Shown: one piece after another, positions 1 to 45,736 of the stretch
Position numbering within the stretch: position 1 is the stretch's first letter
Layout: every line of letters starts with the position of its first letter
IMG/VR virus record: IMGVR_UViG_3300027754_000163
Span: 1-45,736 of that record
Direction: 5' to 3' (one strand)
Source: a virus
DNA: 45,736 nucleotides
Translations under genes and position numbers: made by a program
Notes under the pieces: model-generated
The model's database searches: none
What the model was told of the DNA's origin: nothing
What the model saw: the letters and a program-made list of their open reading frames with translations, nothing else

Positions 1-1
1 A

Positions 2-310
2 TTGAATGTCTATAGCACCGCGTCACTGAGTCTTAGCAGTACTGGCAAAGTGGTAATCAGCGGTACTCCGTTGTTGGAAAACACTGGGTCTGGAACGCCA
101 GTGACAGCTCCCACTATAACTCCAGCCACAGTCACTGCGCCAGCTGATATCCCACTGGTTAGTCATCCTGCTACTGCACAGGTCAGTGGTAAACAAACCT
201 GGTGGACTGGTGTTAATTTTCAGAGTATTGTATCCAGAGCTCCAGATCACGAGCCATGGGAAAATCACGAAAAATACTCAGTAAAATCTGCACCACCTCT
301 CAGTGTATAA
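2..310 (+). CDS. C-terminal end of a virion protein, probably baseplate hub/spike-like (partial)
   Basis: The reading frame is open from the window edge and stops at 310, so only about the last 100 residues are visible and the true start lies upstream. The fragment has a beta-rich Ser/Thr stretch (YSTASLSLSSTGKVVISG), a Pro/Thr-rich linker and a tail containing RAPDHEPWENHEKY. Beta-rich repeats followed by a Pro-rich linker and an HEPW tail resemble the ends of phage spike or lysozyme-hub proteins, and position directly before gp25 and gp6 fits a baseplate gene. The product name is inferred from context; no catalytic motif is visible in this part. Confidence 0.5.
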   Translation: MNVYSTASLSLSSTGKVVISGTPLLENTGSGTPVTAPTITPATVTAPADIPLVSHPATAQVSGKQTWWTGVNFQSIVSRAPDHEPWENHEKYSVKSAPPLSV

Positions 311-317
311 AGATGAT

Positions 318-325
318 GATAAATA
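318..325 (+). promoter_or_regulatory. T4-type late promoter, GATAAATA
   Basis: GATAAATACC lies 17 nt upstream of the gp25 start and differs by one base from the T4 late consensus TATAAATA. A Shine-Dalgarno sequence (AGAGGA) sits between it and the ATG at 343. The same box recurs before gp6 and other plus-strand genes. Confidence 0.65.
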
Positions 326-342
326 CCTCAGAGGAATAGATT

Positions 343-726
343 ATGTCAATTTATCGTGGGTTCAGCACTGTCAACGCCAGGAGTCAGAAACGGTTTACTC
401 TGATAGATCGTGAATTAATTAAACAAGATTTGCTGAACGCCCTGAACACCAGATTGGGCAGCAGATTGATGTTACCCAAAGAAGGTTGCGTGATCTGGGA
501 ATTACTGTATGAGCCGTTGACTTCAGAGGTGCAAAAAGAAATCTCAGATAATCTCACACAGTTGGTTAACAGTGATCCCAGAGTGGTATTAACCAGCATA
601 AACATTGTGAGTCAGGAAGATCAGAACACTGTGACTGTGGAGATGCAGCTGGTTTACACTGCTACCAATCAGACTGAAGTGATGCGCGTGCTGTTTGACA
701 CACAACAATCTGTAGCCAGTGTTTAA
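343..726 (+). CDS. 25: gp25-like baseplate wedge protein
   Basis: The 127-residue protein is close in length to T4 gp25 (132). It has the family layout: a short N-terminal strand region (MSIYRGFSTVNA), a helix with IDRELIKQDLLNALNTRLGSR, the MLPKEGCVIWELLYEPLT segment, then a C-terminal beta sheet with VLTSINIVSQ and VEMQLVYT. In this family the protein is a structural part of the contractile-tail baseplate wedge that contacts gp6. It is preceded by a late promoter and an AGAGGA ribosome site and followed by gp6 about 46 nt later, the usual gene order. Identification is by pattern and synteny and is fairly secure. Confidence 0.85.
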   Translation: MSIYRGFSTVNARSQKRFTLIDRELIKQDLLNALNTRLGSRLMLPKEGCVIWELLYEPLTSEVQKEISDNLTQLVNSDPRVVLTSINIVSQEDQNTVTVEMQLVYTATNQTEVMRVLFDTQQSVASV

Positions 727-746
727 AGTACTTATATTATGGTGAT

Positions 747-754
747 CATAAATA
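747..754 (+). promoter_or_regulatory. T4-type late promoter, CATAAATA
   Basis: CATAAATACC lies 18 nt upstream of the gp6 ATG, with an AGGAAA ribosome site between. It matches the TATAAATA late box at seven of eight positions. Confidence 0.6.
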
Positions 755-772
755 CCAGACATAGGAAATACC

Positions 773-3700
773 ATGAGCCAACAGCAGCGTAATCAAAATC
801 TTTACGGGGTCCAGGACTGGAAAAATATGTACCAGACCTTTCGCGATGCAGATTTCAAGAGCTATGACTACGAAACTCTGCGAAAAAGCATGGTGGATTT
901 TCTCAGATTATACAATCCAGAAAACTTCAACGATTACATCAACAGCAGTGAATATGTATCACTAATTGATCTCATCAGCTTCATGGGGCAGAGTCTCAGC
1001 TTTCGTATGGACCTCAATGCTCGTGAAAATTTTCTAGAAACTGCTCAGCGCCGTGATAGTATACTACGGTTAAGTAATCTGGTTAATTATGTACCCAAAC
1101 GAAACTCAGCAGCCAGTGGAGCACTTAGAATTGACACAGTGAGAACTGACGAAACCATTCTGGACAGTATGGGTCGCGCACTGACCAATGTAAGTATTAC
1201 TTGGAATGATCGCAGTAACTCCACTTGGCAGGAACAATGGAACACTATACTCAATGCAGCTATTACCAGCAGCCAACAAGTGGGTCGTCCAGGCAACAGC
1301 ACCACCATTGACGGTATATTAACTAGTTTGTACACTGTGGATTTACCTGCTGGTCAAAGTGCGCCATTTAAGTACACTGCCACAGTAAACAACACGCTGA
1401 TGCCGTTTGAAGTTATCAACCCTAAAATCAACCAGGGTGCATTAACAGAGTATGGCAGCAACATCAGAACAATTTTCAACTTGCTGTACCGTGATGATCA
1501 GCAGGGATACAGCAGCAACAACACTGGGTTCTTCTTGAACTTCAAACAAGGAATTTTGCTGTCTGAGCGTTTCAGCGTCACTGAAAGTTTACCCAATCGT
1601 CAGGTTTATCTAGCATCAGCTGGTATAAACAACACCGATGTATGGCTATACCAAGTTGGCTCCACCAATGCACTCACCGCATGGACTAAGTTGGACTCAG
1701 TCAGTGGCAGCACACTGAGTTATAACACTGCCAGCAGCACCATCAAGACTGTGTATTCGCTGATGAGTCGTGCTGAAGATTCTGTAACTTTGGTGTTTGG
1801 TGATGGCGTATTTGGTGAAATTCCAGTGGGTAACTTTGTCACTTATTATCGTGTCAGCAATGGACTGAGTTATCGTATCACTCCAGCTGAAATGACCAAT
1901 GTTATCATAAACATTCCTTATCTCAGCAAATCAGGTCGTACACAGATTCTCACAGTGACTGCCAGTCTCAAGTACACTGTGGCTAACAGTGCTGCGCGGG
2001 AAACACTGGATGACATTAAGCTCAAAGCGCCACAGAACTATTATACCCAGAACCGCATGGTCAACGGTCAGGATTACAACAGTTTTCCCTATGTAAAGTA
2101 CAACAACATTGTCAAGATTAAATCAGTTAATCGTACCAGCAGCGGCGTTAGTCGTTACTTGGATGTGATTGATCCCACTGGTAGATTCAGCAGCACCAAT
2201 ATAGTGGGTGATGATGGTTATCTGTATACTGATACCACAAACCAGACCAGCAGCTTTACTTTTACTACTCGTGATGATGTGGTAGAAAAAGTAAACAATC
2301 TGGTGTTGCCAGCCATTGCTGATGCCAGTATGCTGGCCATGTTTTACCAGAATTACAGTGCGCAGAATGTCAGCAGCACTGTTATAAAATGGAACCTGGT
2401 ACTTGCTGACAACGATGTCAGCAGTGGTTATATAACAGACAATACCAATACGTTGCTCACCACCGAAAATGCAGTATTTACTGCTTTTAATGTCAACCGA
2501 TTCAGAGTGGGAGCCGTGCTGAAGTTTGCCGCACCCTCGGGTAAGATATTCAACTACGACAACCGCCTAGTCACTGCTGGCGCCACGGTGCTAATGAATC
2601 AGCATCCATACATTTTTGCCACAGTAACCAGTATTAGTTACCAGGGCAGAGGTAATCAGACTGGCAATGCCAATGAGGGTCGTGACCTAGATGGTACTGG
2701 AGCCATTGTGCTGAGTGAAAAGATTCCCACAGGCGCTTTACTAACTGCGGTTTTACCCACATTTACTCCGGTATTACCAGCTAATATACAGACACAGCTG
2801 GTAACCGAATTGGTTGCTCGGCGGAGCGTGGGATTGAAATATGTTGCTGGCAGCAGCGATACTGACAGTGTGGGAACTTGGTTTGTGTCCACGGAAATTC
2901 CTGTTACTGGTTCCAGTTTTTCAGAGCCCAGATATGACACATCAGTTAATGGCACTGATAAATGGTTGCTGGCATTTAACTATGCCAGCAACACCTACAC
3001 GGTGACACAGCGCAGTGTGAGATATTACTATGGCAGTGAACGCCAGACCAGATTCTTCTACGATCCCAGGGTTAAGATATATGACCCAGCCAGCGGTAAA
3101 CTGCTGAAAGATCAGATTGATGTGCTGAAGCCCAACACATTGCCTAATCAGTCTGGATCTCCATTTAGTAATGATATCACTATGTCAGTATACAACTCAG
3201 TGATTGAGTCAGATGGATACTTGGATGACACCAAGGTCCAGGTGACATTTGCTGATAAAAACAGCAATGGGTCGCCAGATACTCCTTATTTCTATACTGA
3301 CATTGTGGGTACTCCGGGCGATACCCCGCCCAATGCTGGTAATGTGAACAGCTATGTTTTCTTCTTCAACAATCAGAACAACGGCGGTAGTCGGTTATCA
3401 GTACTGAAACAGGGTGTAGTGAAGTTAGTAAATAATGTGGGCGAAATTGATGCTGACTTATACACATACACCAATGGTGATATTGTGTTTACGCTGGATG
3501 CTAAATTGTTCTACAAGATTACCCGCAATGGTGATACCGCCAGCAAGGCAACTGTAACTGGCTACAGTTATCGTATGGGCAGGCAGAAAATTAAGTATCA
3601 GTACCGTCACAACGCGCCAGCTGATCGCCGTATTGATCCCAGCCCCAGCAATATTATTGACATCTATGTGCTGGAAAAAAACTATGCTGATGATTATATC

Positions 3701-4207
3701 TTGTGGATACGCGATTACACTGGCACAGTAACTCAACCCACTGAGCCCACAACTGAAAGTTTGAGAAATGACTTTGCTGACCTGGAAAATTATCGCATGA
3801 TCAGTGACTTGATCATATACAGTTCAGCTACTTTCAAGCCATTGTTTGGCAGCAAAGCTGACGCCAATCTACAATGCCAGTTTGTGGTGGTCAAGAATGC
3901 CAATGTGGTTGTAAGTGACAGTGAAGTACGGAGTCAGGTGGTCAGTAAAATCAATGATTACTTCAGTGTGGACAACTGGGACTTTGGTGAAACTTTTTAC
4001 TTCAGTGATTTGGCATCTTATTTACACACAGAACTCAGCACCATAATTAGTAGTGTACACCTGGTGCCCACCAGCACTGGGCAAGTTTACGGTGATTTAC
4101 AGCAGATCCGTTGTCAGCCCGATGAGATATTGACCAGCGCGGCCACGGTATTGGATATTAATGTGGTGACTAACTTGACTAATACAGTATTGAGAGTGGG
4201 TAACTAA
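773..4207 (+). CDS. 6: gp6-like baseplate wedge subunit
   Basis: The 1144-residue protein follows gp25. Its N-terminal region (YNPENFNDYINSSEYVSLIDLISFMGQSLSFRMDLNARENFLETAQRRDSILRLSNLVNYVPKR) is the typical gp6 start, in which helices around FRxDLNARENFLxTAxxRxS occur. The C-terminal part carries a J-like region (VRSQVVSKINDYFSVDNWDFGETFYFSDLASYLHTEL). T4 gp6 has about 660 residues, so this one is nearly twice as long, with extra beta-rich sequence in the middle (about residues 480-950). The family forms the trifurcated wedge ring of the baseplate. The gene ends 3 nt before the giant ORF, suggesting co-transcription. Confidence 0.85.
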   Translation: MSQQQRNQNLYGVQDWKNMYQTFRDADFKSYDYETLRKSMVDFLRLYNPENFNDYINSSEYVSLIDLISFMGQSLSFRMDLNARENFLETAQRRDSILRLSNLVNYVPKRNSAASGALRIDTVRTDETILDSMGRALTNVSITWNDRSNSTWQEQWNTILNAAITSSQQVGRPGNSTTIDGILTSLYTVDLPAGQSAPFKYTATVNNTLMPFEVINPKINQGALTEYGSNIRTIFNLLYRDDQQGYSSNNTGFFLNFKQGILLSERFSVTESLPNRQVYLASAGINNTDVWLYQVGSTNALTAWTKLDSVSGSTLSYNTASSTIKTVYSLMSRAEDSVTLVFGDGVFGEIPVGNFVTYYRVSNGLSYRITPAEMTNVIINIPYLSKSGRTQILTVTASLKYTVANSAARETLDDIKLKAPQNYYTQNRMVNGQDYNSFPYVKYNNIVKIKSVNRTSSGVSRYLDVIDPTGRFSSTNIVGDDGYLYTDTTNQTSSFTFTTRDDVVEKVNNLVLPAIADASMLAMFYQNYSAQNVSSTVIKWNLVLADNDVSSGYITDNTNTLLTTENAVFTAFNVNRFRVGAVLKFAAPSGKIFNYDNRLVTAGATVLMNQHPYIFATVTSISYQGRGNQTGNANEGRDLDGTGAIVLSEKIPTGALLTAVLPTFTPVLPANIQTQLVTELVARRSVGLKYVAGSSDTDSVGTWFVSTEIPVTGSSFSEPRYDTSVNGTDKWLLAFNYASNTYTVTQRSVRYYYGSERQTRFFYDPRVKIYDPASGKLLKDQIDVLKPNTLPNQSGSPFSNDITMSVYNSVIESDGYLDDTKVQVTFADKNSNGSPDTPYFYTDIVGTPGDTPPNAGNVNSYVFFFNNQNNGGSRLSVLKQGVVKLVNNVGEIDADLYTYTNGDIVFTLDAKLFYKITRNGDTASKATVTGYSYRMGRQKIKYQYRHNAPADRRIDPSPSNIIDIYVLEKNYADDYILWIRDYTGTVTQPTEPTTESLRNDFADLENYRMISDLIIYSSATFKPLFGSKADANLQCQFVVVKNANVVVSDSEVRSQVVSKINDYFSVDNWDFGETFYFSDLASYLHTELSTIISSVHLVPTSTGQVYGDLQQIRCQPDEILTSAATVLDINVVTNLTNTVLRVGN

Positions 4208-4210
4208 AAA

Positions 4211-7200
4211 ATGGCAATCAATAAGACTATCGATTTACTTCCAGAATATTTTAGAACAATACCCAATCAGCGTTTCCTCAACAGCACGCTGGATCGCCTG
4301 GTAAGTGACCCCAACCTCAGAAACTTTGACGGTTATGTGGGCCGTAGGTTAGTCAACGGTGCGCCACTGGCTGGAAACTATATCACCGAGCCCAGCACAT
4401 TCAGAACTGACTATCAGTTGGAACCAGAATTTGTATTTGCTCAGCCAGGATCACCCACTCGCGCCGCTGGTTTCAAGGATGTGCTGAACAGTGTGGCCAG
4501 CCAGGGTGGCAAAATTGATGCATGGAACCGCCTGCTTACTGACAACTCCTACACCTATCAGGGATTCGTGGATCTGGATAAACTCACAAATTACTTCAAC
4601 TATGTGTGGATCCCAGAACCCAGAAAGATCAATGGAACTCGTGTGGATGAGAATCCCTGGTTCAGAACCCCAGTGCAAATCAGCAACAGCACTTTACCCA
4701 CCACAGCGACTTATACAGTAACCCGCACCAGCAACGGACTATCGGTTACAGATTTCGATGGATTAAATCCAGAAATATTCCTAGCGCGTGGTGGTAATTA
4801 CACATTCAAAGTTCAACCCAACGACTACTCTGCTGGTATCCGCACAGCTAAATCAGTGACTCAGCTATCCAGTGTCAGCCCAGTATTAGCCAGCAGTCAG
4901 TTTCCACTGTTTGGTAACTCCAGTGGGAAATTTGTGGCCGCTGGAGGCTTAGTGGTTACTGATGTTGTGGACTTTAACTTTAAATATTCACAGTTTGCAG
5001 TGGAATGCTGGGTCTGGATTGACAGCAATCAGAATTCAGGTGATCAGGTCATAATGGGTCAGTGGTCATTTAATGACACTGCCAACAGCAGCTGGGCATT
5101 GATCAGAACTGGCTCACCCAACACACTGAAATTCTGCTGGGTGGATGCTGCCACAGGATCAGTATCCGAGTTAGTGTACGCCGCGGGCGCAGTCAGCACT
5201 GGTGCTTGGCATCATGTTGCGGTTACCCGTGTTAGTGGCACAGCAAGATTGTATGTGGATGGCTATCAGGCAGTTACTGGCAGCATGGGCACCATTGCTA
5301 GATCTGACAAAGCATTGACCATTGGTGCTGATACTCAGAACAGCATGGCCTTCCGTGGATTCATCAATGATCTACGCATCACCAATGGCTATGCCAGATA
5401 CACTGATGTTTATTACGCATTACCCAGTGACACCACAGTCAATGATAATAACACTGTGTTGCTAATAACCTTTGACGGTGTACTGGGATCATCAGTTTTT
5501 ACTGATAATACTCAGACTAATGCCAGCCGAACATGGATTCAGTCTCATCCAGGTACTCCGGGATTTATTCCCTCTAACCCCAATCTCACAGCACGCGATA
5601 TTCTGGGTGTAAACAACAACGGTGTTTCCACTGGTGATATTGTGTTCAATGTGCCCAGACTAGCTGATGAAAGCTATTGGAGAAATCTCAGCGTAACTGG
5701 CATCCAAACCCTGGACTTTGTGGATTTAGCTACTAATTTACAATTTGATCAGATTGACGGCAAATCCATCGACACTTTTGTACAGGTTCCAGCTTCGTTA
5801 ACTGACAGTGATCTCACTGGACATCGTGGAGGTATTGATGGAGTCACTGATCTCAATGGCAAGACACTGATATTTGTCACAGGGCAGAGTGCTGGATGGC
5901 AGCGAATTGAACCATTTGAATTTAATGGATTGGAAGTGGGTACATTTGAAAATACCACACCCATACTCAATAGTCAGTGGTATGGTATCTGGACCTGTCA
6001 GGTAATCAATGGACTGATTCGTTTGAATTTCGTGGCCAACATCAGCGGTCAATATCGTGTCAAAGTCAAGAACGGCGGTACTTATCGCAACACTAGCTGG
6101 TATAAAACCGCCGATAACAGCGCATTGGCTCGTGTACCCACACTGAGTGGAAATTTAACCACTCTGTATTTGCAGGATGATCAGAACACAGCCAACATTC
6201 TGCCATTGGGCATCATCAATACTGATGTGCCTGTGCTGGATATCGATCGTGATATTGTGGGACAAAAATATTATACCAGCGGCAATGGAGTTAAGTTTAT
6301 TGACGGCCTCAGGGTAACATTTGGCTCAGACGCAGTTCCTGCCAGCTACTGCAATCTGGTGCTGGTATACCAGTCCACATTTACCAATCAGATCGGAATT
6401 GCTGACTCCACTATTGCGCTGCTGGATGTTGGGGAAATCCAGTCTGGGTTTTTCCTAGAAGCCAACACTGAAACCATGCTGGTCCACTCGGTGAATTATC
6501 AGACCAACACTGTGACAGTAACTCGCGGCTACAATAGCGTTGCCACAGCACATGGTGATAACTCCTGGTGTAAAATTCTCACAGCGCCCAGCTACATCGT
6601 GGAAGGCGTGGGCTCGGCTATCACACTGGTTCCCTATCAGCAACTCACCACTCAGGAACCATATTTAGACAACGCACAAAATCCAGATTACATCACAGTA
6701 AATCGTGCCAGTGCAGATCGTAATCCCTGGAGCAGAACCAATCGTTGGTTTAATTATGCTGTGATTGAAAACACACTGGCCTACCTACAAGCTCAGGGAG
6801 TGACAGTGTCAGCTCCCAGCTCAGTGTCTCGAGCAGTTAGGCCCATATTGGAATTCCGCAGCGGTCTTAAACTCTATGACTTTGGAACACAGTCACTGGC
6901 TCAGGTGCAGTTGCTGGACAGTCAAATTAACGACGCTCTGAGCAATATCAATGGTCGTCGTGTTACTGACACACAGAGCTTGACATTAAATGGTCATCTA
7001 TTAGTGGATGGTGACCTGGTGATATTCAATAACGACACTGAGTCTCAGGTGCGAGGAAAAGTTTATCAGATACAATATGTGGATGTGGATGGTGATTTAA
7101 ATTTATTCAGTCGTGCGCCAGTGCGTGTGGCATCCACCACCAATGTCAACATTACCAGTCCTGGCACAATTGATGGGGTCACATTACAACCATATGATCG

Positions 7201-10200
7201 TGTGTTGTTGTGGAAGCAAACCCTCGCACAACAAAATGGTATCTATTATTACATCAGTGGTAGACTGGAACGCAGTGATGATGTCAACTCAGTAACTGAA
7301 CTAAGCACTGACTTCTATGTATATGCTTCTGCAGGCACAGTTAACCGTAACACTTGGTTTAGATATGTGGTTAATTTAAACACTGTGCAACTGGGAACAA
7401 CTCCGCTGAGTTTTGAAACGGTGTTAGCCCGGGGACCAGTTATTTCACTGACAGAATATGCTACTGCACTCGCGGGCGATTGTGTGGTTGTGACCTCAGC
7501 TGATGCCAACAATCGTGGCACCAACTGGTACTGGAATGCGTCAACCAAATACTGGACACTGAGCAGTCAGCAAAAAACTCAGGTGCAACAAGCTCCTAAA
7601 TTTGATGTATTTGATTACAATGGCGTCAGCTATGCTGATTCCAGAGTTTATGATCTCAGTTCCTTTGCTGGCAGCACACTGATTGAATATCAGCGAAATT
7701 CCAGCGTTGCATCTGACCCAGTGCTGGAATTTGGATTAACTTACCGCAATATAGCCAATGTGGGTGATATCACATTCCTGAATACATATGAATCTGACAC
7801 ATTTACTCATCAGATTAATAACAACCCTGTGCAGATCGCAATTAATCAGGGCGTAGCCCGCAGAACTGATGTTATAACCGGTGCTGCCAGTGAGTTTAGC
7901 CCATGGCAACAAGCACTAACTAATTTGGAACTGTATCAGAATATATCAGCAACTGGTTCCAGAACTATTCAGGTAAGCTGCACACTGTTAAATAAGACCA
8001 CAGCCAACAACACCCTGGTGTTCGTGGATGGCCACCAGCTTAGTCCAGACAACTTCACAGTGCAGGTGGTGAATAACACAGTGTTGTTCACCATTGGCAA
8101 CGCGGTGACTGTTAACACTGACAGCACAGTACTGGTAAAATTAATCGCAGCCACACCCATTGTGGGAGCATATTATGATGTTCCTGCCGCATATGATATC
8201 AATCCCTACAATCAGCGTCCAGTGTCATTTACCCACAATGATATCAAACAACATACTGATGCCATGCATCACCAGCACGGTCACGGTATAAGCCCAGCTG
8301 ACACTGAAAATAGTCTGGACGATCCTGACCACCAGGGTAAACCTGGATTAATTATGTTGCATGAGGGGTTCAGCGTACTCAGCACACTGATGCTTACTGA
8401 TAACCGATACAATATTGATCGTGCGCTGAAGAATGCTGCTGCTGACTATGAATTATTTAAACTGAAATTCCTGCAAGCTGGAGATCAGGTAGAGAACATC
8501 GTGAATCTCAGTGCTCGACATGGTGTAGATCAGATCTTTGCAGTGTTGGCAGCTAATCACAATTCCAGTTCTGCATGGTATACCAGTGACATGGTTCCAC
8601 TGGGTGGCACGGTCGTCAGGTATACGGTGGATGACCCACAACAACAATATTATGACATTTCTCGACAACTGGATCAGGTTGCCAGTAATCAGGCAGTGCT
8701 GGTCTATCTCAACGGTCAACAACTGGTACGCGGTGAAGATTACGAAGTATTTACTGGTCGACCAGCAGTAGAGATCATGCTGGTTGTCAGAGTGGGCGAC
8801 CTGATTGAAATTGTTGAATACACTAATACCGATGGTTGTTATATGCCAGCAACTCCAGCTAAACTGGGCTTGGGCGCAGCTTATGTGCCCAGTATGTACA
8901 CTGATGATACCTATCAGGAATCAGTGCTGGTTATACAAGGCCACGATGGCAGCATTACTCGTGCATTCACTGATTATCGTGATACATTGCTGATGGAACT
9001 GGAACTGAGAATCTACAATAACATCAAAGTAAATTCTGAGTTATGGAATCAGGTAATAGAAAATCGTGTGCCCTCAGCAGGCCGCTTCAGAGAACTCAAC
9101 GGACTGGCAACATACAGCATGATCGAACAAGCATCCATTCAGCGCAAGTTCTTTTATGAATGGGTTGCTGAAAATCATGTGAATTTCCGCACATCAGTGT
9201 ATGAGCAGAACAAAGCATTCACCTACAACTACAATAACAGCACTGACAAGATCACAGGTGATCCGTTGCTGGGTTACTGGCGTGGTAGTTATCGTGACTT
9301 TTATGACACTGATCGTCCACATACTCATCCCTGGGAGGTACTGGGCTTGAGCGTCAAGCCCACTTGGTGGCTAAGCACTTATGGCCCAGCACCCTATACT
9401 GGAGAGAATCTTATCCTGTGGCAGGATCTGACCAACGGTGTGCTGGGGCACACTGGCAAAGTCAGCGCCACTGGCTACCGAACCACCAATGTGTATAATA
9501 CATCACGCACTGCTCAGCTGAGTTTGCTGGATGTGATACCAGTATCATCCAGTGGTGAGTTGTTAGATCCCAATGTGAGTTTAACAGCTATTCTGGAAAC
9601 TCAGACTCTGCGTGCTGGCTTTACTTTTAATGATGGCGGACCAGCTGAAACAGCATGGAGACACAGCAGCACGTTCCCGTTCGCTCAGTTACGCACCAAG
9701 ATCTTACAGAATCCTCAGTTTATGCTGGGTACACTGTGGGATCTGGATAATTATTGCCCGCATGTGCGTCACAACACCACACCCACTGTGGCTGGAATGT
9801 TTGATGGATTTAAATATCTGGTTACACAGATCCCCAGCATTGCTGATGTTGAGTTACACAATGTGGATACTGATGCTGCTGGCATCACAGTGCGCAAACA
9901 CAGTATGCTGAACTATATTGTGGAATATCTAACTAATCAGGGTGATACTGCCGCACTGTTCAAGAAATACATCACCCACAGTACTGTGAACTTGGTTTAC
10001 AATTTGGCTGGGTTCGCTGATAAAGGCAACCTCACAGTGTATGCTGAGCAGAACAGTCCACAGACTATTCAGCAGACTGTCAAAGTACCTGCAGAAGACT
10101 ATAGTTTATTACTGAGTCAGAGTACTCCAGTGGGACAAGTGACCTACAGTGGAGTTATCATCACACAAAGCGTTAATGGTTACAAAGTAACTGGCTATGA

Positions 10201-13200
10201 CCAGGAATATCCATTTTTTATTATCAGTCCCAGCAATCCCACTGGTAAAACCACCAGCATTACGGTGGGCAGCCAGAGTTTTACGGTGTATCAGGAAAAT
10301 GCTGAACAACCCATTTATGTTCCATACGGATTTGAATTTAGTAATCGTCAGACTGTGGTGGACTTCCTGGTCAGTTACGGCGCATATCTGCAACGTTTGG
10401 GTTTCTTGTTTGAAACTGATACCGCCACTGACCGAGTTAACTGGACAGATGCAGCAGTACAGTTTGTAAAATGGAGCTATTATGACTGGGCACCCAATCA
10501 GGGCGTGAATCGCATCAGCCTGGTACTCAACCCCAGCAGCGGTGTTCTAAAATTCCAACCAGTGGCTGGCACTCTGGACAGTTTGCTTAATCCTGGGTCA
10601 CTGTTGCTGGATGAAAATCAGTATCAGATTGATACCAGATACCTGGATGTGCTGCGTGATTCTGATGTTACCTACATCAACCATCAGTTGCCATTGGGTG
10701 TGATCAGTGCGCTGAGAGCCAACTTAATAAACTTTGAACACAAACTGATACTGAATAATCGCACAGTATTCAATGACCTGATCTATAACCCAGCATTGGG
10801 TACCAGGCAAAACCGCTTGAGAATCACTGGACTGAAATCTGGAGATTGGAATGGCACGTTGGCCAGTGCTGGTTTCATGATGATGCTGAGTGATGTGGCT
10901 GACTGGCAACCCAATACTGACTACCTGCGTGGCAGCATTGTACGGTATAAGAATCAGAACTGGACTGCGCTCACTGCGGTGATTGGCGCTAGTAAATTCC
11001 AGCAGAATAACTTCAGTGTCACTGACACTGTGTTTCAGGATCAGCTGATGCCCAGTATTGGCGCTAAAGCACTGGATCTGGAACATGCGTATGATCCATA
11101 TTACCACAACAGCATACCCGACATGGTGCGTCTGAGATGTGACGCACTGGGATATGTGGAACGTACTTGGCTGGCCAACCTGGGGCTGGACTTGCTGAAT
11201 CAGACTGAATTCTATCGTGGCTGGATCAAGCAAAAAGGCACGCCACAGGCAATAACTAATTTTACATCAGCTGGCACCACTGACCTATTGGCTGACTTTG
11301 CTGTGTTTGAAGAATATGCCATCAAGATGGGTGAGTACGGCGCAACTGGACGCACTGGATATGTGGACGTACAACTCAATAGCACCGTGGCGGTCAATAA
11401 CCCCGTGGCAGTGGAGTTTGCGGTTGGCAGCAGTGATACCAATATTATCAGAGTTTCAGACAGTGTGTTGTACAAGAAACCACTGGGCTGGAATGCTAAC
11501 TTCATACAGACACTGGATGCTGGTAATCTCAATGATTCAGAATCACCATTCCTGTCAGCTGGCCCAGTATTGCCCAGTGACATCTACGACTTTGCCCGCA
11601 GCAATACACTGCAATACAACAGTACATTGCAGAACTTGCTGACATTTCCCAGCAAACTCAGCATGACCACAGAAACCGACACTGGTAACCTGTTGCGCAA
11701 TGTTAGAAATCAAAATTGGTTCTGGATTGCAGTGGATGAAGTCAGCTCAGCTGAAAACAAATACAATGTGATTACTTGGAAACTGTCTGCTGCGTATATC
11801 AAACAAGTGGTGCTGAACACAGTGCAGAATACCATAGATTTATACCTAAGTTCTGGCGTGGACGCATATGTGGGCGATATTGTGGCTGTGGATATCACCC
11901 AAGCACAGGGTGTGTTCACTGTGAATGATTATCAGGTACAACCCAGTGGTGATTATTACAGTGTTCTGAGTTTGCAGGTAACTGACGTCACCCAGTATAC
12001 ATTTGACAATATCACCTACACTGATGTCACTGCCCCACAGGGCATTTACACGTACACAAGTTTACGGCACAATGATATTGGCAGTGCCATACTGGATTCA
12101 CAAGTTAATAGACTCCGGCTGCCAGTACTGACTCGGGCTTATGTGGACTATGACACCACAGGATTTGCTGTGTTTGATTTCCGCGAACCCTATGTCACTG
12201 GTCAGGCAACTTTACCAGCGGGCTCAGCGGTAACCACTAGTATTGCACAGGATGAAGCTACCAAACTGCTGTGGTTAGGTCAGGCCACAGCCAACCAAGT
12301 GACACTGAAAACCATGGAATCAGCCCGACTCAGTGCTGGTGATGTCGCTGGGTTGGGCACGGTGGTACACACTTTCGCCGCCACTGGCAATACTACCTCA
12401 CTGGGCTCACAGGTTGTGAATCTTACCTCGGGCCTGGCAGTTGCCACGGCGACCGACAGCAGCAACAGCGGTCAGTTATATATTCTAAAATATACACCCA
12501 CGGTTGCTGCTGTCAGTCAGACAGTTTATGGCGCCAGCGGTTCATATCTGGGATCCAGTGTAAGCGCCAGTGCTGATGGTGTGTGGTTGGCTGCTGGTGC
12601 TCCTACACCCAGTGGTGTAGGTAGTGTGCGGGTTTACCAACGAGATAGCTCTGACCTGTACAATTTGGTACACACCGTCACTGATCCTGGTAATGTTACT
12701 GGTGGTAAATTTGGATCCAGTGTAAGCCTCAGCGCCGACGGTGCATTGTTGGCTGTGGGAGCTCCATCCGCTGGAGCTGGCGCTGGTAAAGTTTATACTT
12801 TCAGCAGAGCAACAACCACATTTACTCTGACTCACACTTTATCAGCCGGGGACAATGATGATCAATATGGAGCCAGTGTTGCGGTCAATGGTGACCTACT
12901 AGCCATTGCTGCGCCACAATCTTCTCAGGTCATTGGCAGTCAGACATTAAGACAGCTGGGTAAAGTGCAATTATGGAATTATTACTCCAGTGCTTGGCAT
13001 CTGATTCAGACCATTGATAACACAGATGTTTTCAGTACTGGCTTTGGTCAACAGCTCAGCTGGCTTACCACCAAGGTATTGGCTGTGGTGGAAAATAATG
13101 CTGAATTCGTACAAGCCGATCAGTTGCATCTGGAAAGCAACATTCAGTTTGACAGCGGCGGCACAGTGATGTATGACAGCGCGGCACAACCTGGACAGAG

Positions 13201-16200
13201 ATTATCACAGTATCAATTATTACGCACATCAGCATCAGTGTTGTCTGCCCAGCATGACACTATACAACTGACCCGTGTTAAAACAGTACAATACCAATCA
13301 GCAACCGGAGTTAATTTGTGCTTTGCTGGCAACCTACAACGCTTGTGGGTGGGTAATAGATTAGCAACGACTGATGAAAACAATGTAGTGTGTTACACCA
13401 ATGACAATGCATTGTCTGGCTGGACTATGCTGAGACAGCAACAGCCCACATTGGATGCTCACAGTTTGTTCAGAGCATGGATTTATAATAGTCGTACTCA
13501 GCAGAAAATAGTGGATCTGGATGTGGTGGATCTGGCTCAGGGGTTATTGCCCGGAGTGATAGCTCAGCATATTGATTATATTTCTGGCAATGACCCAGCA
13601 GTATATGGTGTTGCATTGTGGCGTGGCGGCATTACTTATGAAGTTGGCAGCCGGGTAGTTTACAACGACACTGTATATGTAGCTAATCAGATTCACAGTG
13701 CGGGATTCTTCAACACTGAACACTGGACAGTGTTATCCACCCAGTCTCAGGTAGCCAACACTGGCAGTATTAAATGGGGATCAGCGCAGGTGGGTCTGAA
13801 TTGGTTCAGCACTCGCCAGCTGAGAACAGTAAACTATTATCAGGGCGAGTTGATGGATCGAGTGGCCAACTACAACACATGGTTTCCTGGCACACAGATC
13901 AATATATATGAATGGACTGTCAGCACAGTACCGCCCGCGGCATACACTGGCACTGGTACCGTGGCTGCCGACGCGGCCACAGTTTACGACAGTCAGACCA
14001 GCCAGTGGTATTTCTGGGTAGCTAACAAAACTCAGCCCAGCGAAGTTCACACACTGAGCACTGCTGATATCAGCAATGCGCTGACTTATCCCCAACTCAG
14101 TGGTTTGCCTATGATTTCACCAGCCAATACTCACGGCGTGATATTGTATAATGTGGCCAATGAAGTTAACAATGGCGAGAATGTTCTACATATTGATTAT
14201 GTGTTGGAAGATCATACCAACCGTTTACACAGCGAGTTCCTGATGCTGAGTGAAGACGGATCTGGTCACTGGTTAACCACTCCTATTTACACCAAAATGG
14301 TGGACAGTTTGTGTGGACAATCCAACATCACCTTTGGTGGCGTTACCACTCAGCTGGAAGTTCCAGACCCTGCGCTGAATACTGAAGATCGGTATGGAGT
14401 TGCATTTAGACCACGCCAGAGTCTGTTCAGAGATCGTAACAAAGCCATCCAGATCTATTTCCAACAGATCAACACAGCCATTGCAAGTCAGGCAGTAGCT
14501 AACTTATCCACACTGAGCTTGTTGCAACAGCGTGACCCAATGCCCACTACAGGATTTGATGCTACTGTGGTTGATCGTGAGACATTGCTGATACTGGATG
14601 TTCGTGATTATGTTAACAACACCGTAATTCTGATTCACAGTGATAGTTTAGCTACCAATTCAGGTTGGAGCCTGGTTAAATTAGTCAACGGCCAATGGGA
14701 GATGGTAACCAGTGAGTTCTACAATCTCAGTGAGTACTGGCAGTATCAGGACTGGAGCTCAGCTGACTACACTGAAACAGTTGCTGACAACACCATTGCT
14801 CACATTGGATACTTACCCAGCATTAACTTGGTAACAGGACAGTATTTAAAAATTCTCAATAATGGCGACAACAACGCAGCAATGTATCAGATTCAAGCAG
14901 ACCAGACTCTGAATCCAGTGTGGATACAGCGTGGAACCATACAGTTTAAAACCAAGCTGTATGACACAGTGGTCACTGGCTTAGATGGCACGGCGTTTGA
15001 TACTGTGGCTGGATTTGACAGTTATCCAGCATTGCCCCTGAGACTGATTCTAACTGCACTGAATCAGCATATTCTCACTGGTGACCTAATGACAGTGGCC
15101 GACAGCGCCTTCTTTGCAGTAATGAGATTTGTACTACAGGAAAATCTCAGTGTGGATTGGTTATTCAGAACCAGTTTTATCAATGTCAAACACCGTGTGA
15201 AGAATCTAAATCGTCAGACTAACTATCGGCAGGATGACGAACAGTTTGTGCGTGACTTTGTAAATGAAACCAATCCTTATCACACTCGAATACGTGAATA
15301 CACCAATGTGTACAGCGCAACCGACACCGCACTGACTGCCGCCAGCGACTTTGACTTGCCAGCATTGTATGACGCAGTGTGGTATGCTGGTCAGTATCCT
15401 GGTGCATACGGCAAGCTAAACAGTGGACAAGCTAGATATTTCACAGCTGGCGTTGCACTGGCTCAAGAAAACGGATTACTATATGTGGGCAGCAATGGCA
15501 TGGCAGCTCACGCTATGGGCTTATGGCCCAACACCACCGTGACATCAGCAACACCGCAACACTGGGTATTTGCGCTGAATCAGACACCAACTGAAACAGT
15601 TACTAAATATCCAGTGCCCACCAACAACATCATTGGTGTAGCAATCAATGGTGTACCGTTCTTCAGTGTGGTGGCCGAGGAAATCGACACGCTGACCTGG
15701 GTGAATGATCCCAGTGTCACTGAAACTTATACTGTGAATATTGCGGCTGGCACCAGCTATGTTGGGCCAGACGCCAGCAATGGGTATTTGACTTCCACGG
15801 GCGCATATGTGTACCGCGCAAATCCTACGCTGCTGTATACGCTGAATTCCAGCCAGCATAGTCCATTGATCGGATTTGCGCTGGATGGATTCCCCATTTA
15901 TGGACCGTACGGGTACAGGAGAGTTGATGGTTCTGGTGGAATCATTCAGAACACCAGCAGTTATCGACTCAGGAATGATTACAGACTCAGCACTCGGACT
16001 GTTGTCAACGGGCAAGCCTACGCCGACTATGCAGCGCCCACTGGCGAGTACATTGGCGATTGGGAATATGTGGCAGGGCTGGGTACACTGGATGAGCATA
16101 ATGGTAGATTTGTAAAAACTCCAGAATATCCCTATGGTACCTACGCATACTTTGTCACTGTGTCCACTTATGATCATACTATCCCAGTGTATCCCTACAT

Positions 16201-19200
16201 TGTGGGTTCCACATTCCAGGGTGTGCCCACTGGATTGAAATACAACTATGTGGGTGAGTCATCAGTTGCAATATATGAAAATGGCAACTATCAGATGCCC
16301 GCTGAACCAGCGCCAGTTAGCTCAGACTGGAGCTTAAGATCACCCACTGGCTTGTTCCCCAACGACGAGATTAGATTTACTCAGGGAGTTTATGCCAACT
16401 GGAATAACCATCACACGTATAATCTCACTGGCTTAACCGTGGCTGACACTGGTCATGGTTACAGTTACACACCCAGTGTTAATATAACTGGTGGAGGCGG
16501 GGCAGGAGCCACGGCCCGAGTCACAGTGAATCCACTGACCCAGCAGCTGAATCCCACAGTGACACTGACCTCAGTGGGCACTGGGTACACTAGTCAGCCA
16601 CTAGTGGAAGTAATTGGTGGATTTGATGTACTAACCTGGGAAAACACTGTGGTTTACAAACCAGGCGATGTGGTACTGTATGCGGCCAATCAGGCATTCT
16701 ATGAAGCAAACCAGCTGGAGACATCAGCTAATGTGGCTGGAGTGAAACACACTGTTCAAACTAAAGGATTATTTGTTACCCTGGCGTCAGCCACTACTAG
16801 TAATGATGTCAACATCACAGTGGAGTCAGCCACTGATATTCTCCTAGGCATGGTGGTGGCTGGAACTGGCATTACTGGTACTCCCACCGTGAGTTCCGTT
16901 AATACTGCGGCAAAAACTGTGACATTATCCAGTACACAGTCGGTTACTGCTGGACAAACCTTGACATTCACCCTGACCTCAGCTAGTGTAACATTGGGCT
17001 CAGTGTCGGGTATAGTTACTGGTATGATTGTGACTGGCACGAACATTGTTGCAAATTCTTATCCCACTGTGATTACTGTGGATACGGCCAACTCCAAAGT
17101 AACATTGAGCTCAGTGCAGACTTTGGCCAGATATGATCAACTGAGCTTTGTGTCAGCAACTTATGATTCCACCAATACCACACTACCAGTGGGTAGTAAT
17201 ACTGGTACAGTTATAGCCAATATGCGAGTCGTGGGTCAAAATATAAGTGTAGATGCTGTTAGTAATATTGCCACTTATGGTAATGTCAACATCACAGTGG
17301 GGTCGGTAACTGGTATTGCGACAGGTATGACGGTTTCCAGTAATAACATCACTGATTTCCCCACAGTGAGTGCCATTGATACTGTGACTAAAATTCTGAC
17401 ATTATCCAAACCAGAGTCAGTTACTGCTGGAGAAACCCTGACATTCACGCTGGTCACCACGGTCAGTTCCACGGCTAACACCATCACCGTTTCTGGAGAT
17501 CATCGTGATGTGGTTGCTAATACACAGCTGACCCTGTCCTATTTGTATGGTAATCCTGTCTCTGATACAACAGCCTGGACTCAGCTGAGCTTAGACAATA
17601 TTCTTATACCCCGCTCAGCTGTGTTGACACCTGTGTTGACCAACTCAGTGGTGAGAAAACCCAATATCACCATGCAGTATAATCGTTGGGCATCGGTGGA
17701 TTACCCCAGCGTACTGGTAGATTCTGTACCATTCACAGACACTTATGCTGTGGTGGACGCTGCCATGACCGATCAAGATGATACCCAGCTGGATAATGTG
17801 GTATTACAGTTGGCATTCAATACTGATACTGTAACTGAGAATATTTGGAACTATCAACACTGTGTGGCTGGCGCTAGATCAGCCAGCTTCAGCAATATAG
17901 ATGGCAATCGATATCTCACCACAGCCACCACAATCTCTGGTCTGGGCATTAATGATTTTACCATTGAATTCTGGTTCCGTATGCAGACGGTGCATAGCAA
18001 ACAAGTGTTATTCAGTACTAGCGGAATAATTATCTATGTTAATGAGTTAAATCAGGTGTGTGTTAGTGATTCCAACAGCAGCAGCAGTTTAGTATCCGGG
18101 GGCAGTGTTACCACTAATATCTGGCAACACGCTGTGGTTGAGCGCAAATACAACACTGTGAGCTTATACCTAGATGGTTATCGCCTGGGCCAATACACCG
18201 CAGAGGGTTATCAGAATCATAACTTCAGCGGCGCCAACCCCACACTGGGCACTGAAGTGACACCTGCACACACTGCCAATGCGTTCATGGATGAACTCAG
18301 AATCACGTCGGGTGTGCTGAGATATGATGCTGCTAACTATGCTGTACCACAGGGAGCATTTGGTCGTACGGTGATAACTGACAGTTACCTAAATCATGTG
18401 ACATTACTGTATGGATTTGAAACCCTCAGTGCTGATTTACCCACTGGCATCAACTTTGTGCCCCAGGGTGTGAGCACGGTGGTTCAGGATCGCAGCGTGA
18501 ACAGTAAGCTGGTAACAGTGGTCAATCCAGCACAGCTCACGGTGAACAACACAATCATCAGTGCAGCTCACAGTGAGGTCTTAGCTGCCACTTTCGCCGC
18601 AGGTGCATACTTAGATGTTGGCAGCAGTACAGACTTCAATCTAGGCACTGGTGATTTTACTATTGAGTTCTGGATGGATCCTGCCTCAACTGGAACCATA
18701 TTCACACTGGCTGCTGGCACCACTCACAGTTTAACAGCAAGTATGTCAGATACCACTCATATACAACTGCTGGTGAAAACAGCAGAAGCCAGCACAGTGA
18801 TGACTTTAACTGGCATCATCAGCACTGGTGCTCACTTTATTAGTGTTGAACGGTATCAGCAACGCATGATGTTGTATGTGGATGGTATTTTGGTGGATCA
18901 AGATGATCAGGCTGATTATAGTTTCGGCACCAGCACCAACACAGTACCGTTGATGATCAGTGCGGTGTCAGCAGGGTTCACTGGCAAGCTGGGTGACTTC
19001 AGAGTAACTGCAGGACTTGCGCGGCATTCTCCAGTAGGCAACTTTGATACCCTGATACACAGTGACTTCACTGACACCGCACTGGGTATAAGATCTGCAG
19101 ACGTAGTCATTGATGGTAGTGGTTTTGTTACCAACATCAACTGTCCAGCTGATGATGAACATGTTAATGGCCGACTGTATGACACACTGGATGTTCGTGT

Positions 19201-19945
19201 GTTCAGTAATGGTAATTTAACCACAGCAAACACTGGCTTCAGAATGTTCAAGGACATGCTAGATAATATCAGCTTTTATGCGGTGCCAGCCACTGGTACA
19301 ACCACATTGACTCAGGCTCTTAACTGGTATGACACTGAGATACATCTGGCAGGTGTCAGTGGATTCCGTACTCCGATTGATAATCGCTGGGGCGCAGTAT
19401 TTGTCAACGGTGAACGCATTGCTTACCTCGGTGTGGATCCTGTGAATAACTTACTCACAGGCATAGTCAGAGGCACACTGGGCACACATACCCCAGTGGT
19501 TCATGCCAGTGGCAGCCGTGCTGAAGCTGCTGGTGATAACTTGGTATTACCTGGCATTTCAGGTGTAGTTGGCGTGGCGCACACCGTAACAGCCAATGTC
19601 AGCAGCAATGCTACCATACAGATTGATTCGATTGCTGGTATCACACCAGGTATGAAGGTAACTGGTAATAGTGCTGTAGCGTCAACGGTGGTTAGCACAT
19701 CAACAAATCAGGTGATACTGGCTACACCACAAACACTGACTCGGGGCACGGTGTTAAGCTTTGGGGATATTGTGGCGCACAGTGTGAGACCATTCACCAC
19801 AGTGAACACCAACAGTTTAACAGCTTATCACAACACCTGGAACACACTGGGATCAGCAGTGGCAACTGATGGACAGGGATTACAGCTGAGTTCCACTGAC
19901 ATCGCAGTGTTTCTTATCAATAACCCAGCTCAGTTGCCGGTATAA
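4211..19945 (+). CDS. giant 5244-residue virion protein with LamG, FG-GAP and YHYH domains
   Basis: A single uninterrupted frame of 15.7 kb occupies a third of the window. The N-terminus (MAINKTIDLLPEYFRTIPNQRFLNSTLDRLV) has the look of a baseplate or tail attachment region. Domains seen by pattern: a LamG/concanavalin-like fold at about residues 250-400 (VECWVWID...WHHVAVTR...LYVDGYQ); chitin-binding-like aromatic modules near 2230 and 3136; FG-GAP/integrin-type repeats at about 2770-2905 (GSSVSASADGVWLAAGAP and copies); a YHYH domain at about 3810-3995 (DGFPIYGPYGYRR, LDEHNGR, YGTYAYFVT); four roughly 60-residue GMxVxGxxI repeats at about 4185-4450 and near 5140; two more LamG domains at about 4575-4715 and 4800-4940. 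The mixture of sugar-binding and propeller modules suggests surface attachment. It starts 3 nt after gp6 without a strong ribosome site, so coupling is likely. Confidence 0.8.
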   Translation: MAINKTIDLLPEYFRTIPNQRFLNSTLDRLVSDPNLRNFDGYVGRRLVNGAPLAGNYITEPSTFRTDYQLEPEFVFAQPGSPTRAAGFKDVLNSVASQGGKIDAWNRLLTDNSYTYQGFVDLDKLTNYFNYVWIPEPRKINGTRVDENPWFRTPVQISNSTLPTTATYTVTRTSNGLSVTDFDGLNPEIFLARGGNYTFKVQPNDYSAGIRTAKSVTQLSSVSPVLASSQFPLFGNSSGKFVAAGGLVVTDVVDFNFKYSQFAVECWVWIDSNQNSGDQVIMGQWSFNDTANSSWALIRTGSPNTLKFCWVDAATGSVSELVYAAGAVSTGAWHHVAVTRVSGTARLYVDGYQAVTGSMGTIARSDKALTIGADTQNSMAFRGFINDLRITNGYARYTDVYYALPSDTTVNDNNTVLLITFDGVLGSSVFTDNTQTNASRTWIQSHPGTPGFIPSNPNLTARDILGVNNNGVSTGDIVFNVPRLADESYWRNLSVTGIQTLDFVDLATNLQFDQIDGKSIDTFVQVPASLTDSDLTGHRGGIDGVTDLNGKTLIFVTGQSAGWQRIEPFEFNGLEVGTFENTTPILNSQWYGIWTCQVINGLIRLNFVANISGQYRVKVKNGGTYRNTSWYKTADNSALARVPTLSGNLTTLYLQDDQNTANILPLGIINTDVPVLDIDRDIVGQKYYTSGNGVKFIDGLRVTFGSDAVPASYCNLVLVYQSTFTNQIGIADSTIALLDVGEIQSGFFLEANTETMLVHSVNYQTNTVTVTRGYNSVATAHGDNSWCKILTAPSYIVEGVGSAITLVPYQQLTTQEPYLDNAQNPDYITVNRASADRNPWSRTNRWFNYAVIENTLAYLQAQGVTVSAPSSVSRAVRPILEFRSGLKLYDFGTQSLAQVQLLDSQINDALSNINGRRVTDTQSLTLNGHLLVDGDLVIFNNDTESQVRGKVYQIQYVDVDGDLNLFSRAPVRVASTTNVNITSPGTIDGVTLQPYDRVLLWKQTLAQQNGIYYYISGRLERSDDVNSVTELSTDFYVYASAGTVNRNTWFRYVVNLNTVQLGTTPLSFETVLARGPVISLTEYATALAGDCVVVTSADANNRGTNWYWNASTKYWTLSSQQKTQVQQAPKFDVFDYNGVSYADSRVYDLSSFAGSTLIEYQRNSSVASDPVLEFGLTYRNIANVGDITFLNTYESDTFTHQINNNPVQIAINQGVARRTDVITGAASEFSPWQQALTNLELYQNISATGSRTIQVSCTLLNKTTANNTLVFVDGHQLSPDNFTVQVVNNTVLFTIGNAVTVNTDSTVLVKLIAATPIVGAYYDVPAAYDINPYNQRPVSFTHNDIKQHTDAMHHQHGHGISPADTENSLDDPDHQGKPGLIMLHEGFSVLSTLMLTDNRYNIDRALKNAAADYELFKLKFLQAGDQVENIVNLSARHGVDQIFAVLAANHNSSSAWYTSDMVPLGGTVVRYTVDDPQQQYYDISRQLDQVASNQAVLVYLNGQQLVRGEDYEVFTGRPAVEIMLVVRVGDLIEIVEYTNTDGCYMPATPAKLGLGAAYVPSMYTDDTYQESVLVIQGHDGSITRAFTDYRDTLLMELELRIYNNIKVNSELWNQVIENRVPSAGRFRELNGLATYSMIEQASIQRKFFYEWVAENHVNFRTSVYEQNKAFTYNYNNSTDKITGDPLLGYWRGSYRDFYDTDRPHTHPWEVLGLSVKPTWWLSTYGPAPYTGENLILWQDLTNGVLGHTGKVSATGYRTTNVYNTSRTAQLSLLDVIPVSSSGELLDPNVSLTAILETQTLRAGFTFNDGGPAETAWRHSSTFPFAQLRTKILQNPQFMLGTLWDLDNYCPHVRHNTTPTVAGMFDGFKYLVTQIPSIADVELHNVDTDAAGITVRKHSMLNYIVEYLTNQGDTAALFKKYITHSTVNLVYNLAGFADKGNLTVYAEQNSPQTIQQTVKVPAEDYSLLLSQSTPVGQVTYSGVIITQSVNGYKVTGYDQEYPFFIISPSNPTGKTTSITVGSQSFTVYQENAEQPIYVPYGFEFSNRQTVVDFLVSYGAYLQRLGFLFETDTATDRVNWTDAAVQFVKWSYYDWAPNQGVNRISLVLNPSSGVLKFQPVAGTLDSLLNPGSLLLDENQYQIDTRYLDVLRDSDVTYINHQLPLGVISALRANLINFEHKLILNNRTVFNDLIYNPALGTRQNRLRITGLKSGDWNGTLASAGFMMMLSDVADWQPNTDYLRGSIVRYKNQNWTALTAVIGASKFQQNNFSVTDTVFQDQLMPSIGAKALDLEHAYDPYYHNSIPDMVRLRCDALGYVERTWLANLGLDLLNQTEFYRGWIKQKGTPQAITNFTSAGTTDLLADFAVFEEYAIKMGEYGATGRTGYVDVQLNSTVAVNNPVAVEFAVGSSDTNIIRVSDSVLYKKPLGWNANFIQTLDAGNLNDSESPFLSAGPVLPSDIYDFARSNTLQYNSTLQNLLTFPSKLSMTTETDTGNLLRNVRNQNWFWIAVDEVSSAENKYNVITWKLSAAYIKQVVLNTVQNTIDLYLSSGVDAYVGDIVAVDITQAQGVFTVNDYQVQPSGDYYSVLSLQVTDVTQYTFDNITYTDVTAPQGIYTYTSLRHNDIGSAILDSQVNRLRLPVLTRAYVDYDTTGFAVFDFREPYVTGQATLPAGSAVTTSIAQDEATKLLWLGQATANQVTLKTMESARLSAGDVAGLGTVVHTFAATGNTTSLGSQVVNLTSGLAVATATDSSNSGQLYILKYTPTVAAVSQTVYGASGSYLGSSVSASADGVWLAAGAPTPSGVGSVRVYQRDSSDLYNLVHTVTDPGNVTGGKFGSSVSLSADGALLAVGAPSAGAGAGKVYTFSRATTTFTLTHTLSAGDNDDQYGASVAVNGDLLAIAAPQSSQVIGSQTLRQLGKVQLWNYYSSAWHLIQTIDNTDVFSTGFGQQLSWLTTKVLAVVENNAEFVQADQLHLESNIQFDSGGTVMYDSAAQPGQRLSQYQLLRTSASVLSAQHDTIQLTRVKTVQYQSATGVNLCFAGNLQRLWVGNRLATTDENNVVCYTNDNALSGWTMLRQQQPTLDAHSLFRAWIYNSRTQQKIVDLDVVDLAQGLLPGVIAQHIDYISGNDPAVYGVALWRGGITYEVGSRVVYNDTVYVANQIHSAGFFNTEHWTVLSTQSQVANTGSIKWGSAQVGLNWFSTRQLRTVNYYQGELMDRVANYNTWFPGTQINIYEWTVSTVPPAAYTGTGTVAADAATVYDSQTSQWYFWVANKTQPSEVHTLSTADISNALTYPQLSGLPMISPANTHGVILYNVANEVNNGENVLHIDYVLEDHTNRLHSEFLMLSEDGSGHWLTTPIYTKMVDSLCGQSNITFGGVTTQLEVPDPALNTEDRYGVAFRPRQSLFRDRNKAIQIYFQQINTAIASQAVANLSTLSLLQQRDPMPTTGFDATVVDRETLLILDVRDYVNNTVILIHSDSLATNSGWSLVKLVNGQWEMVTSEFYNLSEYWQYQDWSSADYTETVADNTIAHIGYLPSINLVTGQYLKILNNGDNNAAMYQIQADQTLNPVWIQRGTIQFKTKLYDTVVTGLDGTAFDTVAGFDSYPALPLRLILTALNQHILTGDLMTVADSAFFAVMRFVLQENLSVDWLFRTSFINVKHRVKNLNRQTNYRQDDEQFVRDFVNETNPYHTRIREYTNVYSATDTALTAASDFDLPALYDAVWYAGQYPGAYGKLNSGQARYFTAGVALAQENGLLYVGSNGMAAHAMGLWPNTTVTSATPQHWVFALNQTPTETVTKYPVPTNNIIGVAINGVPFFSVVAEEIDTLTWVNDPSVTETYTVNIAAGTSYVGPDASNGYLTSTGAYVYRANPTLLYTLNSSQHSPLIGFALDGFPIYGPYGYRRVDGSGGIIQNTSSYRLRNDYRLSTRTVVNGQAYADYAAPTGEYIGDWEYVAGLGTLDEHNGRFVKTPEYPYGTYAYFVTVSTYDHTIPVYPYIVGSTFQGVPTGLKYNYVGESSVAIYENGNYQMPAEPAPVSSDWSLRSPTGLFPNDEIRFTQGVYANWNNHHTYNLTGLTVADTGHGYSYTPSVNITGGGGAGATARVTVNPLTQQLNPTVTLTSVGTGYTSQPLVEVIGGFDVLTWENTVVYKPGDVVLYAANQAFYEANQLETSANVAGVKHTVQTKGLFVTLASATTSNDVNITVESATDILLGMVVAGTGITGTPTVSSVNTAAKTVTLSSTQSVTAGQTLTFTLTSASVTLGSVSGIVTGMIVTGTNIVANSYPTVITVDTANSKVTLSSVQTLARYDQLSFVSATYDSTNTTLPVGSNTGTVIANMRVVGQNISVDAVSNIATYGNVNITVGSVTGIATGMTVSSNNITDFPTVSAIDTVTKILTLSKPESVTAGETLTFTLVTTVSSTANTITVSGDHRDVVANTQLTLSYLYGNPVSDTTAWTQLSLDNILIPRSAVLTPVLTNSVVRKPNITMQYNRWASVDYPSVLVDSVPFTDTYAVVDAAMTDQDDTQLDNVVLQLAFNTDTVTENIWNYQHCVAGARSASFSNIDGNRYLTTATTISGLGINDFTIEFWFRMQTVHSKQVLFSTSGIIIYVNELNQVCVSDSNSSSSLVSGGSVTTNIWQHAVVERKYNTVSLYLDGYRLGQYTAEGYQNHNFSGANPTLGTEVTPAHTANAFMDELRITSGVLRYDAANYAVPQGAFGRTVITDSYLNHVTLLYGFETLSADLPTGINFVPQGVSTVVQDRSVNSKLVTVVNPAQLTVNNTIISAAHSEVLAATFAAGAYLDVGSSTDFNLGTGDFTIEFWMDPASTGTIFTLAAGTTHSLTASMSDTTHIQLLVKTAEASTVMTLTGIISTGAHFISVERYQQRMMLYVDGILVDQDDQADYSFGTSTNTVPLMISAVSAGFTGKLGDFRVTAGLARHSPVGNFDTLIHSDFTDTALGIRSADVVIDGSGFVTNINCPADDEHVNGRLYDTLDVRVFSNGNLTTANTGFRMFKDMLDNISFYAVPATGTTTLTQALNWYDTEIHLAGVSGFRTPIDNRWGAVFVNGERIAYLGVDPVNNLLTGIVRGTLGTHTPVVHASGSRAEAAGDNLVLPGISGVVGVAHTVTANVSSNATIQIDSIAGITPGMKVTGNSAVASTVVSTSTNQVILATPQTLTRGTVLSFGDIVAHSVRPFTTVNTNSLTAYHNTWNTLGSAVATDGQGLQLSSTDIAVFLINNPAQLPV

Positions 19946-19948
19946 ATA
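19941..19948 (+). promoter_or_regulatory. T4-type late promoter, exact TATAAATA
   Basis: A perfect TATAAATA overlaps the stop codon of the giant gene and lies 6 nt before the ATG of the 44-residue ORF at 19955, so that transcript would start at or next to the initiation codon. Confidence 0.7.
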
Positions 19949-19954
19949 ACTGAT

Positions 19955-20089
19955 ATGAACATACAAGATCAGAAAACGCCTGTGTCACCGCAGGAACAGA
20001 TCCAGGAGACTCCCAGCTTGTATGTGGAGTCATATCTAAAAATTTCAGATCCTGAAACGCAGACTATAATTGTAAACATGAGGGCATAG
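19955..20089 (+). CDS. 44-residue small protein, fragment-like paralogue of the next gene
   Basis: This short ORF lies between the giant gene and the 201-aa gene, directly behind an exact late promoter. It encodes MNIQDQKTPVSPQEQ followed by a C-terminal motif SYLKISDPETQTIIVNMRA. That tail resembles the N-terminus of the next protein (GWIKITDIDTNTVLVDKPNA): both read aromatic/hydrophobic, L/I-K-I, S/T-D, acidic-T, then a V-rich strand. Its stop is 1 nt before the next ATG, a coupled arrangement. Function is unknown; it may be a small virion or assembly protein related to its neighbour. Confidence 0.6.
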   Translation: MNIQDQKTPVSPQEQIQETPSLYVESYLKISDPETQTIIVNMRA

Positions 20090-20090
20090 A

Positions 20091-20696
20091 ATGAACATCG
20101 CTTTGGATATTAAAGGCTGGATAAAAATCACTGACATTGACACCAACACAGTATTGGTGGACAAACCCAATGCGATTCATTATGAAAACTTTTCGCTGGC
20201 ATTGGCTCAGAGTATTTGTGCTGGGCCGTTGAATGCCAATGATGTGAATAGCGCCAGTGGGTTCATCCGAAGCATGGCATTTGGCAATGGCGGAACTGAT
20301 GTCAGCAGCACTGGTGTTATCACATACAATACTCCTAACTACACTGGAGCCAGTGCTGGGTTATATGCTCAGACTTATGAAAAAGTAGTAAATCAGAATT
20401 ACAGCAACAACACTGACCCAGTCCACAACAAACTCACTGTGAGTCATCAGTTGGGCAAAGCCTATACAGATATACTGGTTAGTTGCCTATTGAACTATGG
20501 TGAACCAGCAAATCAGCAAGTATTTGATAACACCACGGATTACAACAGTGCCTATGTGTTTGATGAACTTGGACTCAGATCATCCGGCGGCAAACTGTTG
20601 ACCCATGTAATTTTTCATCCAGTACAGAAAAGCCTGAATCGTCTGATACAGCTTGATTATACAGTGCGCGTGCAGACATTGACAAATTTGTCCTAG
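20091..20696 (+). CDS. virion-associated protein of unknown function, 201 aa
   Basis: The protein opens with a beta hairpin motif (DIKGWIKITDIDTNTVLVDKPNAIHYENF) followed by a segment with small residues and NGGTDVSSTGVITY, then a C-terminal part with YVFDELGLRSSGGKLLTHVIF. It lies in the late structural block between the giant protein and the fibre-like protein, with a GAGGG ribosome site. This kind of protein is common beside tail fibre genes in T4-like environmental phages, but I do not recognise a defined function. A tail or fibre-associated role is inferred from position only. Confidence 0.7.
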   Translation: MNIALDIKGWIKITDIDTNTVLVDKPNAIHYENFSLALAQSICAGPLNANDVNSASGFIRSMAFGNGGTDVSSTGVITYNTPNYTGASAGLYAQTYEKVVNQNYSNNTDPVHNKLTVSHQLGKAYTDILVSCLLNYGEPANQQVFDNTTDYNSAYVFDELGLRSSGGKLLTHVIFHPVQKSLNRLIQLDYTVRVQTLTNLS

Positions 20697-20704
20697 TATG
20701 AATA
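20697..20704 (+). promoter_or_regulatory. late promoter-like TATGAATA
   Basis: TATGAATAC lies 22 nt upstream of the fibre-like gene ATG (20727) and is followed by AAGGAG. One base differs from TATAAATA. Confidence 0.45.
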
Positions 20705-20726
20705 CAATTTCAAGGAGATGTAGTAA

Positions 20727-22058
20727 ATGGCTTATACGATAAACAAATCTAACGGGACCCCAATATCTGTAGCAGACAATGTGGTGGATTCTACTTACAG
20801 CGTCCAGTTGGTGGGTAAAAACCGTACCAATTACGGCGCCACCATTAATCAAAACTTTTTCCGTCTTATGGAACATTTCTCCAGTGGTAGTGCCCCCAGC
20901 AGTCCCCAGTCTGGTCAGGTATGGTTTGATTCTACCTATTTCACATTAAAGGTCTGGGATGGCACATATTGGAAACCACTAAGTGGCATAGCCACAGCAA
21001 CTCCCAGCAATCCAGTATCTGGTGATCTGTGGTTTGACACTGTGAACCAGCAGCTGAAAGTGTATGCTGGTGCAGTCTGGGTAGCTATTAACTCTGGCAT
21101 CTCAGGTGGCGGCACCAATGGCGCCATAACTGAAACTGTGATTGACAGCAGCACTGTGTCACATTATGTGTCGTCATTGTATGCCAGTGGTGTCAGAGTG
21201 GCGATGTTGAGCAAAGAACCTGTAACAGGTATTACTGGTTTCACTGGGTTTAGTAATCTAGTAGCCGGTATCAATTACAATACCAGCATCAGCACCAGCA
21301 CTGTGAATGGTAATGTAGTTGGCGCCACTGCTGTGTTTAGTGGCAATATCACTGCTGGCAATATAAATGCGGTAAGTGGTAAACTCAGTGTCACTGGCAA
21401 TGCCAATGTGGGAAATATTGGCACAGGCATTGGTATCTTCACCGGAGCAATCAGTGTCACTGGCAATGCCAATGTGGGCAACGTTGGCGCAGTCGCTGGA
21501 GTATTCACCGGAGCAATCAGTGTCACTGGCAATGCCAATGTGGGCAACGTTGGCGCAGTCGCTGGAGTATTCACCGGAGCAATCAGTGTCACTGGCAATG
21601 CCAATGTGGGAAATATTGGTGCAACCAATATTGTGGGTGCATTAACCACAGCAAGTCAAACTAATATTACATCAGTTGGTACATTGGGCTCACTTAGTGT
21701 CACTGGTAATGCCAATGTGGGTAACGTTGGCGCAGTCGCTGGAGTATTCACTGGCTCACTGGCACTTAAAGCACCAGTGACGGTGAGTGCCAGTACATAT
21801 ACTATGCTGGCTACTGATTCATCACTGATAATCAACGCTAGTGCGACGTGTACGGTAACATTGCTCGCACCAGCAACATATCCAGGAAGAATACTCAATA
21901 TTAAGACCACCGCAGCTTACACTGTGGTCAGTGCTGGCAGCAACGTTGTACCCGTGGCTGGCGGTTCCGCTGGTACGGCTATCCTGGCAGGCACTGCTGG
22001 TAAGTGGGCTATGCTGCAAAGTGATGGCACGAGCTGGGTGACAATGCTGGCTGGTTAA
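20727..22058 (+). CDS. tail fibre-like protein with 22-residue repeats
   Basis: The 443-residue protein begins MAYTINKSNGTPISVADN and continues NRTNYGATINQNFFRLMEHF, a conserved N-terminus of T4-like virion/fibre proteins. Two WFD modules follow (GQVWFDSTYFTLKVWDGTYW, GDLWFDTVNQQLKVYAG), each a short beta unit. Residues about 215-345 hold five copies of a 22-residue repeat (SVTGNANVGNVGAVAGVF), as in trimeric beta-helical fibres. The C-terminal 100 residues (TMLATDSSLIINASATCTVTLLAP...GTSWVTMLAG) look like a trimerising or receptor-binding tip. It is the last gene of the plus-strand late block and a strong ribosome site (AAGGAG) precedes it. Confidence 0.75.
   Translation: MAYTINKSNGTPISVADNVVDSTYSVQLVGKNRTNYGATINQNFFRLMEHFSSGSAPSSPQSGQVWFDSTYFTLKVWDGTYWKPLSGIATATPSNPVSGDLWFDTVNQQLKVYAGAVWVAINSGISGGGTNGAITETVIDSSTVSHYVSSLYASGVRVAMLSKEPVTGITGFTGFSNLVAGINYNTSISTSTVNGNVVGATAVFSGNITAGNINAVSGKLSVTGNANVGNIGTGIGIFTGAISVTGNANVGNVGAVAGVFTGAISVTGNANVGNVGAVAGVFTGAISVTGNANVGNIGATNIVGALTTASQTNITSVGTLGSLSVTGNANVGNVGAVAGVFTGSLALKAPVTVSASTYTMLATDSSLIINASATCTVTLLAPATYPGRILNIKTTAAYTVVSAGSNVVPVAGGSAGTAILAGTAGKWAMLQSDGTSWVTMLAG
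21375..21761 (+). repeat. 66-bp tandem repeats inside the fibre gene
   Basis: Units begin at 21441, 21507 and 21573, exactly 66 bp apart. The first two are essentially identical in sequence, flanked by a diverged copy before (from about 21375) and a separated copy at about 21696-21761. Each encodes 22 residues around SVTGNANVGN. Near-identity at DNA level implies recent duplication or homogenisation. Confidence 0.85.
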
Positions 22059-22075
22059 TTTACATAATTTAGATG

Positions 22076-22106
22076 ACAATGGCGACCTTTGTGGGGTCGC
22101 CATTGT
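22076..22106. terminator. 12-bp hairpin between convergent fibre gene and tmRNA
   Basis: ACAATGGCGACC (22076-22087) pairs perfectly with GGTCGCCATTGT (22095-22106) around a 7-nt loop. It lies between the end of the plus-strand fibre gene and the 3' end of the minus-strand tmRNA and could end transcripts from both sides. There is no strong U-run on either strand. Confidence 0.65.
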
Positions 22107-22427
22107 TATGATCCATTCTGTTTCCAAGAGGATCAATCTCAGTCGTATAAACTGAACTAGGCTGTTGCCAGTTCAGCGACTTCGGACGTGAATCCGAAAT
22201 CTGCGACATCATACCACTTATTAGAGTTGGCTGATTTTTGTTTGCTCTGATTTACGTGAGTGCTTCACGGCTGACTCCCGTCACCTATTGAGTCCTGTCG
22301 AAACCGGTCGCCCCCAAGTACTACATAGTGGAGGCGGGGAGAATCGAACTCCCGTCCACGACACTTTCAGTTGTTATCAACATCAGCGGTACTACGATAT
22401 TACTTATGCCAGTGATATCACTGGCAC
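22107..22427 (-). ncRNA. ssrA: circularly permuted (two-piece type) tmRNA
   Basis: Read on the minus strand, the 3' tRNA half comes first: a GTAGTACCG motif, then GGAC, a T-arm with stem GGGAG/CTCCC and loop TTCGATT (22353-22337), acceptor strand CGCCTCC (22336-22330) and discriminator A (22329). Only 13 nt later the 5' half begins with GGGGGCG (22315-22309), which pairs with the acceptor strand over 7 bp with one G-U, then ACCGGTTTCGACAGG, the standard tmRNA 5' motif. GGTGACG downstream can pair with CGTAGTACC upstream with a bulge, as in helix P2 of conventional tmRNAs. The tag frame follows. CCA is not encoded (CTA is present). A perfect 20-nt palindrome (22407-22426) forms a hairpin at the probable 5' end of the acceptor piece. 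No separate promoter is seen, so it probably comes from the RNA ligase operon. Exact ends are estimates. Confidence 0.88.
22157..22231 (-). other. tmRNA tag reading frame, 24 residues, ANSNKWYDVA...ELATA
   Basis: The resume codon is most likely GCC at 22231, preceded by AAAAATCA (compare the A-rich stretch and TAGTC before the E. coli resume codon). The frame reads ANSNKWYDVADFGFTS followed by EVAELATA and stops at TAG (22159-22157). The Ala-Asn start and the hydrophobic ELATA end match the general tag plan in which the C-terminus is a protease degron (ALAA in E. coli). Two hairpins lie in the frame: TTCGGA/TCCGAA and CTGAACT/AGTTCAG spanning the stop. The tag is long compared with the 11-residue E. 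coli tag. Confidence 0.8.
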
Positions 22428-22870
22428 CAGAATTCTTTTTGGGCAACAAACGCCTGATAATCCTGCCACACCTGGTCCATGTTGCTCCAGGACATACAAT
22501 TATACTGTCTGATAAAGCATTTAACTTGTCGTATCAGGGATAATTGGGGCCAGCCAGAATACTCTGACCACCCCAACGTACCCTGGCGATGACGCTGAGC
22601 TAACTGATCCCATAGTTCTGAAGTATACAAGGGCTTGGTTGGATCACATCGCAGTACGACATTCTGCTGAATCACAGTGGCGGCCATATACCGTAGATCG
22701 GTATGATTGAACAACTCTATGGTGTGATCACAATCGAGACACAGGCTGCCCTGCCTACCTTCTCCGCGCGATGCATTGCAAATATCACACTTATTTTTCG
22801 CTCGATTAACTTTGCACCCACTACTGAACTCATCGTCCCACTCCCACTCTACTAGTTGAGGTCTAGCCAT
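22418..22870 (-). CDS. Cys-rich protein of unknown function, 150 aa
   Basis: An N-terminal four-Cys cluster, CDIC (about residues 28-31) and CLDC (about 43-46) around a basic SRGEGRQG loop, has the spacing of a small zinc ribbon. The rest is Trp/Gln-rich and helical, without a motif I recognise. The start overlaps the stop of the next upstream gene by 8 nt, and the stop lies within the palindrome that begins the tmRNA acceptor piece, so the gene and the RNA share sequence. It is part of the RNA ligase operon. A nucleic-acid-binding role is only an inference from the zinc-ribbon-like Cys pairs. Confidence 0.7.
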   Translation of the reverse strand: MARPQLVEWEWDDEFSSGCKVNRAKNKCDICNASRGEGRQGSLCLDCDHTIELFNHTDLRYMAATVIQQNVVLRCDPTKPLYTSELWDQLAQRHRQGTLGWSEYSGWPQLSLIRQVKCFIRQYNCMSWSNMDQVWQDYQAFVAQKEFWCQ

Positions 22871-23231
22871 TGTGGTCCTTCATGGCAGGACTGACAAAGG
22901 TATAGGTTATCTGAGTCTGGATGTCAAACTGGGTATTGCATTCAGTACATTCCACCGGGTGAGTTCCAGAGTCCCACAGTAGATAATAATCTGTGTGCTG
23001 CCACACATTAAATTCATGACCACAGTTGGGACAGCGCACACACTGGTCGTTGGTCATTTGCTCACGGCTGCTCAGCGTGCGGCAGTTGTAACACACTGTG
23101 GGACTGCCATTGGGGTGCGAAATAAACCCATTACAGCTATTACATGCTTCGCCAGCATCACGTAGAGCCTGGTGATATTTGCCCACATTGACACGTTGGT
23201 TTTCATCTACAAAATCAGTAATTGACGTCAT
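22863..23231 (-). CDS. double zinc-ribbon-like protein, 122 aa
   Basis: Residues 30-33 (CNSC) and 47-50 (CYNC) form one four-Cys set; CVRCPNC near 64-70 and CTEC near 95-98 form another. The layout is two consecutive treble-clef or zinc-ribbon modules. The gene lies between RNA ligase (overlap 17 nt) and the other Cys-rich gene (overlap 8 nt), so the three are translationally coupled. The family is not recognised. Zinc binding is strongly suggested by the paired CxxC motifs; an RNA-related role is inferred from the operon. Confidence 0.75.
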   Translation of the reverse strand: MTSITDFVDENQRVNVGKYHQALRDAGEACNSCNGFISHPNGSPTVCYNCRTLSSREQMTNDQCVRCPNCGHEFNVWQHTDYYLLWDSGTHPVECTECNTQFDIQTQITYTFVSPAMKDHNG

Positions 23232-24336
23232 TTGATACCTCCATGAGGGATAATATTTCTACAGTACGAGCTGGTGCCTGCACACACAGCCACTTAAAAC
23301 CATTGGCCTGCTTGGCATCCAGCAGGGCAAACATAGCACCCAGCACTGGCGTAGGCACTTGAGCCTGAGCTGCCAAAGCAAAGTTCTTACGGCTGGTGTT
23401 ACTAACTGCCACCTGAATAAACCACTGATCAATCTCTTGGCCCAGTGAGTGCATCTGTGCTAAAATCTGATCATACCGTACTCGGAGGTCAGGAAAGTAG
23501 GCAAACACTTCTGAATCCTCACCACGCTGCACCAGCTCAACTAGCCCACGAGTGTGCAAACTGTCCTTGAGGTGATGAATTAGTACATAACGCGGACTCT
23601 TGATCTTGATGCGACGCCAGTGCTGGTCCACCACCACATAGCCTTCTTGATGTGCAGGGTCCAGCGCATCAGCCGCGGCCAGTACATCAGCAACTGAAGT
23701 CAACGCAAACTCACGTACCACATCCCAGCAGTGAGCCCACAGAGCAACTGGATGCTCAGCGCCATCCTGATCACGAACACCAATCAGCGTCAGATTGCCA
23801 GTGTTGTCTGATTGCTGAGTCACAATACGGTTATACTGACTGGTGAGCTCAAAGCAATAGGTCCAGCCTGGGAACAGATCGCTGACGTCAGAATACTGAT
23901 CCTGCCAAGTACGCCAGAACAGCTCAGCAAAGGTAAAGCTGTGCTCACCCACATTTCCGCCAGCATCTGGCGACCCTTTGGTCGCCACTTGCCATGCACC
24001 AGCATACCAGTACACAATCATCAAACTGCCGTCCAGCTTCTCCTGCACTTTGGCAGTGGACCAGTCAATGTCAGCAGCACCAGTCTCGCCCTGGTTAAAG
24101 AATCGAGTAAACGGTTGTGCTACCACGCGCCAGTTCTGATCCTGATCCAGTATCAGTCCTCGACTCTCTACCACCACAGGGTGAGACTTGTGTTCAGATG
24201 CGGCGATCTGGTCGTATGTGAACTGTAGCAGGTTGGGCCACTGTGGGTGAGCCTTGGGCTCCACACCCAGTGTCTTGAGCTGAGCTAATGCATCAGTTTG
24301 AGTACGCAACAAAGTCTGGATGTTCAGTACCGGCAT
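23215..24336 (-). CDS. rnlA: T4 Rnl1-type RNA ligase
   Basis: The chosen ATG at 24336 gives 373 residues, against 374 for T4 RNA ligase 1; it lies 6 nt after a perfect TATAAT box. The nucleotidyltransferase motifs are in order: ESRGLI near 57-62, motif I KLDGS with the adenylated Lys at 100 (Lys 99 in T4), KGS at 120-122, FELTSQYNRIV near 162-172, and motif V KIKSPRYV. Such enzymes join 3'-OH and 5'-phosphate RNA ends and in T4 repair tRNA cut by the host anticodon nuclease PrrC, after Pnkp heals the ends. Pnkp is present at 35643-36560. The operon continues into two Cys-rich genes and the tmRNA. Confidence 0.93.
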   Translation of the reverse strand: MPVLNIQTLLRTQTDALAQLKTLGVEPKAHPQWPNLLQFTYDQIAASEHKSHPVVVESRGLILDQDQNWRVVAQPFTRFFNQGETGAADIDWSTAKVQEKLDGSLMIVYWYAGAWQVATKGSPDAGGNVGEHSFTFAELFWRTWQDQYSDVSDLFPGWTYCFELTSQYNRIVTQQSDNTGNLTLIGVRDQDGAEHPVALWAHCWDVVREFALTSVADVLAAADALDPAHQEGYVVVDQHWRRIKIKSPRYVLIHHLKDSLHTRGLVELVQRGEDSEVFAYFPDLRVRYDQILAQMHSLGQEIDQWFIQVAVSNTSRKNFALAAQAQVPTPVLGAMFALLDAKQANGFKWLCVQAPARTVEILSLMEVSNDVNY

Positions 24337-24342
24337 ACTACT

Positions 24343-24372
24343 ATTATAGCACAGACCAAATAGCAATGTCAA
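24343..24372 (-). promoter_or_regulatory. early sigma-70 promoter for rnlA operon, leaderless type
   Basis: TTGACA (24372-24367), 18-bp spacer, TGC then TATAAT (24348-24343), then 6 nt to the ATG at 24336. Transcription would begin at or next to the A of the start codon. Confidence 0.85.
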
Positions 24373-24399
24373 CAAAAGATATTCAGCTGGTATACGCAG

Positions 24400-24426
24400 A
24401 AGAACGGGGACAGGGTCCCCGTTCTT
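24400..24426 (-). terminator. 12-bp hairpin after the secreted-protein gene
   Basis: AAGAACGGGGAC and GTCCCCGTTCTT pair perfectly around a 3-nt loop. It lies 24 nt downstream of the minus-strand gene ending at 24451 and just before the rnlA promoter, so it would separate the two transcription units. Confidence 0.7.
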
Positions 24427-24450
24427 GTACCAACTTACAACATTGAAGTT

Positions 24451-25548
24451 TTAATTGAGGAAAGCAGGCTCGGTGAAGAAGAACCCGTTGACCAGGTCCA
24501 TCACAAGACCAAAACCAGTCAGCGTGGGCTGAGTTCCGGACACCCGCAAGACGCCAGTGCGATTCTGCGTGAAGGTATAAGCCTGATCCATTACGAAAAT
24601 GACATGGCCACCAGCTGGTACCACCGCAGTCAGCGGGGTTGTAGTAATGGGCAACAGGTTAACACCATTGGTGTCCAGGAACTCCAGGGTCACTGTCTGT
24701 GGGTAGTTCAGCGCATTGCTGATGGCAATACCAGTACTGCGCCTTGTGGCGGTGGTGTTGTCAAATGCCACACTGAACCCACTGGCCGAGCTGGGTTTGA
24801 CTTCGATCGCACTCTGGAAGTTGGGAGTGGTGCTCACGAATACCACATTGATGCCAGGCACTGATCCCTGCACAGTGTGTACCACGGCAGTACCGGACTG
24901 CGGCTGAACTGAGTCCACCAGCACATCCACTACCCCCTTGGCTGGCACAGTTACGGCAGGCACATACTGTGTGCTGAACCCATTGACTAGATAGTTTGTG
25001 GCCACGCCAGCATCGTTGAAGAACTGCAAGGAATTGATACTGATAGAACTTGACGTATTCACCAGCCGAATACGTGTCTTCCATACACCACCAGTGGCAA
25101 TGTGTGGAATGGCACGGTCATTGGCACCAGGCAGCACATAAGTACGGCTATTGGTGACGTTGACGGTCAACAACAAGCTCAGGGTGTTTGCGTTGGCCTG
25201 TGCTGGATTGGCATACAACGGAACAAAGCTCACCAGCACGGGATAAGAACCCACAGCCAGGGCACTGAGGCCAGCGGTGTTCAGCGTGAGATGCACTGAG
25301 ATACTGGTACCAGCAGGCAAATAGCCCACACTGGGTGAAACACTGACCACACTGTCAAAGCCAGTGGTGATCTGGGTATTGTAAAAATACCCAGCAGCAT
25401 TGGGTGCCGTGAGGGTGACATCTGACACGGACGGTAATGTCACCTGACTGAGATCATAAGTAACAGCGGCAGTGGCGGGACTCAGAGTCTGTGCCTGCGA
25501 CATTGCTGCCATGAGTGATAGAAATACTACAGATAAAACCTTTTTCAT
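24451..25548 (-). CDS. secreted beta-sandwich protein with signal peptide
   Basis: The 365-residue protein begins with a classic Sec signal peptide (MKKVLSVVFLSLMAAMSQAQ, probable cleavage after AQA or AQ). The rest is Val/Thr/Ser-rich beta sequence, apparently two or three immunoglobulin-like units: DVTLTAPNAAGYFYNTQI in the first, then TGGVWKTRIRLVNTSSSISINSLQFF and AFDNTTATRRSTGIAISN with VPAGGHVIFVMDQ. Such repeats resemble bacterial secreted or surface proteins of unknown function. Export from the infected cell or into the periplasm is implied, which is unusual in an early phage block. It has an AGAGGA ribosome site and its own terminator. Possible roles are surface exclusion or host-surface modification; neither is shown. 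Confidence 0.8.
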   Translation of the reverse strand: MKKVLSVVFLSLMAAMSQAQTLSPATAAVTYDLSQVTLPSVSDVTLTAPNAAGYFYNTQITTGFDSVVSVSPSVGYLPAGTSISVHLTLNTAGLSALAVGSYPVLVSFVPLYANPAQANANTLSLLLTVNVTNSRTYVLPGANDRAIPHIATGGVWKTRIRLVNTSSSISINSLQFFNDAGVATNYLVNGFSTQYVPAVTVPAKGVVDVLVDSVQPQSGTAVVHTVQGSVPGINVVFVSTTPNFQSAIEVKPSSASGFSVAFDNTTATRRSTGIAISNALNYPQTVTLEFLDTNGVNLLPITTTPLTAVVPAGGHVIFVMDQAYTFTQNRTGVLRVSGTQPTLTGFGLVMDLVNGFFFTEPAFLN

Positions 25549-25560
25549 TATTATTCCTCT

Positions 25561-25878
25561 TTATTTGCTTGATGTATGGCGCCGAAGCACCTGAAAAACT
25601 CGGCTTTGTAGACGGTGTAGGGTTTCTGAATCCACTAAATTCGCAGATTCTATTGCCCTGAAAGTCACTGTCCAGCCGGTGCTGATTTGTTGGTTCAGCC
25701 AACCGTTAAATTCAGCAGTGTTGCTGAACTCCATTGCATAGCCGCCTATATCTATTTTAGCATAGGATTGGCTTTCGATGGCATACATTTGGTAATTGTG
25801 CATCAGTGTTCTTATCCATCGAGTTTCCTGAACACTGTTTTCCAAACATATCAGCTCTGGGGTCAAGAAAATCTCCAT
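25561..25878 (-). CDS. hypothetical protein, 105 aa
   Basis: The ATG at 25878 (MEIFLTPELICLE) is chosen because a GGAGA ribosome site precedes it and it overlaps the end of the upstream gene by 16 nt. The middle has DIGGYAMEFSNTAEFNGWLNQQ and the C-terminus is basic (LHRLQSRVFQVLRRH). No family is recognised. It belongs to the operon thyA, two small genes, secreted protein. It is likely expressed, given tight packing and a ribosome site. Confidence 0.6.
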   Translation of the reverse strand: MEIFLTPELICLENSVQETRWIRTLMHNYQMYAIESQSYAKIDIGGYAMEFSNTAEFNGWLNQQISTGWTVTFRAIESANLVDSETLHRLQSRVFQVLRRHTSSK

Positions 25879-26117
25879 TCTCCAGGCCTGCCTGGCCACC
25901 GCAGGCAATACTCTACCAGTTGCATCTGATCCAGTTGTGCAGTCACCTGAAATACGTTAACCTTGTGATAATAATCAATGTCTTCCACCATATTGGTGGT
26001 GATACCCAGATCAGTTACCCAGTGTCCTATGGGACTGTCCCAGAACTCTGCAATACGAGCTTCCAGCAGCATCATGGGATCTTCAACGTCACCGATATTC
26101 CACTGGTCAATAATCAT
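25863..26117 (-). CDS. hypothetical protein, 84 aa, ending in an LRW motif
   Basis: The ATG at 26117 overlaps the thyA stop in an ATGA arrangement, so translation is coupled. The protein (MIIDQWNIGDVEDPMM...) contains PIGHWVTDLGI and a C-terminal stretch QLVEYCLRWPGRPGEW. The LRW ending after a hydrophobic strand is reminiscent of the four small paralogues at 37311-38162, but the similarity is too short to call homology. Function unknown. Confidence 0.6.
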   Translation of the reverse strand: MIIDQWNIGDVEDPMMLLEARIAEFWDSPIGHWVTDLGITTNMVEDIDYYHKVNVFQVTAQLDQMQLVEYCLRWPGRPGEWRFS

Positions 26118-26950
26118 ACTGCCATGGCTGCCTTGATAGCTGCATGACACTGGTAGTTTTCCAGTCTAAAGTCTGTGGGTTTGAAGATGTCGATATTGCT
26201 GACATCAGGATTGATCCATAATGTGGGGGCAGCATAGGGTGTACGGCTCAGTTGCTCACGCACCGCATCAACATGATTGTGATAGATATGCGCATCACCA
26301 ATGGTGTGAACAAAGTCGCCCACTTGTAATCCACACATCTGAGCAATCATGTGGGTCAGCAGACTGTAGCTGGCAATATTAAACGGAACGCCCAGGAACA
26401 TATCTGCAGATCTTTGATACATCTGGCAACTGAGTTTACCGTTGCGCACATAGAACTGACTCAGTACATGGCATGGCGGCAAACACATGTCCTCCAACTC
26501 ATCAGGATTCCATGCAGTGATGATATGCCTGCGACCCTGGGGATCTTTCTGGATGCCAGCAATCAACTGGGCAATCTGATCCAGTGGCCGATTCACCAGC
26601 CCCCAGCGACGCCACTGAACCCCGTAAATGGCTCCAGCATGAGTTGTGCCAGGATATCTGGCTTGCCAGCCTGGTGAGTTGACATTTTCATGCCAGATGG
26701 TTTTCTGGTCTGGCACTCCGTGTGTCAGCTCACTGAGCCTGCGCACATCATCAGAACCTTCCAGGAACCACAGCAGCTCACCTACCACAGCTTGCCAGGC
26801 TAATTTTTTTGTGGTCACTGCGGGAAACCCAGCAGATAAATCAAATCGCATCTGCATTCCAAACACAGATCTAGTGCCAATGCCAGTGCGATCCTGGGCA
26901 TCAGTTCCGTGATCCAGTACATGTTGTAATGATTCTAAATATGTTTTCAT
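26114..26950 (-). CDS. thyA: thymidylate synthase
   Basis: The 278-residue protein is a canonical folate-dependent thymidylate synthase, making dTMP from dUMP with methylene-tetrahydrofolate. The catalytic Cys is C160 in LPPCH. Other signature segments are DRTGIGTRSVFG near 20, GELLWFLEG near 57, GAIYGVQWRRW near 106, RRHIITAWNP near 140, and the nucleotide-binding QRSADMFLGVPFNIASYS. Length and motifs are complete. It is preceded 18 nt upstream by dihydrofolate reductase, the usual functional pair that regenerates tetrahydrofolate. There is no intron, unlike T4 td. Confidence 0.97.
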   Translation of the reverse strand: MKTYLESLQHVLDHGTDAQDRTGIGTRSVFGMQMRFDLSAGFPAVTTKKLAWQAVVGELLWFLEGSDDVRRLSELTHGVPDQKTIWHENVNSPGWQARYPGTTHAGAIYGVQWRRWGLVNRPLDQIAQLIAGIQKDPQGRRHIITAWNPDELEDMCLPPCHVLSQFYVRNGKLSCQMYQRSADMFLGVPFNIASYSLLTHMIAQMCGLQVGDFVHTIGDAHIYHNHVDAVREQLSRTPYAAPTLWINPDVSNIDIFKPTDFRLENYQCHAAIKAAMAV

Positions 26951-26968
26951 GAGGTAATATTCACTTTT

Positions 26969-27556
26969 TCACGATCCGCAGACGCCCCGCTGCTGGGGAC
27001 GCTGCCAGGATGTTGTCTTTAGATATGATGTTATAGTAAATGGCACTGGCACAGTGTACTGCAACTGCTGGACTCCATCAGGCTCAAACTCTGACTGCCA
27101 CTCTGACTGTGGGAAATAGGTATCACAGGGCCAGGTATCCTGAAGCTGTGTATGCACCACACGCTGACAATATGGCAGCCACTGACGCAGTATGTCAGCT
27201 CCGCCGATCACATACCATGCTGAGGGGAATGTTGTGGAATAGTGGTCTAACACCAGGGTGTGCGGTAGTATAGCAATAATGCCAGCTGGATCACCACTCA
27301 CCACTGCGGCCACACCTGCCAACGGTAACGCACGGCGTGTGACCACAACATTATATCGGCCGGGCAGCGGTGTGGGCATGTCACTGTCCCAGGTGTTGCG
27401 ACCCATGATAACGGCGTTACCCTTGGTTATGGCCTGAAAGTTTCGCATATCTGCAGTCAGTCTGGGCCAGGGCATGGAGCCATTTGCCCCCATGCCCCCT
27501 GCACTGTCTGTGGCAAATATTGCCGTGATCCAGGGTAATGTATTCAATGTATTCAT
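26969..27556 (-). CDS. folA: dihydrofolate reductase
   Basis: The 195-residue protein has the DHFR plan: WITAIFATDSAGGMGANGSMPW at the N-terminus (folate and Met20-loop region), then ADMRNFQAITKGNAVIMGRNTWDS, which carries the NADPH-binding GRxTW motif, and NVVVTRR. A later segment WYVIGGADILRQWLP matches the conserved V(I)GG(A/G) turn, followed by HTQL. It reduces dihydrofolate produced by the adjacent thymidylate synthase. Its ATG overlaps the stop of the preceding gene in an ATGA arrangement. Confidence 0.95.
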   Translation of the reverse strand: MNTLNTLPWITAIFATDSAGGMGANGSMPWPRLTADMRNFQAITKGNAVIMGRNTWDSDMPTPLPGRYNVVVTRRALPLAGVAAVVSGDPAGIIAILPHTLVLDHYSTTFPSAWYVIGGADILRQWLPYCQRVVHTQLQDTWPCDTYFPQSEWQSEFEPDGVQQLQYTVPVPFTITSYLKTTSWQRPQQRGVCGS

Positions 27557-27894
27557 TGGTATCGTGCTGGCAATTCAGCTAATATACGATTCACTATGGG
27601 TTCCACGATGCTGCGGAGTATGGTTAGATCCACTATTAGTTGGATTGACCCAGTAGAGTTATTTGCTTCGGTCAACATCTGGCCAAATAATACTAAACTC
27701 TCGGGATCTAATTCATCTAGATCCAGCGTAACAGTGGGGTCATTGGGATACGTGAACTGCACCTGTCTCACCATCACAGTGGGAACTGTGACCATAGTCA
27801 GTTGATCCAGCAGCAAATTCCAATCAGTACCCACTGTGGGGTTACCCTGCAACTGGACGACGTCGTCTACGCACAGGAGCGGTAGCGGTTGCAT
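27553..27894 (-). CDS. hypothetical acidic protein, about 113 aa
   Basis: The frame stops at 27553, overlapping the folA ATG. The start is uncertain: the ATG at 27894 (MQPLPLLCVDDVVQ) lies 53 nt inside the end of the upstream coiled-coil gene, and a TTG near 27850 would shorten the overlap. The protein contains TVTLDLDELDPESLVLFGQML and ILRSIVEPIVNRILAEL, a strand plus helices. No family is recognised. Coupling to folA supports its being real. Confidence 0.55.
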   Translation of the reverse strand: MQPLPLLCVDDVVQLQGNPTVGTDWNLLLDQLTMVTVPTVMVRQVQFTYPNDPTVTLDLDELDPESLVLFGQMLTEANNSTGSIQLIVDLTILRSIVEPIVNRILAELPARYQ

Positions 27895-28513
27895 CTTTCT
27901 TTGCCTTTCTGGCAACCTGCACCTGATTCACTTGCTCAGAGGCATTGCTGGACATCTGATCAGCTTCGGTCATAAGACGTTGTGACTCAGCCAGCAAGCT
28001 GTTGGCTTCAGACTGCATACGCTCAGCCTGAGATCTGAGATTCTGAGCAATTGCTGAGTCGCTCAGCGCATCAGCACTTCGCATGGAAGCTGGGATCTTA
28101 TCGCTTTTCTGAGGATCTCGCATTCCAGCCTGAGCATCCAGTTCGGCCATTCGGCGCACTGCATCCTGGCCCTGACTCATTTCTTTAAGGATCTTATTGA
28201 GCTCATCCAGCCTGACACTGTTGCGTGGATCCGGGGTCATGATTACCTGACTGGACGGCACTTTCTTAATCAGCCCAGTTTTGTGAATGGATTGCAGAAT
28301 GTTGGTTCCATCTGGCAGCAGATGCCGGTGCAGCACATCAGCCAGCTCACCTGCGTCCTGACCTTGCTTGCTTTCCAGTACTTTCATCACACCGTCGTGA
28401 TAGATCCTGGGCAAGGTGTCACTGTAGCTGACCAGACACATGTGGTCTTCGTCAGGAACTGTTCTGTAAAGTACGACCACTTTTTTATCGCCATGGCGAC
28501 CGACGTGTTTCAT
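27842..28513 (-). CDS. coiled-coil protein with basic tail, 223 aa
   Basis: I chose the ATG at 28513 (MKHVGRHGDKKVVVLYRTVP), 13 nt after the stop of the preceding gene and after an AGGACTC-type ribosome site; the longer frame upstream overlaps that gene. The N-terminal half is globular (EDHMCLVSYSDTLPRIYHDGVMKVLES, HLLPDGTNILQSIHKTG). Residues about 150-205 are a Gln/Ala/Ser-rich heptad region (LRSQAERMQSEANSLLAESQRLMTEADQ) expected to form a coiled coil. The tail RKAKKDATATAPVRRRRRPV is strongly basic and could bind nucleic acid. The family is not recognised. Confidence 0.7.
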   Translation of the reverse strand: MKHVGRHGDKKVVVLYRTVPDEDHMCLVSYSDTLPRIYHDGVMKVLESKQGQDAGELADVLHRHLLPDGTNILQSIHKTGLIKKVPSSQVIMTPDPRNSVRLDELNKILKEMSQGQDAVRRMAELDAQAGMRDPQKSDKIPASMRSADALSDSAIAQNLRSQAERMQSEANSLLAESQRLMTEADQMSSNASEQVNQVQVARKAKKDATATAPVRRRRRPVAG

Positions 28514-28526
28514 TGGTATGAGTCCT

Positions 28527-28745
28527 TTATTCCTGGGTATCTGTGTCAGGGGCTTGGGTTTCTGCAGCCTGACTCTGCTCGCTGGCAGCCAGGAATGCTG
28601 CCAGACGATCATAAACTGTACCCACCGTGGTAAGTTCTTCTGCTTTGAATGCGCCGCGCTGGGTGCAGGTTGCGATGATTTCTGCACTCAGTCTGATATC
28701 ACTGAGATTCAGCGCGAGAGTTTTATTTTCAGTTAGTTGGTCCAT
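28527..28745 (-). CDS. small hypothetical protein, 72 aa
   Basis: MDQLTENKTLALNLSDIRLSAEII is followed by TVGTVYDRLAAFLAASEQ and a Gln/Thr/Asp-rich tail. The layout is strand, helix, helix, then a disordered acidic end. The gene sits in an operon-like row with the coiled-coil gene 13 nt downstream. A sequence ATAAGT lies 6 nt before the ATG but is a poor -10. No function is recognised. Confidence 0.55.
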   Translation of the reverse strand: MDQLTENKTLALNLSDIRLSAEIIATCTQRGAFKAEELTTVGTVYDRLAAFLAASEQSQAAETQAPDTDTQE

Positions 28746-28778
28746 ATTAGTACTTATCTTGCTACTTCACAGCATGAA

Positions 28779-29075
28779 TTATTTCACTTGCCAAGGGGGT
28801 GGCAGCATCAGCACAAAGAAGGTCAGGTCAGCGGGATCTTCAAAACCCAACACCAGCAACTCCACCCTATGCCTCATTTCCACAAATATTCTACTACTGA
28901 GTCGGCCCAGTGCCAATCTGATTAGCTCTTGTATGGCTGAATCTGCACCTCCTAATGTGGATGTAGCATGGCTGGTATTTAGATGTACCGTGTGGAAATG
29001 CGGCGGCAGGCGATATACTATCCTGGGATGCTGTAATACATGTTTCTTAACATCAGGTAGACTGGAAACTTTCAT
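28779..29075 (-). CDS. hypothetical protein, 98 aa
   Basis: The ATG at 29075 (MKVSSLPDVKKHVLQHPRIV) is the first after the GC-rich hairpin that ends the VWA gene; the ribosome site is weak. The sequence includes RLPPHFHTVHLNTSHATSTLGG, a helical IQELIRLALGRLSS and a strand LLVLGFEDPADLTFFVLMLPPP. I recognise no family. The hairpin upstream and the lack of a clear promoter leave its expression uncertain; read-through from the VWA transcript is possible. Confidence 0.5.
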   Translation of the reverse strand: MKVSSLPDVKKHVLQHPRIVYRLPPHFHTVHLNTSHATSTLGGADSAIQELIRLALGRLSSRIFVEMRHRVELLVLGFEDPADLTFFVLMLPPPWQVK

Positions 29076-29083
29076 ATAGGAAA

Positions 29084-29111
29084 GGCCCGGGCCAGTTACC
29101 TGGCCCGGGCT
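29084..29111 (-). terminator. 11-bp GC hairpin with GTAA (GNRA) tetraloop
   Basis: GCCCGGGCCAG pairs perfectly with CTGGCCCGGGC around GTAA on the minus strand. It lies 11 nt after the VWA gene stop. No U-run follows, so it may act as a terminator or as a 3'-end stabiliser. Confidence 0.7.
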
Positions 29112-29121
29112 TGGTGAGAGA

Positions 29122-30423
29122 TTATCGTTTGTGTTCAGTGTAATGCGTCGTGATTCCATGTGGTGCCGTACAACCAGGGTTACCATGAATTACAAATATG
29201 GTATCGCAGTACTGGGCGTCACCCCAGCCGTCATAAGTGTATCCATCAGTTAGAAAAACCAATCGCTTGGGCTCGATGTTATTTTTCTTCATCCACGCCC
29301 AGTTGGCGTCAAAGCTGGTCCCACCGCCGCCAGCCAGGCGGTAGTCACGGATGTCAACTAGGTCATCGCTGGTAAACACCTGAGGATTATGCACCGCAGT
29401 ATCAAAGCACCACACATGAACCTTATATTGATCAAACTGACCCATGATGCCGTTGATCTCGCTGAGGAAGTCACGAGCCTGTGCGTCACCAATACTGCCG
29501 CTCATGTCAATGGCCACACAGATATCAACCTGCGTATCCGGCACCATGCCCGGCAGTATGGCATCCAGGTCCCAGCCCCTGCGACTCACGCTGAGCCAAC
29601 TGTAATCAGCCTGTGCCGTACTGTCCAGGCTCATGCGCAATAGTTCACGCCAGTTCATCTGCGGTTCAGTGAGATCCTTGACCATACGCTGAACACCGCC
29701 CGGCAAGTCACCAGCCGAGCACTGTTTGGCAGCGTTGAGCACTGCTTCACGGATATCGTCACGGATCTGACGCCGATCTTGGTCACTGAGCCGTGGTCGC
29801 TTGCCCCCGCCTTCGCCGGGCTCGCTGCCTTCCTCGCCGTCTTTGCCGTCTTTGGGCTCACCATCGCCATCCATGTGCTCGTCCAGCAACTGATCCAGCA
29901 GGTCCTGCATGTTGATCTTGTCAGCATTCTTGAACAGGTCATCATATACCTGCTCTGAGCTCCAGCCAGAATACTTGCGATCAATCAAGGCAGGCACCGT
30001 GGTGATGAGATCGCCCACTTTTTGATCCACCAGATCCTGATTCACCACATAGTCACAGGCAACGTTGTGTAACATGCCATCACGATCGCCACGCCGATCC
30101 ATGTGCTCATACACCACATGCAGTACTTCGTGCCCAAATAGAAACTCTATCTCACGCGGCTTCAGGGCGTCCACGAATGCGTGGTTGTAGTAGAAGTGGC
30201 GTCCGTCTGTGGCTGCCGTGCTACACCATTCATCGGCGGCGGTCAGCGTGAGTCGGGTAGCAATGTTACCAAAGAACGGTTTCTTGATTAGTAAGCCCAC
30301 ACGAGCTGTGATCAGCTTGTCACGGACTCGGGCCTGCAGTTCCTTGCTGATGGGCTGATCGGTAACATTGCACTCAAACTGTTTCTTCTTACGAGACTTC
30401 TTTGCTGGGATCGTTGCGCTCAT
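29122..30423 (-). CDS. metallopeptidase-like plus VWA-like domain protein (DUF2201 type)
   Basis: The 433-residue protein has an N-terminal putative metallopeptidase-like domain with HEVLH at 98-102 and another His at 107 (GHEVLHVVYEHMDRRGD), then an acidic/glycine linker (about 185-210: DGDGEPKDGKDGEEGSEPGEGGG). The C-terminal half is a von Willebrand A-like fold with a MIDAS motif DMSGS at 306-310 and GGGGTSFD and FLTDG further on. Proteins of this two-domain type accompany MoxR-family AAA+ ATPases, as here (31128-32237). The pair probably works as a chaperone or remodelling machine, but the substrate is unknown. It has its own promoter and a conserved leader. Confidence 0.85.
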   Translation of the reverse strand: MSATIPAKKSRKKKQFECNVTDQPISKELQARVRDKLITARVGLLIKKPFFGNIATRLTLTAADEWCSTAATDGRHFYYNHAFVDALKPREIEFLFGHEVLHVVYEHMDRRGDRDGMLHNVACDYVVNQDLVDQKVGDLITTVPALIDRKYSGWSSEQVYDDLFKNADKINMQDLLDQLLDEHMDGDGEPKDGKDGEEGSEPGEGGGKRPRLSDQDRRQIRDDIREAVLNAAKQCSAGDLPGGVQRMVKDLTEPQMNWRELLRMSLDSTAQADYSWLSVSRRGWDLDAILPGMVPDTQVDICVAIDMSGSIGDAQARDFLSEINGIMGQFDQYKVHVWCFDTAVHNPQVFTSDDLVDIRDYRLAGGGGTSFDANWAWMKKNNIEPKRLVFLTDGYTYDGWGDAQYCDTIFVIHGNPGCTAPHGITTHYTEHKR

Positions 30424-30437
30424 GGAGTCGTTATCCT

Positions 30438-30456
30438 TGTGTATTTCTGCTACTCA
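30438..30456 (-). promoter_or_regulatory. conserved 19-nt 5' leader of the VWA gene
   Basis: TGAGTAGCAGAAATACACA begins about 4 nt after the -10 box and is repeated exactly before the MoxR gene (32259-32277) and the 55-aa gene (32497-32515), in each case followed by AGGA-type sites. Confidence 0.75.
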
Positions 30457-30459
30457 ACT

Positions 30460-30488
30460 ATTATAGCAAACGGGGAAATCAGTGTCAA
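30460..30488 (-). promoter_or_regulatory. early sigma-70 promoter of the VWA gene
   Basis: TTGACA (30488-30483), 17-bp spacer, TGC-TATAAT (30465-30460), a perfect consensus with extended -10. The leader is about 30 nt with AAGGA before the ATG. Confidence 0.88.
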
Positions 30489-30644
30489 CTGATTGATTGC
30501 AGTCGTTAAGGGTAATTTGGGGTCGCTGTGGGGTTACTTCATGCCCGGAATCAGCCCAGAAACGCCCGACAACGCATTCTGAGATGGGTTGGGGTACTCT
30601 GACCCCGCTGGGGCCTGATCGATGCGTGTCTAAGTGCTGTGTTT

Positions 30645-31013
30645 TCAGCAAGTTAGTAAATCCTTTGTTTTCAACACGTTACATCCAGCAGCCTGATCAG
30701 GTGTGATCTGCCCAGTCAATGTCAACCACATCAGCTGATCTGCGGTGAACTTGGTTTCCCTGAGCCAAGCACCACTGAGGTCAGCACCACTGAGATCAGC
30801 ACCACTGAGGTCAGCACTGCTGAGGTCAGCACCACTGAGGTCAGCACCACTGAGATCAGCACCACTGAGGTCAGCACCACTGAGGGTAGCAAGTATGAGG
30901 GTAGCACCACTAAGGTCAGCATACTTGAGGTTAGCACCCCTGAGGCTAGAATTTCTGAGGTCTGCACCACTGAGGTAAGCACCTGGTTCGATAATATATC
31001 CGTTGACGGTCAT
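30645..31013 (-). CDS. pentapeptide repeat protein, 122 aa
   Basis: From about residue 12 to 85 the protein consists of A(D/N)LSG-type pentapeptides ([21 protein letters not shown], then repeated ADLSG units), which fold as a right-handed quadrilateral beta helix. The ATG at 31013 ([11 protein letters not shown]) has an AGGAG site 8 nt before. The C-terminal 35 residues ([25 protein letters not shown]) are non-repetitive and helical. Pentapeptide proteins include DNA mimics that inhibit gyrase, but also many of unknown role, so no specific function is claimed. It lies between the MoxR and VWA genes. Confidence 0.85.
30760..30985 (-). repeat. 15-bp repeats encoding pentapeptides
   Basis: The plus strand shows many copies of TCAGCACCACTGAGG, most exactly 15 bp apart, with copies in the centre differing by 0-2 bases. 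Identity at the third codon position indicates recent expansion or gene conversion. Confidence 0.85.
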
Positions 31014-31054
31014 CTGTGATCTCCTACTCAACAAGCTATTCACTGAATACAGTA

Positions 31055-31080
31055 GCCGGGTGCGGTTTCCCGCACCCGGC
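31055..31080 (-). terminator. 11-bp GC hairpin with GAAA (GNRA) tetraloop
   Basis: GCCGGGTGCGG pairs with CCGCACCCGGC around GAAA on the minus strand, 47 nt after the MoxR gene stop. No U-run follows. It has the same design as the hairpin at 29084-29111. Confidence 0.7.
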
Positions 31081-31127
31081 TTGGTGTAGCAGGGACTGAC
31101 ACAACTCAGCCCCAGCAGGAGAACGAT

Positions 31128-32237
31128 CTAACTAACGGTGTTAGACGCCACAACATACTTACCATAACTCTGGCTGAACTTGGGAAAGCTCTTGAGCTTA
31201 GTGGGTTGGAACGGCAAGTTGTAGGTCACTAGTGCCACACGAGCACCCATAACCACCAGCTCGGTCTCGAAGTTGTCCATCATGAAGCTAAGAAAATTGT
31301 CAGCCATGGCATGAAACTCTTTGTCGCTCACCTTGTTTTGAACGGCTTCCTTAAGCTCATAACACATACTAACCACCAGCGCATACTTGGCGCTGATTTC
31401 TTTGGTCTTCAGCGTGGTTACCCTGCCCTGCAGGATATCAGTGGGGTTGGGAAGATCAGCGGCCACCTTGCGGTGGGCCATGAACTTGATCGCAATGCCC
31501 TCGCCCACAGTACCAGCACTGAGATCGCTGAGCTCAGCAGGAGTGATGTCTTCGTCATCCAGCAAGTCGCTAAGGAATTTCCAGCTCCGCGGAGTAGCGA
31601 AAGCGCGGCTGCTGCTCTGAGTATTGAAGTCAAACAGGTCGCCCTTGCTGAAGTTCAGGTAGCCCACAACATCCTTGTGAATGTTATTCTGTACCGCCCA
31701 GTCAAACCATGTCGCGAAGTCCACGCGAACTTCTAAGTGAACGAAGCGGTTGGCCAGGGGCGTGGGCATACGGAAGGTCACACCCTTATCGCTTTCGCGA
31801 TTACCAGCAGCCACAATCACGACGTTGTCTGGCAGGCGATACTGACCCACACGACGATCTAGTACCAACTGATAGGCCGCAGCCTGAACGGCAGGGGCCG
31901 CAGCATTAAGCTCGTCCAGGAACAACACAACCACAGGATACTGAGCAGCCATCTCGGCGCTGGGCAGATCAATGGGCGGCGCCCAGTCCATAACACCCTT
32001 GTCCTTGTTGTAGAACGGAATGCCCATGATGTCAGTGGGCTGGCGGATGGCCAAGCGGAAGTCGATCATGATGCCATCCATTTCTGCGGCAATCTGCGCA
32101 ACCAGCTCGCTCTTGCCCACGCCCGGAGGGCCCCAGAGGAAAATCGGGCGCTTCTTGGCCAAGCAACGTACCACGCGGCTTTTGGCCTCTGCGATGGTCA
32201 CTGTACGGGTGTCTAAAACTTTGTCATTCTTTGCCAT
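31128..32237 (-). CDS. MoxR-family AAA+ ATPase
   Basis: The 369-residue protein has Walker A GPPGVGKS at 36-43, Walker B LFLDEL at 105-110, a sensor 1 stretch VIVAAGNRESD and the arginine-finger-like MPTPLANRF. RQPTDIMGIPF near 65 is typical of MoxR ATPases. The C-terminal 150 residues are a lid and helical region without extra domains. MoxR ATPases act with VWA-domain partners to remodel proteins or insert metals; the VWA gene at 29122-30423 uses the same promoter type and leader, which supports co-expression. Confidence 0.9.
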   Translation of the reverse strand: MAKNDKVLDTRTVTIAEAKSRVVRCLAKKRPIFLWGPPGVGKSELVAQIAAEMDGIMIDFRLAIRQPTDIMGIPFYNKDKGVMDWAPPIDLPSAEMAAQYPVVVLFLDELNAAAPAVQAAAYQLVLDRRVGQYRLPDNVVIVAAGNRESDKGVTFRMPTPLANRFVHLEVRVDFATWFDWAVQNNIHKDVVGYLNFSKGDLFDFNTQSSSRAFATPRSWKFLSDLLDDEDITPAELSDLSAGTVGEGIAIKFMAHRKVAADLPNPTDILQGRVTTLKTKEISAKYALVVSMCYELKEAVQNKVSDKEFHAMADNFLSFMMDNFETELVVMGARVALVTYNLPFQPTKLKSFPKFSQSYGKYVVASNTVS

Positions 32238-32258
32238 GTTGTGTGTGTTATCTCCTGT

Positions 32259-32277
32259 TGTGTATTTCTGCTACTCA
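32259..32277 (-). promoter_or_regulatory. conserved 19-nt leader of the MoxR gene
   Basis: Exact copy of the leader at 30438-30456 (TGAGTAGCAGAAATACACA), followed by AGGAG before the ATG. Confidence 0.75.
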
Positions 32278-32280
32278 ATT

Positions 32281-32309
32281 AGTATAGCAAACGGGTGTGA
32301 AGTAGTCAA
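32281..32309 (-). promoter_or_regulatory. early sigma-70 promoter of the MoxR gene
   Basis: TTGACT (32309-32304), 17-bp spacer, TGC-TATACT (32286-32281). It sits immediately after the stop of the 55-aa gene. Confidence 0.85.
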
Positions 32310-32317
32310 CCACCAAA

Positions 32318-32485
32318 TTAGGGCAGTGTCAATTCTTCAGCATCGCTGAAGTCTTCCGGCAGGTCGTTACGCTCAGCCCACAAGTGAGGATAAGCTTCCA
32401 GCATACCCGGGGCGAAATACGACTCTTCGGATTCCAAACTACCGTCATCGTCGAGAAAAATTCGGTCCATATCGTAAGTCAACAT
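32318..32485 (-). CDS. 55-residue highly acidic protein
   Basis: ATG at 32485 follows an AGGAGA ribosome site and the conserved leader and promoter, so expression is very likely. The product begins MLTYDMDRIFLDDDGSLESE and ends WAERNDLPEDFSDAEELTLP. It has about 18 Asp/Glu against 3 Lys/Arg, giving a strongly negative protein. No family is recognised. Small acidic early proteins of phages often bind host enzymes or mimic DNA, but this is only a possibility here. Confidence 0.75.
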   Translation of the reverse strand: MLTYDMDRIFLDDDGSLESEESYFAPGMLEAYPHLWAERNDLPEDFSDAEELTLP

Positions 32486-32496
32486 TGATGTTCTCC

Positions 32497-32515
32497 TGTG
32501 TATTTCTGCTACTCA
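32497..32515 (-). promoter_or_regulatory. conserved 19-nt leader of the 55-aa gene
   Basis: Third exact copy of TGAGTAGCAGAAATACACA, followed by GGAGA before the ATG at 32485. Confidence 0.75.
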
Positions 32516-32518
32516 TTA

Positions 32519-32547
32519 AGTATAGCAAACGGTCTACTCTGCGTCAA
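32519..32547 (-). promoter_or_regulatory. early sigma-70 promoter of the 55-aa gene
   Basis: TTGACG (32547-32542), 17-bp spacer, TGC-TATACT (32524-32519). Confidence 0.83.
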
Positions 32548-32592
32548 CCAAATTGCTAAAATTTTTACTTCCTTTGTTTTCAACAACTTAGC

Positions 32593-32931
32593 TCAAGCCA
32601 AGTTCAGCTGGGGTTTACGCTCACGAATAATTTCACGCTCGCGAGCATAAGCAGGTAACCGCCCTCGCAGCACTTCCACCACAGTGTAGTCAAACGCTTC
32701 AGCACCGTGTTTTCTCATGGCAGCATACAACGGCCAAGCCTTCTCCTCATTACGGCAACGGCTCTGATGCTTCTGCCAACGGTCCCACACACTTTTCAGT
32801 GGAGTACTACGGGTTTTGGCAGTGATTCCTATGTAGGCCAACTTGCCCACTCGCAGCTCATACACCACATAACTGCGGTCGGTGCGTTTTTTGCGTCGTT
32901 TGACCTGCGTGGTTTCCGTTGTTTCCGTCAC
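32593..32931 (-). CDS. GIY-YIG-fold nuclease-like protein
   Basis: The 112-residue protein has the GIY-YIG plan: SYVVYELRVGKLAYIGITAK (the two strands with VVY and YIG), WDRWQKHQSRC where the catalytic Arg is expected, then PLYAAMRKHGAEAFDYTVVE, and a C-terminal EREIIRERKPQLNLA with Glu and the final Asn. The N-terminus (KRRKKR) is basic. The start is GTG at 32931, placed exactly 6 nt after TATACT, so the transcript appears leaderless. Free-standing phage GIY-YIG proteins are often homing endonucleases of the Seg type, though this one is short; a DNA-degrading or repair role is also possible. Confidence 0.8.
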   Translation of the reverse strand: MTETTETTQVKRRKKRTDRSYVVYELRVGKLAYIGITAKTRSTPLKSVWDRWQKHQSRCRNEEKAWPLYAAMRKHGAEAFDYTVVEVLRGRLPAYAREREIIRERKPQLNLA

Positions 32932-32937
32932 TCAATC

Positions 32938-32966
32938 AGTATAGCAACTGGGGTGGTCAGTGTCAA
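32938..32966 (-). promoter_or_regulatory. early sigma-70 promoter, leaderless type (GIY-YIG gene)
   Basis: TTGACA (32966-32961), 17-bp spacer, TGC-TATACT (32943-32938), then 6 nt to GTG at 32931. Confidence 0.85.
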
Positions 32967-32978
32967 CCAAATAATTAG

Positions 32979-33026
32979 TCAATGGAATCAACAACTTAGC
33001 AACATCAATGGAATCAACAACTTAGC
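32979..33026. repeat. 22-bp direct repeat, two copies
   Basis: TCAATGGAATCAACAACTTAGC occurs at 32979-33000 and 33005-33026, separated by 4 nt. A shorter relative, TCAACAACTTAGC, occurs near 32580. The pair lies in an intergenic region; the role is unknown, possibly the trace of a small duplication. Confidence 0.85.
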
Positions 33027-33231
33027 GAAAACCAGCTCTGTCGCACGCTGACAGCACTGGGTTGGCATACTGATACCCCGACCCAGCAGTGAATGCGTTC
33101 CTGAGCGTTTCCTGAGCTGCTATAGGGCTGATAATATGCTGTGGATGTGGGCAAACTGCAGAAGAACATGGCCCAGCTGGCAGCAGATCAGTGTCAACCA
33201 CAGATTTCAATGAAATCAGTGCTTGACTTTG
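33027..33231. other. 205-bp region without a convincing gene
   Basis: The only open frame (33210-33022, minus) needs a TTG start and has no ribosome site. The stretch contains AATCAGTGTCAACCACAGATTT (33188-33209), nearly the same as the -35 region of the 33782 promoter, but no -10 follows at 17 bp. It looks like a decayed promoter and gene remnant. Confidence 0.5.
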
Positions 33232-33576
33232 CTAGGGGAACTGCTGATTGCCAAAGGTCTTCCCCAAACTTTTTTGTTTCTTGGCATTACTTGGCTGGCC
33301 AATACCAGCCTCGTCATGTGTGAAGACCCCGTAGATCTTTAAATTAGGCGGAGATCCCATGATGGTATAAAAGATGCTTAAATTATACATCAGATGGGCA
33401 TGCCGCAGCTTGGGCACATATTCGGTGAAGCTCGAGGAGAACGACGTGTCAGATCCGCCATACCGGGCAGTGGGATCGTCGGATTTCACTTTGAGAAATT
33501 TTTGTAATTCTGTGTTGCAAGGATGCTTACTAAGAGTCTCGATTGCCAATTTACACAACTGAACATTTATTGCCAT
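33232..33576 (-). CDS. hypothetical protein, 114 aa
   Basis: The ATG at 33576 overlaps the end of the upstream 71-aa gene by 10 nt. The protein has TELQKFLKVKSDDPTARYGG, then RHAHLMYNLSIFYTIMG and LKIYGVFTHDEAGIGQPSN, ending in a basic KKQKSLGKTFG. A strand-rich core with a HxH and a THDE is visible, but no family is assigned. A small gene followed by an overlapping larger one is an arrangement seen in toxin-antitoxin pairs; the sequences do not let me claim that. Confidence 0.6.
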   Translation of the reverse strand: MAINVQLCKLAIETLSKHPCNTELQKFLKVKSDDPTARYGGSDTSFSSSFTEYVPKLRHAHLMYNLSIFYTIMGSPPNLKIYGVFTHDEAGIGQPSNAKKQKSLGKTFGNQQFP

Positions 33577-33782
33577 GGCGCAGTTCCAGCACTGATCCGG
33601 GCGATCAAATCATCACTGTCCACGGATATCCAATGATTTTCACGCCGGGACCTGGCTATCTCTACTAAGACTTCAGTGTTGATTCCAGTATCGTTAACAG
33701 AGTTGATGGCTTCAAACAACTGATCATGGGTTTTGGTAATTTCAGTCAGCTTCATATGTGTATTTAGCGTTTTCACCGTCAC
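33567..33782 (-). CDS. small hypothetical protein, 71 aa
   Basis: The start is GTG at 33782, exactly 6 nt after a TATCAT box, as in the other leaderless genes; an internal ATG at 33755 is the alternative. The protein starts MTVKTLNTHMKLTEITKTHD and is mostly helical, with ARSRRENHWISVDSDDLIARISAG near the end. The 3' end overlaps the 114-aa gene, so the two are co-translated. Function unknown. Confidence 0.6.
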   Translation of the reverse strand: MTVKTLNTHMKLTEITKTHDQLFEAINSVNDTGINTEVLVEIARSRRENHWISVDSDDLIARISAGTAPWQ

Positions 33783-33788
33783 TTAACC

Positions 33789-33817
33789 ATGATAGCAGCT
33801 GATGAAATCAGTGTCAA
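33789..33817 (-). promoter_or_regulatory. early sigma-70 promoter, leaderless type (71-aa gene)
   Basis: TTGACA (33817-33812), 17-bp spacer, TGC-TATCAT (33794-33789), 6 nt, then GTG at 33782. Confidence 0.8.
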
Positions 33818-33826
33818 CCAAAGATT

Positions 33827-34228
33827 TTACTGAACCCGGGCGCCGATGTCGCTAAAGTCTCTGATACACTCATTGCGGCTTTGTCCCGACAACAGTTTGA
33901 AACGGGCGGCATTGCCACCAGCGCGTGCCAGATCCGCGATGTCTTTGGCTTCTTTGAGCCCTAACCCACTGTAGGCTCTGATCAGCTTGATACAATTGAT
34001 GAATGCACTGCCAGTGCTTATTATGAGGATGCTGCCACCGCCATGGCCAGTCAGCATCTGCATAAACAGGTCCAGCTTGAGATCTGGATGAATGGTGTCG
34101 GACAGCGCCTCCCACACCTGATGGGCAGTTTCCGCTGGGCTGATTTCGGCCAGCGTGGTCAAGAATTCCCTGCTGGAGTTCAGCAGATGCTGTTTTTGCT
34201 CAGGTGAGAGATTGGGGTAATCGATCAT
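33827..34228 (-). CDS. protein with an L7/L12 C-terminal-domain-like motif
   Basis: The 133-residue protein contains FINCIKLIRAYSGLGLKEA followed by KDIADLARAGG...FKLL at about residues 77-113. Ribosomal protein L7/L12 has the same signature in its C-terminal domain (I-K-x-I-R-x-x-T/S-G-L-G-L-K-E-A-K-D), which contacts translation GTPases. The N-terminal part (MIDYPNLSPEQKQHLLNSSREFLTTLAEI...) is helical and unlike the L7/L12 dimerisation domain. Similar small phage and bacterial proteins with this domain alone are known, with no settled role. The stop of the upstream metalloprotease-like gene is 1 nt away, so they share a transcript. Confidence 0.75.
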   Translation of the reverse strand: MIDYPNLSPEQKQHLLNSSREFLTTLAEISPAETAHQVWEALSDTIHPDLKLDLFMQMLTGHGGGSILIISTGSAFINCIKLIRAYSGLGLKEAKDIADLARAGGNAARFKLLSGQSRNECIRDFSDIGARVQ

Positions 34229-34229
34229 G

Positions 34230-34601
34230 TTATTTTATGCCTGCTTCGCGGTAACTAGCTAGACTTTCCCTGCGTACTTGGCGGAATGCGCTGGGACGCC
34301 ACTTTACTGGCACTGCGGTGGCAGCGAAATCCCAGGCCGTGGCCTCAGTGTGATTCACGCCCAGGGTACGAGTGGCCACACAGTGTCCGTATTCATGCAG
34401 GATCAATGCCGAAATCACGCTGGCTTGGGCGTTACGATCCTGAGTATAGATCTGGATACGGCCACTAAGATACCATCCGTTGGCACGTTCTTTACGAGCT
34501 GGCTGTTGACGGATCCTGAGACTCAGCCCCTGATGTCGCACAAAGGCTGCAATTTCGATGAGTTTCTGCTGCTCGGTTATTTTGGGCATAGCCACCGCCA
34601 T
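34230..34601 (-). CDS. small HExxH metallopeptidase-like protein
   Basis: The 123-residue protein (or 119 from the ATG at 34589) has the zinc-binding helix ISALILHEYGHCVATRTLG, with HEYGH near residues 69-73, and a downstream Glu in HTEATAWDFA, as expected for a minimal gluzincin fold. The N-terminal half has a strand region NGWYLSGRIQIY. This layout matches short SprT/ImmA-like peptidases, but the family is not certain. The start overlaps the upstream 84-aa gene by 13-25 nt, and no good ribosome site is visible. Confidence 0.75.
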   Translation of the reverse strand: MAVAMPKITEQQKLIEIAAFVRHQGLSLRIRQQPARKERANGWYLSGRIQIYTQDRNAQASVISALILHEYGHCVATRTLGVNHTEATAWDFAATAVPVKWRPSAFRQVRRESLASYREAGIK

Positions 34602-34831
34602 ATACGCTGCATCAGTGGGAGCTTGGGCAGAGCTAGAGTATGCAGATCACAATTCCTCTTACGGTTTAGTATCAGACAATAATGGTGTTCACCATGAAGC
34701 TGATACCACTTGGCGCATTTATCAAATTCCATGGGATGGCGATTGTACCTCGACGGCACCCTATACTCACAGGTCATACAGTCCACCCGTACTGGTTGTG
34801 ACGCCTGATGCTCTGATTGTTGTGGTGACAT
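34577..34831 (-). CDS. Cys-rich small protein, 84 aa
   Basis: The protein contains DCMTCEYRVPSR near 17-28, DKCAKWYQLHGEHHYC near 37-52 and NRKRNCD, a set of Cys and His that could bind zinc. It ends LMQRIWRWLCPK, amphipathic and basic. It is the first gene after a promoter and heads the operon with the HExxH and L7/L12-like genes. Similar short Cys-containing proteins are common in T4-like phages; function unknown. Confidence 0.6.
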   Translation of the reverse strand: MSPQQSEHQASQPVRVDCMTCEYRVPSRYNRHPMEFDKCAKWYQLHGEHHYCLILNRKRNCDLHTLALPKLPLMQRIWRWLCPK

Positions 34832-34849
34832 AATAGCGTTTATATATTA

Positions 34850-34878
34850 AGTCTAGCAAACTGACAACACACAGTCAA
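34850..34878 (-). promoter_or_regulatory. early sigma-70 promoter of the 84-aa gene operon
   Basis: TTGACT (34878-34873), 17-bp spacer, TGC-TAGACT (34855-34850). Here the ATG (34831) lies 18 nt after the -10, so this transcript has a short leader. Confidence 0.75.
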
Positions 34879-34928
34879 GAAAAATCTGGCCTAGGCATAT
34901 TCAGCAGAAACCAGTGTGAAACACATGC

Positions 34929-34962
34929 TGATGAAAATGGGCCCGAAGGCCCATTTTCATCA
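34929..34962 (-). terminator. 15-bp hairpin capped by a TTCG tetraloop
   Basis: On the minus strand TGATGAAAATGGGCC pairs perfectly with its complement around TTCG, closed by a C-G pair, the extra-stable cUUCGg type. It lies 26 nt after the methyltransferase stop and should end or protect that transcript. Confidence 0.8.
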
Positions 34963-34988
34963 TTCTCGCTAATAATTTAATTTCCAGG

Positions 34989-35579
34989 CTAACCTTTTTT
35001 CCGGATGATCACTTGGTAGTTGATGGCCAGGATGTCGATTTTTCTAATAAACATGTTGATGAAACTATCAATGCTCATCTTGGGTCGATCCAAGTGATGC
35101 GGCGCATGATCCCACAGGTAATCGTCCATGATCATGACTCCACCACTGCGTAGTAAGCCAAATGCCATGATGACGTCTGCTAGACTTTCTTCAGCAGTGT
35201 GACTACCGTCCACGTAGATGAAATCATACTGCTGTTTCTGCACAATCAGCTCAGCCAACGCATTGAAGCTGAGATCTGGCATCAAATTGATCGTCTGTCC
35301 TGGCTTGCACACCTCGGAAGTATTGCTGAGAAACACATTCTCCAGCGTGCGATCTTCGGTGTTAATATCAAAGTTAAACGCACTCAGTGGACTGCGAACA
35401 AACGGATCAATACAGGTAATGGTGCCAGTATCAGTCAGCAGGTTGTCCAGCATCCAGCAGGTACTGCGACCTTCAAAGCTGCCAATCTCCAGTATGCTGT
35501 TGACCGGTCCTGTGAACTGCATTACTCCTTGAAAATTCGGTATGTTGTGGCTGAACCAGTCTTGGGTAAAGTTGGGCAT
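34989..35579 (-). CDS. class I SAM-dependent methyltransferase-like protein
   Basis: The 196-residue protein shows the Rossmann methyltransferase order: motif I ILEIGSFEGRST near 29-40, the acidic residue after strand 2 in TITCIDPF near 53-60, YDFIYVDGSHTAEESLADV near 117-135, and GGVMIMDDYLW near 145-155. The IxVDGxHxxxxxxxD segment is typical of the Methyltransferase_24 group acting on small molecules or sugars. The target is unknown. It starts after TAGGAGAAAA, a strong ribosome site, and is followed by a stable terminator hairpin. Confidence 0.8.
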   Translation of the reverse strand: MPNFTQDWFSHNIPNFQGVMQFTGPVNSILEIGSFEGRSTCWMLDNLLTDTGTITCIDPFVRSPLSAFNFDINTEDRTLENVFLSNTSEVCKPGQTINLMPDLSFNALAELIVQKQQYDFIYVDGSHTAEESLADVIMAFGLLRSGGVMIMDDYLWDHAPHHLDRPKMSIDSFINMFIRKIDILAINYQVIIRKKG

Positions 35580-35642
35580 TTTTCTCCTAGTAAGACATCA
35601 GATACTGATGTCAATTGCACAAGTGACGATGAATCACCTGTC

Positions 35643-36560
35643 TTAAAAATTATCGTGGTCAATGACGCCGCAACGAAACACTGGTAGTCCTAGATCGCTC
35701 CAGCATTCCCTGATCACACTGGCACGGTCATCAAACACTGCCAGCACACTGTACTGACCCAGCACATGAGCCTCGTACAATTCCCGCTTCACGATGCTGT
35801 CACGACGACGGTCATCGGCCGCTCGCATCCACAGCTCATACCCTTCCAGCTGGACTGATCCGCCACTCTGGAATCCACATTTCTCCTGCAACCAACGATG
35901 CGTTTCAACACGAGCTCGTTCGCCGCGTCCACTCATGATCAACACCTTGACACCCTGCCGTTGCATTGCTCGCACGGTTCTCAGCACATGATCACGGGGG
36001 ATATCATTGTACACCAGATGCTCGTCATAGGGTCCGCGGTCAGTCATCTCAGCCAGTGTGCCATCAATATCCACGATGACGGCCGTGGGCAGCATGACAT
36101 CTTTATGCCAGCGTGGCATGGGCGTGGTATCACGTAACCGACCAAACTGCTTATACATTTTCTGAATCACAGCCTCACCCACCTGATCAGTACCAGTGCG
36201 AACCGCATCACGGGCAATACATTCGGCCACGCTGACGTGACGAAAGTCCATGACTTCCACAGAGTATCCCAGCCCCTCACATAATTCTTTGGTTTTAGCA
36301 AACGTGCCAGGGTTCATGTGAGTGTTGTCCACAATCACATCCACACCTGATGCCGCGGCATTAGTGATCTGAACTGCTCGCTGGACGCGAGTCTGGTTCT
36401 CGATGGCACCACTCCAGTTACGGTGACCCAGGCCATCATAGATCTCATTGCGAATACTGTCGTTGTTGACTATCACTGTGGTGAGATTGTTCCCCTGATG
36501 CTCACGAGCCCAGGTGCTCTTGCCACTGGCAGGCAGGCCGATTGTGATATATGCCGTCAT
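35643..36560 (-). CDS. pseT: polynucleotide 5'-kinase/3'-phosphatase
   Basis: The 305-residue protein matches T4 Pnkp (301) along its length. The kinase P-loop GLPASGKST is at 8-16, followed by NNDSIRNEIYDGLG. The C-terminal phosphatase has the DxDGT motif DIDGTLAEM at 164-172, then RGPYDEHL, an MSGRGERAR segment and FDDRASVIRECW. The enzyme removes 3' or cyclic 2',3' phosphates and phosphorylates 5'-OH ends, preparing cut RNA for ligation. With the Rnl1-type ligase at 23215-24336 it should form the T4-type tRNA repair pathway. Its ATG overlaps the previous gene's stop (ATGA). Confidence 0.95.
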   Translation of the reverse strand: MTAYITIGLPASGKSTWAREHQGNNLTTVIVNNDSIRNEIYDGLGHRNWSGAIENQTRVQRAVQITNAAASGVDVIVDNTHMNPGTFAKTKELCEGLGYSVEVMDFRHVSVAECIARDAVRTGTDQVGEAVIQKMYKQFGRLRDTTPMPRWHKDVMLPTAVIVDIDGTLAEMTDRGPYDEHLVYNDIPRDHVLRTVRAMQRQGVKVLIMSGRGERARVETHRWLQEKCGFQSGGSVQLEGYELWMRAADDRRRDSIVKRELYEAHVLGQYSVLAVFDDRASVIRECWSDLGLPVFRCGVIDHDNF

Positions 36561-36877
36561 GAGTTTTCTCCGAATTCTTTATGTAGCCGCTGATAGTCAG
36601 CCAGCCGATATGCCCTTTGCTTATCCGCAACATCCTGCTCAGCAGCCAGTTCCTCGGCAGTCATTGCTGATGTGTATTCCAAATTGATTCGCAGGCTGGG
36701 CACGGGCTGGCATGGCTCAAAATGTTCGTCTATGCTGACAGAGGTTTCAGCAGTGTTCACATGCAAGCCATGTAGACTTTTTTTCACAGCCAGCAGTTCT
36801 CGTATGGCAGTGTCTAGGCTGCAATCTGTGATATCCAGTTGCAAGGTGCGATGTTTCAATCTGGGGTTGGCGTCCAT
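36557..36877 (-). CDS. hypothetical protein upstream of pseT, 106 aa
   Basis: The ATG at 36877 (MDANPRLKHRTLQLDITDCS) lies 6 nt after TATACT, so the transcript seems leaderless. The protein has a helix with IRELLAVKKSLHGLHVN, a central strand region and a C-terminal charged helix (AEELAAEQDVADKQRAYRLADYQRLH). The stop overlaps the pseT ATG, so it heads the pseT operon. No family is recognised. Confidence 0.65.
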   Translation of the reverse strand: MDANPRLKHRTLQLDITDCSLDTAIRELLAVKKSLHGLHVNTAETSVSIDEHFEPCQPVPSLRINLEYTSAMTAEELAAEQDVADKQRAYRLADYQRLHKEFGENS

Positions 36878-36883
36878 AAACAA

Positions 36884-36912
36884 AGTATAGCAAACCATGT
36901 CACGTATGTCAA
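36884..36912 (-). promoter_or_regulatory. early sigma-70 promoter, leaderless type (pseT operon)
   Basis: TTGACA (36912-36907), 17-bp spacer, TGC-TATACT (36889-36884), 6 nt, then ATG at 36877. The -35 overlaps the end of the upstream gene. Confidence 0.85.
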
Positions 36913-37253
36913 TCACCGCTGTTCATTGCGGAATGTATCCTTCCCTGCGGAGCAGCAGCTTCTGAAGTCAGCAACATACGCAGTTCATGGACGTGACTCA
37001 AATCTTTCAGTGCCTCCTGTATTTCAGGGGACGACAGGTCCATCATGAAAAGCACTCGTGATGTGGCGATCATGCCGTCGATCAAAGACACTGCAATACC
37101 AATTGCAGAATTACACTGCGTCGATGTTTGTGCGGCATTGGCGCAAATTATTGATTGGAAAAGGTCAGGTGCGTCAGAAGCCAACATTTGATCTATATCA
37201 GCAACTTCGCATCTGAGCCGCTCGTTGGGAAACATGGATGTCTTATCGATCAT
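36909..37253 (-). CDS. hypothetical protein, 114 aa
   Basis: The ATG at 37253 lies 6 nt after TAGACT, so the mRNA is predicted to be leaderless. The sequence is MIDKTSMFPNERLRCEVADI, with helices around SAIGIAVSLIDGMIATSRVLFMM and IQEALKDLSHVHELRMLLTS, and no recognisable motif. It is a single-gene unit placed directly before the pseT promoter. Function unknown. Confidence 0.6.
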   Translation of the reverse strand: MIDKTSMFPNERLRCEVADIDQMLASDAPDLFQSIICANAAQTSTQCNSAIGIAVSLIDGMIATSRVLFMMDLSSPEIQEALKDLSHVHELRMLLTSEAAAPQGRIHSAMNSGD

Positions 37254-37259
37254 ATAATC

Positions 37260-37288
37260 AGTCTAACATCTGAGCCCTGAGATGTCAA
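37260..37288 (-). promoter_or_regulatory. early sigma-70 promoter, leaderless type (114-aa gene)
   Basis: TTGACA (37288-37283), 17-bp spacer, TAGACT (37265-37260), 6 nt, ATG at 37253. Confidence 0.78.
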
Positions 37289-37310
37289 CCACCAGGTAAT
37301 CATTGGTGAT

Positions 37311-37514
37311 TCATAGCCATTTCAGGGCGAACACTATCGACCACTGATCAGAAATGATCCAGTGGTATCCATCATTCCAGTGTTCTTGTGGAGGAATATT
37401 ATCAGCAATCCATTGCTGGATTTCCAGCAACCGGGCAATGGGTTCACCCTGGTGGGAAAACCAATGTGTGCGAGGGTTACCTATTTGGGGCAGGGTAATT
37501 TTATTCAGCGTCAT
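37311..37514 (-). CDS. small paralogue D of a four-gene array, 67 aa
   Basis: The ATG at 37514 (MTLNKITLPQIGN) overlaps the stop of the preceding paralogue in an ATGA arrangement. The C-terminus HWIISDQWSIVFALKWL is nearly the same as that of the neighbour (HWIISDQWALIFSLRWL). The family shares MT(L/I)xxI at the start and a hydrophobic strand ending LRW/LKW at the very end. No known family is recognised. It is the last gene of the array. Confidence 0.65.
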   Translation of the reverse strand: MTLNKITLPQIGNPRTHWFSHQGEPIARLLEIQQWIADNIPPQEHWNDGYHWIISDQWSIVFALKWL

Positions 37515-37720
37515 AGCCATCTCAGTGAGAAAATCAATGCCCACTGGTCAGAAATGATCCAGTGAACGCCGTCATTATGGTAATCTCGCAGTGCGACCAA
37601 CCTATTAGCACGGACCCAGTCCTGTACTGCTAATGTCCGTTCCAGGGAATCCTCGTCGCGATAGCGAAAACAGTGAGTCAGAGAGTTAGTAGCCGCGATA
37701 TCGATTTGGACCAGTGTCAT
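37511..37720 (-). CDS. small paralogue C of a four-gene array, 69 aa
   Basis: The ATG at 37720 (MTLVQIDIAATNSL) shares a TAATG overlap with the preceding gene. The protein ends VHWIISDQWALIFSLRWL, very close to paralogue D, and has a central helical part (DSLERTLAVQDWVRANRL). The strong similarity to D over the last 18 residues shows a recent duplication. Function unknown. Confidence 0.65.
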   Translation of the reverse strand: MTLVQIDIAATNSLTHCFRYRDEDSLERTLAVQDWVRANRLVALRDYHNDGVHWIISDQWALIFSLRWL

Positions 37721-37926
37721 TACCCCCACCTTAGTATAAACAGTACGGCGTGATCTGGATTCACAAAGGAATACACCCACACAGATCCACGTAAGCTCAG
37801 ATATCTACGCCAGATCCCAGATTCTGGCGGTTGGGAGTTTGACGTTCTGGGACCCAGTGTTTCTAAGCACCATTCCTGAGCTTTATTTTGATTGTGCTGA
37901 CCATGCGGTATTTTGACGATGGTCAT
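37720..37926 (-). CDS. small paralogue B of a four-gene array, 68 aa
   Basis: The ATG at 37926 (MTIVKIPHGQHNQNKAQEWC) overlaps the preceding stop (ATGA). The C-terminus WVYSFVNPDHAVLFILRWG has the same end as the other members, with NPDHA before the hydrophobic strand. The middle is Arg/Pro-rich (LGPRTSNSQPPESGIW). It is a diverged member. Function unknown. Confidence 0.6.
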   Translation of the reverse strand: MTIVKIPHGQHNQNKAQEWCLETLGPRTSNSQPPESGIWRRYLSLRGSVWVYSFVNPDHAVLFILRWG

Positions 37927-38162
37927 TTCGACCACCTCAGTATAAACATCATTGCATCATCTGATTTCTCGAAAGTGAATACTGCAAAATCCACCATACT
38001 GGTTTTGTTGCTGTGATATTGCTGCCACCGATGGTTCACGGTCAGCAGGGTCATCCAGGCGGAGACTTCTGGCCGCAATAATCTGCGCCAACTCACTGGC
38101 CCGCGTCGGGTCAGCATAAACACTGACGTGTTACTCAGTGGAACCTTTATGCGAGTGGGCAT
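37923..38162 (-). CDS. small paralogue A of a four-gene array, 79 aa
   Basis: The ATG at 38162 starts MPTRIKVPLSNTSVFMLTRR, 6 nt after the stop of the phosphoesterase gene, so it is read as part of that transcript. The C-terminus DFAVFTFEKSDDAMMFILRW matches paralogue B (SFVNPDHAVLFILRW) in spacing. The rest is not clearly similar. Function unknown. Confidence 0.6.
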   Translation of the reverse strand: MPTRIKVPLSNTSVFMLTRRGPVSWRRLLRPEVSAWMTLLTVNHRWQQYHSNKTSMVDFAVFTFEKSDDAMMFILRWSK

Positions 38163-38168
38163 ATACTA

Positions 38169-38891
38169 TCACCAGTCAATTGGTTTAATAGTGAGTTCGC
38201 CAGTGACTGTATCCATCAGGGCAACATCCCTGAGATTAGTGTCCAGACACAGGTCAGCGCCATTCCACCGAGGTGCGTGGTCGGATGAATGACCCACAAT
38301 CTGACGCACTCCGGGCAGCGAACGATACTCTGTGCGCCAGTCCTGCCAGGTGATACCACCAATACCACGGCCGCCACGAGACTGGCCAGCTTGCAGGATA
38401 GGATCATAAATTCCTGCGGCATAGTTGTCAGCAGTGCGCTGATTCAGCCGAGTAAAGTATGGTTCACTGAGGTCAGCTCCCCAGCTGACATGGCTGGGGT
38501 TGAGGCCAGCGTGGCTGATCACGGTGAGCTGATCAGCGTGCTGTATGGTATGTAACCATTTGGTGCGCTGGGTGATCCAGTTGGTGGGCATCTGCTCGGA
38601 TATCATCTGATGCTTGGCATTGTTGTAGCCACTGCACATATGTTGTTCAGCACCGTGACCAAAATATTGGATGTCATGATTGCCAGCCAACAGAATATTT
38701 CTGGGGTCAGTGCTAAGGTGATTCAGCCACAGCGCCGCACGATACCAGTGATTGGGCGAGAATGCGAACTCAAAACTGTCCCAGTAATCTCCTAGCCAGA
38801 TATTATGACGGGCATCGGGATACTGTTTAAGAATCTTGTCAGCGATGTCTATTTTTTCATGAATATCGGGTATTATAAGATCGTAACTCAT
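38169..38891 (-). CDS. calcineurin-like metallophosphoesterase, 240 aa
   Basis: The ATG at 38891 (MSYDLIIPDIHEKID) lies 6 nt after TATAAT. The five phosphoesterase motifs are all present: DIH at 9-11, LGDYWDS near 33-39, AGNHD near 69-73, ISHAG near 126-130 and GHSSDH near 200. Such enzymes use two metal ions to cleave phosphoesters of proteins, nucleotides or nucleic acids. The substrate is unknown; the compact single-domain form resembles the PP2A-like group of phage phosphatases. The four-paralogue array follows 6 nt later on the same transcript. Confidence 0.88.
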   Translation of the reverse strand: MSYDLIIPDIHEKIDIADKILKQYPDARHNIWLGDYWDSFEFAFSPNHWYRAALWLNHLSTDPRNILLAGNHDIQYFGHGAEQHMCSGYNNAKHQMISEQMPTNWITQRTKWLHTIQHADQLTVISHAGLNPSHVSWGADLSEPYFTRLNQRTADNYAAGIYDPILQAGQSRGGRGIGGITWQDWRTEYRSLPGVRQIVGHSSDHAPRWNGADLCLDTNLRDVALMDTVTGELTIKPIDW

Positions 38892-38897
38892 ACTAGT

Positions 38898-38903
38898 ATT
38901 ATA
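38898..38903 (-). promoter_or_regulatory. extended -10 promoter, leaderless type (phosphoesterase gene)
   Basis: TG-T-TATAAT (38903-38898) with 6 nt to ATG at 38891. No good -35 is seen (TAGACG is 15 bp away), so it relies on the extended -10. Confidence 0.65.
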
Positions 38904-38909
38904 ACACAA

Positions 38910-39293
38910 TCACTTATCGTCTACCACCCAAGTGGTCAAGAATCTTGACATGTCGCCATCACACATGGTCATCCACATGTTCTCAGTTTCTCCATATAAC
39001 CATAATGCGCCGATGTAGTTGCCACCATGGGCATTACCAAACACTTCAACAGCCCAGGGGCATCTGAGTTTTATCAATTGCAGGTAGGCGCGACTGTTTT
39101 CCACATGATGCTGTGACCATCTCCGCATCCTGGGCGAAAATCTGGGTGACGAGACGATTTGCTTACAGCCAGCAACTGTCAGTTGCAAGCTGTCATGCAA
39201 ATTGGGGTTCCACCACCAGAGGTTAGTGGCCAGTTTCATGGGCAATTGACTATCTTCAGCCCACAACTGCTCAGTGAATTCTGTGCGAGTCAT
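38910..39293 (-). CDS. hypothetical protein, 127 aa
   Basis: MTRTEFTEQLWAEDSQLPMK starts at 39293, where the ATG overlaps the preceding stop (ATGA). The sequence is aromatic-rich (NLWWWNPNLHD) and includes RPRMRRWSQHHVENS-like basic parts, then VEVFGNAHGGNYIGALWLYG. No family is recognised. It ends just before the phosphoesterase promoter. Confidence 0.6.
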   Translation of the reverse strand: MTRTEFTEQLWAEDSQLPMKLATNLWWWNPNLHDSLQLTVAGCKQIVSSPRFSPRMRRWSQHHVENSRAYLQLIKLRCPWAVEVFGNAHGGNYIGALWLYGETENMWMTMCDGDMSRFLTTWVVDDK

Positions 39294-39574
39294 GGATAAA
39301 TCTGGGTGCCAGTATCCATCAACACCACAGTGAAGTCTTGTGATGAGAACTGATCATTGAGTTTGCGAGCCAGGTTGCAAGCATGGCCTGGATTGCTGAA
39401 GCTGACCTTGCGGTATTTAGGGCCAGGGTAACTAATCAGAGTGTTGATACTGCGTAGGTTTATGGGCCGGTTCTGGTAGAACACAGCCCATATACCATCG
39501 CTGGCTAATACCTGATTACTCTGGTATAATCCCTCACTGTGTTCTGATAGTATTGTAGGTTTGGGACGGCTCAT
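39290..39574 (-). CDS. hypothetical protein, 94 aa
   Basis: The ATG at 39574 (MSRPKPTILSEHSEGLY) follows AAAGG. It contains VSFSNPGHACNLARKLNDQF, which resembles SFVNPDHAVLFILRW of small paralogue B in spacing of the NPxHA block. It may be a distant member of the same family, but the match is short. It is coupled to the downstream 127-aa gene by ATGA. Confidence 0.55.
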   Translation of the reverse strand: MSRPKPTILSEHSEGLYQSNQVLASDGIWAVFYQNRPINLRSINTLISYPGPKYRKVSFSNPGHACNLARKLNDQFSSQDFTVVLMDTGTQIYP

Positions 39575-39612
39575 AATAAATACCTTTGTTTCAGTGGTAT
39601 TTAGCTTGTGGT

Positions 39613-40095
39613 CTAAATCTGCCCGCCCTGAGCTTGAAGTTGATCCCAGGCAGCTTGCATCAGTTCGAGTGAGGTAAACGGTCCCATATACTGATTGCGC
39701 CGGATGGCCAGCAGCTTAGGACACCAAACTCGGGTCCAGCCAGAGGTAATTTGATTTACAATATAGAAACCAGCACATCGTTTGCTACGGCTGTCAGGTT
39801 CGGTGGTGTACAGAGGCAACTGAAGCTGAATATCCCATTCAGCATTATAGGCCGCAGTACGAGTTGGGTAATCCAATGCATCATTGGTGGCTGGCGACAC
39901 TGCGGCGGAATACTTCACAAACTCCACTGGATATTTGCGCTGTAGATCTTCCAGCCGAGCAAATCGTTCGGTCACACTACCCTGCTTCATCACCACGCCG
40001 TCAGCATCGATCTCGATATTGCCCACTTTTTCGCCATCTGATTGCACAATCCAGAAACTATCAGTTACATTCTTGGCTATTAACTTTTTATTCAT
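39613..40095 (-). CDS. hypothetical protein, 160 aa
   Basis: The ATG at 40095 (MNKKLIAKNVTDSFWIVQSDG) overlaps the exonuclease stop (ATGA). It starts with a beta-rich unit (EKVGNIEIDADGVVMKQGSVTERFARLEDLQRKY) and continues with a C-terminal region containing CAGFYIVNQITSGWTRVWCPK and YMGPFTSLELMQAAWDQL. No family is recognised. Coupling to the exonuclease suggests co-expression early in infection. Confidence 0.65.
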   Translation of the reverse strand: MNKKLIAKNVTDSFWIVQSDGEKVGNIEIDADGVVMKQGSVTERFARLEDLQRKYPVEFVKYSAAVSPATNDALDYPTRTAAYNAEWDIQLQLPLYTTEPDSRSKRCAGFYIVNQITSGWTRVWCPKLLAIRRNQYMGPFTSLELMQAAWDQLQAQGGQI

Positions 40096-41084
40096 TTTCG
40101 CTCCAGGCCAGCACTGAGTATCTGACCCCATATTACTGAATTATCACTGATTTTTTTAAGATCATATTTACCACAGAACTTCAGGAAGTGGGTACCAATC
40201 TGTGTGCGGTTTGGCTCAGCCTGCGCGGTGGCAATGGTCTGAGCGATCTGCACACGAATTTCAGCTGGCTGAGCAGTGAGGTCCACCAATATTCGATTAC
40301 GTTCATAATCATCCAGCACACGGTGCTCAGTGTCATTGTGATCAGTCCAGCGTTGCAACATCATGTTGTTCCATGCCCAACCACGCTCATTACGGTCAGC
40401 AAATGCGTCAGTCAATCCTACTTTGTTCTTGGTGCTTTTGGTACGCACACCAGGGTATGCGCTGAATACATTGTCGCTGACATCACCACGCATACACTTT
40501 TCAAACAACAACCAGGCTGGATCTGGCGCAGGCTTGGCTTCACCGGTTTTCTTATCCTTTACTGGCTTGCCAATGCCGTTGAACACACCCTGCATGGTGG
40601 TCAGTTCATCACTGATTCCATTGTACTGCTGCACATTCACAGCCAGCAACTGAGCATAATCGCCATCACTGCTTACAATCACATGATTGTCATCAGGATG
40701 CGTCTGAACCCAGCCAGCAATGAGGTCATCAGCTTCCAGCACTGGATTTTGCAACACAGTGCAATTGGTACGCTGTCTGAGAAATGCTGCTAATGCGTCG
40801 TTGGCATCCCAGAACATCTGACTCTCAACCTGCTCAGCCACTGTGGCCACCGCACGAGCTTCGCTGCGATTGCGCTTATATGGTGCATAATAATCTTTGC
40901 GCCAGCTGCGACCTTCCAGAGCAACCACCAAATGATTACTATTCCGCTCGCGCCAGCATTTGAATATACTGCTCAGGGTCACGTGCATTGCCATGGCTAC
41001 CTTTTCCTCGGCAGATTGCGCACGATGTGTCGCATGTCTGGCTCGGTAGAACGTGTTGGCAAGATCTATGATGCAAAAGTTCAT
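40092..41084 (-). CDS. rnh: 5'-3' exonuclease / flap nuclease (T4 RNase H-like)
   Basis: The 330-residue protein has the FEN-type PIN fold order: FCIIDLANTFYRARH at the N-terminus with the first Asp, EADDLIAGW at 117-125, SSDGDYAQLL at 138-147 and MRGDVSDNVFSAYPGV near 205-220, carrying the acidic residues that bind Mg ions. T4 RNase H (305) is the nearest functional relative and removes RNA primers and flaps during lagging-strand synthesis. The ATG is 6 nt after TATAAT, so the transcript is leaderless. Confidence 0.88.
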   Translation of the reverse strand: MNFCIIDLANTFYRARHATHRAQSAEEKVAMAMHVTLSSIFKCWRERNSNHLVVALEGRSWRKDYYAPYKRNRSEARAVATVAEQVESQMFWDANDALAAFLRQRTNCTVLQNPVLEADDLIAGWVQTHPDDNHVIVSSDGDYAQLLAVNVQQYNGISDELTTMQGVFNGIGKPVKDKKTGEAKPAPDPAWLLFEKCMRGDVSDNVFSAYPGVRTKSTKNKVGLTDAFADRNERGWAWNNMMLQRWTDHNDTEHRVLDDYERNRILVDLTAQPAEIRVQIAQTIATAQAEPNRTQIGTHFLKFCGKYDLKKISDNSVIWGQILSAGLERK

Positions 41085-41090
41085 ACTAGT

Positions 41091-41119
41091 ATTATAGCAA
41101 GATTGAAATCCAATGTCAA
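41091..41119 (-). promoter_or_regulatory. early sigma-70 promoter, leaderless type (exonuclease gene)
   Basis: TTGACA (41119-41114), 17-bp spacer, TGC-TATAAT (41096-41091), 6 nt, ATG at 41084. The -35 lies inside the end of the next gene. Confidence 0.88.
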
Positions 41120-41562
41120 CTGGCGGCGTAACGACCGCCGCCCAGGGGAGTTTTCTTAGTGGGTTTATTGTCGGGATCCGCCATGCTCTGTTCGTAGGTT
41201 TCCATCACAACATTGCGGCATACCGTCTGGAACCACTGATCCACGATTTGCTCGTCATTGGTGCCCTGATAACCCAGCTGCATCAGCTGCTTTACAAACA
41301 CATCATTCCACTCCAGTTCAAAGCTGCCCAGCGTGGGATTAGCAGTATCAATATCCAGTTGCAACACAGTGACATAAGGTTTACCGTCAGCCGTGGCCTG
41401 ATCTTTGGCGCTGAGCGGCACTGGCAGCACGATCTTCTCGGATCGAGGTTTATGTGGCTTTCTGGCTGGCATTTCACTGCCACCACGTAGTTGTGCAACT
41501 CCAGCCTGTGCTGGTGGTTCTCCAGGGTGGGGTTTCAACCAATTGCGAATCTTTTCAAACAT
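41116..41562 (-). CDS. hypothetical protein, 148 aa
   Basis: MFEKIRNWLKPHPGEPPAQA starts at 41562, next to the stop of the upstream 66-aa gene. The N-terminal 45 residues are Pro/Lys/Arg-rich and probably disordered; the centre (YVTVLQLDIDTANPTLGSFELEWNDVFVKQLMQLGY) is a folded strand-helix unit. The end is basic and disordered. No family is recognised. It is the third gene of the queE operon. Confidence 0.6.
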   Translation of the reverse strand: MFEKIRNWLKPHPGEPPAQAGVAQLRGGSEMPARKPHKPRSEKIVLPVPLSAKDQATADGKPYVTVLQLDIDTANPTLGSFELEWNDVFVKQLMQLGYQGTNDEQIVDQWFQTVCRNVVMETYEQSMADPDNKPTKKTPLGGGRYAAS

Positions 41563-41763
41563 TTACCATCCTCCCACAAGCCGTGCGCCACCCAGCTGAA
41601 TCAACAGCTGACCCTGGCTATCTGCTTGTATTGTTTTAACGCCTTGGTGATAGATGTCACCTTCGTCGTATCCAGTCTTAAATCTGGTTTCCACTAGGAT
41701 TTCTGCGGTGTCTGGATACTGTGACAACATGGTTTGGAGATCTAACACTGTGGTGATTGTCAT
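41563..41763 (-). CDS. small hypothetical protein, 66 aa
   Basis: The ATG at 41763 shares its A with the queE stop (TAATG). The protein reads MTITTVLDLQTMLSQYPDTAEILVETRF, then GVKTIQADSQGQLLIQLGGARLVGG, a small strand/helix fold. No family is recognised; it is translationally coupled to queE. Confidence 0.6.
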   Translation of the reverse strand: MTITTVLDLQTMLSQYPDTAEILVETRFKTGYDEGDIYHQGVKTIQADSQGQLLIQLGGARLVGGW

Positions 41764-42617
41764 TATTTAGCCCAGGCATTTCCCCAGATATCAATATGAA
41801 GTCTGGGACTGTATCGATATCCCCGAGCCAGTGCGGTCTCGGCAATATTAAAACGGTTGCCTTCATACACACTGGTCACGCCGCCCACAGGCATCACATA
41901 AGCTGGGCCAATAAAGCCAGCGGCGCGATATTCAGCCACAGCTTGGTCAGCTTCGTCAAAGTGTTCAGGACGATCCACCACAAACTTCAGATAAGCCATG
42001 CCCAGCTGATCATATTCAGCCACTACTTCAGGCTTCACCGCATCGCTCCACTTTTCGCCACTGGCACTGAGTTTGGGGCTGATGCTGAATGTGAACTCAA
42101 TACGATCACCACCAAACGGATCAGTGATAAACTTTTTCAGTTCATCCTGAATTGGCTGGGTACCGTTGGTCTCAAATGTGACATTTCTCAGGCCTGAGTC
42201 CATCTGTGCTGCCAGCAGTTCAGGATAAGCTCGCTGCCATCCCAGCAAAGGTTCGCCACCTGTGATCACCAGATGTACGTCATTACCAGTGCTCAGTGTC
42301 CACTGGTGTCCTGGCAGCAGAGCCCTGAACTTTTGACCCAGCTCAGCAGTGGTATAAAATGGACTGAGATGCTTAAATCTGGGGTCCCAGCTGAGATAAC
42401 TGTCGCAGCCTGTGCTGACCAAAGGTAGATCGTCAATCACTCGGAACTGTGAGGGGTCAATAGCATGTCGTTCCTGACTGCGTTGACCAGCTGGCATACC
42501 AAAACCGTCACAGGTAAAGTTACACCCAAATGTTCTGAGGAAAATACTGGGCACACCTACAAAGCGAGCTTCACCCTGTGTTGAGAAAAAAATTTCCGAG
42601 ACCTTAATCTTCTGCAT
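41763..42617 (-). CDS. queE: 7-carboxy-7-deazaguanine synthase
   Basis: The 284-residue protein is a radical-SAM enzyme of the QueE type: FSTQGEARFVGVPSIFLRTFGCNFTC near 11-36, with the first two iron-sulfur Cys at 32 and 36, a 34-residue insertion, then C71 in STGCDSYLSWD as the third. TGGEPLL at 119-125 is the SAM-binding motif, followed by ETNGTQP. QueE converts carboxy-tetrahydropterin to carboxy-deazaguanine. QueD, which makes its substrate, is at 44570-45112. The split Cys motif is unlike the compact CxxxCxxC of E. coli QueE but known in longer forms. The ATG is 6 nt after TATACT. Confidence 0.92.
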   Translation of the reverse strand: MQKIKVSEIFFSTQGEARFVGVPSIFLRTFGCNFTCDGFGMPAGQRSQERHAIDPSQFRVIDDLPLVSTGCDSYLSWDPRFKHLSPFYTTAELGQKFRALLPGHQWTLSTGNDVHLVITGGEPLLGWQRAYPELLAAQMDSGLRNVTFETNGTQPIQDELKKFITDPFGGDRIEFTFSISPKLSASGEKWSDAVKPEVVAEYDQLGMAYLKFVVDRPEHFDEADQAVAEYRAAGFIGPAYVMPVGGVTSVYEGNRFNIAETALARGYRYSPRLHIDIWGNAWAK

Positions 42618-42623
42618 AGTACT

Positions 42624-42652
42624 AGTATATAGGCTATTTTCGCTGATGTCAA
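42624..42652 (-). promoter_or_regulatory. early sigma-70 promoter, leaderless type (queE operon)
   Basis: TTGACA (42652-42647), 17-bp spacer, TATACT (42629-42624), 6 nt, ATG at 42617. Confidence 0.85.
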
Positions 42653-42692
42653 ATATTTTACATCATCGTAATATGATGGCAATATTTGGTTG

Positions 42693-42700
42693 CCTAAATA
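42693..42700 (+). promoter_or_regulatory. late promoter-like CCTAAATA, leaderless type
   Basis: TAAATA ends at 42700 and 5 nt separate it from the ATG at 42706. The same 5-nt spacing is seen at 43457 and 45544. Confidence 0.55.
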
Positions 42701-42705
42701 TCAGT

Positions 42706-43452
42706 ATGAAAACACGAAAACATTATCGCACCATTGTGGTCAGCGACGTACATCTGGGCACCAAGGGTTGTCAGGCTGAGGCACTGGAAGACTTTCTGGA
42801 TCATCATGCATCTGACTACTTATATCTCAACGGCGACATTATTGATGCATGGGCCTTGCAGCGCAAATGGCGATGGAAACCTGAATACAATAGTTTGATT
42901 CGCCGGATCCTCAAACGCAGTGAGCGTGGTACTGAAGTAATTTATGTGCTGGGCAATCACGATGAATTCCTTAGACCCTGGCTCACACCTGATATGAACT
43001 TTGGACGCATCAGAATCTGTAACGAAGCAGTGCATGTCAGTGCTGATGGTTACAGCTATCTGGTGACCCATGGTGACCTGTTTGATGGAGTCAGTCGGTT
43101 AGCCCCCTGGCTCAGCTGGATGGGCGCACGAGGTTATGACCTGTTGCTGGTGCTGAATCGCTGGTACAATGCTGTGAGATTTCTGCTGGGGTTTGGCTAC
43201 TGGAGTTTCAGTGCATGGGTCAAACACAATGTGAAACGAGCTGTGTCTCATGTGTTTAGATTTGAGCACAATCTAGCTGAATATTGTAGTAGTCGTGGAT
43301 ACTTTGGTGTAATCTGTGGCCATATACACACGGCTGAGATCAAGAAAATCAATGATGTTTGCTATCTCAACAGTGGTGACTGGGTGGAAAGTTTAACTGC
43401 ATTGGTGGAAGACGACCAGGGAACCTGGCAAATTATCTATTGGCATAAATAA
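42706..43452 (+). CDS. LpxH-like metallophosphoesterase
   Basis: The ATG at 42706 (MKTRKHYRTIVVSDVHLGT) is preferred over 42646 because it follows the late box. The 248-residue protein has SDVHLG at 13-18, YLNGDIIDAW near 43-52, LGNHDEFLRPW near 84-94, THGDLFD near 126-132 and GHIHTAE near 206-212. This order and the DIIDAW motif are those of UDP-2,3-diacylglucosamine hydrolase-like proteins. Real LpxH removes UMP in lipid A synthesis; phage homologues could alter host lipid metabolism or act on another substrate. It is on the plus strand in late orientation, unlike its neighbours. Confidence 0.82.
   Translation: MKTRKHYRTIVVSDVHLGTKGCQAEALEDFLDHHASDYLYLNGDIIDAWALQRKWRWKPEYNSLIRRILKRSERGTEVIYVLGNHDEFLRPWLTPDMNFGRIRICNEAVHVSADGYSYLVTHGDLFDGVSRLAPWLSWMGARGYDLLLVLNRWYNAVRFLLGFGYWSFSAWVKHNVKRAVSHVFRFEHNLAEYCSSRGYFGVICGHIHTAEIKKINDVCYLNSGDWVESLTALVEDDQGTWQIIYWHK
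43444..43451 (+). promoter_or_regulatory. late promoter CATAAATA, leaderless type
   Basis: CATAAATA overlaps the stop of the LpxH-like gene and is 5 nt before the ATG at 43457. It is followed by ATGCGCTATTACGAACT, also found at 45544. Confidence 0.7.
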
Positions 43453-43456
43453 ACAC

Positions 43457-44344
43457 ATGCGCTATTACGAACTAATAACTGAAGAAGTATCTGATGAAGC
43501 CCTGAAGGCCATGCGTAGAATGGGTATGCAGCAGGATCACGAAGGTCTGCTGGCCAGAGAAATGTACACCAGAATAACAAACAAACCCTGGACTGCTCCG
43601 GGCGCTAATGATAATGTTCGCACCAAACCACAATCAGCTTCACAACAAAGACCAGAGGATGATGACTCTAATCCGTTTGATTTTTCCCAGGAGGATCATG
43701 ACGCATTCTGGCGTGCTGAACGAGAAAGAAATGCCTGGTGGCACCACCCCGATACACCCAACAAAATCTTACAGAGTGAAAATGCTGAACAGGCATTTGA
43801 ATATGCTCGTGATGTGCTGGGAAAGCGGTGGCCAGAAGCAGAACCGTTTATCTCCAAGAATGCTGATGTCGCAAGTTGGTATGCCCACAAGATAATCAAA
43901 GGGGCCTGGCCACAGGGATCTGTAGCTGAGAAAGTGATGGCTAAGCACGCTGAGGTGGCAGTGGATTATGCCCTATATGGGCTGAAAGCACCATTCCCGG
44001 CTGGTGAACCAGCAATTGCTAAGAGCGCTGAACATGCATGTAACTATGCCCGATGGGTGCTAAAAGCACCATGGCCGGCTGGTGAACCAGCAATCGCTAA
44101 GAGAGCTGAGTGGGCATTTTTTTATGCCCGGGATGCGGTGAAAGGTCCATGGCCGGCTGGCGAGCCTGTGCTTTCCCAATCTGGTTGGTCATCTTTTTAT
44201 GCCCGGGAGGTGCTGCATCATCCTGACCCAAATGCCTGGGGTCCAGACTACCGTACTAAGCATAATATTGCGTCACCCAAACCGTGGGAAAGACGCAAGA
44301 AATCAGCCAAGAAATCATCCAAGTCCGTGCCGCAGATACAATAA
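43457..44344 (+). CDS. putative head-packaged protein with capsid-targeting-like N-terminus and 24-residue repeats
   Basis: The protein starts MRYYELITEEVSDEALKAM. The first nine residues are identical to those of the gene at 45544, and they resemble the T4 internal-protein targeting sequence MKTYQEFIAE; ITE fits the (L/I)-x-E cleavage rule of the T4 prohead protease. The N-terminal third is charged and probably disordered. Residues about 115-255 hold five or six units of about 24-25 residues (YARWVLKAPWPAGEPAIAKRAE), a solenoid-like repeat. The end is basic (KPWERRKKSAKKSSKSVP). The likely model is a protein packaged in the head and injected with the DNA; this is inference. A late promoter precedes it. 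Confidence 0.7.
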   Translation: MRYYELITEEVSDEALKAMRRMGMQQDHEGLLAREMYTRITNKPWTAPGANDNVRTKPQSASQQRPEDDDSNPFDFSQEDHDAFWRAERERNAWWHHPDTPNKILQSENAEQAFEYARDVLGKRWPEAEPFISKNADVASWYAHKIIKGAWPQGSVAEKVMAKHAEVAVDYALYGLKAPFPAGEPAIAKSAEHACNYARWVLKAPWPAGEPAIAKRAEWAFFYARDAVKGPWPAGEPVLSQSGWSSFYAREVLHHPDPNAWGPDYRTKHNIASPKPWERRKKSAKKSSKSVPQIQ

Positions 44345-44355
44345 TCCAGCTTAAA

Positions 44356-44577
44356 TCAACGAAGCAGCCACCCCAGAATATACAGCATCATGAAACCCGC
44401 ATTGAGTAAATACAATGCGGGTTCTTTCATGCGCCATCCAGCCCAGCACCAACCCACGCTGCCAATCATACCCACAACTTTGTTGGCAGGTGTGATATCA
44501 AAGGCGGTCAGTGCAACTCCCACTATTGTGGCTACACTGCCAAACCATTTGAGCCAGGTCAGCTGACGATCAGGCAT
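44356..44577 (-). CDS. small membrane protein, 73 aa
   Basis: The ATG at 44577 overlaps the queD stop by 8 nt, so it is coupled. The sequence has two or three hydrophobic helices: WFGSVATIVGVALTAFDI, VVGMIGSVGWCWAGW and ALYLLNAGFMMLYILGWLL. This is a compact inner-membrane protein plan. The position after queD could suggest a link to deazaguanine metabolism, but no known transporter motif is seen. Confidence 0.65.
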   Translation of the reverse strand: MPDRQLTWLKWFGSVATIVGVALTAFDITPANKVVGMIGSVGWCWAGWRMKEPALYLLNAGFMMLYILGWLLR

Positions 44578-45112
44578 GATATTCACTGCGCGATTTGGGA
44601 GTTTCCCACCAAGTGATACCAGACACCGTCACACCCAGTTCCTTCATTTTTTCATTGACAATGCCGCACAGCCAGCTGCTGAGATTTTCGCTTGTGGGCA
44701 CAAAGTTCACAATAAAGAATCCCCCCAGCATTTCCTGTTCGGGCACGCTTAATTTTAGGTAACTGTCTGCCCTGACAATATATCCTGCCACCATGTCGCG
44801 ACCAGGCACTGTGACCGCTTCCAGCCGCACATCGCCCAGCAAACGGGAAAATAGTGGATCGTTGCGGTCAAGGATAAACTGATGATCCACAAAGGTGTTG
44901 AGAAAATTCTTGAGCCATTCCAGGTGACGGAAGTCAGTTACCATACCGTTGGTCAGTGCTGGCGCAGAGAGACTCACGGATACCGTTGCCTCGTGGCCAT
45001 GAAGATGTCGGCAGGCGCACCTGAGGTTGTCAGAATATTCTCCGTTGAGAGTTTGTGACCAAACCCTGTGTCCGTAGCAAAACTGGAAATCCTTAGAAAT
45101 TATGTGTGGCAT
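44570..45112 (-). CDS. queD: 6-carboxytetrahydropterin synthase
   Basis: The 180-residue protein has the QueD/PTPS signature: FCYGHRV with zinc His 15, then CACRHLHGHEATV with Cys 34 and zinc His 38 and 40, GMVTDFRHLEWLK, DHQFILD, PTSENLS and a C-terminal WWETPKS. It converts dihydroneopterin triphosphate to carboxy-tetrahydropterin, the substrate of QueE (41763-42617). It is somewhat longer than E. coli QueD (121) because of inserts near residues 20-30 and 90-120. The gene lies 10 nt after the cREC-like gene and is likely on the same transcript. Confidence 0.9.
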   Translation of the reverse strand: MPHIISKDFQFCYGHRVWSQTLNGEYSDNLRCACRHLHGHEATVSVSLSAPALTNGMVTDFRHLEWLKNFLNTFVDHQFILDRNDPLFSRLLGDVRLEAVTVPGRDMVAGYIVRADSYLKLSVPEQEMLGGFFIVNFVPTSENLSSWLCGIVNEKMKELGVTVSGITWWETPKSRSEYHA

Positions 45113-45122
45113 ATGTTGATAG

Positions 45123-45491
45123 TTAGTTTGTTTTTTTGTAAGGACGAATTAATGCTTGTGGACTACATTGATAATGCTGAGCCAACACTGTGGCCATGCG
45201 CTGAGCGCCAATGGGATTTAAGCTGTGAACCACTGGTGCTACCGTGGGCCAGATGTTCTCTGCCTCCATCCAGCATACCAGATCATATCCAGTTTTTTCG
45301 GTATAGCCGCTGACATGGTCAGACTGATAATGTTCAAAGCTGAGATCATGATCCAGACTGGCCTGTTGCACAGTGTATTTGCTGAGCACAGCCACTGCCT
45401 GATCATAGTTCAGCGCCACCAACCAGTTGCCCCAATATGGGCAGGGCCTGACATCATCTAGCCATAAATTTGTTACTGGTTTAGCGGTCAT
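45123..45491 (-). CDS. cyclic-phosphate-processing receiver-like (cREC) protein
   Basis: The ATG at 45491 (MTAKPVTNLWLDDVRPCP) lies 6 nt after TATAAT and defines a 122-residue protein. The pattern NLWLDDVRPCP, an ASLDHDLSFE strand with acidic ends, and GYDLVCWMEAE, then PVVHSLNPIGAQRM matches the cREC group of receiver-like domains linked to RNA repair and thought to process or sense 2',3'-cyclic phosphates. That assignment is from family pattern memory and is not certain. The presence of Pnkp and RNA ligase in the window fits. It heads the operon with queD. Confidence 0.72.
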   Translation of the reverse strand: MTAKPVTNLWLDDVRPCPYWGNWLVALNYDQAVAVLSKYTVQQASLDHDLSFEHYQSDHVSGYTEKTGYDLVCWMEAENIWPTVAPVVHSLNPIGAQRMATVLAQHYQCSPQALIRPYKKTN

Positions 45492-45497
45492 GTTGTT

Positions 45498-45527
45498 ATT
45501 ATAGCAACATCGGTATCTGATAGTCAA
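45498..45527 (-). promoter_or_regulatory. early sigma-70 promoter, leaderless type (cREC/queD operon)
   Basis: TTGACT (45527-45522), 18-bp spacer, TGC-TATAAT (45503-45498), 6 nt, ATG at 45491. Confidence 0.85.
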
Positions 45528-45530
45528 ATG

Positions 45531-45538
45531 CATAAATA
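45531..45538 (+). promoter_or_regulatory. late promoter CATAAATA, leaderless type
   Basis: CATAAATA is 5 nt before the ATG at 45544, the same arrangement as 43444-43457, and sits back-to-back with the early promoter of the minus-strand cREC gene. Confidence 0.7.
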
Positions 45539-45543
45539 ACCAC

Positions 45544-45736
45544 ATGCGCTATTACGAACTGATAACTGAAGACTTCAAGTCAGTCACTAAGAAATTCATT
45601 GATGCTGGAGCTGACTCAGCCGAGGTCAAAAAGTATATTGACCAGTTTAAGGCATTGGGTACTAAATTAAACAATATTACAGACCCAGCTGATAAAAACA
45701 TTGATGTCTGGGGTAAGCGGCCATTTGCTGATTTTC
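45544..45736 (+). CDS. second protein with MRYYELITE N-terminus (partial, runs off the window)
   Basis: This gene is not complete: 64 codons are visible to the window end. It starts MRYYELITEDFKSVTKKFID, identical to the 43457 gene for nine residues and almost identical at DNA level (ATGCGCTATTACGAACT) but unrelated after that. The next part (SAEVKKYIDQFKALGTKLNN, ITDPADKNIDVWGKRPFADF) is helical and reminiscent of large-phage proteins that I cannot name. The shared N-terminus suggests head packaging and processing after ITE. Confidence 0.7.
   Translation, partial: MRYYELITEDFKSVTKKFIDAGADSAEVKKYIDQFKALGTKLNNITDPADKNIDVWGKRPFADF

Follow-up and report, generated by a model that had tools for sequence, protein, structure and literature searches.

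A phage-borne circularly permuted tmRNA with an expanded, non-canonical tag

The minus strand of the window, a 45.7-kb fragment (45,736 nt) of a phage genome analyzed here over its whole length, carries between approximately 22404 and 22107 a circularly permuted (two-piece) tmRNA whose acceptor half stands ahead of its coding half. Judged by its sequence, the gene probably encodes a functional ribosome-rescue tmRNA that relies on the SmpB of its host and appends a tag specific to the phage. Two-piece tmRNAs are already known in phages; what is new is the expanded, non-canonical tag of 24 codons, which sets the gene apart from ordinary tmRNAs and is absent from the earlier note on this DNA. If the proposal developed below is true, conserved tags of two to three times the usual length, maintained by selection in phages that frequently encode ClpX and ClpP, would imply that trans-translation leaves on proteins a message rewritten by phages, and a virus may alter what befalls unfinished proteins.

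Identification of the gene

A search of the entire window with cmscan against Rfam 15 gave a sole match above threshold, RF04321 (tmRNA_permuted) at 22387-22196, covering the full model (1-213) with 88.6 bits and an E-value of 7.9e-16 against a cut-off of 47 bits. The earlier note had proposed a phage-encoded permuted tmRNA on the minus strand, with the 3' half before the 5' half, and the covariance model that it named as a check bears this out. The older betaproteobacterial model RF01850 (beta_tmRNA) also aligned over its full length, at 22444-22177, and scored 63.5 bits with a cut-off of 84. ARAGORN, the second check that had been suggested, did not call the tmRNA in the window. This silence is no argument against the gene, because 19 of 81 loci with the permuted motif are likewise uncalled, and as the program also gave an implausible tag for phage JWDelta we no longer used it as an arbiter; phage tmRNA surveys based on this program are incomplete. 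Note that the Achromobacter phages Axy11 (L002 1972-2261) and JWDelta (L003 1970-2354) carry unannotated permuted tmRNAs, with the tags ANDDYIRVAA and ANDDYIRLAA and long intervening segments of 116 and 210 nt, respectively, including the CCA position.

Anatomy of the two pieces

All features of the gene lie on the minus strand. The 3' acceptor piece (22326..22404), delimited by the covariance match and by folding, has a predicted 5' end and finishes with the discriminator A73 at 22329 and CTA at 22328-22326. Within it we read the GTAGTACCG motif at 22387..22395, the T-arm GGGAG-TTCGATT-CTCCC at 22337..22353, which is also part of the covariance match, and the 3' strand of the acceptor stem, CGCCTCC, at 22330..22336. 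The 5' coding piece (22107..22315, its 3' end approximate) contributes the other strand, GGGGGCG, at 22309..22315, and the D-loop motif GGTTTCGAC at 22297..22305. All 7 of 7 acceptor pairs form, with U70 at 22332 opposite G3 and A22329 as the discriminator; the G3.U70 pair is the alanine signal in tmRNA charging. The earlier description of the acceptor pairing, the T-arm and both motifs as intact is confirmed by this reading, as is the statement that CCA is not encoded, its position being occupied by CTA.

The 13 nt between the tRNA halves (A22329 to G22315) had likewise been counted correctly. They consist of the 3 nt of the CCA position and a 10-nt intervening segment, TGTAGTACTT, at 22316..22325, which would be removed in the mature RNA. 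The claim that this segment is unusually short had to be given up. In 31 permuted genes from alphaproteobacteria the distance from A73 to G1 spans 4-51 (median 32), and in 11 genes from Burkholderiales 8-45; among the IMG/VR phage loci, chosen by patterns that permit a distance of 3-64, the 74 that were measured span 7-62 (median 22). The 13-nt segment of the window is short yet ordinary, and its length was dropped as a novelty as distances of 4-15 are also seen in bacterial genes. In one gene from Burkholderiales (L104) and one from a Rickettsiales MAG (L089) the segment is nearly nil, with 8 and 4 nt including CCA, and the former permuted tmRNA has the odd tag ANGDQYLNVA.

In the coding piece, a 5-bp hairpin, CGTGA-AGCAC-TCACG, at 22255..22269 (covariance match, folding) lies ahead of the tag frame. 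The frame of 24 codons, 22160..22231, encodes ANSNKWYDVADFGFTSEVAELATA; it begins with the resume codon GCC at 22231, has an A at position -4, and by translation is closed by a TAG stop codon at 22157..22159. The A at -4 is shared by the window, by 52 of 52 long-tag phage tmRNAs and by 23 of 26 others. Folding places a 10-bp hairpin within the frame (22178..22201) and a further one on the final tag codons and the stop codon (22152..22176). A TGATCC/GGATCA stem at 22109..22135, its loop containing TTGGAAACAGAA, resembles what is found at the same end of the coding pieces of other two-piece tmRNAs. A strong hairpin of terminator-like form at 22073..22109, unlisted under the T-run rule of our scan and likely the end of transcription, separates the tmRNA operon from a convergent tail gene that ends at 22058. 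All core parts are intact: acceptor stem, A73, T-arm, resume-codon context, tag frame and terminator.

The energy of pairing between the two pieces was no better than for shuffled pieces, 41 of 200 shuffles being equally good. Proof of pairing by energy was therefore dropped, and the claim that the halves pair stands on comparative data. With a search pattern that leaves acceptor pairs 5-7 free, every IMG/VR locus retrieved nonetheless has 7 of 7 pairs, and loci from this same pattern show changes on both strands of pairs 5 and 6 with G3.U70 retained.

Operon and phage clade

The tmRNA forms the end of a minus-strand operon that further comprises genes for an RNA ligase, a small zinc-ribbon-like protein and a 150-aa protein. 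A sigma-70 promoter at 24343..24372 on the minus strand (TTGACA-18-TATAAT with TG before the -10 element, 12 of 12 consensus matches) lies some 2 kb upstream of the tmRNA and likely drives its transcript. The first gene of this transcript encodes a T4-type RNA ligase 1 (23215..24375, minus strand; PF09511, phrog_562); the mechanical ORF start falls within the promoter, and translation probably begins at the ATG at 24336. The genes for the small zinc-ribbon-like protein (22863..23231; weak PF09723) and for the 150-aa protein (22418..22870; no assigned function) are on the same strand. The latter ends directly before the tmRNA, and its product is 96-100% identical in two IMG/VR relatives. Its stop codon is spanned by a perfect 20-nt palindrome, TGCCAGTGATATCACTGGCA, at 22407..22426 (minus strand), a possible hairpin ahead of the acceptor piece. 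Genes around the tmRNA encode baseplate proteins, the RNA ligase, thymidylate synthase, DHFR and QueE/QueD, and the scan of window proteins turned up no integrase. A single ORF of 5,244 codons fills 4211-19945 on the plus strand, between baseplate and tail genes.

The window encodes an ATPase (phrog_1297) that matches hundreds of IMG/VR loci. In 79 other kept contigs, up to 374 kb long, the ATPase is 63-76% identical over nearly its full length. This similarity to the proteins of 200-370 kb contigs assigns the window, itself a fragment, to a jumbo-phage clade. The nearest named phage, PA5oct, has 49% ATPase identity and no tmRNA. Among 48 clade records, 46 taken by their ATPase and two by their RNA ligase, a permuted tmRNA over threshold is found in 30, including 10 of 12 contigs above 200 kb; these proportions are rough, given that the set includes several near-duplicate records and many fragments. 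A one-piece tmRNA exceeded the cut-off in none of 42 clade records. The majority of clade members have canonical tags of 10-13 aa that end in ALAA.

The region also occurs on two more IMG/VR contigs of the same phage, one identical (L005) and one with 477 of 481 positions shared (L006), and RF04321 exceeds its threshold in both. L006 has TAA in place of TAG as the tag stop, and a helix A-U pair becomes G-U; both changes would preserve function. Between other phages the two halves of the gene differ in how much is shared: 91% of the coding half against 58% of the acceptor half for L269 and L273, and 99% of the tag against 33% of the upstream region for L276 and L277. The halves seem to be swapped between phages, recombining as modules. 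L280 and L281 resemble L269 and L273 in that the same tag-coding half is found on a very different acceptor half.

The 24-residue tag and its relatives

With 24 residues, the window tag ANSNKWYDVADFGFTSEVAELATA is more than twice the usual length, 10 being common for tmRNA tags (PMC11915505). It ends in ELATA, so that -LATA replaces the canonical ALAA and the C-terminal Leu/Ala-Ala-Ala end expected of a ClpXP degron is absent. ClpX contacts the Ala-Ala end of a tag and relies on its last two alanines, of which the penultimate one matters (PMC7652416). A plain ClpXP degron is less sure because -LATA breaks this contacted end.

Two other phages, L269 and L273, are linked to the window through the neighbouring RNA ligase (44% identity) and carry the tags ANNTWYDLGEYSFEGNLEAGLAVA and ANSNEWYDLGEYSFEGNLEAGLAVA, respectively, both in permuted tmRNAs. 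The window tag is about 48% identical to the tags of these two phages; with that of L273 it has 12 of 25 identities and 17 of 25 positives (BLASTP E 3e-07 for the pair). Synonymous changes are found at N2, S3, N4 and L21, and over the ungapped 24 codons of this one comparison pN is 0.30 and pS 0.62. The window tag displays the pattern of what we call the WYD group, an ANSNxWYD(V/L) start followed by a hydrophobic/aromatic pattern, and WYD and this pattern are conserved in the extended part across the window, L269 and L273. The window-type tag rests on three sequence types. Our IMG/VR scan for it returned only two near-identical contigs, and L269 and L273 probably fail the confirmation step of that scan. 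No tag homologues were found in Pfam, and a scan of 300 Burkholderiales for the tag peptide, run without positive control, gave none.

A second family of long tags is present in the same clade. Tags like AKASTGEVTVSGKNVKFSARTVKAESFAV are found in 6 of the 30 clade permuted tmRNAs, and an IMG/VR scan revealed relatives on 83 contigs. The 80 that were kept all have a permuted-tmRNA acceptor upstream; note that the 7/7 acceptor test takes the best pairing and is not independent, and that independent support comes from six loci with Rfam matches over cut-off. These tags (L276-L355, L265, L268, L270, L271, L274 and L275, all IMG/VR) are 28-30 aa long, with the core GEVTVSGK(N/G)(V/I)KFSAR and an (F/L)AV ending. 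The core is missing from the window tag, and the two tag sequences are unrelated. For 43 distinct 29-codon DNAs, core codons 6-20 have pN 0.062 and pS 0.234, a ratio of 0.27, while the ends are relaxed, and selection therefore acts on the peptide core of this family and not solely on its final residues. Neither this tag nor that of the window occurs in 50,697 INPHARED phage records, and the GEVTVSGK tag is not found in 72,556 plasmids (PLSDB). AlphaFold models of the tags are of low confidence and at most hint at a beta hairpin in the GEVTVSGK core; weak PDB matches of this tag to cell-wall-binding and toxin repeats were judged to be chance, with single-repeat scores of 2-6 bits.

Very long tags of permuted tmRNAs, DNSSLMSYAKALHVRELSEKETLVEAEAIAA and ANKKALGFADVTFMLPGKTELRLAA, were also seen in L009, a 295-kb contig, and in L071 and L081, with lengths of 25 aa for L071/L081 and 31 aa for L009 (ARAGORN). 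In a cyanophage-like group (L007-L079) the tags seem to resume at GGC or GAC (GTYNTPLALAA, DNNYMSFATSYALAA), and the CCA position reads CTT, CTC or TTC.

Protein partners

SmpB was found in 0 of 21 clade records and was detected in 10 control bacteria. The Clp protease family PF00574 exceeded its cut-off in 12 of 21 records. Two of these proteins were examined and both matched NF001368, an NCBIfam Clp protease subfamily, over cut-off, and a comparison of one of the two with solved structures aligned it with ClpPs along almost the entire protein; among the weaker PF00574 hits there may be head-maturation proteases. A ClpX above cut-off is encoded in 11 of 22 records and retains the zinc domain and the GYVG pore loop. 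Long tags are not strictly linked to ClpX or ClpP, because neither protein is present in the 45.7-kb window fragment and both are missing from several long-tag contigs above 190 kb, and changes in the recognition loops of ClpX showed no clear link with long tags either. Several phages (G500, G502, G510, G519, G525, G528, G532, G551 and others, L358-L376) have ClpX and ClpP and no SmpB. Most of the clade phages that encode ClpX/ClpP also have a tmRNA, and some have two ClpP-family proteins.

Proposed mechanism and alternative readings

We picture a two-piece tmRNA of the betaproteobacterial type, borne by a jumbo phage and presumably co-transcribed with the RNA ligase operon. Host tRNA enzymes would cut the transcript, with RNase P generating the 5' terminus at 22315; past A22329 the 3' end would be trimmed and CCA added. 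The acceptor stem and nearby pairing would hold the two pieces together, host alanyl-tRNA synthetase would charge the molecule via G3.U70, and host SmpB would bring it into stalled ribosomes. Translation would then resume at the GCC at 22231, append the tag and stop at TAG, such that the ribosome is freed, and the 24-residue -LATA tag would serve as a phage-specific signal to a Clp-type or other protease with altered affinity. Of the roles put forward in the earlier note, namely rescue of ribosomes on phage terms, tagging of host proteins for degradation and replacement of a host tmRNA attacked during infection, the first appears to fit best. For the clade as a whole we tentatively suggest a tagging system of its own, in which expanded conserved tags of two families might steer rescued polypeptides to a phage-chosen fate (phage ClpXP, another protease or protection) and only SmpB is borrowed from the host.

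Known ssrA tags mostly serve as short marks for degradation. The gene might be an ordinary phage tmRNA that tops up host trans-translation, its extra tag length being neutral drift and its products being degraded by host ClpXP. The canonical ALAA-ending tags of most clade members speak for this reading, as do the AN start that the window tag keeps, its still small and hydrophobic end, and the tolerance of tags of 20-33 aa in other phages. Neutral filler, however, is not expected to persist, whereas the extension is conserved in the window, L269 and L273, and the low pN/pS of the GEVTVSGK core points in the same direction, so that we consider such an ordinary role rather doubtful.

Along a different line, the tag might not be for degradation at all and could stabilize or route rescued phage proteins, or be recognized by a specialized factor of phage or host origin. 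We regard this as somewhat unlikely: phage ClpX and ClpP occur widely in the clade, and the retained GYVG pore loop suits Clp degradation, while the tag models are of low confidence and the partner is still a hypothetical one. Its attraction lies in the fact that a single jumbo-phage clade has two long-tag families, unrelated to each other and each with a conserved inner core, in C-termini (LATA, LAVA or (F/L)AV) that differ from the last two alanines needed for ClpX binding (PMC7652416), and in the precedent of a protease switch with an altered tag (PMC8138137).

Retention of the long tag for the sake of RNA structure, the peptide itself being immaterial, would account for the hairpins at 22201-22178 (10-bp) and 22176-22152 (stop codon) and for the two in-frame hairpins at similar places in L269 and L273. 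In these phages, however, the stem sequences differ from those of the window in spite of an alike peptide pattern, L006 retains its stop codon and loses a stem pair, and the GEVTVSGK core is constrained at the protein level, all of which makes a purely structural role improbable. A decoy for host SmpB or alanyl-tRNA synthetase, for which the tRNA-like-domain-only tmRNA of mycobacteriophage DS6A is a model, as such a molecule inhibits tmRNA (PMC4131195), or else a dead remnant or an integration-site fragment, is highly improbable for a gene with both halves, resume context and a 24-codon frame with its stop intact and conserved in relatives, on a fragment with no integrase among the proteins scanned.

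Comparison with known systems

The reading that we prefer, a ribosome-rescue tmRNA with a phage-specific tag, places the gene next to the two-piece tmRNAs described by RF04321 and RF01850. It has in common with them the gene order, acceptor and T-arm, GGTTTCGAC, G3.U70, a tag between the structures of the halves and a short intervening segment. It differs in being phage-borne, in its 24-aa -LATA tag compared to about 10 aa with ALAA, in the CTA at the CCA position and in a score under the RF01850 cut-off. Among phages, 53 two-piece tmRNAs were predicted by ARAGORN in 18,146 genomes, Melnitz serving as the detailed example (PMC9004378). Melnitz, the marine phages of that study, Axy11 and JWDelta likewise have a permuted phage gene and presumably use host SmpB. 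Melnitz is, however, a marine methylophage with a glutamine riboswitch (PMC9004378), whereas the window derives from a putative jumbo phage, has the expanded tag and gave no riboswitch match at the Rfam gathering threshold.

Huge phages with tmRNA and SmpB have been published (Al-Shayeb 2020, PMC7162821). The tmRNAs of that study were called with ARAGORN, which misses the window gene; Clp is unmentioned in its main text, and SmpB is reported there in contrast to 0 of 21 records here. A 484-kb uncultured phage (LR756508) contains a 112-nt tmRNA-like RNA (L004 1919-2030; RF00023, 58 bits) that is too short to accommodate a tag frame and in this resembles the DS6A form. The DS6A-type inhibitor consists of the tRNA-like domain only and lacks a tag frame, whereas the window gene has its 24-codon frame. 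The GEVTVSGK tmRNAs (L276-L355) are the same kind of gene and partly from the same clade, with tags of 28-30 aa unrelated in sequence to that of the window. The tmRNA of Mesoplasma florum is a one-piece bacterial gene in an organism without ClpXP, in contrast to the two-piece phage gene described here. Its tag differs in length and sequence and is degraded by Lon, a protease switch (PMC8138137).
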